The notes beneath the pieces were generated by a model. That model saw only the letters and a program-made list of their open reading frames with translations, did not search any database and was not told where the DNA came from. DNA of 44,543 nucleotides, from assembly GCA_016873845.1 (NCBI GenBank), contig VGVX01000015.1, positions 1 to 44,543 on the forward strand, in the 5' to 3' direction. This document shows, piece by piece, positions 1-44,543 of the stretch. The stretch's first letter is position 1; each line of letters begins with the position of its first letter. This DNA comes from Ignavibacteria bacterium (lineage in GTDB: Bacteria; Bacteroidota; Ignavibacteria; Ch128b). The position numbers were made by a program, and so were the translations under genes.

Positions 1-216
1 AAGTAATCATAAAAAATTAAATTTATTAAGATCAGCGATTCAATCAGAATTGAAGTTACATCAAAGAAAGGTAGCTTGAATTGAAATGGCCTCTCTTAAT
101 ATTTTCAACTAAGTTTGACTAATTACCCTTCAAAGTTACTTATTTGAAAGCCGATATATTAGAATATCTTTAGTTAAGAAAATTTGTTAATTTTTAACTA
201 AATTCATGTAAAAACA

Positions 217-1947
217 ATGAGATTTATTAGAGTCATATTCATTCTCTCATTTTCAATTGTTTTCTTTCAACGAATATTCGCCCAGCATAATCCTGGATCA
301 GATTGCTTTTCGTGTCACTCAAACTTCAAGCTTGGTGGTACAATATTCGGAGATACTTTGGGAATTTCCATTGCTTCGGGAATTCCGATTTCTTTAGTAA
401 AATCCGATGGAAACACAATAACGCTTGATAATTCAAACTCAAACGGGAATATATACTCACTCACAACTCAGGATGGACTCTATCAGATTAAAATAGGGAA
501 CTATCTCAGCCGAACGTGGCATAAACTTCCTGAACTGAAAAGCTGCAACACATGTCACATTACAGGTGGTAATGGTTCTGTTACTCGAACAAAATTATTT
601 CCAAAATTGCATACGGCAATTCCGTCCGATAACAATTGCAGAGGATGCCATCATTTCCCGGCAAGCATGAATTTAACTCAACTTAGAACTCCAAGTGTTT
701 TGATCTCAGCTCATTCGGCATCTACTGTGCAAACTTCTCAAGTTAGAATTCTAAGTAATAATTTTTCATTCTATCCAAACCAATATTCAATAACTACAGT
801 TCGTCCTGATATTTTCGATTCAAGTTACTATTCAATGTTCGATGTAATTCTTGCAGTTGCACGGAAAAATAATATTCCGATTGAATACTACTTTGACGAT
901 AGCTGCAAAACTCATTTCATCACAAAAATTAATAATGTTAGTGGAAACTATTGGTATCATTTTTCTTACGATGCCGGAAGCGGAAACTCAGGTGAAATTC
1001 AATTTAAACGAGCAAACAGATGGGATGAAGCTCTTTGGCGCCCTGGAGTTTGGATTCAAGTAGTACAAGGTGAAAATTTAGCAGAAATCAGAAAAGAATA
1101 TATTGAAGAAATTCAAAGAGAAAATTCACAAGGGCATTTGATTCCATCTGTCAGGTTCGCAATTAATCCAAGCAACTATAAAGGCAATCCGCCTGAATCT
1201 CATCGAATTACTGTTTCAAAAGAATTTAGAAATGTTTTAGTTACTCCGCACAACTGGAGGACAAAAGAATTCCCATCGCCATATTCAAAACCTTTTAAAT
1301 CCGGAGTTGTAACTTCTCTCGATATTCCATTGAGTTTGATGGATCAAGGTTTGTTAAATGCTGTTACGGGAGTTTTCTATAATTATTTTGCGCAGAATTA
1401 TATCGATAGCTATTATTTGGTCGAATTAGGTTTTCCAGGAATTGGAACCGTTCACTCGTCAGGCAGGCAAGGAATAGTTTACATTACTGAAAATGGTTCG
1501 TTCAATACTTTGCCGAATGGTGCTGATAACAAACTTCACATGACTTGTGACATTAATGTGATTCATGCACCGGATTTTTCATATTGGCGATGGATAGAAC
1601 TTGGAAATCCTTATTATGAAAATCAAGAACCAACAAAGATTGAAGAAGAATTGATAAACGAGGATTATAATTCAATCAGTCGTGGATTTAATTTATATCC
1701 TCCATATCCTAATCCGTTCAACGGTCAGGTAAATATTAGTTTTAATATTTTTCATCCCGGAGATGTTAATATTTCAATTTATAATTTGCTTGGAGAAAAA
1801 ATCACAACTTTACTTGAAAAAACTGTTGAAAATATCGGAATACAGAAATTAGAATGGATTCCGGATAACATTCCGAGCGGAATGTATATTATAGCGATGA
1901 AATATAATAACAATACTCAAGAACGAAACTTAGTTTATCTTAAATAA
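217..1947 (+). CDS. Secreted protein with three CXXCH haem motifs and a type IX sorting domain
   Basis: The protein has 576 residues. A Sec signal peptide (hydrophobic residues about 5-22, ending FAQ) is followed by three CXXCH motifs: CFSCH at 30-34, CNTCH at 110-114 and CRGCH at 141-145. This suggests a small c-type cytochrome domain of roughly 150 residues. The central part (about 170-480) matches no family I can name. The C-terminus carries YPNPFNG and a beta-rich tail ending in YLK, which is the usual type A sorting domain of type IX secretion. From this I infer a secreted or surface-anchored haem protein, possibly used in extracellular electron transfer. Covalent haem attachment is not proven. 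The ATG at 217 gives a complete signal peptide, but no clear Shine-Dalgarno site is visible. The next gene follows after 4 bases, so the two are probably one transcript. Confidence 0.8.
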   Translation: MRFIRVIFILSFSIVFFQRIFAQHNPGSDCFSCHSNFKLGGTIFGDTLGISIASGIPISLVKSDGNTITLDNSNSNGNIYSLTTQDGLYQIKIGNYLSRTWHKLPELKSCNTCHITGGNGSVTRTKLFPKLHTAIPSDNNCRGCHHFPASMNLTQLRTPSVLISAHSASTVQTSQVRILSNNFSFYPNQYSITTVRPDIFDSSYYSMFDVILAVARKNNIPIEYYFDDSCKTHFITKINNVSGNYWYHFSYDAGSGNSGEIQFKRANRWDEALWRPGVWIQVVQGENLAEIRKEYIEEIQRENSQGHLIPSVRFAINPSNYKGNPPESHRITVSKEFRNVLVTPHNWRTKEFPSPYSKPFKSGVVTSLDIPLSLMDQGLLNAVTGVFYNYFAQNYIDSYYLVELGFPGIGTVHSSGRQGIVYITENGSFNTLPNGADNKLHMTCDINVIHAPDFSYWRWIELGNPYYENQEPTKIEEELINEDYNSISRGFNLYPPYPNPFNGQVNISFNIFHPGDVNISIYNLLGEKITTLLEKTVENIGIQKLEWIPDNIPSGMYIIAMKYNNNTQERNLVYLK

Positions 1948-1951
1948 ATAA

Positions 1952-3235
1952 GTGAAGAAAATGAAATTCTTAACATCATTTATGATTTTGCTGATCGCAG
2001 TAAAAATATTTTCGCAAACAAATTTTCCAAACATCAACCAAGAAATTTCTAAAGGGAATTTCACGATTGCAGCAAAATTAATCGATGAAACAATTCAAAA
2101 AGGAAATTTACCAAAAACTGAAATTCTCAATCTGGAATTTCAGAAAGAAGTTATGGATAGAATCAGAAAAGATTTTCAAGGTACGCGCGAAGAAGTAATT
2201 CAATTTATAAAAAAATATTATCCTGATGTAAATGATAACATGATTAGCAAATGGGAAGCTGACGGTTCGCTTGAATTCAAAATAATAGACGGAAAAAAAT
2301 TTTATTTCAATAACGCCGATGCAAATCTTTTTAGAATAAATAAAATTGCAAAGAATCAGAAAAAGAAAATTGACGGCGATAAACCCGATGCTCTCGATGA
2401 ATATTTAAAAGAATATCTCCCGAAAGTTTTTGAAGAAGTTGAAAAAGGAAATAGCCGATTGGTAAAACCAGTTAACCTAAAATTAAATTATACAGTTACG
2501 GTAAAACCTGATGTCGTTCCCGAAGGTGAGGTAATAAGATGCTGGTTGCCGTTTCCTCGTGAGATTGGAAGACAGAAATCAATAAAACTTCTTTCAGTAA
2601 ACAGTAAAGAATATGTTGTTGCTGATAATAAAAATCTTCAAAGAACAATTTACATAGAAAAAACTGCGGAGAAAGGTGTGCCGACTGTTTTTAATTTTGT
2701 GGTTTCGTATACAGCCTTCAGTGATATGTATAAGATTGACCCAAAATTAATTCAACCATATCTGAAAGATTCAGACACTTATAAAAAATTTACATCAGAA
2801 AGATTTCCTCACATAGCATTCACCAGCGAAATAAAAAATCTATCGAAGCAAATTGTTAACGATGAGAAAAATCCGTTTCTTAAGGCAAAAAAAATTTTCA
2901 CATGGATTGATGAAAACATTCCTTGGGCAAGTGCGAGAGAATATTCTACTATAGAGAATATTTCGGATTATTGTCTTAAAAACATGCATGGCGACTGTGG
3001 AATAAAAACCCTTCTGTTTATGACTTTGTGTAGATACAATGGAATTCCAACAAAGTGGCAAAGCGGATGGATGCTTCATCCTCCCGAAGTAAATTTACAC
3101 GATTGGTGCGAAGCATACTTCGAAGGTTATGGTTGGATTCCGGTTGATCAATTATTTAAATGCTGTCACCGACCAGTCGGTGACAGCAGCAATGTAATCA
3201 TTTTAATGACACGACTCGTTTTTATATCCACATAA
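1952..3235 (+). CDS. Transglutaminase-like domain protein, apparently truncated at the C-terminus
   Basis: The product is an exported protein of 427 residues with a signal peptide ending near FSQ (residue 21). A transglutaminase-like core spans about 300-400, with the thiol-protease-style triad Cys349 (HGDCG), His383 (NLHDW) and Asp399 (PVDQ). Proteins of this family normally continue for several dozen residues after the PVD segment. Here the reading frame runs straight into a perfect palindrome at 3161-3188, then through about 17 residues with no family resemblance to a stop. I infer that the native 3' end was lost by insertion or rearrangement. The triad survives, so activity is possible but folding is doubtful. 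The start is either GTG 1952 or ATG 1961; neither has a strong ribosome site. It lies 4 bases after the haem-motif gene. Confidence 0.75.
   Translation: MKKMKFLTSFMILLIAVKIFSQTNFPNINQEISKGNFTIAAKLIDETIQKGNLPKTEILNLEFQKEVMDRIRKDFQGTREEVIQFIKKYYPDVNDNMISKWEADGSLEFKIIDGKKFYFNNADANLFRINKIAKNQKKKIDGDKPDALDEYLKEYLPKVFEEVEKGNSRLVKPVNLKLNYTVTVKPDVVPEGEVIRCWLPFPREIGRQKSIKLLSVNSKEYVVADNKNLQRTIYIEKTAEKGVPTVFNFVVSYTAFSDMYKIDPKLIQPYLKDSDTYKKFTSERFPHIAFTSEIKNLSKQIVNDEKNPFLKAKKIFTWIDENIPWASAREYSTIENISDYCLKNMHGDCGIKTLLFMTLCRYNGIPTKWQSGWMLHPPEVNLHDWCEAYFEGYGWIPVDQLFKCCHRPVGDSSNVIILMTRLVFIST
3161..3188. repeat. Perfect 28-bp palindrome, 13-bp arms and 2-bp loop
   Basis: The arms are TGCTGTCACCGAC and its exact reverse complement, separated by CA. 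It is GC-rich in an AT-rich setting and lies where the transglutaminase reading frame loses family resemblance. No T-run follows, so it is a poor intrinsic terminator. The likeliest identity is a copy of a dispersed palindromic (REP-like) element, but copy number cannot be judged from this window. Confidence 0.85.
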
Positions 3236-3427
3236 AATATTTCTCGCGTTGGATAGCTTTTTTTTGTTGAAAAAAATTCTCTATAATGAAGTATCAGTGG
3301 ACCGTGGGATTTGATTGAACGAAATTTTCCAGCATTATGCTGTTGAAGTCGTTGCTGTCTATTAGATATGCGAGTTAGTATTACTTTCCATCCTTCGCTC
3401 TCTTTAAATTTATATAAAGTACATTAG

Positions 3428-3514
3428 CGGAGAGACAGGGATTCGAACCCTGGGTGCACATAAGTGCACAACGGTTTTCGAGACCGCCCCGTTCAACCAC
3501 TCCGGCATCTCTCC
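3428..3514 (-). tRNA. tRNA-Ser, anticodon CGA
   Basis: Read on the minus strand, the 7-bp acceptor stem GGAGAGA/TCTCTCC closes with discriminator G. The anticodon arm GCGGT-CTCGAAA-ACCGT gives anticodon CGA (reads UCG). The long variable arm GTGCAC-TTAT-GTGCAC is typical of class II serine tRNAs, and the T-arm CAGGG-TTCGAAT-CCCTG is intact. CCA is not encoded. A decayed copy of the 5' half lies immediately upstream in the direction of transcription. Confidence 0.96.
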
Positions 3515-3535
3515 AAAAAAAATAATTTCAAACTG

Positions 3536-3600
3536 CAACGGTTTTCCTGAAGCGACGGCTTCGCCGCGTGACCGCTCTGCTCAATCGTCTCAGCATCTTT
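3536..3600 (-). pseudogene. Decayed tRNA-Ser 5'-half copy with a 24-nt hairpin insert in the anticodon loop
   Basis: On the minus strand, 31 nt (3600 to 3570) align without gaps to tRNA-Ser(CGA) from its third base to the GGTC of the anticodon arm, with 21 identities. All ten mismatches are transitions. A 24-nt segment (3569-3546) containing the hairpin CGGC-GAA-GCCG replaces the TCG of the anticodon loop. The next 10 nt (AAAACCGTTG) match the functional tRNA exactly. The variable arm, T-arm and 3' acceptor strand are missing, so this cannot be a working tRNA. It sits about 20 nt upstream of the intact gene. Confidence 0.7.
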
Positions 3601-4066
3601 ATAAATTATCAATATCAAGAGAGCATTTATCCAAGAACTTAGAAGAAATTAAATCACTCTCTATTGGTTACAAATATATAAATAATTTTTCTATCGACGA
3701 TGCTCAATGACATTTATTCAATCCCTTAATTCTGACCTAGGAATTTAGATTCTGTAAGATTTTTATGGAAATCTCAAAATTCGATTATAATTTTTCTCAC
3801 CAAATTATGTACTGCGAATAAAAATAGTGAGAAATAATATTCCGTCCCTGTGGGACTAATAATTTAGTGTGTTCATATACTAAGAGTATGTAGCTCCAAA
3901 CGGAGCTAAAAATCCTTTATCGATATAACATCAGTAGAAATAGAATAAGAAATGTGAAACTGAGTCTCGAACATCAGTTAATGTAAGGACAGAATAAAGA
4001 ATCATTGCTTCTGTTCTCTCTATCAGATATGATATTTAACAGTATTAAATTACATGCGAATATTAT
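3601..4066. other. Gene-free AT-rich spacer
   Basis: This is a stretch of about 470 bases between the tRNA-Ser region and the YidB-like gene's terminator. No open frame with recognisable protein features or codon bias is visible on either strand. The only structure I see is the pair of hairpins at 3844-3908, described separately. Confidence 0.6.
3844..3908. repeat. Paired hairpins GTCCC-TGT-GGGAC and TAGCTCC-AAAC-GGAGCTA
   Basis: Two perfect short hairpins are separated by about 34 AT-rich bases: 5-bp arms at 3844-3856 and 7-bp arms at 3891-3908. They sit inside a gene-free spacer. The arrangement resembles dispersed non-coding elements with two terminal stems that recur in many Bacteroidota-like genomes. 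That resemblance is from memory and untested. There are no flanking T-runs, so terminator function is unlikely. Confidence 0.5.
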
Positions 4067-4095
4067 AAAACCACGAAAGCCTATTTCGTGGTTTT
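4067..4095. terminator. Bidirectional intrinsic terminator
   Basis: A perfect 12-bp stem (AAAACCACGAAA with its complement) encloses the 5-nt loop GCCTA. T-rich tracts lie on both sides, so it can act in either direction. It lies 22 bases beyond the stop of the minus-strand YidB-like gene and probably ends that transcript. Confidence 0.8.
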
Positions 4096-4117
4096 TATGA
4101 TCTAGCGATTAATCTTT

Positions 4118-4519
4118 TTATTTGCCAAAAAGTCCACTGATAAGATTCATACCTTGACTTAATATATCCCCCTCTGAAACTTTTCCGTCGGGAGTTAATT
4201 TGTCAACTACTTGAGGAATTAAGTTGGATAGCTGCCTAGATAGTGAATCTGAATCCATACCAAGCTTCGAAGCTAAATTACTTATGGTATCAGAACCGAG
4301 AATATCTTGAATTTGTTCTGCTGAGATTGGAAGATTTGCTCCAGTTCGTACCCAAGAAGAGACCACGTCGCCAAGACCTTTCGATGAGAATTGTTGAATG
4401 AGACCATTTAATCCACCACTTTGCTCGCCGATTAATCCCATTATTGTTCCCATTAAATCACTTTGCGAATCATCTTTTCCTCCGCCAAGTGCAGACGTAA
4501 CTGTGTTTAAAATATCCAT
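4118..4519 (-). CDS. YidB-like (DUF937) protein
   Basis: The protein has 133 residues from ATG 4519. That start is chosen because AAAGGA (4525-4530) lies 5 nt upstream and the family begins at MDIL; an upstream in-frame ATG at 4558 would add a 13-residue charged tail. The features are those of the YidB/DUF937 family: glycine-rich N-terminal segments (LGGGKDD, GEQSGGLNGLIQQF), the GLGDVVSSWV-GTGANLPIS-like core (here RTGANLPIS) followed by an acidic helix, and a C-terminal ISGLFGK. No signal peptide or membrane segment is visible. The cellular role of the family is poorly defined. The gene stands alone, with a strong terminator just after it. Confidence 0.85.
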   Translation of the reverse strand: MDILNTVTSALGGGKDDSQSDLMGTIMGLIGEQSGGLNGLIQQFSSKGLGDVVSSWVRTGANLPISAEQIQDILGSDTISNLASKLGMDSDSLSRQLSNLIPQVVDKLTPDGKVSEGDILSQGMNLISGLFGK

Positions 4520-4588
4520 TTGAGTCCTTTCTTTTCTTTTGTTGTAATGATTATTCATGTACTAAAACATTTTACTGAAGTGTGAAGT

Positions 4589-4635
4589 TCCAACTTATAT
4601 GATGGCCGCACATCATATTGTAACCAGAAGTTGGA
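4589..4635. repeat. Nested inverted repeats between divergent genes
   Basis: Outer arms TCCAACTT (4589-4596) and AAGTTGGA (4628-4635) enclose inner arms ATATGATG (4597-4604) and CATCATAT (4611-4618), the inner loop being GCCGCA. All arms are perfect. The element lies in the roughly 260-bp region between the YidB-like gene and the lipoprotein gene, which are transcribed in opposite directions, so an operator or 5'-leader structure is possible. There is no direct proof. Confidence 0.5.
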
Positions 4636-4781
4636 GATTTTCTTGAAGATCTATTTGAGAGCTATTTTAAGCATTGAAAAAAAATGCAAAAAACAAGAAA
4701 ATTTTCTTTACTTTTTCAAAAAATTTGCATAGACTTTCGACAAATTGCATGAATTATCGACCACAAACAAAGATGGGCCTT

Positions 4782-6155
4782 ATGAAAAATAGAATTTTAC
4801 ATCTTGTTTTCTTTTTATTTGTTCCTTTCATCTTTTTTAGCTGCTCTGCTTCTGAACCAGAAGAGGTTAAAGATCAGACAGTTGTAATCGAAGAGAAAGG
4901 TCCAACTGCAATCATTTTTCGGGGTGACTCAAATGAAAGACTGAATCAAGCTCTTAAGGACAACAAAGTTGATCTTGTCTCAAAGGGTTTTTGTTCAAAG
5001 GTTTTTCATGGATGTTGCCTTCCAAGAGGGATTTCTGATTATTATTACGGTGTGAATGCTGAGTTATTCAGTCTTGGTAAACCGTTAAAAAATAATTCCT
5101 ACTGTGATTTATGGCTGCATTATAAATCTTCAGAAGGATACATAGCTGCATTCCCGCTTGAATATCAAGCAGACCGCAACATGTTAAAGGTAAACGGGAT
5201 TCATTTCGAATGTATTGTTGAGGATAATAAATTTTGGGTTCCAAATTTAAACTACTACCACAAAAATTGGCCTTCGGAAACATTTGATTATGTTCTCGAT
5301 TTTTCACCCAGCAAATTTATAAGATTCGAACAACAATTTTGCAGAAACCTTGCAATACCATCGACATTTAAAACTCAATCGGGAAAATTGTTCCCATTAG
5401 AAATCTCTGAGAATCCAGGTTTTCAAACTTTCAGTGAAACACCTTTCGATGACCTTACACTTGAGTACAAGGACATATCAACCGGAATGGACAACTTTGC
5501 AGACTACTACTATTTCGACAGGTTAGATTATATAAAAGATTATTTAGCGAATGTATCATTTTTAGTCCGCGACAATGAAACTCATTTTCCAGTTGAAGGG
5601 GCTTTGGTTACAATTACCCCAATCGATGGCACAGAATTAGGCGTTGAAGCATTCGAAAGATTCTCAGACTTTGCACTTCGTGCACCTAATTTTGACTACG
5701 GGTTTTATGGATTCAAAAATTGTGCATCGGAAAAAGTTCTCGATAAATTTTCTATGCAGAGCAAACTCTTCACATACTTCACGGATTATGGTATTAATCC
5801 ATGGTCGTTAATCACCAGCGAACTTAAAACTAAGACTACCCGTGACGGAGAAGTCTATTGGACCACGAATGATATGCTGAAGACCAATTATAATCTTTAT
5901 GCTAATTTGCTGGGAACACCGATTTTCAAAAAGGAAGTTTTCGCCAAAGGTCATTATTTTGGTATAGAGAGGTATAAACGTTATAGAATAAAAATCATTC
6001 ATCCGCATTATCAATTCTTCGACAGGGAATTCAAAGTAAACCGAGACAGTCAAATCCTGATAGAATTGGCACAAGTGACTAAGAAAATGGAAGTTGTGAA
6101 AGGTAAAGGGAATTATGAGAATATGGTAATTCGTGAGATTGAATTAAAGTATTAG
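4782..6155 (+). CDS. Unassigned exported lipoprotein
   Basis: From ATG 4782 the protein has 457 residues. It starts MKNR with a hydrophobic stretch and a lipobox-like FFSC, so it should be cleaved and lipidated by signal peptidase II. The longer frame from 4674 would add 36 charged residues before the signal and is unlikely; ATG 4773 is also possible. After the signal come an acidic linker, an unrecognised domain, a segment around residues 265-290 beginning NVSFLVRDNETHFPVEGALV that resembles a carboxypeptidase-regulatory-like beta sandwich, and a similar C-terminal segment (FKVNRDSQILIELAQ). I do not recognise a family or an enzymatic motif. It is a single-gene unit with a strong terminator at 6179. 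Confidence 0.75.
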   Translation: MKNRILHLVFFLFVPFIFFSCSASEPEEVKDQTVVIEEKGPTAIIFRGDSNERLNQALKDNKVDLVSKGFCSKVFHGCCLPRGISDYYYGVNAELFSLGKPLKNNSYCDLWLHYKSSEGYIAAFPLEYQADRNMLKVNGIHFECIVEDNKFWVPNLNYYHKNWPSETFDYVLDFSPSKFIRFEQQFCRNLAIPSTFKTQSGKLFPLEISENPGFQTFSETPFDDLTLEYKDISTGMDNFADYYYFDRLDYIKDYLANVSFLVRDNETHFPVEGALVTITPIDGTELGVEAFERFSDFALRAPNFDYGFYGFKNCASEKVLDKFSMQSKLFTYFTDYGINPWSLITSELKTKTTRDGEVYWTTNDMLKTNYNLYANLLGTPIFKKEVFAKGHYFGIERYKRYRIKIIHPHYQFFDREFKVNRDSQILIELAQVTKKMEVVKGKGNYENMVIREIELKY

Positions 6156-6178
6156 TAAAATACAAATTTGGATTTTGC

Positions 6179-6208
6179 AAGCCGCTGAGTTCAGCGGCTT
6201 TTTTATTT
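6179..6208 (+). terminator. Intrinsic terminator of the lipoprotein gene
   Basis: A perfect 10-bp stem AAGCCGCTGA-GT-TCAGCGGCTT is followed by TTTTATTTT, 24 bases after the lipoprotein stop codon. It lies between convergent genes, but the T-run makes it best suited to the plus-strand transcript. Confidence 0.9.
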
Positions 6209-6256
6209 TAAAAAAATAAAATTCTCGATAAAATAATTCTATTATTACATCAAGTT

Positions 6257-6538
6257 CTAAGATTCTATTTGCGTGTGCAGAGCAATTTCTTCTAATACGC
6301 CGCTGACTTTCAAACATTCACTTATTTCGCCAAAGAACACTACTGCTTTACCCCGCAGATGTACTTCCAACGTCATTGCTTCAGCCTTATCAAAAGAACA
6401 TCCAACAGCTTTAATAATTTGTGCTATCACTTCGTCGAAAGTATGTACTTCATCATTAAATAAAATTACTTTAGCAGGAAGTCCGACATCAATTCCATCA
6501 TCAATGCCGGGTTCATATTTTACCGTAGTTTCAGTCAT
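6257..6538 (-). CDS. clpS: ATP-dependent Clp protease adaptor ClpS
   Basis: The 93-residue protein from ATG 6538 starts MTETT. The in-frame ATG at 6574 would add 12 hydrophobic residues atypical of the family. The core matches ClpS (PF02617): VILFNDEVHTFDEVIAQI, then AEAMTLEVHLRGKAVVFFGE and a C-terminal VSGVLEEIALHTQIE helix. ClpS binds the N-terminal domain of ClpA/ClpC and delivers N-degron substrates. The segment after FND reads EVHTF rather than the proteobacterial YTPM, which to my knowledge is the usual Bacteroidota/Chlorobi variant. No clp ATPase or protease gene is near. It is divergent from the etfBA operon, with about 110 bases between the starts. Confidence 0.93.
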   Translation of the reverse strand: MTETTVKYEPGIDDGIDVGLPAKVILFNDEVHTFDEVIAQIIKAVGCSFDKAEAMTLEVHLRGKAVVFFGEISECLKVSGVLEEIALHTQIES

Positions 6539-6647
6539 AAAAAATATTTCTGGGAAAAATTTAGTCACAATCATTTATTTAATCAATTGCTATTTTATCG
6601 TTGGAATAGTAAATTATTTTCGAAAAAAAATGCAGAGGAAATAATTG

Positions 6648-7394
6648 ATGAACATTATTGTTTGTGTAAGTCATGTGCCCGATACTGCGGCTAAAATCAA
6701 AATAAACTCCGAACGGAATGCAATAGATCCAGCAGGGATTACATTCGTCATTAATCCATATGATGAATTTGCTGTTGAAGAGGCACTAAAAACAAAAGAA
6801 AAATTCGGTGGTGAAGTTACTGCCATAAGTTATGGATCAGATGCTTCCAAAGAGTCAATTAGGAAAGCACTCGCAATGGGTGCCGACAAAGGAATTTTAA
6901 TCAAAGGTCCTGTCAATGTTGATTCTCTGACTGTTGCAGAAGCGCTCGCAGGTGAAATTAAAAATTTAAATGCTGATGTCATTTTTTGCGGTAAACAATC
7001 GGTCGATTATGACAGTTCAGCTGTAGGTCAAATGCTTGCTGAACTTCTTGGTTATCCATCTATAAGTACCGTAGTTAAATTGGATATAACAAAGAATGAA
7101 GTAACTGCGGAGCGGGAAATTGAAGGCGGGAAAGAAATTGTAAAATCAAAACTTCCTCTTGTATTAACTGCTCAAAAAGGATTGAATGAGCCGAGATATG
7201 CATCCTTAAAAGGAATTATGGCAGCGAAATCAAAAGTTATTGAAGAAAAACAATTTGATGGGAATTTAAACCGATTAAATGTAATTGATTTAAAAATGCC
7301 TGAAGGAAAAAGAAAAGGTAAAATCGTTGGAACTGATGCTTCTGCTGTTCCAGAATTGGTCAAGTTATTAAGAGAAGAAGCAAAAGTTATTTAA
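6648..7394 (+). CDS. etfB: Electron transfer flavoprotein, beta subunit
   Basis: The 248-residue protein from ATG 6648 has GAGGAA at 6635-6640, 7 nt upstream. A TTG three bases earlier is in frame but worse placed. The family hallmarks are MNIIVCVSHVPDT, the KINSERNAIDP region, INPYDEFAVEEAL, and the beta-subunit signature region GKQSVDYDSSAVGQMLAELL. With the alpha subunit it forms the soluble heterodimer that takes electrons from acyl-CoA dehydrogenases and passes them to ETF:quinone oxidoreductase. etfA follows after 12 bases with its own strong ribosome site. An acyl-CoA dehydrogenase that could feed it is encoded at 37329. Confidence 0.95.
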   Translation: MNIIVCVSHVPDTAAKIKINSERNAIDPAGITFVINPYDEFAVEEALKTKEKFGGEVTAISYGSDASKESIRKALAMGADKGILIKGPVNVDSLTVAEALAGEIKNLNADVIFCGKQSVDYDSSAVGQMLAELLGYPSISTVVKLDITKNEVTAEREIEGGKEIVKSKLPLVLTAQKGLNEPRYASLKGIMAAKSKVIEEKQFDGNLNRLNVIDLKMPEGKRKGKIVGTDASAVPELVKLLREEAKVI

Positions 7395-7406
7395 TTGGAG
7401 GAAAAA

Positions 7407-8384
7407 ATGTCGGTAAAAGTTTTAGTAGTTCTTGAACAAAGAGATGGAGAAATAAAAAAACAATCTTACGAACCAGCGAGAAAAGGTGTCAAGCTCGCTA
7501 AGGAATTAAATGGTGAAGTTATTGGGCTAATACTCGGTAATGATATCTCAAATTTAAATGCATTGAACGATCATGGTCTAACTAAAGTAATACACTTAAA
7601 AAATAAATCGTTACAAAATTATTCAAGTACTGCGTATGGAAAGTTAATCGCTGACACGGCAAAGAAGGAAGGATCAAATTTAATCCTATTATCTCATACT
7701 GCACTCGGAAAAGATTTGGCTCCAATCATTGCTGTTAAATTAAATGCCGGATATAGTGCCGATTGTACTGATATCTCTTCTGAAGATGGTTCGATTAATG
7801 CTATTCGCCCAATTTACGCTGGCAAATCTAACTTAAAATTTTCATTGAGTTCTGCAAATACTGTTTTAACAATCCGTCCAAACAGTATTCCTCTCAATGA
7901 AGATGGGTTCAATACCCAAGCAAACATCACCGTCCTGGATGTCAGCGATGATGAGTTAGATCTTCGAGCAAAAGTTACAGAGTTTGTTAAAGCATCTGAG
8001 AAATTGGATGTTGCCGAAGCGGATGTCATAGTATCAGGCGGCAGAGGGATGAAAGGTCCAGAACATTTTAATCTTTTGGAAGAAATGGCAAATACACTAG
8101 GAGCCGCTGTTGGTGCTTCACGCGCAGTAGTCGATGCTGGTTGGCGTCCTCATGGCGAACAAGTTGGTCAAACAGGCAAAACAGTTTCCCCATCGCTTTA
8201 TATTGCTTGTGGAATTTCCGGAGCTATACAACATCTGGCAGGAATGTCTTCAGCAAAGTGCATTGTAGCAATTAATAAAGATAAAGATGCACCTATCTTT
8301 CAAATTGCAGATTATGGATTAGTCGGAGATGTATTTGAAATACTTCCAGTGATGAACGAAGAATTAAAAAAAGTTGTAGGATAA
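7407..8384 (+). CDS. etfA: Electron transfer flavoprotein, alpha subunit
   Basis: The 325-residue protein from ATG 7407 is preceded by GGAGG at 7397-7401. This argues against the in-frame TTG at 7395, which would overlap that ribosome site. The N-terminal ETF domain ([15 protein letters not shown]) is followed by the C-terminal FAD domain, with [55 protein letters not shown] and [20 protein letters not shown], all typical FAD-contact segments. It pairs with the upstream etfB product. The next gene starts 3 bases after the stop, so the three genes form one operon. Confidence 0.95.
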
Positions 8385-8387
8385 GAT

Positions 8388-8978
8388 TTGCACAAAATTC
8401 AAGTTGAGATATCGGCATTATCTGCGACACCGACTTCCGGTGGCGCATATGCTTTGATTTTAAAAGAAGTCAATGGAACGAGACGATTGCCTATCATAAT
8501 AGGTGCATTTGAAGCACAGGCAATTGCACTCGAATTGGAAGGGATAAAACCGCCGCGGCCTCTAACGCACGATTTAACCAAAACGATTATTGAATCACTC
8601 GGCGGTCAATTGATTGAAATCGTTATTGATGAACTTCGGGATAACACTTTCTTTGCAAAAATGATCTTTGAGCTTTCCACATTAAGCCAGGAAATTGATG
8701 CAAGACCAAGTGATGCAATTGCAATGTCAGTAAGATTCAGATGCCCAATTTTCGCTAATGAAAAAGTACTCGAAGAAGCAGCATTCATACCAAATGCGGA
8801 TGACGATGAAGTAACACACGGACTTCCGATCGAAAAGAAATCTCCTCCGAAGAAAATTACTCGTGAAAACAAAATCGTCCAGCTACAGACTCAGCTTCGA
8901 GAAGCACTTGATAAGGAAGAATATGAAAGGGCTGCAAAGATTCGAGATGAATTAAAAAGACTATCTGGTGAAAACTAA
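8388..8978 (+). CDS. Bifunctional nuclease (BFN/DUF151) domain protein with a C-terminal UVR motif
   Basis: The protein has 196 residues. The start is TTG 8388, since no ATG lies nearby and TAGGATAAG sits just upstream, across the etfA stop. Residues 1-135 form a DUF151 domain (LPIIIGAFEAQAIALELEG, RPLTHDL, DARPSDAIAMSVRFRCPIF). The last 35 residues (QTQLREALDKEEYERAAKIRDELKRL) form a UvrB/UvrC-type UVR coiled-coil motif after a lysine-rich linker. DUF151 proteins have been linked to nuclease activity in plants and in some bacteria, but the bacterial role is unclear. The combination with UVR is common in Bacteroidota and Chlorobi relatives. It is the third gene of the etf operon, with no evident functional link. 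Confidence 0.88.
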   Translation: MHKIQVEISALSATPTSGGAYALILKEVNGTRRLPIIIGAFEAQAIALELEGIKPPRPLTHDLTKTIIESLGGQLIEIVIDELRDNTFFAKMIFELSTLSQEIDARPSDAIAMSVRFRCPIFANEKVLEEAAFIPNADDDEVTHGLPIEKKSPPKKITRENKIVQLQTQLREALDKEEYERAAKIRDELKRLSGEN

Positions 8979-8988
8979 GGGAAACTCC

Positions 8989-9005
8989 GAAAGATTCCAT
9001 CTTTC
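8989..9005. repeat. Palindromic copy of the GATTCCATCT repeat
   Basis: GAAAGAT-TCC-ATCTTTC is a perfect 7-bp-arm palindrome lying between two convergent genes. Its core GATTCCATCT (8993-9002) recurs in inverted pairs at 21246-21291 and 22103-22149. It may also serve as a weak transcription end for the etf operon; an A-run/T-run pair follows at about 9021-9041. Confidence 0.6.
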
Positions 9006-9040
9006 AAAATTTAATCAACGTAAAAAAAGATAGATTTTTT

Positions 9041-10549
9041 TTAAGATCCAACAGGGATTTGATTTATTTTTTCCGGATTCCCGATTCCACATTCATTGCA
9101 GCGTTTCTTACTGCAATATTCACGAAACAGTTCGATCAATCCTTGATAAAAAACACTTTGTTTCCATATATCTGGCAATGATAGAGCATTCGCTACATCA
9201 ACAGTTACTCTATTGTCAGTCCTCTGCATCATTGTTTTGTAAACTGAGATAACCTTCAAAGAATTTTTTTGTCTCCCAAAAACGTCCGATAATACTTTAA
9301 TGAATGGCAGCACAACATTGATGACAATCTCTTCAGCGCGTGAACTACCAATAAAATATTGAAATGGAGTTTTTGCACGTTTATCAAAGTGATAATGATT
9401 CCGCCAAAAACCGCTTGCCTTAACAATCACGAGAGAGCGGAGTTCGCGAGTCATTTGCGATGAAATTTCAATCTGCTCAAAAGCCGACATGATGCGTCCA
9501 AGAAGATTATTATGAAGAATTTCATATATGATCCTGACACCTCCAGCCATTCGAATCGTAGGAAAATTTTGCGGTTTCAATTGGAAGAAGTGCCATTTTG
9601 AATTATCCATTATTTCGCCGCTGTAGTATTTCTTGACTGTGTCCCAGTAGCCATTCATTGAGCGAATATAGTTTTTAGATTCATCGAATTTTACATCATT
9701 AATATTTGGCTTCAATCCGGATATCGATAGATATAGAAATTCTGCATTTTTAACGAAACTATCCTTTGTTGTATTCTTTTGAAGAAAATCGATATCAATT
9801 TCTTGTGCAATTTTCCTAAAGCTGTCTTTATTTTTAGAATAGCCAAGTGCTTCAAATGTTAGCTCATAAAATAATTGCTGCCAAATTTTTTCATTTTGAT
9901 ATTCTGACCGACTAACATCATTATTATAAAAATCTTCATTCGGAGAGTAATTAATGCTCGGTTCACGCATTCGGTTCCGAAGCATCTCTTCATAATGAAT
10001 TTCTTTGAGTCTGTCAAGTATTCTGCTGCACTTCTTTTCAAATCGCCTTAATCCAAGATCGCGTATAAAATGAATCTTTTGATCTTGCGTTGCAGATGAC
10101 TTGGCAGACATACATGCTATTCCCTTAACTCGATGATCGCGTGCAGAAGAAATAGCATCACGGATTGAAGTGCGGATATCAGTTGCAAGAAAAGAAGAAA
10201 GCATTAAGCATTGTACATTTCTGCCAGCGGCTGTACGAGGGATATAATCACGGATATCCTTTATAAAAAAAACATGAAGCACCACTTTATTGTATTTCGC
10301 ATTTGCATTGTGTCCATGATTGATCCAATCACTTATTGACGGATCGATCTCAACATCACCGACATATTTTATTCCGCCGACTTCAATTCGTGCATTTTTA
10401 AAATCAGGCCCCTCTTCCCCATCGACCTGAACACCAGGATCGATAATATTAATTTGAGCCCCATGGGTTGTAAAAAGCTTATCAGAATAATTTCGATTTT
10501 TCCAAATTTCGTATAAGAATTTTTCTTTTATGTTTTTAAGATTTTTCAA
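9041..10549 (-). CDS. DUF2851 family protein
   Basis: The protein has 502 residues. The N-terminus (FLYEIWKNRNY, GVQVDGEEGPDFKNARIEVGG, GDVEIDPSISDWINHGHNANAKYNKVVLHV) and the cysteine-containing C-terminus (YCSKKRCNECGIG) are the hallmarks of DUF2851, a Bacteroidota/Chlorobi family of unknown function. The acidic and histidine residues in the N-terminal block hint at a nuclease-like fold, but that is inference. It starts at TTG 10549, and the TTGA overlaps the TGA stop of pyrF, which implies translational coupling. It is somewhat longer than the roughly 420-430 residues I remember for the family, with extra sequence in the middle. Confidence 0.85.
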   Translation of the reverse strand: MKNLKNIKEKFLYEIWKNRNYSDKLFTTHGAQINIIDPGVQVDGEEGPDFKNARIEVGGIKYVGDVEIDPSISDWINHGHNANAKYNKVVLHVFFIKDIRDYIPRTAAGRNVQCLMLSSFLATDIRTSIRDAISSARDHRVKGIACMSAKSSATQDQKIHFIRDLGLRRFEKKCSRILDRLKEIHYEEMLRNRMREPSINYSPNEDFYNNDVSRSEYQNEKIWQQLFYELTFEALGYSKNKDSFRKIAQEIDIDFLQKNTTKDSFVKNAEFLYLSISGLKPNINDVKFDESKNYIRSMNGYWDTVKKYYSGEIMDNSKWHFFQLKPQNFPTIRMAGGVRIIYEILHNNLLGRIMSAFEQIEISSQMTRELRSLVIVKASGFWRNHYHFDKRAKTPFQYFIGSSRAEEIVINVVLPFIKVLSDVFGRQKNSLKVISVYKTMMQRTDNRVTVDVANALSLPDIWKQSVFYQGLIELFREYCSKKRCNECGIGNPEKINQIPVGS

Positions 10550-11349
10550 TCGTAATAGATATTATCAATTAACTGTTTCAGCTTACGTGCATTCTCATTA
10601 ATAGTTTTGGACATATTGTCGGCTATACCTGAATATAAAATCCCGCGGCTTGAATTAATCAGGAATGACTCCAATTTATTTTTTTTCAAATGTTTCAAAA
10701 CAAATTCTAAATCTCCACCTTGAGCACCAATTCCAGGAATCAGAATTTTTATTTTTTTGATCGACTGGTCTAAATTATGGAACTCCGCTTTCTGCGTAGC
10801 ACCAAATACGATACCTAGATTTTGATGGATCAAATTCCATGATTTGACTTTTTTCAAAATATGATTGGAGAGAATTTTCCCATTTTCAAGTTTAAGTTTT
10901 TGAAAATCACCAGCGCCACGATTTGAAGTTAATGCCAGAACATAATTTGTTTTACCTTTATAAGAAAAAAATGGCAGCATGGAATCATAACCAAGCAGCG
11001 GATTTAATGTAACTGAGTCAAATCCAAAATGCTCAAAGATCGATTTTGCATAATACTTGGATGTTGAATCAATATCTCCACGTTTTGCGTCTCCAATTTT
11101 TTCAATTTGATTTGGACACTTTTTTAATGTACTCTCTAAAATCTTATAGCCTGCTGAACCTAATGCCTCAAAAAAAGCTAAATTAAACTTATAAGCACCG
11201 GCAAAGTCACTTGTCGAATTAATTACTAATTCAACAAAATATTGCAGCGGTTTCTTTTTCTTTTTAATTGAATTTGGGATTAGTTCGGGTAAAATATCGA
11301 TGCCTACACAAAGGTGCGATTTATTTTTCAATTTAGAATCTGACACCAA
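10546..11349 (-). CDS. pyrF: Orotidine 5'-phosphate decarboxylase, subfamily 2
   Basis: The enzyme decarboxylates OMP to UMP, the last step of pyrimidine synthesis. Its 267 residues fit the longer type 2 (mycobacterial-like) subfamily. The motifs are LCVGIDILPELIP at the N-terminus, the catalytic KIGDAKRGDIDST loop carrying the Lys-Asp-Lys-Asp set, TLNPLLGYDSM, LTSNRGAGDFQ, and IPGIGAQGGD near the phosphate site. The start is non-ATG: TTG 11349 or GTG 11346. An ATG slightly upstream is out of frame. The TGA stop overlaps the TTG start of the DUF2851 gene. No other pyr gene is adjacent. Confidence 0.93.
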   Translation of the reverse strand: MVSDSKLKNKSHLCVGIDILPELIPNSIKKKKKPLQYFVELVINSTSDFAGAYKFNLAFFEALGSAGYKILESTLKKCPNQIEKIGDAKRGDIDSTSKYYAKSIFEHFGFDSVTLNPLLGYDSMLPFFSYKGKTNYVLALTSNRGAGDFQKLKLENGKILSNHILKKVKSWNLIHQNLGIVFGATQKAEFHNLDQSIKKIKILIPGIGAQGGDLEFVLKHLKKNKLESFLINSSRGILYSGIADNMSKTINENARKLKQLIDNIYYD

Positions 11350-11480
11350 TTTTACTCATCTCTTTGCCAAATATAGAAAAACATTGGCTAACACGGAATC
11401 TGTCTCATGCAATTGCTTTATTTTCAGCAGATTGTTTCTCGAATATTTAATGCAGTCGATTGATTCGTGGTTCTGTCCGA

Positions 11481-12506
11481 TTAAAACCTCACACCCAATG
11501 TGAAATAATGTACATTTTTCAAGCGTCCAAAATCTTGATATGCATAATCTACCTTTAACGATATTAGGCCGTACATTCTATAATCGACGCCGGCACCAAG
11601 AGTGAAACCTTGTTCTGTATCCTTTTCAAATAAAGATTTATAACCTGCACGCAGAAATATCATTTCGTTCCACGAATATTCAAGCCCCGTATTTAAATAT
11701 TCTGTATTGTCATTCGGATGAATAGCGTTTATTTCGCTTGTCAATCGTGATGATGCTGTCTTGACAACATCTACGGCAATTCCAACTCTGAATAGCAAGG
11801 GAAGATCGAATGCATCTAATTGATGCTCAGTGTTAATTACATTTCCCCCACCTGGTCCGGCAGTAGTCAATTTCAATATATCTCGCCCTTGCAATTTCAT
11901 TTTAGTCCCAAAGTTTGAAATACTTGCACCGAGTCGAGTTTCATTTAAAAACAGAATTCGATAAAGAGTTCCGATGTCGACGGCAAATCCGATTGCAGAT
12001 TCGTTCCAAATGTATTCACGGATATATTTAGCATTGAAACCGATTGAAAAATCATCTGTTAAACTTCGTGCATATGAGAGTCCAATTGTCATCGCACCTG
12101 CAGAAAATAATTCCCCTGTTCCTTCTGGCTTTTCGATTGTTCGTACGAGCATATCACCCATAGAGAGAACTGAAACAAAAGCGCCAATCGTTCCTATATC
12201 ACCGACCTGCATTCCAAATGCGGCATGATCAAATTTTACATCAAGCAGCCAGTCAACATGGTTGAAAATCACTTCTCTCGAATTCACATACGCTAAGCCG
12301 CCAGGATTCCAGTAAATCGAGGTAACGTCAGTTGCAGATGCAGTAAAGGCACCTCCCATACCAAGTGCACGCGAACCAACACCAATTTTTAAGAACTGTG
12401 CTGATGTAGTGCCGGTTTTTGTTAAGCTTGTACCGATTTGTGAGTAGACGGAATTACTGAAAAAAATAATAAGACCTGAGATGACGATTATAAAATTCTT
12501 TTTCAT
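11481..12506 (-). CDS. PorV/PorQ-like outer-membrane barrel protein
   Basis: From ATG 12506 the protein has 341 residues; AAAGGAGT lies about 6 nt upstream, so the in-frame ATG at 12551 is rejected. A signal peptide ends near VYSQ. The mature part begins with the UPF0164/PorV-like block FLKIGVGSRALGMGGAFTASATDVTSIYWNPGG (quoted here as its key positions GVGSRALGMGGAF and YWNPGG), and the rest is a repeated amphipathic beta pattern ending in the aromatic YFTLGVRF. PorV is the type IX secretion shuttle protein that collects cargo at the outer membrane; this paralogue could serve a dedicated cargo. It is the last gene of the operon after the secreted 1191-residue protein and the TonB-dependent receptor. 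Confidence 0.85.
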   Translation of the reverse strand: MKKNFIIVISGLIIFFSNSVYSQIGTSLTKTGTTSAQFLKIGVGSRALGMGGAFTASATDVTSIYWNPGGLAYVNSREVIFNHVDWLLDVKFDHAAFGMQVGDIGTIGAFVSVLSMGDMLVRTIEKPEGTGELFSAGAMTIGLSYARSLTDDFSIGFNAKYIREYIWNESAIGFAVDIGTLYRILFLNETRLGASISNFGTKMKLQGRDILKLTTAGPGGGNVINTEHQLDAFDLPLLFRVGIAVDVVKTASSRLTSEINAIHPNDNTEYLNTGLEYSWNEMIFLRAGYKSLFEKDTEQGFTLGAGVDYRMYGLISLKVDYAYQDFGRLKNVHYFTLGVRF

Positions 12507-12560
12507 AAAAAACTCCTTTGATGAAGATGATGAATTTACTGATCGCTTCATTTTTCATTC

Positions 12561-15500
12561 TCACTTAATAATTGCAAACTTTATTAATTTCTCACCAATG
12601 CCGGGCGCATCGATATGAGCGAGATAAATTCCATACGAAACGCTAAATCCATCGCGGTTGAGTAGATTCCAGAACTCTCTGCCATGTGCAAGTGAAGAAT
12701 AATGATTTATAGTTTGAACTAATTCACCTGTAAGGGTAAAAATTCTGATAGTACATTCCGGTGGTAAGTTTTCGAAATAAATTCTTCGTTCTCCTCTGTT
12801 TTGACCCGGAAGTTTCACTGAAGGTTCTAAGTCGTTAATCGCAACATACGGATTCGGTACAACGTAGATGTTATCCAATCTTCCTTTCGCTAGAGATGCA
12901 TCGAAACTGGACGCCGTTGATCTAAAATTAAACTGGTCTGATGATAAAAACGGACGTTGTGTTGAGACAAACAATACATCCCCATCGGTCGGATCAATAG
13001 GAGTAACAGCTGGATTCGTTGGCTTTGTAATGATTATCCCCCATGTAGTAGTATCTGTAGTTAATCCTCTAGAACCTGCTTTGAAAATAATTATCTCTTC
13101 ACCCGGATTCCAAACTGAATCTCGTGAAAAAGCATTTTCCTTAAGAAATGTTAAAGCAGGCTGCGGCACTCCAGTAGTAACTTCACGAACTGAATATTTA
13201 ACTGGGAATTTTATCAGTCGTCCGCCAATAAGAATCATAGCCGAATCGATATTAGATTTGCTGAACCGAATTTCGTAGTCTGCACGGCTTGGAATAATTT
13301 TACCGCCAATTGTTGCCTTCGCTATATTAAATGTGTAGTTGGTTTTTCCTTCAATCCATTTTGATTTGATTGTATCTATTTTTAGAGCATCATAATCTTT
13401 CACTTTTAATTTAATACCCTCAAAAACATCGTTATCATCTTCACCCCTTAAAGTCCTGCTCTGATAGATGGGATAATAACGATATTGAAGCGAATATTTT
13501 TTAGTTACCGGCATTGAGCTGATGTTTGTTCTTCTTATTAAGCCTCTTGAGTAATCAATCACATAATCTAAATTTTCTGTATAAATTGTACCGGCATCGT
13601 CTTTGAGCTGGATTAAGCTGTCTTTACTCAAATTCCCGGCTTTCAATTTCGAAAAGTTAGTATCGTAAAACGCTATTCCAGTTTCCAATTCCGGTTGTAA
13701 GCGAAGGACAGAATAATTTTTCCCTAATACCGGTTTCTTATTTACGATAAAACTATCCGCAAATGTAATGCGATAATCAATCTTATCTTTTACAGCAAGG
13801 TCGTCCATGATTTGAATTAAAATTTCTCCATTACCAATTCCTTTCTCATGAACAAGATCTTTTGTAGAAGAGTTACTCGAAATATAACCGCTTGCCCTTG
13901 GACCTGGAATAACCTGAACCGTATTTACATCGAATGTTAAAGTCGATGTAACTGGATCGATTGTAATTTTTTTGGTAGTCTCAGTCGGTGGAATTCCAAG
14001 TGAGTCGCCATGATCGTAAGCAACAACCGCATAGTAATAAGTTTGTCCATTGATAACATTATTAGAATCAACATAAGAATGCACAAGACCACGATTGTTT
14101 CCAAGGAAATAATGAACACCTCTTCCCTGATATTCAACTGGATGATATCCTTTCCAATAGTCAGGTGCGGCAGCATCCCAAATTCCATTTCCATTCATAT
14201 CTACATAAGGTTCGCCGATATCGTATTTCGTATTTCCGTTCAAATCAGAGAATGGTTCAGGACGAATCGCCACATCCCATTTTGCTTCCACGCCACTAAC
14301 ATCTCTTAATGGCTGGTAAAGAAATTTTGAACCCTTGCCGTCGGTAATAGTTTGAATATCATTAAAAGTTGGATCTGTGCTTCTATAAATTACGTAACCT
14401 TCAAAATCGCGTCCTGTTATTGGGTCAATACTTTCTTCAGCTTTTGTATCCCAGAACAGAGTAACTTTTTTATCTCCCGGAACTTCGCTTATAGTTGGTT
14501 TTGTTGGGGGTCTGAAGAATCGATAATTCGCATTGTAAATTCTTTGCACAGTTTCCGCTGAAATTAAGAGATCATCTAAATTTTCGCCAAGCGATAATGC
14601 CATTGAAAATCGTTTTATCTCTTTCTGTGCCAAGGCAATCGGACCGGAACCGAAAATAAAAACAATATCTTCGAGTTGTTGAATATCACCGAAATTTCCA
14701 GCTTGAATCCTAAACCACATTGATTCGTCGTTTGAAACTTTATCCGTATTCCATGTCCACGAATTAAAACTTGTGAGTCCAATCTGATCAGACTCATCCA
14801 AATCGGTTAATTCGAAATTTGGTTCACCTGGATATAAAGGATCAAGAGCTCCATCTGCGAGTCTCTTTCCTGCAGTTGGGACACCATCTCCCTCGCCAAG
14901 ATCACCTGTGTTTGGAATTCCATCTATTCCGATATCATCTGTCACTGGATTCCAATCTCTATCATTGTCAATTCCATCATCTTGAGTTTCGTCGGTCATT
15001 CCGTCGCCATCGTCATCAATGCCGTTTTCCGGATTGCTTGGGCTTTCAAGATATTTAGCTCCTAAATATCCAACCGGAAGACCGAGGTGCCCTTTTCCAT
15101 CCTCGTCCCAAAAGTAGACCATGCTTCGAGCATAAACTGGTACATCATAGTTAAAAGGTGAAACGAAAAATCCAAGATCATCTCTTACTTCAGTTCCAGG
15201 ATCGACGGGTAAACCACCGCCAACATCAGGATCGCCGTACATTCCAAAATATATTGAGTCAAGATTCTTTTCACTAACATTAGTGATCGTATAGACGAAG
15301 AAAATCGTATTTTCTGCTAAAGCATTGCTCCATTGTAAAGCTCTGCCATCGACTTGCACACCAAGACCTCGCCTCGATGAATCGGATGGAAAGGGCCAGT
15401 ATGGAAATTCAGCGTTATCTCTATCGTCCATCGCCCAAAAAACTTCTAAATCGGCATTAGTTGCATCCTGTGCTAAATATCCAGGCCAAACATATTTTCC

Positions 15501-16136
15501 AAGTGTAGGATTGTACCACTCTCTTGGCCAGCTGTCGGGCTTTCCATCACCGTCTTTATCTTCCGCTGGATTGGACGCCATTAATCCTTGTGAAGGGTCT
15601 GCAAATCCCTTCAGCGGCTGCCAGCCCCAAAGAGTATCACCTGTTGGATTGACTTCCCTTAAATTAGGATAATCCCACAAACCATCTGAAATAATGTGCA
15701 ACTTGTGTGTACTATCTAATCCACTTGGAACAGACGCCGCAATAAAAGGACAAAATTGAAATGCATAAGAGACTCCTCTCCATACGAGATTATTAACATT
15801 TCGAAGAAGTCCGTAACCCGGTGCAATTCCACCATAATTATATATTTCCGTGCTGATCTTATTACCATTCATGAAATAATTTTTACGGTCAGCGTGGGCA
15901 AGCGTTTTTGCGAATTTATTTTTTAGATTTGAGAGTGAAGCTATCTTCTCAAGATTATCATTTAGTTGTGAGGAATATTTTATCGAAGTATTTACCCTTT
16001 GAAGTAAATTCTTTATTGATTGATGCTCTTGTGTTCGTTTATCTTTGTCGGAAGAAGTCTGAGCAAAACCAGAAATTAAACTGCCCAATAATAAATTGAT
16101 GAGAATAAAAGAACGTAGGAAATTATTTTTTTTCAT
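12561..16136 (-). CDS. Large secreted protein with fibronectin-III-like region and type IX sorting tail
   Basis: The 1191-residue product starts at ATG 16136, with GGAG 9 nt upstream; the TTG at 16142 is only about 3 nt from that site. A signal peptide ends at GFAQ. Residues about 195-205 (DKDGDGKPD) and 372-420 are Asp/Gly-rich, with calcium-binding thrombospondin-type-3-like spacing (NGIDDDGDGMTDE, DDGIDNDRD). A fibronectin-III-like region begins near 546 (KPTISEVPGDKKVTLFWD) and runs to about 720. The C-terminus has a VVPNPY motif and ends GIYLAHIDAPGIGEKLIKFAIIK-like (last residues KFAIIK), a type IX sorting-type domain. Its function is unknown. Its position between a TonB-dependent receptor and a PorV-like barrel suggests surface export. 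Confidence 0.85.
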   Translation of the reverse strand: MKKNNFLRSFILINLLLGSLISGFAQTSSDKDKRTQEHQSIKNLLQRVNTSIKYSSQLNDNLEKIASLSNLKNKFAKTLAHADRKNYFMNGNKISTEIYNYGGIAPGYGLLRNVNNLVWRGVSYAFQFCPFIAASVPSGLDSTHKLHIISDGLWDYPNLREVNPTGDTLWGWQPLKGFADPSQGLMASNPAEDKDGDGKPDSWPREWYNPTLGKYVWPGYLAQDATNADLEVFWAMDDRDNAEFPYWPFPSDSSRRGLGVQVDGRALQWSNALAENTIFFVYTITNVSEKNLDSIYFGMYGDPDVGGGLPVDPGTEVRDDLGFFVSPFNYDVPVYARSMVYFWDEDGKGHLGLPVGYLGAKYLESPSNPENGIDDDGDGMTDETQDDGIDNDRDWNPVTDDIGIDGIPNTGDLGEGDGVPTAGKRLADGALDPLYPGEPNFELTDLDESDQIGLTSFNSWTWNTDKVSNDESMWFRIQAGNFGDIQQLEDIVFIFGSGPIALAQKEIKRFSMALSLGENLDDLLISAETVQRIYNANYRFFRPPTKPTISEVPGDKKVTLFWDTKAEESIDPITGRDFEGYVIYRSTDPTFNDIQTITDGKGSKFLYQPLRDVSGVEAKWDVAIRPEPFSDLNGNTKYDIGEPYVDMNGNGIWDAAAPDYWKGYHPVEYQGRGVHYFLGNNRGLVHSYVDSNNVINGQTYYYAVVAYDHGDSLGIPPTETTKKITIDPVTSTLTFDVNTVQVIPGPRASGYISSNSSTKDLVHEKGIGNGEILIQIMDDLAVKDKIDYRITFADSFIVNKKPVLGKNYSVLRLQPELETGIAFYDTNFSKLKAGNLSKDSLIQLKDDAGTIYTENLDYVIDYSRGLIRRTNISSMPVTKKYSLQYRYYPIYQSRTLRGEDDNDVFEGIKLKVKDYDALKIDTIKSKWIEGKTNYTFNIAKATIGGKIIPSRADYEIRFSKSNIDSAMILIGGRLIKFPVKYSVREVTTGVPQPALTFLKENAFSRDSVWNPGEEIIIFKAGSRGLTTDTTTWGIIITKPTNPAVTPIDPTDGDVLFVSTQRPFLSSDQFNFRSTASSFDASLAKGRLDNIYVVPNPYVAINDLEPSVKLPGQNRGERRIYFENLPPECTIRIFTLTGELVQTINHYSSLAHGREFWNLLNRDGFSVSYGIYLAHIDAPGIGEKLIKFAIIK

Positions 16137-16153
16137 TTTCAATACTCCGACGA

Positions 16154-18925
16154 TTAAAATCCAATTGTAACACCAAGCCGAACTTCTCTTGGCGGTAAAT
16201 AATAATGAGGTCGATTAAAATATTCCTCAGCAGTGTGAACTACCGGAATCCGTTTTGCAAGTTCATCAACCGACTTAGTCGCACCGCTTGTTTGAAGCAG
16301 AGTATATGTAGCTCTTCCTGTATCGTCGTAAACTAATCGCTCAATCAATGAGTCGAATAGGTTAAAAACTTTCATGAATACAACAAATTTAAATCCGAAC
16401 AAATTGAATACTTTTTCGGCGAAGAGATTGAAAACCATTTGCGATGGCCTTCGCCCGCTGTTTGTACGAACGTAAACCTGCTGTCCTGTAATCTGCGGTG
16501 TATATGGAAGTCCAGTTCCAATTCTCCCGACAAGCGTAACATTCCAATTATTTAATTCGCCGAATGTTACTGTTGTATTTAGAGTATGAGTTTGATCCCA
16601 GGAAAGATAAACGGGGAGTTTTTCACTTTGCCTTCCAGAGGATAAATCGAGGAAGAAAGCATCAGAATTTGTATCGTTCCCCTCTCCAGATTGAAAAGTA
16701 TAATCTACGGTTACACCGAGAGGACTATCGATTGATCTTCTTTTAGTTAACGAAAAGGTAATTCCTTTGATATTGCCATAATCTTTATTTACATATTTTG
16801 TGTATGTTTTATCGCCCGAGACTCGGATTGTTTGTACTGCAAGCAAATCACGAACGTCCTTGTAAAATCCAGTTACATTAAATGCGAGGTCTTCCAATAA
16901 TAACTGCTGCAATCCGAGTTCGTAAGTGACGGTTTTTTCCGGATTCAAATTTGCGTCGCCGAAAAGCGGATTGGAAGTAGCGAAGCTCGATTTGAAGCTT
17001 GCATTAGAATAAAGGTATTGGAACGGCGGCATCTGAAAGAAATGTCCGTACGAAAAATGAATTATACCTCTATCAGTAATTGGAAACGAAATTCCTAATC
17101 TCGGACTGAATTGATGTTTTGGTTTTGAATCGGCTAAGAGATTCGTCTTATCAACATATCCTGGCAAGGTTGGATCATATGGTGAAGGATAGGTAATGTT
17201 CGTTGAGTATTGCGATCTCGAATGGAAGTAATCGTATCTCAAACCAATATTAAGAATAAAATTTTCATACTCCATCTTATCCTGTATGTAAGCCGAAAAC
17301 TCAAATGGTTTCTTTGTGTACAAATCGTGATCGGCTGTAGCAGTGGAAGGAATTGTTGGGACTAAATATCTCGTTGTATCGCGCTTCACAACAAAACTTT
17401 CATAATCAAGTTGATGGAATTCCGTCTCCATACCAAATCTTAATTCATGATTTTGTGATAATTGACTTGTTAGATCGAACTTGCCTCCATAAGTTCTTGC
17501 ACGCTGATAGTTATGACCGTTTCTTGTTCCACCAAAATAGAAAGTGTACGAAGTAGGGCGCACGAGTTTTTCTTCAGGTTGATATCTATTGCTGGCTTTT
17601 AATCCATCCGTACCTTTACCGGCAAAATAATCAACTGCTTTTCCAGAAGCATCTTCAAGGGGATAAAGATACTGCTTATAATCATTGAAGTTATATGACA
17701 TTTTTATTGAATAGAAAGTGTTAGATGAAATTGCATGTCTAACATCGAGTGAAGTGATAAATCCTTTTTCATAGTAATTATAGTTTGCATCTGGATTATA
17801 CTTGAAATCATGCGAGTAAAACTTATTGTGAGAATTTGAGAAAATTGCATCATAATTAATCTTTATTGTCGGGATGGGCTTGATGGTGAGTTTCCCTGTA
17901 GCGCTAAATTCATTGCTTGGATTCATCGGAACAATTGCATAATCTCCAGTCGCAGCAATTCGAACATCATTCGGATTTGCTGGATTAATATAGACCGAAT
18001 CGGTTGTATTATGCTCTCTAACTCCATATAACCACCCTCTGTCGTAATCTAATCTGCTCGATAGAAAGAAAGACACATTGTTATTGAAAAAAGGAACCGG
18101 TCCACCAAGTGTAAATTCTGTAACATTATTGCTGAAAATATTTATGTCTTCAACATTGAAAAAAGTTTTCTTTCTTGTACTGAGATGATCCCCTGTGTAG
18201 AAAGAAATCTGACCTTTTAATTTATTCCCACCTTCTTTCGTGATCGTATTGATCACTCCGCTCAGCGCATTTCCGTACTCTGCATTGAAAGTACCGCTCA
18301 CGACTGAAATTTCCTGAACTGCGTTTGTAGCGATTTGAACCATAGGCGAATTGTCAAATGGATTTGCAATCGACACACCATTCACAGTATATGCGATCTC
18401 ATTAGAGCGCCCGCCGCGAATGTGAAGCTCGCCTCCAACACCTTGTATTATTCCAGCTTGCAAGGCAAGAATCTGATGAATGCTTTCAACTGGAAGGGTT
18501 TCAATCTGTTGAACATCTATTGTGGCTTGGGAGGAAGTTAGATCTGGTCTGATTAATGGTGCAGAGGCTTCAACAACGACAGTTTCAAGTGCAATCGCTT
18601 CTTCCGAAAGCTCAACATTAAGTTTGGTAGTAAAATCAACTGAGACTTTTACCCCATTGAATTGTTTTTTCTGATATCCGACAGCAGAGACTACAACCGA
18701 ATAGTTACCTGGAGGAATGTTATTGACAACATACCAACCGTCAAGATTAGTTGCCGCACCGAGTCCAGTGCCCGATACAACAATGTTAACACCCGGAATT
18801 GGGTCCCTCGTGTTAAAGTCAATAACTCTCCCAGCGATTTTTCCGGTTGTGCCTGCGATGAGAGTTATAGGATGCAGGAGCATAGACATTAGAAAAACCA
18901 AAAGGTATATTAACAAGCGTTTCAT
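16154..18925 (-). CDS. TonB-dependent outer-membrane receptor
   Basis: The 923-residue protein starts at ATG 18925, with AAGGGA upstream. A signal peptide is followed by a carboxypeptidase-regulatory-like domain (GKIAGRVIDFNTRDPIPGVN, GYQKKQFNGVKV) at about 27-115. Next is a plug domain at about 120-235 (IHQILALQAGIIQGVGGELHIRGGR-type, with the RGGRSNEIAYTVNGV block and EYGNALSGVINTITKEGG). The remainder is a 22-strand-type barrel ending in the aromatic terminus VRLGVTIGF. The substrate is not evident; the family carries siderophores, vitamins or oligomeric carbon sources, and some members are adhesion- or secretion-linked. It is first in a three-gene operon with the secreted 1191-residue protein (17-base gap) and the PorV-like barrel. 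It is not a SusC/SusD pair, since no SusD-like gene is present. Confidence 0.92.
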   Translation of the reverse strand: MKRLLIYLLVFLMSMLLHPITLIAGTTGKIAGRVIDFNTRDPIPGVNIVVSGTGLGAATNLDGWYVVNNIPPGNYSVVVSAVGYQKKQFNGVKVSVDFTTKLNVELSEEAIALETVVVEASAPLIRPDLTSSQATIDVQQIETLPVESIHQILALQAGIIQGVGGELHIRGGRSNEIAYTVNGVSIANPFDNSPMVQIATNAVQEISVVSGTFNAEYGNALSGVINTITKEGGNKLKGQISFYTGDHLSTRKKTFFNVEDINIFSNNVTEFTLGGPVPFFNNNVSFFLSSRLDYDRGWLYGVREHNTTDSVYINPANPNDVRIAATGDYAIVPMNPSNEFSATGKLTIKPIPTIKINYDAIFSNSHNKFYSHDFKYNPDANYNYYEKGFITSLDVRHAISSNTFYSIKMSYNFNDYKQYLYPLEDASGKAVDYFAGKGTDGLKASNRYQPEEKLVRPTSYTFYFGGTRNGHNYQRARTYGGKFDLTSQLSQNHELRFGMETEFHQLDYESFVVKRDTTRYLVPTIPSTATADHDLYTKKPFEFSAYIQDKMEYENFILNIGLRYDYFHSRSQYSTNITYPSPYDPTLPGYVDKTNLLADSKPKHQFSPRLGISFPITDRGIIHFSYGHFFQMPPFQYLYSNASFKSSFATSNPLFGDANLNPEKTVTYELGLQQLLLEDLAFNVTGFYKDVRDLLAVQTIRVSGDKTYTKYVNKDYGNIKGITFSLTKRRSIDSPLGVTVDYTFQSGEGNDTNSDAFFLDLSSGRQSEKLPVYLSWDQTHTLNTTVTFGELNNWNVTLVGRIGTGLPYTPQITGQQVYVRTNSGRRPSQMVFNLFAEKVFNLFGFKFVVFMKVFNLFDSLIERLVYDDTGRATYTLLQTSGATKSVDELAKRIPVVHTAEEYFNRPHYYLPPREVRLGVTIGF

Positions 18926-19136
18926 CTTAATTCCCTTTTACTGAATGAATTTTTTGGAGTATTGCAATGATAAAAACATTTATGATGCCAATTTTTCATT
19001 AATTCAAAATATTGATTAATAAAATTTATGTCAAGAATGCAAATCATTGTCAGTGTTTAATAAAAGCTCAACTATGAAGAGCCAGACTCATAATGACGAG
19101 ATTATTGGTTATTATTAAAATAATATTATAGAACGG

Positions 19137-19165
19137 TTGACATTACATTCATATTTTTTTAGCTT
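19137..19165 (+). promoter_or_regulatory. Possible promoter of the FG-GAP sorting-domain gene
   Basis: A perfect -35-like TTGACA (19137-19142) is followed at 17-nt spacing by a weak TAGCTT (19160-19165), leaving a short leader before the AAGGAGG ribosome site at 19188-19194. The -10 match is poor (three of six), and Bacteroidota-type promoters use a different consensus, so this is tentative. The region 18946-19195 between the divergent genes holds no other clear site. Confidence 0.3.
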
Positions 19166-19198
19166 AAAATAAACAACATAAATACTTAAGGAGGTATG

Positions 19199-21052
19199 AT
19201 GAAAAAAATACTTACACTTCTTCTTGTTCTCCTCGTTACTTCACTTAGTTATACACAAGTTCGACATTCCACAGCCTATGATTATCCGCTGCTGACTGGA
19301 TCTTCTGTAGATTCTGTTCTTAACGGTTTGAAAAGTATCCGTGGCTGTTACTTTGAAACGGATATGGATGGTGATGGAAAGTCAGAAATTGGTCTAACCA
19401 ATTATTTCGACCAAGGACACGTACATTTGTTTGAAACAGTTGGGAATGATTCAATTAAATTGGTTTGGTCTTCCCCAAAGGTTGCTAGTGCCGGTGGAGG
19501 CTCCACCCCTCGATATGTATTATTCGGTGATTTGGATAATGATGGTAAAAAGGAGATCATATTCCAGAGTTCCGGTAATGGAATTTTCATATTTGAATGG
19601 GATGGAGTAGTCGGTAGTGACAATTATGGTACGATCCCCTCACAAGTAATTAACTCGACCACATTGCCTGAAATGACAGGCGTAAGTGGAAGTACTGAGT
19701 ATATGGAAATCGACGACATTGATACCGATGGCCAGAATGAATTATGCGTATTTTACAACTCCTCTCCAAACGCTAATGATAAATTTTTCATAATAAGTGC
19801 AATTGGAGATTGGAATACCAATGATCCTGGATTTTCAGGTTTCACTGCTGAGTATTCAAAAAGCAGAGTTGATCTTATCAATTGGGGTATGAATGGAGGA
19901 ACACCCTACTCGATGCATATTGCACAATTCGACGGAGCTGGAAACAAAGAACTTTTGTTCCAAGCTTGGAATTTCAAAAATGTTTCTCCAGTTAGAATCC
20001 CAACAGCAAACACATATCTTGAAGCTGATACTACTATTGGAAAACAAAACTACTTCCTGACTGGAACCTACGATGATGTAGCGTTATTCGGTGGTGGTAC
20101 ATTTGATATTGATAAAGATGGCAGAGAGGAAGTTTACTTGCCAAATTATCACGCAACAGGAAGTCCGTATATGGGCACTGTTCACATGATAAGTTACAAT
20201 TCAGGAGAATCTACTACTATCATAGATTCAACAAATGTAACTACTTTGAACTTCAAAGACGCAGGGGTCCTTGATGATCTTTTAGTTACTTTCGGTTTTG
20301 GCTATGGCGATATAGACAAAGACGGAAAACCGAACATCTACACATCAAGCACTTATGGGAGTACTGGTTGTAATGTTTTAACTGCAGAATTCCAAGGTGG
20401 TGATAAGAGAAATTTAGCAAATTGGACATTTGCGAAATTATATAGAGGTGATCCAACTATATATACAACCCGAATCATAAAAGATTCACTTGGTAATAAG
20501 GATACCACACTTACGATAGACAACGCTTTCGCTTCGAAGATATTTGCTCGTTATACTGATTTTGATAAAGACGGTTTTGAGGATATTTTACTTCCTTATC
20601 AGGCTTTGTCAGATAGTGTGACTCATATTACGCTAACATGGAACTCTGGTACAAGCAAATTCGATTCTGTGTCTGTTAGAGCAGCGAATCCAAAACGATG
20701 GAGCTTCCGGATCATTGAAGGGACAATTTCTACTGGGGTTGAGGCAAAGGATCTAACTGTTATAACTCCTGACGACTATGAACTTTATCAGAATTATCCG
20801 AATCCATTCAATCCATCAACTGAAATTTCGTTCTTCCTGCCAATTACAGATAAAATTTCTTTAAAGATTTACAATCAGCTCGGACAGGAAGTGAAAACTC
20901 TTATTGCAGAAAAAGAGCACATTAACGGAAGGCATTCTGTAGTTTGGGATGGAATGAACAATTTTGGCGGTAAAGTTTCAAGCGGGATTTACATTGCACA
21001 ATTGAAATTCGGAAACTTCAGCAAAGAAATTAAAATGATGATGATTAAATGA
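19199..21052 (+). CDS. Secreted FG-GAP/VCBS-repeat protein with type IX sorting domain
   Basis: The protein has 617 residues from ATG 19199. AAGGAGG (19188-19194) is 4 nt away from this ATG but only 1 nt from the alternative ATG at 19196. A signal peptide ends near LSYTQ. At least six Asp-rich calcium-binding repeats follow (DMDGDGKSEI, DLDNDGKKEI, DIDTDGQNEL, DIDKDGREEV, DIDKDGKPNI, DFDKDGFEDI), typical of integrin-like beta-propeller blades. The last about 85 residues are a textbook type A sorting domain, with YPNPFNPST and a terminal MMMIK. It is probably displayed at or released from the cell surface, with an adhesive or structural role. It is transcribed away from the TonB-receptor operon and followed by a terminator at 21150. 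Confidence 0.92.
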   Translation: MKKILTLLLVLLVTSLSYTQVRHSTAYDYPLLTGSSVDSVLNGLKSIRGCYFETDMDGDGKSEIGLTNYFDQGHVHLFETVGNDSIKLVWSSPKVASAGGGSTPRYVLFGDLDNDGKKEIIFQSSGNGIFIFEWDGVVGSDNYGTIPSQVINSTTLPEMTGVSGSTEYMEIDDIDTDGQNELCVFYNSSPNANDKFFIISAIGDWNTNDPGFSGFTAEYSKSRVDLINWGMNGGTPYSMHIAQFDGAGNKELLFQAWNFKNVSPVRIPTANTYLEADTTIGKQNYFLTGTYDDVALFGGGTFDIDKDGREEVYLPNYHATGSPYMGTVHMISYNSGESTTIIDSTNVTTLNFKDAGVLDDLLVTFGFGYGDIDKDGKPNIYTSSTYGSTGCNVLTAEFQGGDKRNLANWTFAKLYRGDPTIYTTRIIKDSLGNKDTTLTIDNAFASKIFARYTDFDKDGFEDILLPYQALSDSVTHITLTWNSGTSKFDSVSVRAANPKRWSFRIIEGTISTGVEAKDLTVITPDDYELYQNYPNPFNPSTEISFFLPITDKISLKIYNQLGQEVKTLIAEKEHINGRHSVVWDGMNNFGGKVSSGIYIAQLKFGNFSKEIKMMMIK

Positions 21053-21066
21053 TGAAATCGTTGAAC

Positions 21067-21110
21067 CTGCCTTTCGGCAGACAGGTCAGAAATCCCGACC
21101 TTTCGGGATT
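21067..21110. repeat. Two adjacent GC-rich hairpins
   Basis: CTGCC-TTTC-GGCAG (21067-21080) is followed by AATCCCGA-CCTT-TCGGGATT (21091-21110), an 8-bp perfect stem. Both lie just after the FG-GAP gene's stop codon and before the terminator. They resemble dispersed palindromic units found in Bacteroidota-like genomes; neither has a T-run. Confidence 0.6.
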
Positions 21111-21149
21111 GATACTGAAGAAAGAACGAATAAATTGTTCTTCAAATAA

Positions 21150-21183
21150 AAACCCAATCTTTTAATAGATTGGGTTTTTTTAT
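21150..21183. terminator. Intrinsic terminator between convergent genes
   Basis: An 11-bp perfect stem AAACCCAATCT/AGATTGGGTTT with loop TTTAAT is followed by TTTTTATT. On the minus strand the stem is followed by TTTTTATTTG, so it can stop both the FG-GAP gene and any read-through from the TPR gene. Confidence 0.9.
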
Positions 21184-21220
21184 TAATTACTACTCAACTA
21201 CACAGGACATACAAATCAAA

Positions 21221-21296
21221 AAGATGCCATCTTAAAGATAGAAAAGATTCCATCTCCCCAGATCCTGATTTGGTTGGTAAGAGATGGAATCTTTTC
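21221..21296. repeat. Inverted-repeat element, GATTCCATCT family
   Basis: Perfect 16-bp arms GAAAAGATTCCATCTC (21241-21256) and the reverse complement (21281-21296) enclose a 24-bp loop. A smaller palindrome AAGATG-C-CATCTT (21221-21233) precedes it. The same core occurs on the other side of the adjacent TPR gene at 22061-22151 and at 8989-9005. Confidence 0.75.
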
Positions 21297-21314
21297 CGTT
21301 AAGCAAGCAAGAGT

Positions 21315-22004
21315 TTAAATTTGAAACTCTGCTGCATACTTATCATAATCGCGGGCGAATTGAGTTTCAGGAAAATCCCTCTTCATTTGATCAAGAATTT
21401 TCTTTGCTCTCTCCTTATCACCTACTAAAGAATATGTCCTTGCAGCATTAGTTAAATATTCAGGAGTAACGGCAGCATTTTTAACTACATTTGCAGCTTT
21501 CATAAAATATTCAGCAGCCATTTTTAAGTCATTTTTAATTTCATAGCAAGATGCAATTCCAGCATATGCGGCAGCTTTCATTAAGTCTATATCTCCTGAG
21601 TAACCATCATAATACTTTTTAGCTTCGTCAATATTTCCGAGACTCATATATGAATTTGCTAAATATAATTTAGCAGTCTCACCAGATTCAGTGCTGCCAT
21701 AGTCTTCCACAAGAGCTTTCAATCCTCGTATGTTTTTTCCCGGCACTCCATCGATCGCTTGTTGATAGGATGCTTGATCATATAACTTCAATACTCGTGC
21801 GAGTTCAGTGTTTGCAACTTCAGCATTTTCTTTTGACTTGTTGGCTAAGAATATTATCACGAACGCTATCAAAACAATTGCTCCAGCAGCTCCGAGAATA
21901 ACTTTTTGATAGTTCAAATAAAAATTCTTTACCTTAAAATAGTTTTCAACAAGTTTATCTTGCTTAATCTCTCTCTTACTTATTTTCTTTTTTGGAGCTA
22001 ACAT
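21315..22004 (-). CDS. Membrane-anchored TPR protein (YfgM-like)
   Basis: The 229-residue protein has a lysine-rich cytoplasmic N-terminus and one membrane segment at about 35-53 (VILGAAGAIVLIAFVIIFL). The remainder holds tetratricopeptide-like helices (ARVLKLYDQASYQQAI, AKLYLANSYMSLGNIDEAKKYYDGY, AAAYAGIASCYEIKNDLKMAAEYFMKA, NAARTYSLVGDKERAKKILDQM). Topology and size resemble YfgM-type periplasmic TPR proteins, which associate with the Sec translocon and envelope chaperones. That function is only a suggestion here. It is apparently monocistronic and flanked on both sides by inverted repeats of one family. Confidence 0.8.
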   Translation of the reverse strand: MLAPKKKISKREIKQDKLVENYFKVKNFYLNYQKVILGAAGAIVLIAFVIIFLANKSKENAEVANTELARVLKLYDQASYQQAIDGVPGKNIRGLKALVEDYGSTESGETAKLYLANSYMSLGNIDEAKKYYDGYSGDIDLMKAAAYAGIASCYEIKNDLKMAAEYFMKAANVVKNAAVTPEYLTNAARTYSLVGDKERAKKILDQMKRDFPETQFARDYDKYAAEFQI

Positions 22005-22060
22005 TTTATAACCTTTTCTTAATTAAATTTCGATTGCAAAAATAATAAAACTTTTTTAAA

Positions 22061-22151
22061 TGATTCTATCTTTTCAAAGCTTCACAGCTAAGATTCGCAC
22101 ATGATTCCATCTTTTGGCATTGTTGATAGTGATTTGAAAAGATGGAATCAT
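22061..22151. repeat. Triple-arm inverted-repeat element, GATTCCATCT family
   Basis: TGATTCTATCTTTTCAAA (22061-22078) and ATGATTCCATCTTTT (22101-22115) are direct copies. The reverse complement lies at 22134-22151, matching the inner copy perfectly over 15 bp and the outer copy at 17 of 18 bases. Two alternative hairpins are therefore possible. The element fills the gap between the TPR gene's 5' side and the 3' end of the PHP gene. Confidence 0.8.
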
Positions 22152-22159
22152 TCCAGCTT

Positions 22160-23218
22160 CTATTGACTTTGCCCAAATCTTATATGGTTCGAGAAAATCC
22201 AAGCATTCCCATCCAAGTAAACTTCGACACGATAAACACCGTGATTCACAATTTCCCAAATTCCTTCCGAACCAATAGTTGAGTCGATTATCTCACCATT
22301 TTTTACCAATTTTATTTCACCAATCACATTGGGTAAGTTTACTCGGAATCGAGTTTTTTTCAAAGACTTGGGAATATCATCTCCCATTTGAAAAATTTGG
22401 TTTCCTGCTTCAGCAAAAAATTTAAACCCGTTTGGTTCGGCATGATAAAAATTACCGATGTAGCATCTTCCTTCAATTAAAGACGAATAAACCATATTTT
22501 TATTTGCCTCAATACTTTCAGGAGAATTATCTTTATTCAATTCCTTAGGGCAGAGAATAACCGTTCTAACAGATTTGAATAAAACTTTATATGGAAAAAT
22601 TTCTACTTCGAAAAAACCTAACACGTTTTGTTTATGAGCGTGAGCATCTACCCCGCCAATTCCAACAATTTTTCTTTTCTGCGCAATCTTATCCCAAATC
22701 TTTAAAGCTTTCACATCAGGTGCTGAAACAGATTTTAGTGGATGTATAAAACGCTGGTACTTATTTTGTTCGGTCAGCCCTTCCATCCATTCTGACATGT
22801 GATTCCAGACTTCTATTCCTGTGAAGTCTTCACTATCCCACGCTGTCCAGGGATAGGGTGGATGCTTTTCCATGTGATTCCTTTTTTCGAAGGGATGCGC
22901 AACAAATCCAAATCCACCTTCATCCTTAATACGCCTAACATATTCTTGAGCTGTGATTCTATTGTCGTATGATTTTGAGATCCCGAAAGCAAGGTAATGG
23001 TTTTCATTTTTTTGATCGTTTATTTCAGTACCGATTAAAACAAGAGTATTATCGTACCAGCCTTCTAATCCATCTTTTAGAGGACGCAAAGTGTTATGGT
23101 CTGTCATCATTACGACATTTACACCGACTTCAGATGCATATCTCGCTATCTCGGGAATTTCCCCTGAACCATCGGAATATTTGGAATGGACATGAATTAC
23201 GGAACTTATTTCGTACAT
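22160..23218 (-). CDS. PHP-domain metal-dependent phosphoesterase
   Basis: The 352-residue protein has the polymerase-and-histidinol-phosphatase fold. Metal-binding motifs are in the expected order: His9-x-His11 with Asp16 (HVHSKYSDG), Asp40-His41 (MTDHNT), Glu65 (GTEI), His74 (NHYLAFG), a GFVAHPFEKR motif, and GVDAHAHK near residue 200. Members hydrolyse phosphate esters such as histidinol phosphate or nucleotides. The CehA/McbA-like layout with a C-terminal beta domain (from about 250) leaves the substrate unknown. There is no signal peptide, so it is probably cytoplasmic. It may be co-transcribed with the upstream TPR gene (21-base gap). Confidence 0.88.
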   Translation of the reverse strand: MYEISSVIHVHSKYSDGSGEIPEIARYASEVGVNVVMMTDHNTLRPLKDGLEGWYDNTLVLIGTEINDQKNENHYLAFGISKSYDNRITAQEYVRRIKDEGGFGFVAHPFEKRNHMEKHPPYPWTAWDSEDFTGIEVWNHMSEWMEGLTEQNKYQRFIHPLKSVSAPDVKALKIWDKIAQKRKIVGIGGVDAHAHKQNVLGFFEVEIFPYKVLFKSVRTVILCPKELNKDNSPESIEANKNMVYSSLIEGRCYIGNFYHAEPNGFKFFAEAGNQIFQMGDDIPKSLKKTRFRVNLPNVIGEIKLVKNGEIIDSTIGSEGIWEIVNHGVYRVEVYLDGNAWIFSNHIRFGQSQ

Positions 23219-23239
23219 AGCTGGAACTAACGAAGAGAC

Positions 23240-23833
23240 TTATTGCAAATTTTTCAATGCTTCTTTAGCGAGTTTGCCATAATCAGACTCAGACAATGCG
23301 AGTTTTTCCCAAACCTTTTTTGCATCGGTCTTATTGCCTTGAGTTACATAAATAATTCCAAGATTATAAGAAGCGAGTTCATTTTTGGGATCGAGTTTTA
23401 AAATTGACCTCAAATACTTTTCTGAATTGGGGATGTCCTGCATTCTGTAGTTCAATTCAGCAAGTGCAAACATGACATCTTTACGATTTGGATCAATTTT
23501 CAAAATCTTTTCAAAATAGATTGCAGATTCACTCATATTATGAGCCTCAGTATAAAGTTCGGCTAATTCAGCTAAAGCTGCAGTATCTTTTGGATTTTTT
23601 TCTGTGTAAGTTTTTAAAGAATCAATTAATTGAAGGAAAGATTGAGCAACATTTGCTTTTCCAGGCATGCCATGCGGTGCTTTCATATTGCCGTGGATAT
23701 CATCCTCTGGCATATTGCTCTCAGAAAATTCTTTTTCCCCCGGTGTATCCGATCTAGAAATAATTATGTACGTTAAAAGTGCGATTACTAAAACAGCGAC
23801 AATTATATAAACATATTTAAAGTTGAATTTCAT
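23240..23833 (-). CDS. Membrane-anchored TPR protein
   Basis: The 197-residue protein has an N-terminal membrane anchor (VYIIVAVLVIALLTYIII, about 8-25) and a charged, His/Met-rich linker. Three to four TPR units follow from about residue 65 (AALAELAELYTEAHNMSESAIYFEKI, VMFALAELNYRMQDIPNSEKYLRSI, LASYNLGIIYVTQGNKTDAKKVWEKL). The layout resembles CcmI/NrfG-type TPR scaffolds, but no cytochrome c maturation genes lie nearby. The start is ATG 23833. Only 5 bases separate it from the small gene upstream, so they are likely one transcript. Confidence 0.8.
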   Translation of the reverse strand: MKFNFKYVYIIVAVLVIALLTYIIISRSDTPGEKEFSESNMPEDDIHGNMKAPHGMPGKANVAQSFLQLIDSLKTYTEKNPKDTAALAELAELYTEAHNMSESAIYFEKILKIDPNRKDVMFALAELNYRMQDIPNSEKYLRSILKLDPKNELASYNLGIIYVTQGNKTDAKKVWEKLALSESDYGKLAKEALKNLQ

Positions 23834-23838
23834 TTTTT

Positions 23839-24138
23839 TTAATCGACCTCATATAAAGTTTTGTATTGTACTTTTTTATCAGCAATACAAGTTGATGTAA
23901 TGTCATAAACTAAATTTCCAATTTCCTCAGTCGGAACATCATCAAAATTTTCAAAGTCTTCAGAATTCTTGAATATGTAAATTTCTTCAAAGTAATTTTT
24001 TCTTTTTTCATCTCGAAAAACTACATATTCGTATTCGCGTCCCGCCATCAAGGTTTTAAGTTTCGAAATTTTTTCCAAATAAATTTCGATTTTGTCATCA
24101 CTGACCTGATATTCTGCACTAAAAATTACTCGAGCCAT
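23839..24138 (-). CDS. Conserved-looking small protein, function unknown
   Basis: The 99-residue protein starts at ATG 24138, with GGAG 5 nt upstream. The pattern of an amphipathic strand (ARVIFSAEYQV), a helix (IEIYLEKISKLKTLM), then strands (EYEYVVFRDE, YFEEIYIFKN) and a helix suggests a ferredoxin-like alpha-beta fold, perhaps of the dimeric alpha-beta barrel type. No catalytic motif is evident. No signal or membrane segment is present. It precedes the TPR gene by 5 bases and follows dapF by about 70 bases. I do not recognise the family. Confidence 0.65.
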   Translation of the reverse strand: MARVIFSAEYQVSDDKIEIYLEKISKLKTLMAGREYEYVVFRDEKRKNYFEEIYIFKNSEDFENFDDVPTEEIGNLVYDITSTCIADKKVQYKTLYEVD

Positions 24139-24209
24139 ATATTCTCCATATTTCTTCTGTTTTCCCCCTTTTTGGCAACAAATTTACGAAGGTATTGCCT
24201 CAACTCCAA

Positions 24210-25064
24210 TTAAATAGTGGAAAAATCTATTTTGCCTTCAAATACCTGTTTTGCAGGTCCGATTAAAGAAATGTTGGTAAATTTTCCTTCATCATATTTG
24301 AAATCCACCTGCAAAACCTCCCCGCCAAAAGTCTTTACCTTTATTGGTTTATTAAGATTTTTCACTAAAAATGCAATTATGGCTGAGGATACACAGCCGG
24401 ATCCACAAGCCAAAGTTTCGGCTTCCACTCCACGCTCATAGGTTCTGATCGATATCTGGTCTTTGTCAATCATCTGTATGAAATTCACATTCAGTCCATC
24501 GGGGGCGAAATCAGAATGATACCTTAATTCTTTACCGAGTGAATTGACATCAACTTGAGTTAAATCTTTTGCAAGAGATTGTTTGTATGATGTATTAATG
24601 AGAATGTCATCAACAACAATGATTAAATGCTTGGAACCGATATCAACATAATTTGCATTAAATAATTGCCCAGCTGCTTCAACTTTGAAATTTAGTTTGA
24701 TACTATACGGTGGATTAATCCACTGCAGTATAGAATGCTCGTTGAGCACTTCAGCTCTAAATATCTGCCCTACAAATTCGAATTGAGTTTTTCTACCAAT
24801 TCTTCCTTTTTCATAAAGATATTTTACTGCACACCGAGCGCCATTTGCACAGAGTGCACCTCCGGAGCCATCAGAATTGTAATAAAGGATTTTAAAATTC
24901 ACTAATTGAGATTTGTGAATTGTCAAAATACCATCAGCTCCGATTCCATAATTTCTGCTGCAAAGTATCTTTATCTTTTCCGGAGTCAGTTCTATTGATT
25001 CATCATCGAAGAGAATAAAATCATTCCCTGCACCTGTCATTTTTGTAAATGAAATTAATTTCAT
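24210..25064 (-). CDS. dapF: Diaminopimelate epimerase
   Basis: The 284-residue enzyme interconverts LL- and meso-diaminopimelate for lysine and peptidoglycan synthesis. Both catalytic cysteines are present in their signature contexts: Cys72 in ALCANGARC and Cys220 in ETLACGSGC. The N-terminal KMTGAGNDFILFDD, IGADGIL and YYNSDGSGG blocks and the length match the family. It starts at ATG 25064. No other dap genes are adjacent. Confidence 0.96.
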   Translation of the reverse strand: MKLISFTKMTGAGNDFILFDDESIELTPEKIKILCSRNYGIGADGILTIHKSQLVNFKILYYNSDGSGGALCANGARCAVKYLYEKGRIGRKTQFEFVGQIFRAEVLNEHSILQWINPPYSIKLNFKVEAAGQLFNANYVDIGSKHLIIVVDDILINTSYKQSLAKDLTQVDVNSLGKELRYHSDFAPDGLNVNFIQMIDKDQISIRTYERGVEAETLACGSGCVSSAIIAFLVKNLNKPIKVKTFGGEVLQVDFKYDEGKFTNISLIGPAKQVFEGKIDFSTI

Positions 25065-25137
25065 AACATTAGATCACTTTTTGCTTCGCATTATTAAATA
25101 TTCCATGGCAACGGTAGTTTTTGCAGTTCAGATATTT

Positions 25138-26361
25138 TTATTCTTCCTTAACTCGCTTTAATAAAATCATCCCAAAAACAAAAAATACAGCGACTGACAG
25201 AATAGCTAATCTTTGACTGCCGCTTGACCATGAAACTAAACCGAAGACCAGCGGACCTAAAACAGCTGAAGATTTTCCGAAGAAAGAATAGAAACCAAAG
25301 AATTCTGTTTTTTTGTCAGATGGAGTAAGTTTACTCATCAAACTTCTGCTGACTGATTGAGTTGAGCCCATTCCTAAGCCAGCTGCTGCTCCTACAACGA
25401 AAAATATTTCTTTAGAATCAACTACTGACGCACTTACAATTACGATAAGCCAAAGAAAAAGAGTAATAAAGATTGTCCTCTTCTGTCCAATTGAATCAGC
25501 GACGATACCAAACACAACCGAACCAAAAACTGCTGTCGTTTGAGCGACCATAAAAAATATTGTCAGCTCTGTCAAAGAAAATTGAAGCGTGGTCTTTGCG
25601 TAGATACCAGAAAAATAAATTGCTGTATTTACTCCTTCGATGTAAAAGAAAAAAGCAACTAAAAATGCAGCCAGATTTTTATACTGTTTAAGGTGAGTTA
25701 AAGTAAATCTAACTCGATCAATTCCTATTTTGAAATATGATTTCTGGACCTCAATTGGTTTCTTAGTGTCGTGCAAATACAAGAACAATGGTATGGCAAA
25801 GATTAGAAAAAAGACTGCTGAGATAGGAAAAGTAATTCGGACTAATTCATTGGCGACTAGCGGATAAACAATTAAGAGCGAAACAAGTGAACCAACATAA
25901 CCCATTGCATAGCCGTAACCCGAAGTTCTTCCAAAATTCTTTTCCTCTGTAATTTCTGGCAGGAAGGCATCATAGAATACCAGACCGGCTTCAAATCCAA
26001 TGTTTGCTATTATGAATAAAATAATACCAGTAAGTATCATTCCTCCTTCAACAAAATAGAGGAGTGAAGAGAAGAGAATGCAGAGCAAAGTAAAGAAAAG
26101 TAAAAATCTTTTTTTGCCGGCAGAATGATCTGCGATTGCACCGAGAATTGGTGAAATCAATGCAACAATTAACATTGAAATACTTGTTCCTAAGCTCCAA
26201 TAGAAATCCCCAATTGGTTTATTCTCGGCAATAGTCTCCTTAAAATAGACCGCAAAAACAAAAGTAACGATGGTTATGGAAAACGATGTGTTAGCAAAAT
26301 CGAATAAAGTCCAAACAAAAATTTTTCGGTAAGCTTTAGAGAAAAGTTTTTTAATACTCAA
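25138..26361 (-). CDS. UMF1/Atg22-type major facilitator transporter
   Basis: The 407-residue membrane protein has about 12 hydrophobic segments. The opening WTLFDFANTSFSITIVTFVF, then SPILGAIADHSAGKKR (the MFS loop 2-3 motif) and VFYDAFLPEI (family-specific), identifies the UMF1 family related to vacuolar effluxer Atg22. The substrate is unknown; amino-acid efflux is a family-based guess. It starts at TTG 26361, whose TTGA overlaps the nusB stop, so it is probably translated by coupling with nusB. The next gene, dapF, is about 70 bases downstream. Confidence 0.88.
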   Translation of the reverse strand: MSIKKLFSKAYRKIFVWTLFDFANTSFSITIVTFVFAVYFKETIAENKPIGDFYWSLGTSISMLIVALISPILGAIADHSAGKKRFLLFFTLLCILFSSLLYFVEGGMILTGIILFIIANIGFEAGLVFYDAFLPEITEEKNFGRTSGYGYAMGYVGSLVSLLIVYPLVANELVRITFPISAVFFLIFAIPLFLYLHDTKKPIEVQKSYFKIGIDRVRFTLTHLKQYKNLAAFLVAFFFYIEGVNTAIYFSGIYAKTTLQFSLTELTIFFMVAQTTAVFGSVVFGIVADSIGQKRTIFITLFLWLIVIVSASVVDSKEIFFVVGAAAGLGMGSTQSVSRSLMSKLTPSDKKTEFFGFYSFFGKSSAVLGPLVFGLVSWSSGSQRLAILSVAVFFVFGMILLKRVKEE

Positions 26362-26825
26362 TTTTTAGGATTTATATTATTTTCTACTAATCCCCGCCCC
26401 TTTTTACTAATTTTATTTTGATTCTTTAACCTCTTAAGTATTGCGTCGAGAACACCATTAATGAATTTATCGCTGTGATCTGTGCTGAATCTCTTGGCGA
26501 TCTCAAGAACTTCATTAATCGAAACCTTTGTTGGAATATCCGGAAAATATAGCATCTCACAGATACCCATTCGAATAAGGATTTTATCAATTACAGCAAT
26601 TCGGTTTATGTCCCAATTTTTTGCAGTATCGATTATCAATTCATCAAATTCTGCAGTATGTTCTATGGTTCTTAATGTGAGGGATTTTATAAAATTGATG
26701 GTATCTTCGGAATCGACATCCTGAGTGAGTTCTTTGAAAAGAAAATCTAATGATTCGTTTGAGAGTTCATGTGCATAAAGGATTTGAAGTACTTTTTCTC
26801 GTAATTGTCGTCTTGTTGATGTCAT
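26358..26825 (-). CDS. nusB: Transcription antitermination factor NusB
   Basis: The 155-residue protein opens with TSTRRQLREKVLQILYAHE and has the helical C-terminal half typical of NusB (NRIAVIDKILIRMGICEMLYF, IPTKVSINEVLEIAKRFSTD, KFINGVLDAIL). NusB binds boxA RNA with NusE (S10) in rRNA antitermination. A basic tail of about 15 residues follows the domain. It starts at ATG 26825 and overlaps the downstream transporter gene by 4 bases. Confidence 0.95.
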   Translation of the reverse strand: MTSTRRQLREKVLQILYAHELSNESLDFLFKELTQDVDSEDTINFIKSLTLRTIEHTAEFDELIIDTAKNWDINRIAVIDKILIRMGICEMLYFPDIPTKVSINEVLEIAKRFSTDHSDKFINGVLDAILKRLKNQNKISKKGRGLVENNINPKN

Positions 26826-26867
26826 CTATTTCAAATTTCAATTCTTTATAAGCGTTGCAAAGGTTCT

Positions 26868-27911
26868 CTAGATTCCGAATAACCAGTACAAAGTTAAAGA
26901 AACAGTGTCTCTTATCCTAAACCAAATTTCAGAGATGAAATCTAATTTGTTGTCAGAACGAACTAAAGTCAAATTCATGTTATGAAAATTTGCGATTTCT
27001 GAAATTCTTCTTAGATGGAATTGATCCGAAACGACTATTACCTTCGAAAAAGCTTGTTCAGGTTGAACTTTATTTTTCAGAAAACTGATTTGCTCAAGTG
27101 TGTTCGTTGTTCGTTCTTCTTTTATAATATCCGAACTTGAAACTCCCATTTTGAGCAATTCTCTTTCGGCTACATCTGCTTCAGTCATCTCACCAGGTGC
27201 ATTAGCTCCGGTAATAATTATTTTATTACAAATTCTGTTTCTATAAAGTTTATTCGCTTTACGTAATCTTCCGGCAAATACGGGGCTTGCGCGATTTTTA
27301 CTCCACACTGCAGCGCCGGGAATTAGAACAGCATCATATTTAGCCCCCGGTTTTATAATGTTAGTAGATTCATCTTTCATCGATAGAGTCGAAGTGAATG
27401 AAAACAACATGATAAGGACAAAAAGTAAAAATGAATAAATAAAACTTTTAAAAATTGGATTTCGAGTTTTCCCAAATGTGAAGAAAATGATATTAAATAA
27501 GAGAATGAATTTTACTATAAGAAAAAATAAAAAGAACAATGCTCGAAAAATTTTGTCAGGTGCAAAACCTAAAGTATAAATTAGGACCTTATGTAAATCC
27601 AGTTGAATGAAAAAGTCATTTAACAAAAGAGGTACAAACGAAAAGAGGGAAAGATTTAATAAAATCTGCACTCTAAACATTTCTATTCGGGAGCCAAAAA
27701 AGAACAGGAAAAGAATCAGTAATATGATTGAACACGATATAATTAGATTCAACAAATTTCCAGTGAAGCCAATATCAAGGTTTGATAATGTTAAACCCTG
27801 CGATCGGTATTTTATAGAATAAAGATAAACAAGATTCAATATTTCGAGAGCACACATAAGCAAGAACAGGAACTTTTTCCGGAGGGAATTATCAATTTTA
27901 CTTTTTTTCAA
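26868..27911 (-). CDS. YdcF/ElyC-family (DUF218) membrane protein
   Basis: In this 347-residue protein about five hydrophobic segments span residues 10-180. A C-terminal DUF218 domain follows (YDAVLIPGAAVWSKNRASPVFAGRL, KIIITGANAPGEMTEADVAERELLKMGV, ERTTNTLEQISF, VVSDQFHLRRI). Relatives include SanA, ElyC and YdcF, implicated in envelope integrity and undecaprenyl-phosphate metabolism. The membrane part is larger than in the enterobacterial proteins. The start is TTG 27911, and TTGA overlaps the ABC ATPase stop. nusB follows 42 bases further on. Confidence 0.85.
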   Translation of the reverse strand: MKKSKIDNSLRKKFLFLLMCALEILNLVYLYSIKYRSQGLTLSNLDIGFTGNLLNLIISCSIILLILFLFFFGSRIEMFRVQILLNLSLFSFVPLLLNDFFIQLDLHKVLIYTLGFAPDKIFRALFFLFFLIVKFILLFNIIFFTFGKTRNPIFKSFIYSFLLFVLIMLFSFTSTLSMKDESTNIIKPGAKYDAVLIPGAAVWSKNRASPVFAGRLRKANKLYRNRICNKIIITGANAPGEMTEADVAERELLKMGVSSSDIIKEERTTNTLEQISFLKNKVQPEQAFSKVIVVSDQFHLRRISEIANFHNMNLTLVRSDNKLDFISEIWFRIRDTVSLTLYWLFGI

Positions 27912-28708
27912 TCTGCTGCCTCAAATGGATTCAAAAATATCTGCGGAAGCGTGCCGCCTCTTTCCCAAACTACTTTACTCTTTATTTCAAAAGTCTTTCG
28001 AATCAATTCCTCGGTGAAAACTTCGGCAGTTAGTCCATCTTTTAATATTTTTCCTTCTTTCAGAAAAATTATTCGATTACTGTATAGGGCAGATAGATTA
28101 ATATCATGTGAAACGGAGATAATCGTCTTACCGTTCTCATTGATTTTCTTCAAATAATTAAAAATCGAAATTTGGTGTTTTAGATCGAGATGAGTGCTCG
28201 GTTCATCGAGTAATAATATTTCAGAATCCTGTGCGAGTGCCCGCGCAAGTATTACTTTCTGAAGTTCTCCTCCTGAAATTTCGTTTATGCTCTTATTTTT
28301 CAACTCATCGAGCTGTAAAATTCTAATCACATTTTCAACTGACTGAATATCTTGAATATTTTCAAATCCGTATATACTAAAATACGGCGTTCGCCCCATT
28401 AAAATTATTTCAAACACACTGTAAGGAAATACTGAATAAAATTTTTGCGGCACATAGGCAACAAGCTTATAAAATTTCTTCAAATCGTATTCAGCGAAAT
28501 CCCGCTCATTTAATTTCAGATTTCCTTTTACAGGATTTAACAATTTTGCGAGAATTTTTAGTAGTGTTGTTTTGCCCGAACCATTTGGTCCGATGATGCT
28601 GAGAAATTCCCCTTTTTCTACATGGAAGGAAATATTATTCAATACATCTCCTTTAACTGACGGAAAAGGATAATTGAATGATAAATTTTTTATTTCAAGT
28701 AGACTCAC
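27908..28708 (-). CDS. ABC transporter ATP-binding protein (FecE/BtuD-like)
   Basis: The 266-residue ATPase has the Walker A motif GPNGSGKT (40-47), a Q-loop near YVPQKF, signature ISGGELQKV, Walker B ILLLDEPSTH and switch His in VSHDIN. The sequence style (YVPQKFYSVFPYSVFEIILMG) is that of iron-siderophore/cobalamin importers. No permease or substrate-binding gene is adjacent, which is unusual for this class, so the partner must lie elsewhere. The start is GTG 28708, 17 bases after the DUF255 gene. Its TGA stop is shared with the TTG start of the YdcF-like gene. Confidence 0.9.
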   Translation of the reverse strand: MSLLEIKNLSFNYPFPSVKGDVLNNISFHVEKGEFLSIIGPNGSGKTTLLKILAKLLNPVKGNLKLNERDFAEYDLKKFYKLVAYVPQKFYSVFPYSVFEIILMGRTPYFSIYGFENIQDIQSVENVIRILQLDELKNKSINEISGGELQKVILARALAQDSEILLLDEPSTHLDLKHQISIFNYLKKINENGKTIISVSHDINLSALYSNRIIFLKEGKILKDGLTAEVFTEELIRKTFEIKSKVVWERGGTLPQIFLNPFEAAD

Positions 28709-28725
28709 AAGAAAAATTTACAACT

Positions 28726-30780
28726 TTAATTCGGAGCAAACAAAAAAACTTTTTTCAATTCTTCCAGATTATCAATTGGCGATTGACAAGCAAAATCCTT
28801 GCAAATGAAAACGGTGGTTTTATTCTCTATTGTTTCTTTATGCTTAAGATAATTAAACTTTTGATCGAGCAGTACATCGGCATGAATTAAAATTTCATTC
28901 GGGTAATAATTATTTAAGATAACTTTCTGAAATTCTCTTGATTCCCTTTCATCAGCACCTCCAAAAAGAATTACTTCCCGTGAACCTTGTGTGAAAGATA
29001 AAGACTCGCTCAGCAAACAACCGAATGCCAATGGATTTTTTTTCATTTTTTCAGTCATTGTTCTCACTAAGTCCTCGCATATTCTAATGTATTTTTCATT
29101 CTCGAATATCTTACCCAATTTGAAAAAGAGAGCAGCAGATGATGAATTGCCGGAAGGAACAGCATTATCATATAATTGCGTTGGGCGAATAATTAAATCA
29201 TTTGCATGAAGGCTTGATTGATAAAAATATTTTTCTTTATCATTATAAAATTTTTCTAATACAATCTTCGAAAATTTATAAGCTTCCATAAGATATTCAA
29301 CTTTGGAAGAAACTTCATATAAACTTATTAATCCAAGTGAAAGATTTGCATAATCTTCAAGAAATCCATTGATTTTAGATTGTCCCATCCGATGTGTGTG
29401 ATAAAGCTTTCCTTGATGTTGCAAATTATTCAAAATGAATTCGGCATTTTTTTTTGCCGCTTGCAGATATTTTTTGTTATTGGTTATTCTATATCCATAG
29501 CAAAAAGCGGTAATCATTAATCCATTCCAATCGACTAAAATTTTATTATCAGTGAGTGGTTTAACTCTTTTTCCTCGCTCCTTCAACAAAGTAATTTTGC
29601 ATTTTTCAATTACCGTAGCAATTATCTCAGCGTTCACATTAATGGAAGCTGCAAAATCTTTAATCTTCTTTTTAACATGTAAAATGTTTTTCCCCTCAAA
29701 GTTTCCTTCATCTGTAATGTCAAAATAACTTGTAATAATGTTAGCTTCTTTGGGATTGAGGATTTCAAATACTTGTTGTTTTGTCCAAGTATAGTAATTT
29801 CCTTCTTCTCCTTCGGAATCTGCATCCTGAGTTGAATAAAATTCTCCTTCAGCGCCGGTCATTTCTCTCAGAATATACTCGAGAGTTTCTTCAGTTTTAT
29901 TTCTATAAAATAAATTCTGAGTGATCATAAAAAGTTTCGACAGCAGGGTTACTAAAAGAGCATTATCATAAAGCATTTTTTCAAAATGAGGTACTAGCCA
30001 TTTCGAATCAGTGGAATACCTATGAAATCCACCCCCCAAATGATCGTATAATCCACCATTAGACAATCGTTGAACACTTGTTTCAACAATTTCCAAGATT
30101 TCATTATTTCTTTGTATACAATAAAAATCTAAAAGAAAAGTTAAAACCATCGAATTCGGAAATTTGGGTGCCGAACCAAATCCTCCAAATTTACTATCGT
30201 AATTTTTTTTGATTGTGTCTATTATTTCTTTATAAAATTCATTTGAAAACGAATCGCTCGCTCGGTTGACATTATTCAATTGCTGAAGAGATTCTCGTAT
30301 CGCAAAACCGTTGTCATCTATTTCCTTTCGTTTATCCTGATAAATTTTATTGATCCAATTTAATACTTTCTTGAAACCCGCTCTGCCATATCTATCCTCT
30401 GGTGGAAAGTACGTCCCACCATAAAAGGGGATTTTGTCGGGAGTAAGAAAAACAGTCATAGGCCAGCCGCCGTTTCCGGTTGTTAGTTGAACAAAATTCA
30501 TATAAATGTTATCAATATCTGGTCTTTCTTCTCGATCAATTTTAATATTCACAAAGTTGTCGTTCATTATGCCTGCAATCGTTTCATTTTCGAAACTTTC
30601 TTTTTCCATCACGTGACACCAATGACAAGCACTATAACCAATGCTTAATAAAATTGGTTTATCTACCAGCTTTGCTTTTTGAAATGCTTCATCACACCAA
30701 GGGAACCAATCGACGGGATTATAAGCATGCTGAAGAAGGTATGGACTAGTTTCACTTATAAGTCGGTTTGGGTTCGGCAT
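28726..30780 (-). CDS. DUF255 thioredoxin-fold protein (YyaL/SPATA20-like)
   Basis: The 684-residue protein has an N-terminal thioredoxin-like domain with Cys52-His-Trp-Cys55 ([11 protein letters not shown]) and the family block [19 protein letters not shown]. The remainder is an alpha/alpha-barrel of six-hairpin glycosidase type ([59 protein letters not shown]). Full length is normal for the family. The physiological role is unknown. It starts at ATG 30780 and leads a minus-strand unit with the ABC ATPase and the YdcF-like gene. Confidence 0.93.
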
Positions 30781-30926
30781 TTTGCGTATTTCCTAATTTA
30801 CTTGTGTTCACACTTCCCTAACATAAAATTTAACTTGAAAAGTTCAAATTCAAACCTAGAATAACTACAAGACTACTTAGTTCCAATTTTATTTACTCTT
30901 ATTTCCTTAATAATGAAGATGAACCT

Positions 30927-30980
30927 CCCCGCTGCAAGCTGCGGGGACTTTAACCCTATCTTATCGTCCGCCGGAGCGGA
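30927..30980. repeat. Two GC-rich hairpins in a divergent promoter region
   Basis: CCCCGC-TGCAAGCT-GCGGGG (30927-30946) and TCCGC-CGGA-GCGGA (30967-30980) form a GC-rich island in the AT-rich 255-base gap between the divergent DUF255 and ABC exporter genes. No T-run follows. It is either a dispersed repeat or a leader structure. I see no convincing promoter hexamers in the rest of the gap. Confidence 0.5.
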
Positions 30981-31035
30981 ACGCGAAGGGAGATTAAAGT
31001 TGAAATAAACAATCTTAACTCCTAATTTGAACACC

Positions 31036-31950
31036 ATGTTAAGCATTAAAAATCTCCACAAAGAATTCAAAAATGTAATTGCAGTAAATGATGTTTCATT
31101 TGATGTTGAGCCGGGTAGAATATTTGGAATACTTGGACCAAATGGAGCTGGAAAGACTACTACAATTAGATGTATTCTCGACATTATCAAACCAGATCGA
31201 GGTGAAATTCATTTTAATGGTATTTTAGCAGATGAAATTTTCCGCAACAAAGTCGGTTATTTGCCTGAAGAAAGAGGGCTTTATTCAAAGAGTCGAGTGA
31301 TAGATGTAATTAGCTATTTTGGAGAACTTCGCGGACTCTCTGCTTCACACGCGAGAAGCCAAACAAAATACTATCTGAAAAAATTAGAGATTGAACATTC
31401 CATTAACAAAAAAGTGAATGAGCTTTCAAAAGGCAACCAACAAAAAATCCAATTCATTGCTTCGGTGATCAATAATCCAACGATTTTAATACTAGATGAA
31501 CCTTTCGCTGGATTGGATCCAATTAATCAGCAGTTAATTAAAAATCTCATTAACGAATTTCTTGATGAAGGAAAAATCATTCTTCTTTCTACTCATCAAA
31601 TGGAGGTTGCAGAAAAATTGTGCAGCCAAATCTTATTGATCAATAAAGGTGAAGAAATTCTAAAAGGAAAATTAAGTGAGATAAAGAAAAATTTCGGAAA
31701 AGTTTCGCTTATAATTAAATCACCTCAGATTGGAAAAGATATTTTGAATTTCTCCGAAGTCTCAAGCGCAGATGTTTATGAAAATTATTCTGAAGTAGTG
31801 TTGAATCCTGGAATTGATTCGCAGCGCCTACTTAAACAGCTCATTGAGCAGTATGAAATAACAGGATTCGATTTAAAAGAGCCGTCTCTCAATTCGATTT
31901 TTATTGAAACAGTCTCCAATTCGAACATAAATGGAGGAGTGAAAAAGTGA
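31036..31950 (+). CDS. ABC-2 exporter ATP-binding protein (NatA-like)
   Basis: The 304-residue ATPase starts at ATG 31036; the in-frame TTG at 31027 is also possible, and neither has a clear ribosome site. Walker A GPNGAGKT is near residues 34-41. The LSKGNQQK signature, Walker B TILILDEPFAGLDP and a switch His (LSTHQM) follow. A C-terminal extension of about 80 residues is typical of NatA/YhaQ-type sodium or drug exporters. It overlaps the permease gene by 4 bases, and the pair forms a complete half-exporter. Confidence 0.92.
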   Translation: MLSIKNLHKEFKNVIAVNDVSFDVEPGRIFGILGPNGAGKTTTIRCILDIIKPDRGEIHFNGILADEIFRNKVGYLPEERGLYSKSRVIDVISYFGELRGLSASHARSQTKYYLKKLEIEHSINKKVNELSKGNQQKIQFIASVINNPTILILDEPFAGLDPINQQLIKNLINEFLDEGKIILLSTHQMEVAEKLCSQILLINKGEEILKGKLSEIKKNFGKVSLIIKSPQIGKDILNFSEVSSADVYENYSEVVLNPGIDSQRLLKQLIEQYEITGFDLKEPSLNSIFIETVSNSNINGGVKK

Positions 31951-33191
31951 AAAAAATTTTTTCCGTGGCTAAATGGGAGTATCTTGAAAAGGTTAAAACA
32001 AAAGCTTTCCTGATATTCATGATTTTATTTCCGGTCATTATTGTTGGAATGGCTTTTATTCCTGCTCTTTTGAATTCAGACGAAGAATCGGAAACAAAAG
32101 CTTTTGGATTCCTCGAATGCAATATTTCTATTTATGCTGAGTTTGTTGAGTCTCTCGCTAATTATAAAACAACAAATAACCAACCAAGTTATATTTTCAG
32201 AAAGTTTGATTCGATAGATGGCGAATGTGAGCGGAACAAATCGACAGCAGATAATTTTGTATTTCAACAGAAAATCGATGGTTATGTGTTAATCAAACAA
32301 GTTTCTGCTGATTCTGTATTGATAGAATTCCGGGGAGAAAATGTTTCAAATATTAAGGACATTAATAGATTTGAGAAAAAACTAAATGAAATTTTAGCTG
32401 AAAGGAAGATCACTGCCGCAGGTCTCTCACCCGAGCTTGTCGAAAGCTTCAAGAAAAAATTCGAAATCAGAGCAGTTAAAATATCTAAATCGGGAGAAGA
32501 AAAAGAGACGTCATTTATGGAAACATTTTGGTCGTCGTACATTTTTATTCTTCTATTGATGATGATGATCATTTTCACTGGCGGTATGCTGGTCAGAAGC
32601 GTTGTAGAAGAAAAATCAAATCGGATAATCGAAGTTCTTGTTTCATCCTGCACAGCAAATCAATTAATGGCAGGAAAAATTATTGGTTTAAGCGCGCTTG
32701 GATTGACTCAAGTTGTTGTATGGGGTTTACTTGGAATCGCACTCTCCGGGCCAATCGGGGCTTCTTTCATCAATTTTGAGAATCTAATTTTAATTTTTAT
32801 TTATTTTGCACTCGGTTATGTGTTTTATGCGGCGATTTTCGTTGCAATCGGTTCTCTTGCCAGTACCGAACAGGAAGCTCAACAGTATACGAGTTACATA
32901 AGTTTAATTCTGGTCATACCAATTATGCTTTCAATTCAAATCATGAATGAACCCAACTCTAACTTGGTGAGAATACTTTCGTACATCCCATTTACAACTG
33001 CACCAATCATGACGATGAAAATCCACATCGTTCAGCCCAGTCTGGTTGAATTTATTCTTACTATTGGAATAATGATTTTGGGTATCGTAATTGTAATTTT
33101 CATCGCAGGAAAAATTTTCCGTGTTGCAATTTTAAGTTATGGCAAAGCTCCGAAGCTGAAAGAAATTTTTCATTGGATTGCAAGTAAATAA
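31947..33191 (+). CDS. ABC-2 exporter permease (NatB-like)
   Basis: The 414-residue membrane protein starts at GTG 31947, overlapping the TGA of the ATPase gene (GTGA), with GGAGG at 31934-31938. It has a first membrane helix at about 20-40, a large extracytoplasmic domain at about 45-185, and five further helices including MMIIFTGGMLVRSVVEEKSNRIIEVLVSS, the hallmark region of ABC-2/NatB/YhaP permeases (key residues EEKSNRIIEVL). It partners with the preceding ATPase. The substrate is unknown; sodium or drug efflux is the family-based guess. Confidence 0.92.
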   Translation: MKKIFSVAKWEYLEKVKTKAFLIFMILFPVIIVGMAFIPALLNSDEESETKAFGFLECNISIYAEFVESLANYKTTNNQPSYIFRKFDSIDGECERNKSTADNFVFQQKIDGYVLIKQVSADSVLIEFRGENVSNIKDINRFEKKLNEILAERKITAAGLSPELVESFKKKFEIRAVKISKSGEEKETSFMETFWSSYIFILLLMMMIIFTGGMLVRSVVEEKSNRIIEVLVSSCTANQLMAGKIIGLSALGLTQVVVWGLLGIALSGPIGASFINFENLILIFIYFALGYVFYAAIFVAIGSLASTEQEAQQYTSYISLILVIPIMLSIQIMNEPNSNLVRILSYIPFTTAPIMTMKIHIVQPSLVEFILTIGIMILGIVIVIFIAGKIFRVAILSYGKAPKLKEIFHWIASK

Positions 33192-33200
33192 TTTGATTGT

Positions 33201-34166
33201 ATGTTTTACTTAGCTTCACTGCTCGCTTCTGTAATTCCAATGATAACCTACCTGATCATCATTTGGTGGTTGGATAGAAATGAGAGAGAACCATTAAAAT
33301 TTGTGTTTATTCATTTTATTTGGGGTGCAGTTGGGGCTGTAATTTTGGGATTGATTTGGAGCATTAGTCTTCATGGAATTTTGAAATTATACATTCCAAA
33401 CGAAGCAGCACACGAATTAACTGGTACAATATTAATTGCGCCAATCGTGGAAGAAATTACTAAAGGGATTTTCCTTTTAATCATGATTTCATATAAAAGT
33501 TACGACAATGTCACCGATGGGTTTGTGTACGGAGGAGCGATTGGAATAGGATTCGGCATGTCCGAGAATTTCCTTTATTTTATTTCATATCAAGCTGATT
33601 ACGTATCATGGATTTACCTCGTAATCGTTCGCACATTTCTAACAGCACTGATTCACTGCTCTTCAACTGGTTTGTTTGGATTGGCCCTCGGCTATGCTAA
33701 ATTTAGATCGACTCCGCAAAAATATTTGATCGCATTCTGTGGTTTGGCTGGCGCAGTACTATTACATGCATTTTGGAATGCATCTGTGAGCTTCTCAAAC
33801 ACATTTATACTGGGCATTGTTTACGGTGTTTGTGTAATAACATTGATGTTCTTGTTGTTTTTATCATCAATTTATCTGGAGCGAAAAATTATTTTAAGAG
33901 AGCTTCGTGAAGAAGCTGATAATAATTTGTTTAATTCAAAATTTTTGTCGGTCATTCCGTATTATTCTGTAAGAAGAAAACAAGGTTGGATTGACGAAAG
34001 TTTTAGAAAAGAATATATTAGAGCAGCAACAATGCTAGCTTTCAGAAAAATGCAATGGAAACAATTGAAATCTGGCTGGCGAAAAGAACTTTGTAAATAC
34101 GAAATTGAATTTCTTAGAGAAAAAATCGATCAGATGGACAATATCATCGAGGAAAAAAATAATTGA
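33201..34166 (+). CDS. PrsW-family intramembrane protease
   Basis: The 321-residue polytopic protein has the conserved motifs of the PrsW family: Glu84-Glu85 in APIVEEITKG, GFVYGGAIGIGFGMSENFLY with Glu122, His152 in a membrane segment, and LLHAFWN with His189. PrsW in Bacillus cleaves an anti-sigma factor; the target here is unknown. A charged cytoplasmic tail of about 100 residues follows the membrane part. The start is ATG 33201, 9 bases after the exporter permease. The stop shares TTGA with the next gene. Confidence 0.88.
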   Translation: MFYLASLLASVIPMITYLIIIWWLDRNEREPLKFVFIHFIWGAVGAVILGLIWSISLHGILKLYIPNEAAHELTGTILIAPIVEEITKGIFLLIMISYKSYDNVTDGFVYGGAIGIGFGMSENFLYFISYQADYVSWIYLVIVRTFLTALIHCSSTGLFGLALGYAKFRSTPQKYLIAFCGLAGAVLLHAFWNASVSFSNTFILGIVYGVCVITLMFLLFLSSIYLERKIILRELREEADNNLFNSKFLSVIPYYSVRRKQGWIDESFRKEYIRAATMLAFRKMQWKQLKSGWRKELCKYEIEFLREKIDQMDNIIEEKNN

Positions 34167-34858
34167 AACCAATTGTTATTCTTTACTCTAAATGGAATAT
34201 TTTCTCAGATTCCAATCCGAGATTAATCATCGATGGATTATCTCAAAATTCTTCTAGAATCCTATTCTCAACTCTCCTGAACGAAAATTTCCAAATAATT
34301 CACCAGAACAAAAAGTTCGACACTCATCTCTCCCTCAGCGAAAATGATATTGATTATATTCCCGCTTCCTATAATACGATAACTACTAAAATTCATGTAA
34401 ATTCCAATCCAGATTCAATGGATAGTATTTTAAGACAAATTGAATCTAGCGCTGAAAACGAATACAAAAAAGTCTTGATCCTTTTTTCAAATGTGTACAA
34501 CATATATGATAAAAAAATTGAGTCGATTTTTAATGCCTTGCCTTCGGAAAGCGAAAAAATAATTATTGGAACTGATAGAAGAGATAACGTTTGTTACATT
34601 GGCATGAGTATGCCGAAAAAAAGTAATCTCAATGAGCTTAAGTTAGAAAACGTATCGGGTGAGTATTTGCTCAAACACTTCTCTAACGAAGAGATTGAAA
34701 TATTATTGCAAGCAGATTCAGATATTTGTTTCGATCTGACAGATGTTAAAACCATTTACAACAAATACAAATCCACTCAGCAAAAATTTCTCGGCAGCTA
34801 TACGCATAATCTTATAAATCATTTAACCGAAAACTACAAAAACATACTTCAATCTTGA
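34163..34858 (+). CDS. Unknown protein, weakly DUF2064/glycosyltransferase-A-like
   Basis: The 231-residue soluble protein has a region around 85-165 (KKVLILFSNVYNIYDKKIESIFNAL, then EKIIIGTDRRDNVCYIGMS). This follows the order seen in DUF2064 proteins, where a strand ending GTDCP is followed by a GPADGGYYLIGL-like loop. The expected KTRL motif at the N-terminus and the DCP acidic residues are missing, so any GT-A activity is doubtful. The start is TTG 34163, overlapping the PrsW stop, with GAGGAA about 8 nt upstream. It is tightly coupled to nadD by a second TTGA. It may be a degenerate family member; confidence in the family is low. Confidence 0.55.
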   Translation: MKPIVILYSKWNIFSDSNPRLIIDGLSQNSSRILFSTLLNENFQIIHQNKKFDTHLSLSENDIDYIPASYNTITTKIHVNSNPDSMDSILRQIESSAENEYKKVLILFSNVYNIYDKKIESIFNALPSESEKIIIGTDRRDNVCYIGMSMPKKSNLNELKLENVSGEYLLKHFSNEEIEILLQADSDICFDLTDVKTIYNKYKSTQQKFLGSYTHNLINHLTENYKNILQS

Positions 34859-35445
34859 AACGTATAGGAATTTTAGGCGGCTCATTTAATCCTGTTCACA
34901 TGGGACATTTGATAATTGCCAATACAGTTTTAGAGAAACTGAATCTTGATAAAGTCCTTTTCATTCCCTGCTATTTGCCTGCTTTAAAATCTTCCAAAAA
35001 CTTTGCTGAACCGAAAGATAGATTTAAAATGTTAAGTTTGGCGATTAAGTCAAATCCCAAATTTGAAGTATCAAAAATTGAAATAGCTCGGCGGGGAACT
35101 TCGTATACTATTGATACTTTGCGTGAATTAGAAAATGAGAATTCGAAATATTATTTTATTATTGGTGCAGACAATGTCAGAGACTTTTTTCGCTGGAAAG
35201 AGCCGAATGAAATTTTGAAACGCGCTGAACTTGTGGTAACAAATCGCGGCGGTTTTGAAACTGACATTCCAAAGAAACTTTTAGGCAAAAAAATTTTGCA
35301 GTGCCAAATTCCCAACATTGAAATTTCAAGTTCAGACATTCGGCAGAGAATTGCTTCTAAAAAGTCCATAAAGTATCTTGTCCAAAGGGAAATTGAAAAT
35401 TTTATTATTAAAAATAAACTTTATACTAAGAGGAGAAATATTTGA
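34855..35445 (+). CDS. nadD: Nicotinate-nucleotide adenylyltransferase
   Basis: The 196-residue enzyme adenylates nicotinate mononucleotide in NAD synthesis. The nucleotidyltransferase motif GGSFNPVHMGH is at 8-18, with FIIGADN in the middle and the second motif EISSSDIRQRI near 160-170. The start is TTG 34855, fused to the preceding stop as TTGA. The stop is in turn fused to the epimerase start as TTGA. The length is typical. Confidence 0.95.
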   Translation: MKRIGILGGSFNPVHMGHLIIANTVLEKLNLDKVLFIPCYLPALKSSKNFAEPKDRFKMLSLAIKSNPKFEVSKIEIARRGTSYTIDTLRELENENSKYYFIIGADNVRDFFRWKEPNEILKRAELVVTNRGGFETDIPKKLLGKKILQCQIPNIEISSSDIRQRIASKKSIKYLVQREIENFIIKNKLYTKRRNI

Positions 35446-36371
35446 AAATTTTAGTTACTGGCGGAGCTGGATTTATCGGCTCCAATGTTGCAGATTCTTT
35501 AATCGAAGCTGGGCATGAAGTTGTAATTTTAGATAATCTTTCTACTGGAAAAATTTCAAACGTAAATCGGAATGCAAAATTCATAAAAGGAAGCATTACG
35601 GATGACTTGGGTGGATTGTTCGGGGCAGAAAAGTTTGACATCGTTAATCATCATGCGGCTCAAATTGATGTGCGCAAATCAGTTTCCGATCCAATTTTCG
35701 ATGCGAATATCAATATCCTCGGTAGTATTAATCTTCTCCAAAATTGCGTGAGGTATGGAGTGAAAAAATTTATGTTTGCCTCCACAGGTGGAGCTGTTTA
35801 TGGTGAGCAAGATTATTTTCCAGCCGATGAACTTCACAATGCGCAGCCATGCTCTCCCTACGGCATTTCAAAACTCTCTGTGGAAAAATATTTATTCTTT
35901 TATAATCAAACTCACGGATTGAATTATACAATTCTCCGTTATGCGAATATTTATGGTCCGCGTCAAAATCCGCTCGGAGAAGCTGGCGTCATTTCAATCT
36001 TCTTGGATAAAATCTTGGCAAATCAGCAGCCAATTATTAACGGCGATGGCAAACAAACGAGAGATTATGTTTTTGTTAAAGACGTCGTAAAATCAAATCT
36101 TATGACTCTGGAGGATACTACCTCAGACATTTATAATGTTGGGACAGCAATTGAAACTGATGTAAATCAGTTGTTCAATTTAATAAATAATAATTTCAGC
36201 AATAAAGTTGAAGAAGTTCATGGCGATGCAAAAGCCGGCGAACAGCTGCGAAGTGTAATTACATCTGAGAAAATGTTCAAGAAATTTGGTTGGAAACCTT
36301 CCACTCAACTTTCAGGTGGAATTAAAGCTACTATAGAATTTTTTAAAAATACAAATCCGAATGCACTTTAA
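35442..36371 (+). CDS. NAD-dependent nucleotide-sugar epimerase (extended SDR)
   Basis: The 309-residue protein has an N-terminal Rossmann motif GGAGFIGS, HHAAQIDVRKSV, a STGGAVYGE strand with catalytic-type Ser/Thr, and the Tyr-x-x-x-Lys pair in YGISKLSVEKY. RYANIYGPRQ and DYVFVKDVV follow. This is the GalE-like extended SDR layout, acting on UDP-sugars; the exact sugar cannot be told. The start is TTG 35442 (TTGA with nadD), with AGGAG 6 nt upstream. It overlaps the MeaB gene by 11 bases. Confidence 0.92.
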   Translation: MKILVTGGAGFIGSNVADSLIEAGHEVVILDNLSTGKISNVNRNAKFIKGSITDDLGGLFGAEKFDIVNHHAAQIDVRKSVSDPIFDANINILGSINLLQNCVRYGVKKFMFASTGGAVYGEQDYFPADELHNAQPCSPYGISKLSVEKYLFFYNQTHGLNYTILRYANIYGPRQNPLGEAGVISIFLDKILANQQPIINGDGKQTRDYVFVKDVVKSNLMTLEDTTSDIYNVGTAIETDVNQLFNLINNNFSNKVEEVHGDAKAGEQLRSVITSEKMFKKFGWKPSTQLSGGIKATIEFFKNTNPNAL

Positions 36372-37320
36372 CGGATTACTTGAAAAAATATTATCTGGGG
36401 AAAGAAGAGCGATTTCCCGCGCTTTATCGGAAGTAGAAAATTCTACTCCTACCGGTGAAAAGATTTTGGAAGGAATAGCATATAGAATCGGGCATTCCTA
36501 CCGCATCGGAATAACCGGGCCGCCTGGGGCTGGAAAAAGTTCTTTAACGAACCAGTTAACAAAACTTTTAGTCGAAAAAGGATTTAAAGTTGGAATAGTG
36601 GCTGTTGATCCGACTTCTCCCTTCACGGGGGGTGCTTTGCTCGGCGACAGAGTCAGAATGAGTGAAATCGGTATAAATCAAAATGTTTTCATTCGCAGTA
36701 TGGCATCTCGAGGAAGTCTTGGCGGTTTAAGTCAAAAAGCATCTGATGCAGGAGATATTTTTGATGCTGCTCAATTTGACTTTACGATTTTTGAAACCGT
36801 TGGAGTCGGACAATCTGAACTTGATGTTGCCAAATCTGTTGATACAACGATTGTAGTTCTTGTTCCTGAATCTGGTGATTCAATTCAAGCAATGAAAGCC
36901 GGTTTGATGGAAATCAGTGATGTATTTGTAATTAATAAATCTGATCGCGTTGGTGCAGATCAGGCCGTTACTGCGCTGCAGGTAATTCTGTCTATGAGAA
37001 ATCATGATGAAAATACTTGGATCCCACCAATCGTAAAAACTGTTGCTTCCGAAAATAAAGGTATCGATTTATTAAATGAGCAAATTGTAAAACACAAAAA
37101 ACATCTAACTGAAAAAAAATTGTTCGAATCAAGAAGACTTGAGAGATTAAAAAATAAAATTAAAGATCTCGTTGTTAGCAATTTACGGAAAGAATTCTGG
37201 AACGATGATCGAAAGTTAATCTTGGAATCGAAAGTTCAAAATGTATTAGAGGGGAAAGTATCTCCTGCAAAAGTCGTTAAAGATTTAATAGACGACTTTA
37301 AATCATCAGTAATTTATTAG
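36361..37320 (+). CDS. meaB: MeaB/ArgK-type GTPase, methylmalonyl-CoA mutase chaperone
   Basis: The 319-residue protein has the P-loop GPPGAGKS at 53-60 and the MeaB-specific blocks VDPTSPFTGGALLGDRVRM, FIRSMASRGSLGGLS, ETVGVGQSE and the guanine-specificity NKSD motif. MeaB gates cofactor loading of adenosylcobalamin-dependent methylmalonyl-CoA mutase. No mutase gene is in the window, so it must be encoded elsewhere. It begins at ATG 36361 inside the end of the epimerase gene. The acyl-CoA genes that follow fit an acyl-CoA/propionyl-CoA setting. Confidence 0.93.
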   Translation: MHFNGLLEKILSGERRAISRALSEVENSTPTGEKILEGIAYRIGHSYRIGITGPPGAGKSSLTNQLTKLLVEKGFKVGIVAVDPTSPFTGGALLGDRVRMSEIGINQNVFIRSMASRGSLGGLSQKASDAGDIFDAAQFDFTIFETVGVGQSELDVAKSVDTTIVVLVPESGDSIQAMKAGLMEISDVFVINKSDRVGADQAVTALQVILSMRNHDENTWIPPIVKTVASENKGIDLLNEQIVKHKKHLTEKKLFESRRLERLKNKIKDLVVSNLRKEFWNDDRKLILESKVQNVLEGKVSPAKVVKDLIDDFKSSVIY

Positions 37321-37328
37321 AGGATAAC

Positions 37329-38477
37329 ATGTTTGAATTTAAACTAAATGAACAGCAGTTACTGATTCAACAAACCATCCGTGATTTTGCTGAAGCAGAA
37401 ATTCGTCCGGTGGTAATGAAATTTGATGAGACTCAAGAATTTCCAATTGATATTTTCAAAAAGTTAGGTGAAATGGGTTTTCTGGGAATTCTTGTACCGG
37501 AGGAATATGGCGGAAGCGGATTCGGCTATACTGAATATGCCTTAATTGTTGAAGAGCTCGCAAAAGTTGATCCATCTGTCTCACTTTCTCTCGCTGCACA
37601 TAATGGCTTATGCACTAATCATATTTTACTTTTCGGAAGTGAAACTCAAAAGAAAAAATATTTACCCGACCTCACCTCCGGTAGAAAAATTGGGACTTGG
37701 TGCTTAACTGAAGCAGTTTCCGGCAGTGATGCAAGCAGCTTATTAACATACGCAGAGAAGAAGGCAAATAAATTTATTCTTAATGGGAGTAAAACGTTCG
37801 CAACTCACGGCACTGTCGGTGAAATTGCAGTGATCATGGCAAAAACAGATAAGGAGAAACAGAAAAAAAATATATCTGCTTTTATCGCTGAGAAAGATTA
37901 TCCAGGATACCTAATTGGGAAAAAAGAAAATAAACTTGGATGCCGTGCAAGTGATACCAGTCAACTAACTTTTGAAAATCTAGAAGTTCCATTCGAAAAC
38001 TTACTAGGTGAAGAAGGCGAAGGATTTCATAATGCAATGAAAGTTCTTGAAGGCGGAAGAATTTCTATTGCCGCGATGGCGCTTGGTCTTGCACAAGGCG
38101 CATACGAAGCAACTGTCAAATACGCAAAGGAGAGATTTCAATTCAAAAAGCCGCTGGCAGATTTTCAGGCGATACAATTCAAATTAGCAGATATGAAAAC
38201 CGCAATTGAAGCTTCTAGATTATTAGTATTTCGAGCTGCGTGGATGAAAGATAACGGTCAGTCGATCAATTTACCTGCCTCTCAAGCAAAGTTATTTGCA
38301 AGTGAAGCAGCGGTGAAAATAACCGAACAAGCGATTCAAATTCATGGCGGTTATGGTTTTACCAAAGATTTTCCAGTTGAAAAATATTACCGCGATGTTA
38401 AATTGACTACAATCGGTGAAGGAACATCCGAAATTCAAAGGATTGTTATTTCCAGAAGCATCTTGGAAACTTTATGA
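37329..38477 (+). CDS. Acyl-CoA dehydrogenase (short-chain type)
   Basis: The 382-residue flavoenzyme oxidises acyl-CoA and passes electrons to ETF. The signatures are WCLTEAVSGSDASSL (FAD/substrate), KVLEGGRISIAAMALG and QIHGGYGFTKDFPVEKYYRDVKL. The probable catalytic base is Glu364 in GEGTSEIQR. A Glu at this place is typical of short-chain/butyryl-CoA dehydrogenases and argues against an isovaleryl-CoA dehydrogenase, which uses a different site. The ETF genes at 6648-8384 could encode the acceptor. The ATGA overlap couples it to the carboxylase gene. Confidence 0.93.
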   Translation: MFEFKLNEQQLLIQQTIRDFAEAEIRPVVMKFDETQEFPIDIFKKLGEMGFLGILVPEEYGGSGFGYTEYALIVEELAKVDPSVSLSLAAHNGLCTNHILLFGSETQKKKYLPDLTSGRKIGTWCLTEAVSGSDASSLLTYAEKKANKFILNGSKTFATHGTVGEIAVIMAKTDKEKQKKNISAFIAEKDYPGYLIGKKENKLGCRASDTSQLTFENLEVPFENLLGEEGEGFHNAMKVLEGGRISIAAMALGLAQGAYEATVKYAKERFQFKKPLADFQAIQFKLADMKTAIEASRLLVFRAAWMKDNGQSINLPASQAKLFASEAAVKITEQAIQIHGGYGFTKDFPVEKYYRDVKLTTIGEGTSEIQRIVISRSILETL

Positions 38478-40120
38478 AAAAATTAAAAAAAATTCAAAAA
38501 GATGTATCTTTTTTTCAAAGGGAAGATCATCATAAGAACCTACTAAGAATTATTCATTCGAAAGAAGAAAAAATAAAACTTGGCGGTGGAAAATCAGCAT
38601 TAGAATCCCACCTGAAAAAAGGGAAAATGTTTGTCAGAGATCGGATTAATAAACTAATTGATCCAGGTACAAAATTTTTCGAAATAGGAATTTTTACCGG
38701 TCATGAAATGTATGATGATTATATCCCTGCTGCTGGAACTGTTGTCGGAATTGGAAAAGTTTCCAGGAAGCTTTGTGTGATTGTGGCAAACGATGCCACC
38801 GTAAAAGCCGGAGCGTGGTTTCCAATTACATGTAAGAAAAATCTCCGAGCTCAAGAAATATCGATCGAAAACAAACTTCCAATTATATATCTCGTTGACA
38901 GCGCCGGAGTTTTTCTACCTATGCAGGAAGAAATATTCCCTGACAAAGAACATTTTGGAAGAATTTTTAGAAACAATGCCGTAATGTCTGCGATGGGAAT
39001 TCCTCAGATCTCTGCTATTATGGGTCCATGTGTTGCCGGTGGAGCTTATTTACCAATTATGAGCGATGAAGCTTTAATCGTTGAAGGAACAGGAAGCGTT
39101 TTTTTGGCTGGCAGCCATCTGGTAAAAGCAGCCATCGGAGAAAATATAGATAATGAACAACTCGGCGGTGCTGATGTTCACTGCAGTATCAGCGGTGTCA
39201 CTGATTACAAAGTAAAGAATGATGAAGAATGCATTAACCAAATCAGAGGATTGATTGACAAAATTTCAGGACAAAAATTTGAAGGCTTCGATCGAGTTGA
39301 ATCTAAACCGCCGATTAATTTGCCGAGTGACGTGCTTGGAATTTTTCCTGCAGACACTACAAGTCCTTATGACATGTACGATGTATTAAGCTGCATCGTT
39401 GACGATGGCGACATTGATGAGTACAAAGAAAATTATGGTAAGACGCTGATTACATGCTATGCAAGAATTGACGGCTGGGCAGTCGGAATTGTTGCGAATC
39501 AACGACTTCCGGTTAAATCAAAATCAGGCGAAATCCAAATTGGTGGAGTAATTTATTCGGATAGCGCAGATAAGGCAACTAGATTTATAATGAACTGCAA
39601 TCAGAAAAAAGTTCCATTGATCTTTTTTCAAGATGTAACTGGATTTATGGTCGGTTCACGTGCTGAACATGGCGGGATCATTAAAGATGGGGCTAAATTA
39701 GTCAATGCAGTTGCTAATTGTATTGTGCCAAAATTTACTTTTATCGTTGGAAATAGTTATGGAGCTGGAAATTATGGTATGTGCGGAAAAGCTTATGATC
39801 CTCGTTTGATCTTCTCTTTTCCGAATTCCTTAATTGCTGTAATGGGTGGTGCACAAGCAAGCAACACATTGTTAAACATCAGAGTGAATCAGCTAGCAAA
39901 AGAAGGTAAGAAAATCTCCGAGGATGAGAAACAAAAGCTGTTAAACGAAATTCAAACTCAGTATGGTGAGCATAGTCAACCGATTTATGCTGCATCAAGA
40001 TTGTGGGTTGATGGAATCGTAAATCCGAGTGAAGTGCGTGAAATAGTTTCCCTCGGAATAGAAACTGCAAATCACTCCCCCATTACCAGACCATTCATAA
40101 CCGGTGTGATTCAAACTTGA
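38474..40120 (+). CDS. Acyl-CoA carboxylase carboxyltransferase subunit (MccB-like)
   Basis: The 548-residue crotonase-fold carboxyltransferase resembles methylcrotonyl-CoA carboxylase beta more than propionyl-CoA carboxylase beta. The LPMQEEIFPDKEHFGRIF region and GPCVAGGAYLPIMSDE are MCC-style, followed by AGSHLVKAAIGE and EQLGGADVHC. The C-terminal half has DVTGFMVGSRAEHGGIIKDGAKL and YGAGNYGMCGKAYDPR. The biotin-carrying alpha subunit is not in the window. It starts at ATG 38474 within the dehydrogenase stop. Leucine or related branched-acyl catabolism is the likeliest pathway; the acyl specificity is an inference. Confidence 0.9.
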   Translation: MKKLKKIQKDVSFFQREDHHKNLLRIIHSKEEKIKLGGGKSALESHLKKGKMFVRDRINKLIDPGTKFFEIGIFTGHEMYDDYIPAAGTVVGIGKVSRKLCVIVANDATVKAGAWFPITCKKNLRAQEISIENKLPIIYLVDSAGVFLPMQEEIFPDKEHFGRIFRNNAVMSAMGIPQISAIMGPCVAGGAYLPIMSDEALIVEGTGSVFLAGSHLVKAAIGENIDNEQLGGADVHCSISGVTDYKVKNDEECINQIRGLIDKISGQKFEGFDRVESKPPINLPSDVLGIFPADTTSPYDMYDVLSCIVDDGDIDEYKENYGKTLITCYARIDGWAVGIVANQRLPVKSKSGEIQIGGVIYSDSADKATRFIMNCNQKKVPLIFFQDVTGFMVGSRAEHGGIIKDGAKLVNAVANCIVPKFTFIVGNSYGAGNYGMCGKAYDPRLIFSFPNSLIAVMGGAQASNTLLNIRVNQLAKEGKKISEDEKQKLLNEIQTQYGEHSQPIYAASRLWVDGIVNPSEVREIVSLGIETANHSPITRPFITGVIQT

Positions 40121-40758
40121 GATATTTAATACTGATTTTTTTATTGTTTACTTTTTCATCGATATTAGGTCAAAATAAAGACATGTTTTTTTTTGGTGGA
40201 AAATTAATTGAATACGCAGCTTCACTCGATTATGAATTTTGCCAAGCACATCCTGATAAATTCCTCGATTCCATTTTTATTCATTCATTAAAACTCTCCG
40301 ATGGAAATATCTCTGACGCGTTGCTTTTCTGCAGTATTGGTACAGTTCCCTATTCAGAATTTTCAATAAAATTACTACCCTTAAATTTTCCAATTAAAGT
40401 TTTTATATTTAATCAAATAAGTGAACCTGATTTTGAAGGAATGAAAAGAAATTTACCAGTACGAATTTTTTGGGATTCACCTCAAGATGATTTTGGGGAT
40501 AAAGACAAAATCACACATATTTTTTCTTCAGCTTTTTGGTCCTATGTAACCAATAAAAATGCAGCTTACATTATAAGTACATTTGTTGAACATTTTGAGG
40601 AAGGATTTAAAATCCAATCGAATGTGGACAATAGAGATCTTGCTGCAAATCAAATTGGAATAAAATTCGGTGCTTTCTTGACGGAGAGACTAGTAATGCC
40701 GAGTGAGATTATTTTAAAAGACAAGAGTTTAGTTTATGGAAAAGATATTAATAATTGA
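40117..40758 (+). CDS. Exported protein of unknown function
   Basis: The 213-residue protein has a Sec signal peptide (YLILIFLLFTFSSILG) ending near residue 18. The mature part is an alpha/beta mixture (MFFFGGKLIEYAASLDYEF, KVFIFNQI) and matches no family I recognise. The start is TTG 40117, fused as TTGA to the carboxylase stop. Its last 23 bases overlap the response-regulator gene in another frame. It is probably periplasmic. Its position just before a two-component regulator with no kinase nearby makes a sensing-related role conceivable, but nothing in the sequence proves it. Confidence 0.7.
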   Translation: MRYLILIFLLFTFSSILGQNKDMFFFGGKLIEYAASLDYEFCQAHPDKFLDSIFIHSLKLSDGNISDALLFCSIGTVPYSEFSIKLLPLNFPIKVFIFNQISEPDFEGMKRNLPVRIFWDSPQDDFGDKDKITHIFSSAFWSYVTNKNAAYIISTFVEHFEEGFKIQSNVDNRDLAANQIGIKFGAFLTERLVMPSEIILKDKSLVYGKDINN

Positions 40759-42094
40759 CGACGATAAAAATATTTGCGAATCAGTAAAAATGATTCTCGA
40801 ATATGAAAAATATTTAGTTGATATCGCTCACGATGCTTTTGAAGGGATAGAGAAAATTAAAAATGAGAATTACGGTGCAATCTTCCTTGATATCAAAATG
40901 CCAGGAATGGATGGACTTGAAGCAATCAGCAAACTCCGCGAGATCAACGACGCTACTCAAATAATTATGATATCAGCTCATGCAAGTCTTGGTAATGCAA
41001 TTGAAGCCACCAAAAAAGGTGCTTTTGATTTCATTGAGAAACCGATTGACCGCGAAAAACTAATAATCACTGCTCGAAATGCCGTAAGTCAGACCGAACT
41101 ACTTTTTAGTAATAAAATGCTAAAAGAAAAAGTTGAGGGCAAAGTTGAAATCATCGGTCAGAGCAAAGCTATTTTTGATATCTTGGAAGTTATTAAAAAA
41201 GTAGCATTGACGAATTCACGAATTTTAATAACCGGTGAAAATGGAACTGGCAAAGAATTAGTTGCCAAATCGATTCATCATCAAAGTGCAAGAAGAGATA
41301 AACAATTTGTTGAAGTTAATTGTGCAGCCATTCCTAATGAATTAATTGAGTCAGAATTATTCGGACATGAAAGAGGTTCATTTACTGGTGCTACAAGTCA
41401 GCGAATTGGAAAATTTGAGCAAGCAAACTTCGGAACGCTTTTTCTCGATGAAATCGGTGACATGTCTTTGAGTGCTCAAGCAAAAGTCCTCCGAAGCATT
41501 GAGGATGGTTCGATTGAACGAGTCGGCGGGAAAAATAAAATTCCAGTTGATGTACGCATAATCTCTGCAACAAACAAAAACTTGAACAAAGAAATTTCTG
41601 AAAATAAATTCCGAGAAGATTTGTATCACAGATTAAATGTGATCCCAATTCATGTCCCGCCATTGCGAGAACGGAAAGAAGATATTCCAATTCTCATCGA
41701 GCACTTCGCTAAATTGATCAGTGTTGAGAATAAATTCCCTGTACGCAAATTCTCTCATGATGCTGTTCAATTTTTAGTAAATCAAGAATGGAAAGGTAAT
41801 GTGCGTGAATTACGAAATTTAATAGAACGAATTTTGATTATGAATTCCAATTCGATCTATAAACTAGACGATGTTAAATCTCAGATCGTAACCTACTCCA
41901 AAGAATCTTCAGGATTAGAATATTCGATGGACTCTTTTCAAGATTTCAAAGATGCATCTGAGAAAGTGTTCATTTTGAAAAAATTGAACGAGAATAATTG
42001 GAATATTAGCCGTACGGCAGAAATTTTAGGTATACAAAGAAGCCATCTTTATAACAAAATCAAAAAATATGGAATCGAAAAGGAGGAAAAATGA
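40736..42094 (+). CDS. Sigma-54-dependent response regulator, NtrC family
   Basis: The 452-residue protein has a receiver domain with phospho-acceptor Asp52 (FLDIKMPGMDG) and a central AAA+ sigma-54 activation domain. That domain has Walker A GENGTGKE (165-172), the loop GSFTGA (212-217, a Ser variant of GAFTGA) and Walker B LFLDEIGD (233-240), plus the arginine-finger region FREDLYHRLNV. A Fis-type helix-turn-helix is at the C-terminus (WNISRTAEILGIQRSHLYNKIKKYGI). No histidine kinase or sigma-54 gene is in the window. The start ATG 40736 lies inside the preceding gene. The stop is coupled to the HIT gene. Confidence 0.94.
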   Translation: MEKILIIDDDKNICESVKMILEYEKYLVDIAHDAFEGIEKIKNENYGAIFLDIKMPGMDGLEAISKLREINDATQIIMISAHASLGNAIEATKKGAFDFIEKPIDREKLIITARNAVSQTELLFSNKMLKEKVEGKVEIIGQSKAIFDILEVIKKVALTNSRILITGENGTGKELVAKSIHHQSARRDKQFVEVNCAAIPNELIESELFGHERGSFTGATSQRIGKFEQANFGTLFLDEIGDMSLSAQAKVLRSIEDGSIERVGGKNKIPVDVRIISATNKNLNKEISENKFREDLYHRLNVIPIHVPPLRERKEDIPILIEHFAKLISVENKFPVRKFSHDAVQFLVNQEWKGNVRELRNLIERILIMNSNSIYKLDDVKSQIVTYSKESSGLEYSMDSFQDFKDASEKVFILKKLNENNWNISRTAEILGIQRSHLYNKIKKYGIEKEEK

Positions 42095-42435
42095 AAGAGT
42101 GTATTTTCTGCAAGATCATTCAGCATGATATTCCATCAACTGTTGTGTTCGAAAATGACAACTTGATCGGATTTAACGACATTAATCCAGTAGCACCTCA
42201 CCATGTTCTATTCGTCCCCAAAAATCACATAGAAAAAATGGATGATTTGACTCCCATTAATCATTCAATTATTGGAGAACTTGTTTTTCATGCGAAGGAG
42301 TATGCTAAAAAACTTAACTTAATTGAAAATGGATATAGATTAGTTTTTAACAATGGGAAAGATGCAGGACAAGCTGTATTTCATATTCATTTGCATTTAA
42401 TCGGCGGCCGAGTTATGGCATGGCCTCCAGGATAA
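42091..42435 (+). CDS. HIT-family (HinT-like) nucleotide-binding protein
   Basis: The 114-residue protein has the histidine triad His98-Ile-His100-Leu-His102-Leu (HIHLHL), an N-terminal CIFCKI zinc-type cysteine pair (Cys4, Cys7) and NPVAPHHVLFVPK. HinT proteins hydrolyse AMP-linked phosphoramidates. It starts at ATG 42091, with an AAGGAGG ribosome site just upstream, and shares ATGA with the regulator stop. It is the last gene of the long plus-strand run. The gap to the convergent purD gene (70 bases) holds no clear terminator. Confidence 0.94.
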   Translation: MKECIFCKIIQHDIPSTVVFENDNLIGFNDINPVAPHHVLFVPKNHIEKMDDLTPINHSIIGELVFHAKEYAKKLNLIENGYRLVFNNGKDAGQAVFHIHLHLIGGRVMAWPPG

Positions 42436-42505
42436 AAGTATTTCAGTTACAAGGAAGATTCTTCTCAACATGATCATGAACTAATTTTGCGAAATAGTTC
42501 TAAGA

Positions 42506-43798
42506 TCATAGAAATTTATTTATTCCTTTGATTCCAATATCCTTACGATTGTATTTATTCTTATAACTTATTATAGAGGCAGCTTCATATACTTGCTTTA
42601 TCAGCTTCTCAAAATTTTCAGATTGCGACGTAGCAGTAACGTTCAAAACTCTGCCGCCATTAGTAACAATTTTATTGTTAACTCTTTTGGTTCCGGCGTG
42701 AAATATTTTTATGTTCTCGAGTTTCTCAGCTTCTTCAATTCCGCTAATCTCAAATTCTTTCTCGAATTTTTCAGGATAGCCCTCAGATGCAAGTACAAGA
42801 CAGATTGCAGAACCAATGTTTTGCACTTTAACTTGGCTAAGTCCTCCAATAGTAGATTCATAAAATAATTGGAGTAAATCAGACTCAAGTGTTTGCAGAA
42901 CAGCTTGGGTTTCAGGATCACCGAATCGACAATTATATTCAATTACTTTTATTCCACTTTTCGTTTTTATCAATCCACAATAAAGACATCCTGTATATTT
43001 TCTTCCTTCTCGCTTCATTCCCTCGAGAGTCGGTTTAATTATGTTTGCAATAATTTCATCTTTTTCACTCGGTGTTAAAATGCTTTCGAATGAAAAAGCT
43101 CCCATTCCACCAGTATTTTTACCAGTATCTCCATTTCCGATTTTTTTGTAATCCTGAGCTGGATTCATCAGAACAAAATTTTCTCCATCAGTTATTACAA
43201 AAACTGAAACTTCTTCTCCGGATAAAAACTCTTCGATGACAATTTTTTCACCTGCGCTACCGAATTTCTTCTCTAAAAAGATTTGATTTACTTCATCTTT
43301 TGCATTTTTATTATCATCGCAAATTATCACACCTTTTCCAGCAGCCAATCCATCTGCTTTAATCACAGTTGGATATTTTATTTTTTCTAGATAATCATCA
43401 ATAAGGTCTTTTTGTCCGTTTGAAAAGATTGTGTACTCTGCAGTAGGAATATTGTATTTCTTCATGAAGTTTTTTGCGAATGCTTTACTTCCTTCAATCT
43501 CTGCAGCTAGTTTACTCGGCCCGAAAACCTTTATCCCATGAGTATCTAATTCATCTTTAATTCCATGCACAAGCGGAACTTCAGGTCCCACAATAACTAA
43601 ATCGATCTTTTTCTCACTACAGAATCCTACTATTTTTTTTAAATCCAATGCATCGATGTCATAGTTTTCTCCCCATCGCGATGTGCCAAAATTGCCGGGA
43701 AGCGCATATAAATTATTGAGTAATGGACTACAAGATAACTTCCAACAAAGTGCATCTTCTCTACCGCCCGAACCTATAACAGCAACGTTTAACTTCAT
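42506..43798 (-). CDS. purD: Phosphoribosylamine-glycine ligase
   Basis: The 430-residue ATP-grasp enzyme makes glycinamide ribonucleotide in purine synthesis. The N-terminal VIGSGGREDALCWKL, VIVGPEVPLVHGI and FGPSKLAAEIEGSKAFAKNFM are family signatures, followed by the ATP-grasp segment (VIKADGLAAGKGVIIC), NTGGMGAFS and IEYNCRFGDPETQ. It starts at ATG 43798, overlapping the stop of the glycosyltransferase gene as ATGA. It is a single purine gene here, without other pur genes. Confidence 0.95.
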   Translation of the reverse strand: MKLNVAVIGSGGREDALCWKLSCSPLLNNLYALPGNFGTSRWGENYDIDALDLKKIVGFCSEKKIDLVIVGPEVPLVHGIKDELDTHGIKVFGPSKLAAEIEGSKAFAKNFMKKYNIPTAEYTIFSNGQKDLIDDYLEKIKYPTVIKADGLAAGKGVIICDDNKNAKDEVNQIFLEKKFGSAGEKIVIEEFLSGEEVSVFVITDGENFVLMNPAQDYKKIGNGDTGKNTGGMGAFSFESILTPSEKDEIIANIIKPTLEGMKREGRKYTGCLYCGLIKTKSGIKVIEYNCRFGDPETQAVLQTLESDLLQLFYESTIGGLSQVKVQNIGSAICLVLASEGYPEKFEKEFEISGIEEAEKLENIKIFHAGTKRVNNKIVTNGGRVLNVTATSQSENFEKLIKQVYEAASIISYKNKYNRKDIGIKGINKFL

Positions 43799-44541
43799 GC
43801 CTCTAGCTGAAATTGAAATTCTTTGACTAATTCATGTGTCAAAGTTTTTCGGTTAAACTTATTAACAAAATCATCTTTTGGCTTAGGTAGTTGATTTTTC
43901 GAATATTGCTGGTAAATAGAAAATATTGCACTTTTAATTCCGTTAATATCCTCAGGATGGGTTATGAATGAAGATTGGTATTCTTTGAGCAATTGAGATG
44001 CGGCTCCATCTGGCACACAGCCAAGAATTGTTTTTCTGGTCCCAAAATATTCATACAATTTACTCGTTGCGACAAGATGAGGATTTTTCGAATGACGAAT
44101 AATAAGCCAAAGAATATCTGAGTCGAGCAAATATTTCACTGAATCTTTGTGATCTATATATCCAACAATGTTGAAAGAATTTTTAAGGTCTACATTATTA
44201 ATCAACTTATCATATTTCTTTTTAAAATTACCGACGAAACAGAATTCAATTTTATTGGATAATTCGGGATATTCATAAAATAATCTCTTAACTGCTTCAA
44301 CAAAATATTTCGGGGTTCTCTCATCGTAAAATACTCCACTGTAAGTTATTCGCATTTTATCTTTTGGCTTTGTGGATTGAAACTCGAATTGAAAATCTTC
44401 TTCATCAAATCCATGTGGAATAATTTTAATATCCTCCGAAGATAAAAAGGGATAATTGATCAACAAATGTTCTTTAAGCTGTCTGGTATAGACAATTATT
44501 TTATTTGTATTTAAAAGAACTCGTTGTTCCATTTTTTTTAC
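43795..44541 (-). CDS. Glycosyltransferase (GT4-like), C-terminal part, cut by the window edge
   Basis: At least 245 residues show the C-terminal Rossmann half of a GT4-type glycosyltransferase. The domain-linker KIIVYTRQLKEHLL and IKIIPHGFDEEDF are followed by ITYSGVFYDERTPKYF, FCFVGNFKK and SKLYEYFGTRKTILG. The frame is open to the window end beyond the in-frame ATG at 44532. A normal enzyme has an N-terminal domain of about 170 residues before this point, so the true start lies outside the window. Acceptor and donor are unknown. The stop overlaps the purD start by 4 bases. Confidence 0.85.
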   Translation of the reverse strand, partial: VKKMEQRVLLNTNKIIVYTRQLKEHLLINYPFLSSEDIKIIPHGFDEEDFQFEFQSTKPKDKMRITYSGVFYDERTPKYFVEAVKRLFYEYPELSNKIEFCFVGNFKKKYDKLINNVDLKNSFNIVGYIDHKDSVKYLLDSDILWLIIRHSKNPHLVATSKLYEYFGTRKTILGCVPDGAASQLLKEYQSSFITHPEDINGIKSAIFSIYQQYSKNQLPKPKDDFVNKFNRKTLTHELVKEFQFQLEA

Positions 44542-44543
44542 TA

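What the first reader, a model, noticed from the sequence alone, without database searches (positions are those of the whole stretch)
8989..22151. A GATTCCATCT inverted-repeat family occurs in three intergenic spots
The 10-mer GATTCCATCT or its complement occurs at 8993, 21246, 21282, 22103 and 22140, with a one-mismatch copy at 22062. All of these sit in intergenic palindromes or inverted pairs (arms of 7, 16 and 15 bp). A random 10-mer would be expected about 0.09 times in this window on both strands under equal base use. One further copy at 1140 is inside a coding region and looks incidental. I know of no named element with this core.
Basis: seen in the sequence. Interest (0 to 1): 0.55.

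Follow-up and report, generated by a model that had tools for sequence, protein, structure and literature searches.

The report
Genus-specific REPIN-like intergenic hairpin repeat
The repeated ten-letter word is one arm of a short hairpin repeat scattered between genes, often just after stop codons, in two genomes of one bacterial genus; it looks like a new family of a known kind (REP/REPIN-type repeats) that may also end or protect transcripts.

Summary
The real unit is not the 10-mer but a ~53-bp element: a 17-bp arm AAAAGATNNNATCTTTT (itself an imperfect palindrome), a variable loop of about 20 nt, and the arm inverted. I worked with 21 copies in the window's genome and 13 in the other genome held for the genus. 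Exact arm pairs number 18 and 26 there, and at most one in each of 147 other relatives. Arms co-vary (21 two-sided changes, 7.7 shuffled); no target-site duplication. 13 of 21 copies lie within 35 bp of a stop codon (background 26%). At nine resolved orthologous junctions none keeps the element; seven hold another hairpin of this genus. Other hairpin families of the same build bracket two RAYT-like transposase genes in the second genome. Best reading: REPIN-like dispersed repeats, RAYT mobilisation and transcript-end function inferred. Classical GTAG heads are missing and no cognate RAYT is proven. New family of a known kind; modest interest.

The parts
21242..21295 (.). long-type element: arm AAAAGATTCCATCTC, 24 nt, arm GAGATGGAATCTTTT; 19 bp from the stop codon of the convergent TPR-protein gene
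   Evidence: (RNA fold -29.8 and -30.4 kcal/mol on the two strands, z about -7); model E 3.6e-10, not independent because it is in the model's training set
21219..21235 (+). extra single arm AAAAGATGCCATCTTAA (GCC subtype) beside the element
22099..22153 (.). long-type element: arm ACATGATTCCATCTTTT, 21-nt loop, arm AAAAGATGGAATCATTC; 6 bp from the stop codon of the PHP-domain gene (22160-23218, -)
   Evidence: model E 9.0e-9, in the training set
22058..22074 (+). third arm AAATGATTCTATCTTTT; can pair with the 22137 arm instead of the 22099 arm (20-nt arms, 95%)
8989..9041 (.). degenerate long-type element (arm GAAAGATTCCATCTTTC, decayed second arm) filling the gap between two convergent genes and touching one stop codon; absent at the orthologous junction of G001
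   Evidence: model E 1.8e-8, in the training set
21315..22004 (-). TPR-repeat protein gene lying between the two better elements
22160..23218 (-). PHP-domain protein gene whose 3' end abuts the 22099 element
8388..8978 (+). bifunctional-nuclease-domain protein gene whose 3' end abuts the 8989 element
9041..10549 (-). DUF2851 protein gene, convergent, whose stop codon touches the 8989 element

Best explanation
The three spots are copies of a dispersed, non-coding, REPIN-like repeat of one bacterial genus: two inverted copies of a 17-bp imperfect palindrome around a variable loop of about 20 nt, able to form one long hairpin in RNA or single-stranded DNA. SHOWN: architecture, copy number, restriction to two genomes of the genus among those searched, arm co-variation, weak loop homology, intergenic and 3'-end placement, absence of the same element at nine resolved orthologous junctions. 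INFERRED: copies were spread through a single-stranded hairpin intermediate by a RAYT/Y1 (HUH) transposase, and copies that survive tend to sit behind stop codons, where a hairpin with A4...T4 ends can stop or protect transcripts from both sides. Selection on the hairpin would keep stems paired while loops drift.
For: Copies: the covariance model finds 52 strand-wise matches in G000 and 32 in G001 at E<=1, none better than E=0.39 in 8 other genomes (28 copies trained the model); exact arm pairs 18 and 26, one in each of 2 and none in 145 of 147 other relatives, reversed-pattern control 0; one in each of 3 and none in 391 of 394 other genomes of a phylum sample that overlaps the first. Structure: 92.9% of cells paired, 7 pairs and 21 cells changed on both sides against 4.2 and 7.7 shuffled (2 of 500 and 0 of 500); folding each arm on itself shows no co-variation. 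Loops more alike than shuffled (-0.53 vs -3.04, sd 0.18, 0 of 200; 33 of 34 loops, one near-duplicate dropped). Two G001 copies (C74, C140) differ at 1 of 55 positions but lie in different contigs. Placement: 34 of 34 copies lie outside ORFs of 80 aa or more (one is inside a 62-aa ORF); 13 of 21 (G000) and 5 of 13 (G001) within 35 bp of a stop codon, background 0.255, combined P=0.0006; 13 of 30 classifiable copies between convergent genes, background 0.103. RAYT link: the only Y1 gene found in G000 (C71; NCBIfam REP_Tyr_transpos 119.6 bits, cut-off 80) has a short-type element upstream and a long-type 215 bp downstream; in G001 hairpins of other families but the same build lie on both sides of the C93 RAYT and the C261 RAYT-like gene, and an element of this family lies near C261, C428 and C50. 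Precedent: REPINs show inverted 16-mers, variable spacer of set length and compensatory changes (PMC3116915, passages); REPs in two genomes sit <20 bp from 3' ends of convergent ORFs (PMC3733652, passage).
Against: No GTAG/GTGG or CGTC head: 2 and 0 of 68 ends, control rates 1.7% and 0.9%. The C71 RAYT has nearer repeats of another family (GTCACCGACNNNTCGGTGAC), and its G001 counterpart C154 (149 of 187 residues identical) is flanked by a related GTCATCGA repeat but not by this element, so that RAYT's cognate is probably the other repeat. The three G001 Y1 matches near this element (C261, C428, C50) all score below the Pfam cut-off, and C261 is below the NCBIfam cut-off. 8 of 17 Y1 loci of the two genomes showed no strong hairpin nearby. 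Copy number is low for a REP. No excision or insertion was observed; one junction (8989) is an empty site and its borders are not clean. Proximity P values for RAYTs assume uniform placement, ignore clustering of intergenic repeats and used 20 Y1 loci for G001 where one search lists 16. At 4 of 9 orthologous junctions an element with related arms is present in both genomes, which could mean old vertical inheritance, not recent mobility.
Confidence: 0.64

Rival explanations
1. They are ordinary bidirectional intrinsic terminators that evolve in place; the shared stem reflects old duplication or a favoured sequence, not transposition.
For: Position after stop codons and between convergent genes; A4...T4 ends; 4 of 9 resolved orthologous junctions hold an element with related outer arms, with compensated differences (G000 C46 TCC/GGA against TCT/AGA in G001). 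In Draconibacterium arms of the GCC subtype form a hairpin about 22 bp behind one orthologous gene in the three loci whose ORFs I read, apparently inherited in place.
Against: Near-identical arms at about 20 unlinked loci in the window's genome and 13 in its sister, and almost nowhere else searched; loops of ~20 nt are long for intrinsic terminators (recalled); 16 of 34 copies lie more than 35 bp from a stop codon; one empty orthologous site.
Confidence: 0.24
2. They are MITEs of a DDE transposon with terminal inverted repeats.
For: Short, non-coding, inverted ends, dispersed.
Against: No target-site duplication beyond control (mean 1.53 vs 1.54, n=34); at 53 bp they are below the 70-300 bp given for MITEs in PMC3733652 (passage). 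A larger element with these arms at its ends was not searched for systematically.
Confidence: 0.05
3. They are paired operators for a dimeric regulator (each arm a 17-bp palindromic site).
For: Each arm is an imperfect palindrome and arm starts lie 34-38 bp apart.
Against: Under-represented in divergent (promoter) gaps: 3 of 30 classifiable copies against a 0.248 background, P=0.04; arm centres co-vary with the partner arm and not within the arm; not kept at orthologous genes.
Confidence: 0.04

Closest known systems
REPINs (REP doublets forming hairpins; Bertels and Rainey 2011, PMC3116915, passages read)
   Same: Two inverted, highly conserved ~16-17-mers that overlap palindromes, a spacer conserved in length more than sequence, compensatory changes, extragenic dispersal, two alternative folds (long hairpin or two small ones).
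   Different: Smaller (arm starts 34-38 bp apart against 71 bp for the GI 16-mers), AT-rich, about 20 copies, no GTAG head, cognate RAYT not established.
TIR repeats of TIRtrons/TIRYT genes (PMC3733652, passages)
   Same: Moderately abundant families of inverted repeats related to RAYT-like genes, some self-complementary, also in genomes lacking GTAG REPs.
   Different: The GGGGWSAS motif named there occurs in 1 of 34 elements with flanks; this family was not seen as the nearest repeat on both sides of a RAYT.
Atypical secondary structures flanking TnpA-REP subclass 2.6 genes of Bacteroidetes (PMC6006769, passages)
   Same: RAYT genes in Bacteroidetes flanked by unusual structures with copies elsewhere in the genome.
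   Different: I could not compare sequences with that paper's figure; the subclass of the present RAYTs was not tested with its profiles.
Rho-independent (intrinsic) terminators
   Same: Hairpin followed by a T run, often next to stop codons, in both directions.
   Different: Sequence shared among unlinked loci; long loop.

Membership tests
REPIN / REP-like interspersed palindrome | two inverted copies of a conserved short sequence that can form one hairpin | tested here: met
REPIN / REP-like interspersed palindrome | each unit itself an imperfect palindrome with a non-complementary centre | tested here: met
   88.3% and 92.9% of cells paired within the left and right arm (but no co-variation there)
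REPIN / REP-like interspersed palindrome | spacer of set length with weak sequence conservation; compensatory changes in arms | tested here: met
   (34 loops, 17-21 nt beyond 17-bp arms)
REPIN / REP-like interspersed palindrome | many extragenic copies dispersed in the genome | tested here: met
   but about 20 copies, low beside the >100 per genome stated at the start of the abstract of PMC2817692 (listing)
REPIN / REP-like interspersed palindrome | cognate RAYT gene flanked by the repeat on both sides | tested here: inconclusive
   C71 RAYT has short and long types on its two sides, but another repeat family lies nearer
GTAG- or CGTC-tagged REP superfamilies | GTAG/GTGG or CGTC head at the hairpin foot | tested here: not met
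   2 and 0 of 68 ends, control rates 1.7% and 0.9%
MITE (DDE type) | target-site duplication | tested here: not met
Intrinsic terminator | causes transcription to end | not testable with these tools
   needs Term-seq; position and T run fit for part of the copies
Rfam families | match at or above gathering score | tested here: not met
   only a tRNA in the window

The most novel reading that the evidence does not exclude
In this genus the hairpins behind genes are an interchangeable stock: the place of a 3'-end hairpin is kept while its sequence is replaced by members of several REPIN-like families with a shared build (imperfectly palindromic 13-18-bp arms, ~20-nt loop, or the same outer arm closed by a GC-rich core). 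At 7 of 9 resolved orthologous junctions G001 holds a different hairpin of this stock where G000 holds this one. A RAYT-driven copying process would then supply and homogenise transcription-end hairpins, a domesticated role for REPIN transposition.
Probability: 0.15. Interest if true: 0.65.

Novelty: new member of a known kind. Interest (0 to 1): 0.36.

Why it matters
It adds an AT-rich, untagged REPIN-like family in a lineage whose sister genome is deposited as Bacteroidetes, and shows different hairpins at the same 3'-gene positions in two genomes of one genus. That makes it testable whether RAYT-linked repeats supply transcript-end hairpins.

Tried and rejected
Chance or composition: rejected (in a 400-kb sample of G000 only one hairpin with perfect arms of 11 bp or more, at least 3 G/C and a 14-27-nt loop occurs; that sample came from large contigs, which repeats tend to break, so it is biased against repeats, and it also served as the placement background). 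Rfam RNA family: none. Each arm folding on itself as the selected structure: no co-variation. Target-site duplications: none beyond control. Operator pairs: against placement. Hits outside the genus in the genome scan: in the three Draconibacterium loci whose ORFs I read (L067, L074, L072) they are hairpins behind one orthologous gene; a fourth (L081) I know only by its match. The Clostridia, Bacillota, Prolixibacteraceae and bin.700 hits were printed but their surroundings were not read. I did not count any of these as the same dispersed family, but their arms are very alike and D. orientale and bin.700 each hold a further pair with a one-mismatch arm, so a wider, sparse distribution is not excluded. 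Literature: searches listed no description of this repeat; one search found 19 papers holding both strings, 10 were listed, none was read and their titles concern other subjects. No control was run for how often other 3' ends in G001 hold such hairpins, so the 7 of 9 has no background rate.
Full report
OBSERVATION. The window is one contig of a 2.98-Mb assembly, G000. The 10-mer occurs 37 times genome-wide against 2 for the reversed control, but it is not itself the unit: of the 35 copies I classified, 19 are inside ORFs.

THE UNIT. A 17-mer search with up to 3 mismatches (62+54 hits, control 23+21; the list of places was cut) showed many hits in inverted pairs with starts 34-38 bp apart. Printed side by side, the unit is AAAAGATNNNATCTTTT, a loop, and the arm inverted, about 53 bp. 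The arm is itself an imperfect palindrome. Subtypes differ at the arm centre (TCC, GCC, TCT) and the partner arm changes with it. Window copies: 21242-21295, 22099-22153 and, with a decayed arm, 8989-9041; extra single arms at 21219 and 22058.

HOW MANY, WHERE ELSE. A covariance model from 28 elements (18 of G000, 10 of G001; alignment A1) gave 52 strand-wise matches in G000 and 32 in G001 at E<=1, the best elsewhere being E=0.39 in 8 further genomes; only 150 first-look candidates per genome were scored, so counts are lower bounds, and E-values of the 28 training copies are not independent. I worked with 21 long-type places in G000 and 13 in G001. Left out: short types, weaker candidates (C124, C55, C74, C54, C34, C1:141450) and the pair at C58:15834 that one search shows but one search does not list. 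One of the 21, C1:139531, is degenerate. G001 appears to be the MAG deposited as Bacteroidetes bacterium OSL_B.mb.4 (matching contig lengths). Exact arm pairs (2-30 nt between them, short types included): 18 in G000, 26 in G001, one in each of two and none in 145 other relatives, among them the 4 other genomes of the family; in a phylum sample of 395, G000 plus three genomes with one each, two of them the same as before.

STRUCTURE. In A1 the full hairpin has 92.9% of cells paired, 7 pairs and 21 cells with two-sided change (shuffles 88.7%, 4.2 and 7.7; 0, 2 and 0 of 500 reach it); sliding the arms by 1-3 columns drops pairing to 42-61%. The number of further pair types is not unusual (144 of 500). 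Cells count sequences, not events, and subtypes are inherited by many copies. Per-arm hairpins show no co-variation. The window element at 21236-21301 folds at -29.8 and -30.4 kcal/mol on its two strands, z about -7. Loops are 17-21 nt beyond 17-bp arms (34 loops) and more alike than shuffled (33 loops, 0 of 200 shuffles). Target-site duplications are no commoner than in the control.

PLACEMENT. None of 34 copies lies inside an ORF of 80 aa or more; one is in a 62-aa ORF. Stop codon within 35 bp: 13 of 21 in G000, 5 of 13 in G001 (the G001 figure alone is near background); background from random placement in intergenic DNA of 400 kb of G000 is 0.255 (combined P=0.0006). Start codon within 35 bp: 1 of 21 and 1 of 13, background 0.309. 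Convergent gaps hold 9 of 19 classifiable G000 copies and 13 of 30 in both genomes, background 0.103; divergent gaps 3 of 30, background 0.248. ORFs were called by length only.

ORTHOLOGOUS JUNCTIONS. Of 21 G000 copies, the junctions of 11 were sought in G001 (2, 9); nine were resolved, C5 and C39 were not (a first alignment, used the wrong strand for three). Window 8989: no element, 9 bp unaligned between the flanks. G000 C46 and C21:24543: short type AAAAGATTCYATCCCGACTTGTCGGGATRGAATCTTTT. C3: short type AAAGTTTCCATCCCGACTCGTCGGGATGGAAACTTT behind the left-hand gene, with a further gene between the flanks. C21:30157: a hybrid, AAAGATTCCATCCCGACT-22 nt-AGTCGGGATGGAATCTTT, beside the right-hand gene (flanks on two contigs). 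C27: another arm, AGAAATGACATATCTC with a 20-nt loop. C4: two inverted copies of that element bracketing an ATPase-like ORF (named from its P-loop, recalled), with a single AAAGATTCCATCTTT arm beside one of them. Window 21242: a short type with AGAAATGACAT arms round CCGTCAGCTGACGG, at a contig end. Window 22099: other repeats, among them a CCCGAC-core palindrome without these arms. So 0 of 9 keep the element, 7 of 9 have another hairpin of the same stock, 4 of 9 with related outer arms. I have no background rate for this.

RAYT CONTEXT. A Pfam Y1_Tnp search gave 1 match in G000 and 16 in G001, 12 of the 16 over the curated cut-off. G000 C71 encodes a REP-associated tyrosine transposase (119.6 bits; PDB relative 4er8 TnpA-REP, E=1.9e-6). 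It lies between a short-type and a long-type element of this family, but also between nearer GTCACCGAC repeats, a family with 27 listed places in G000 at up to 2 mismatches, and its G001 counterpart C154 (149 of 187 residues identical) keeps a related form of those repeats and not this element. In G001, the C93 RAYT (40.3 bits, over the cut-off) is bracketed by AAAARCCCGACTTTT hairpins with 20-22-nt loops (one touching the stop codon, one 12 bp before the start), and the C261 RAYT-like gene (below the cut-offs, apparently frame-disrupted) by GACCTTGAAGGTT hairpins with 19-23-nt loops. So hairpins of the same build are found around RAYT-like genes in this genus. Elements of the present family lie near the C261, C428 and C50 matches, all three below the Pfam cut-off. 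The rough proximity P values (0.002 for G001, 0.0001 for G000) ignore clustering of intergenic repeats. Of 17 Y1 loci of G000 and G001 scanned, 8 showed no strong hairpin within 700 bp and 4 only hairpins of other kinds; several loci are cut by contig ends.

VERDICT. The finding is real and is a new family of REPIN-like repeats, restricted to two genomes of one genus among those searched, with RAYT mobilisation and transcript-end function inferred. It lacks the GTAG head, so it is not filed as a classical REP.

Noticed in passing
window 3161-3188: TGCTGTCACCGAC-CA-GTCGGTGACAGCA palindrome, a copy of the second repeat family (27 listed places in the genome) that surrounds the genome's only RAYT gene found.
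   Followed up: partly
window 21052-21186: Behind the gene with a weak T9SS-type sorting tail: CCTGCC...GGCAGACAGG and ATCCCGACC...CGGGAT palindromes and a classical terminator-like AAAACCCAATCTTTTAATAGATTGGGTTTT, i.e. several hairpins in one gap.
   Followed up: no
L144 1230-1987 (G001 C93): RAYT gene bracketed by two ~50-bp hairpins with AAAARCCCGACTTTT arms, with a third hairpin family next to it; an ATPase-like ORF lies beside it.
   Followed up: partly
G001 C413 276-1870 (L206, L210): An ATPase-like ORF bracketed by two inverted AGAAATGACATATCT hairpins, at a junction that in G000 holds only the present element: looks like a cargo-carrying unit.
   Followed up: partly
L067 2377-2421, L072 4355-4399, L074 4817-4861: In Draconibacterium the arms AAAGATGCCATCTTT with a 15-nt loop form a hairpin about 22 bp behind the same gene in these three loci; arms constant, loops varying.
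   Followed up: partly
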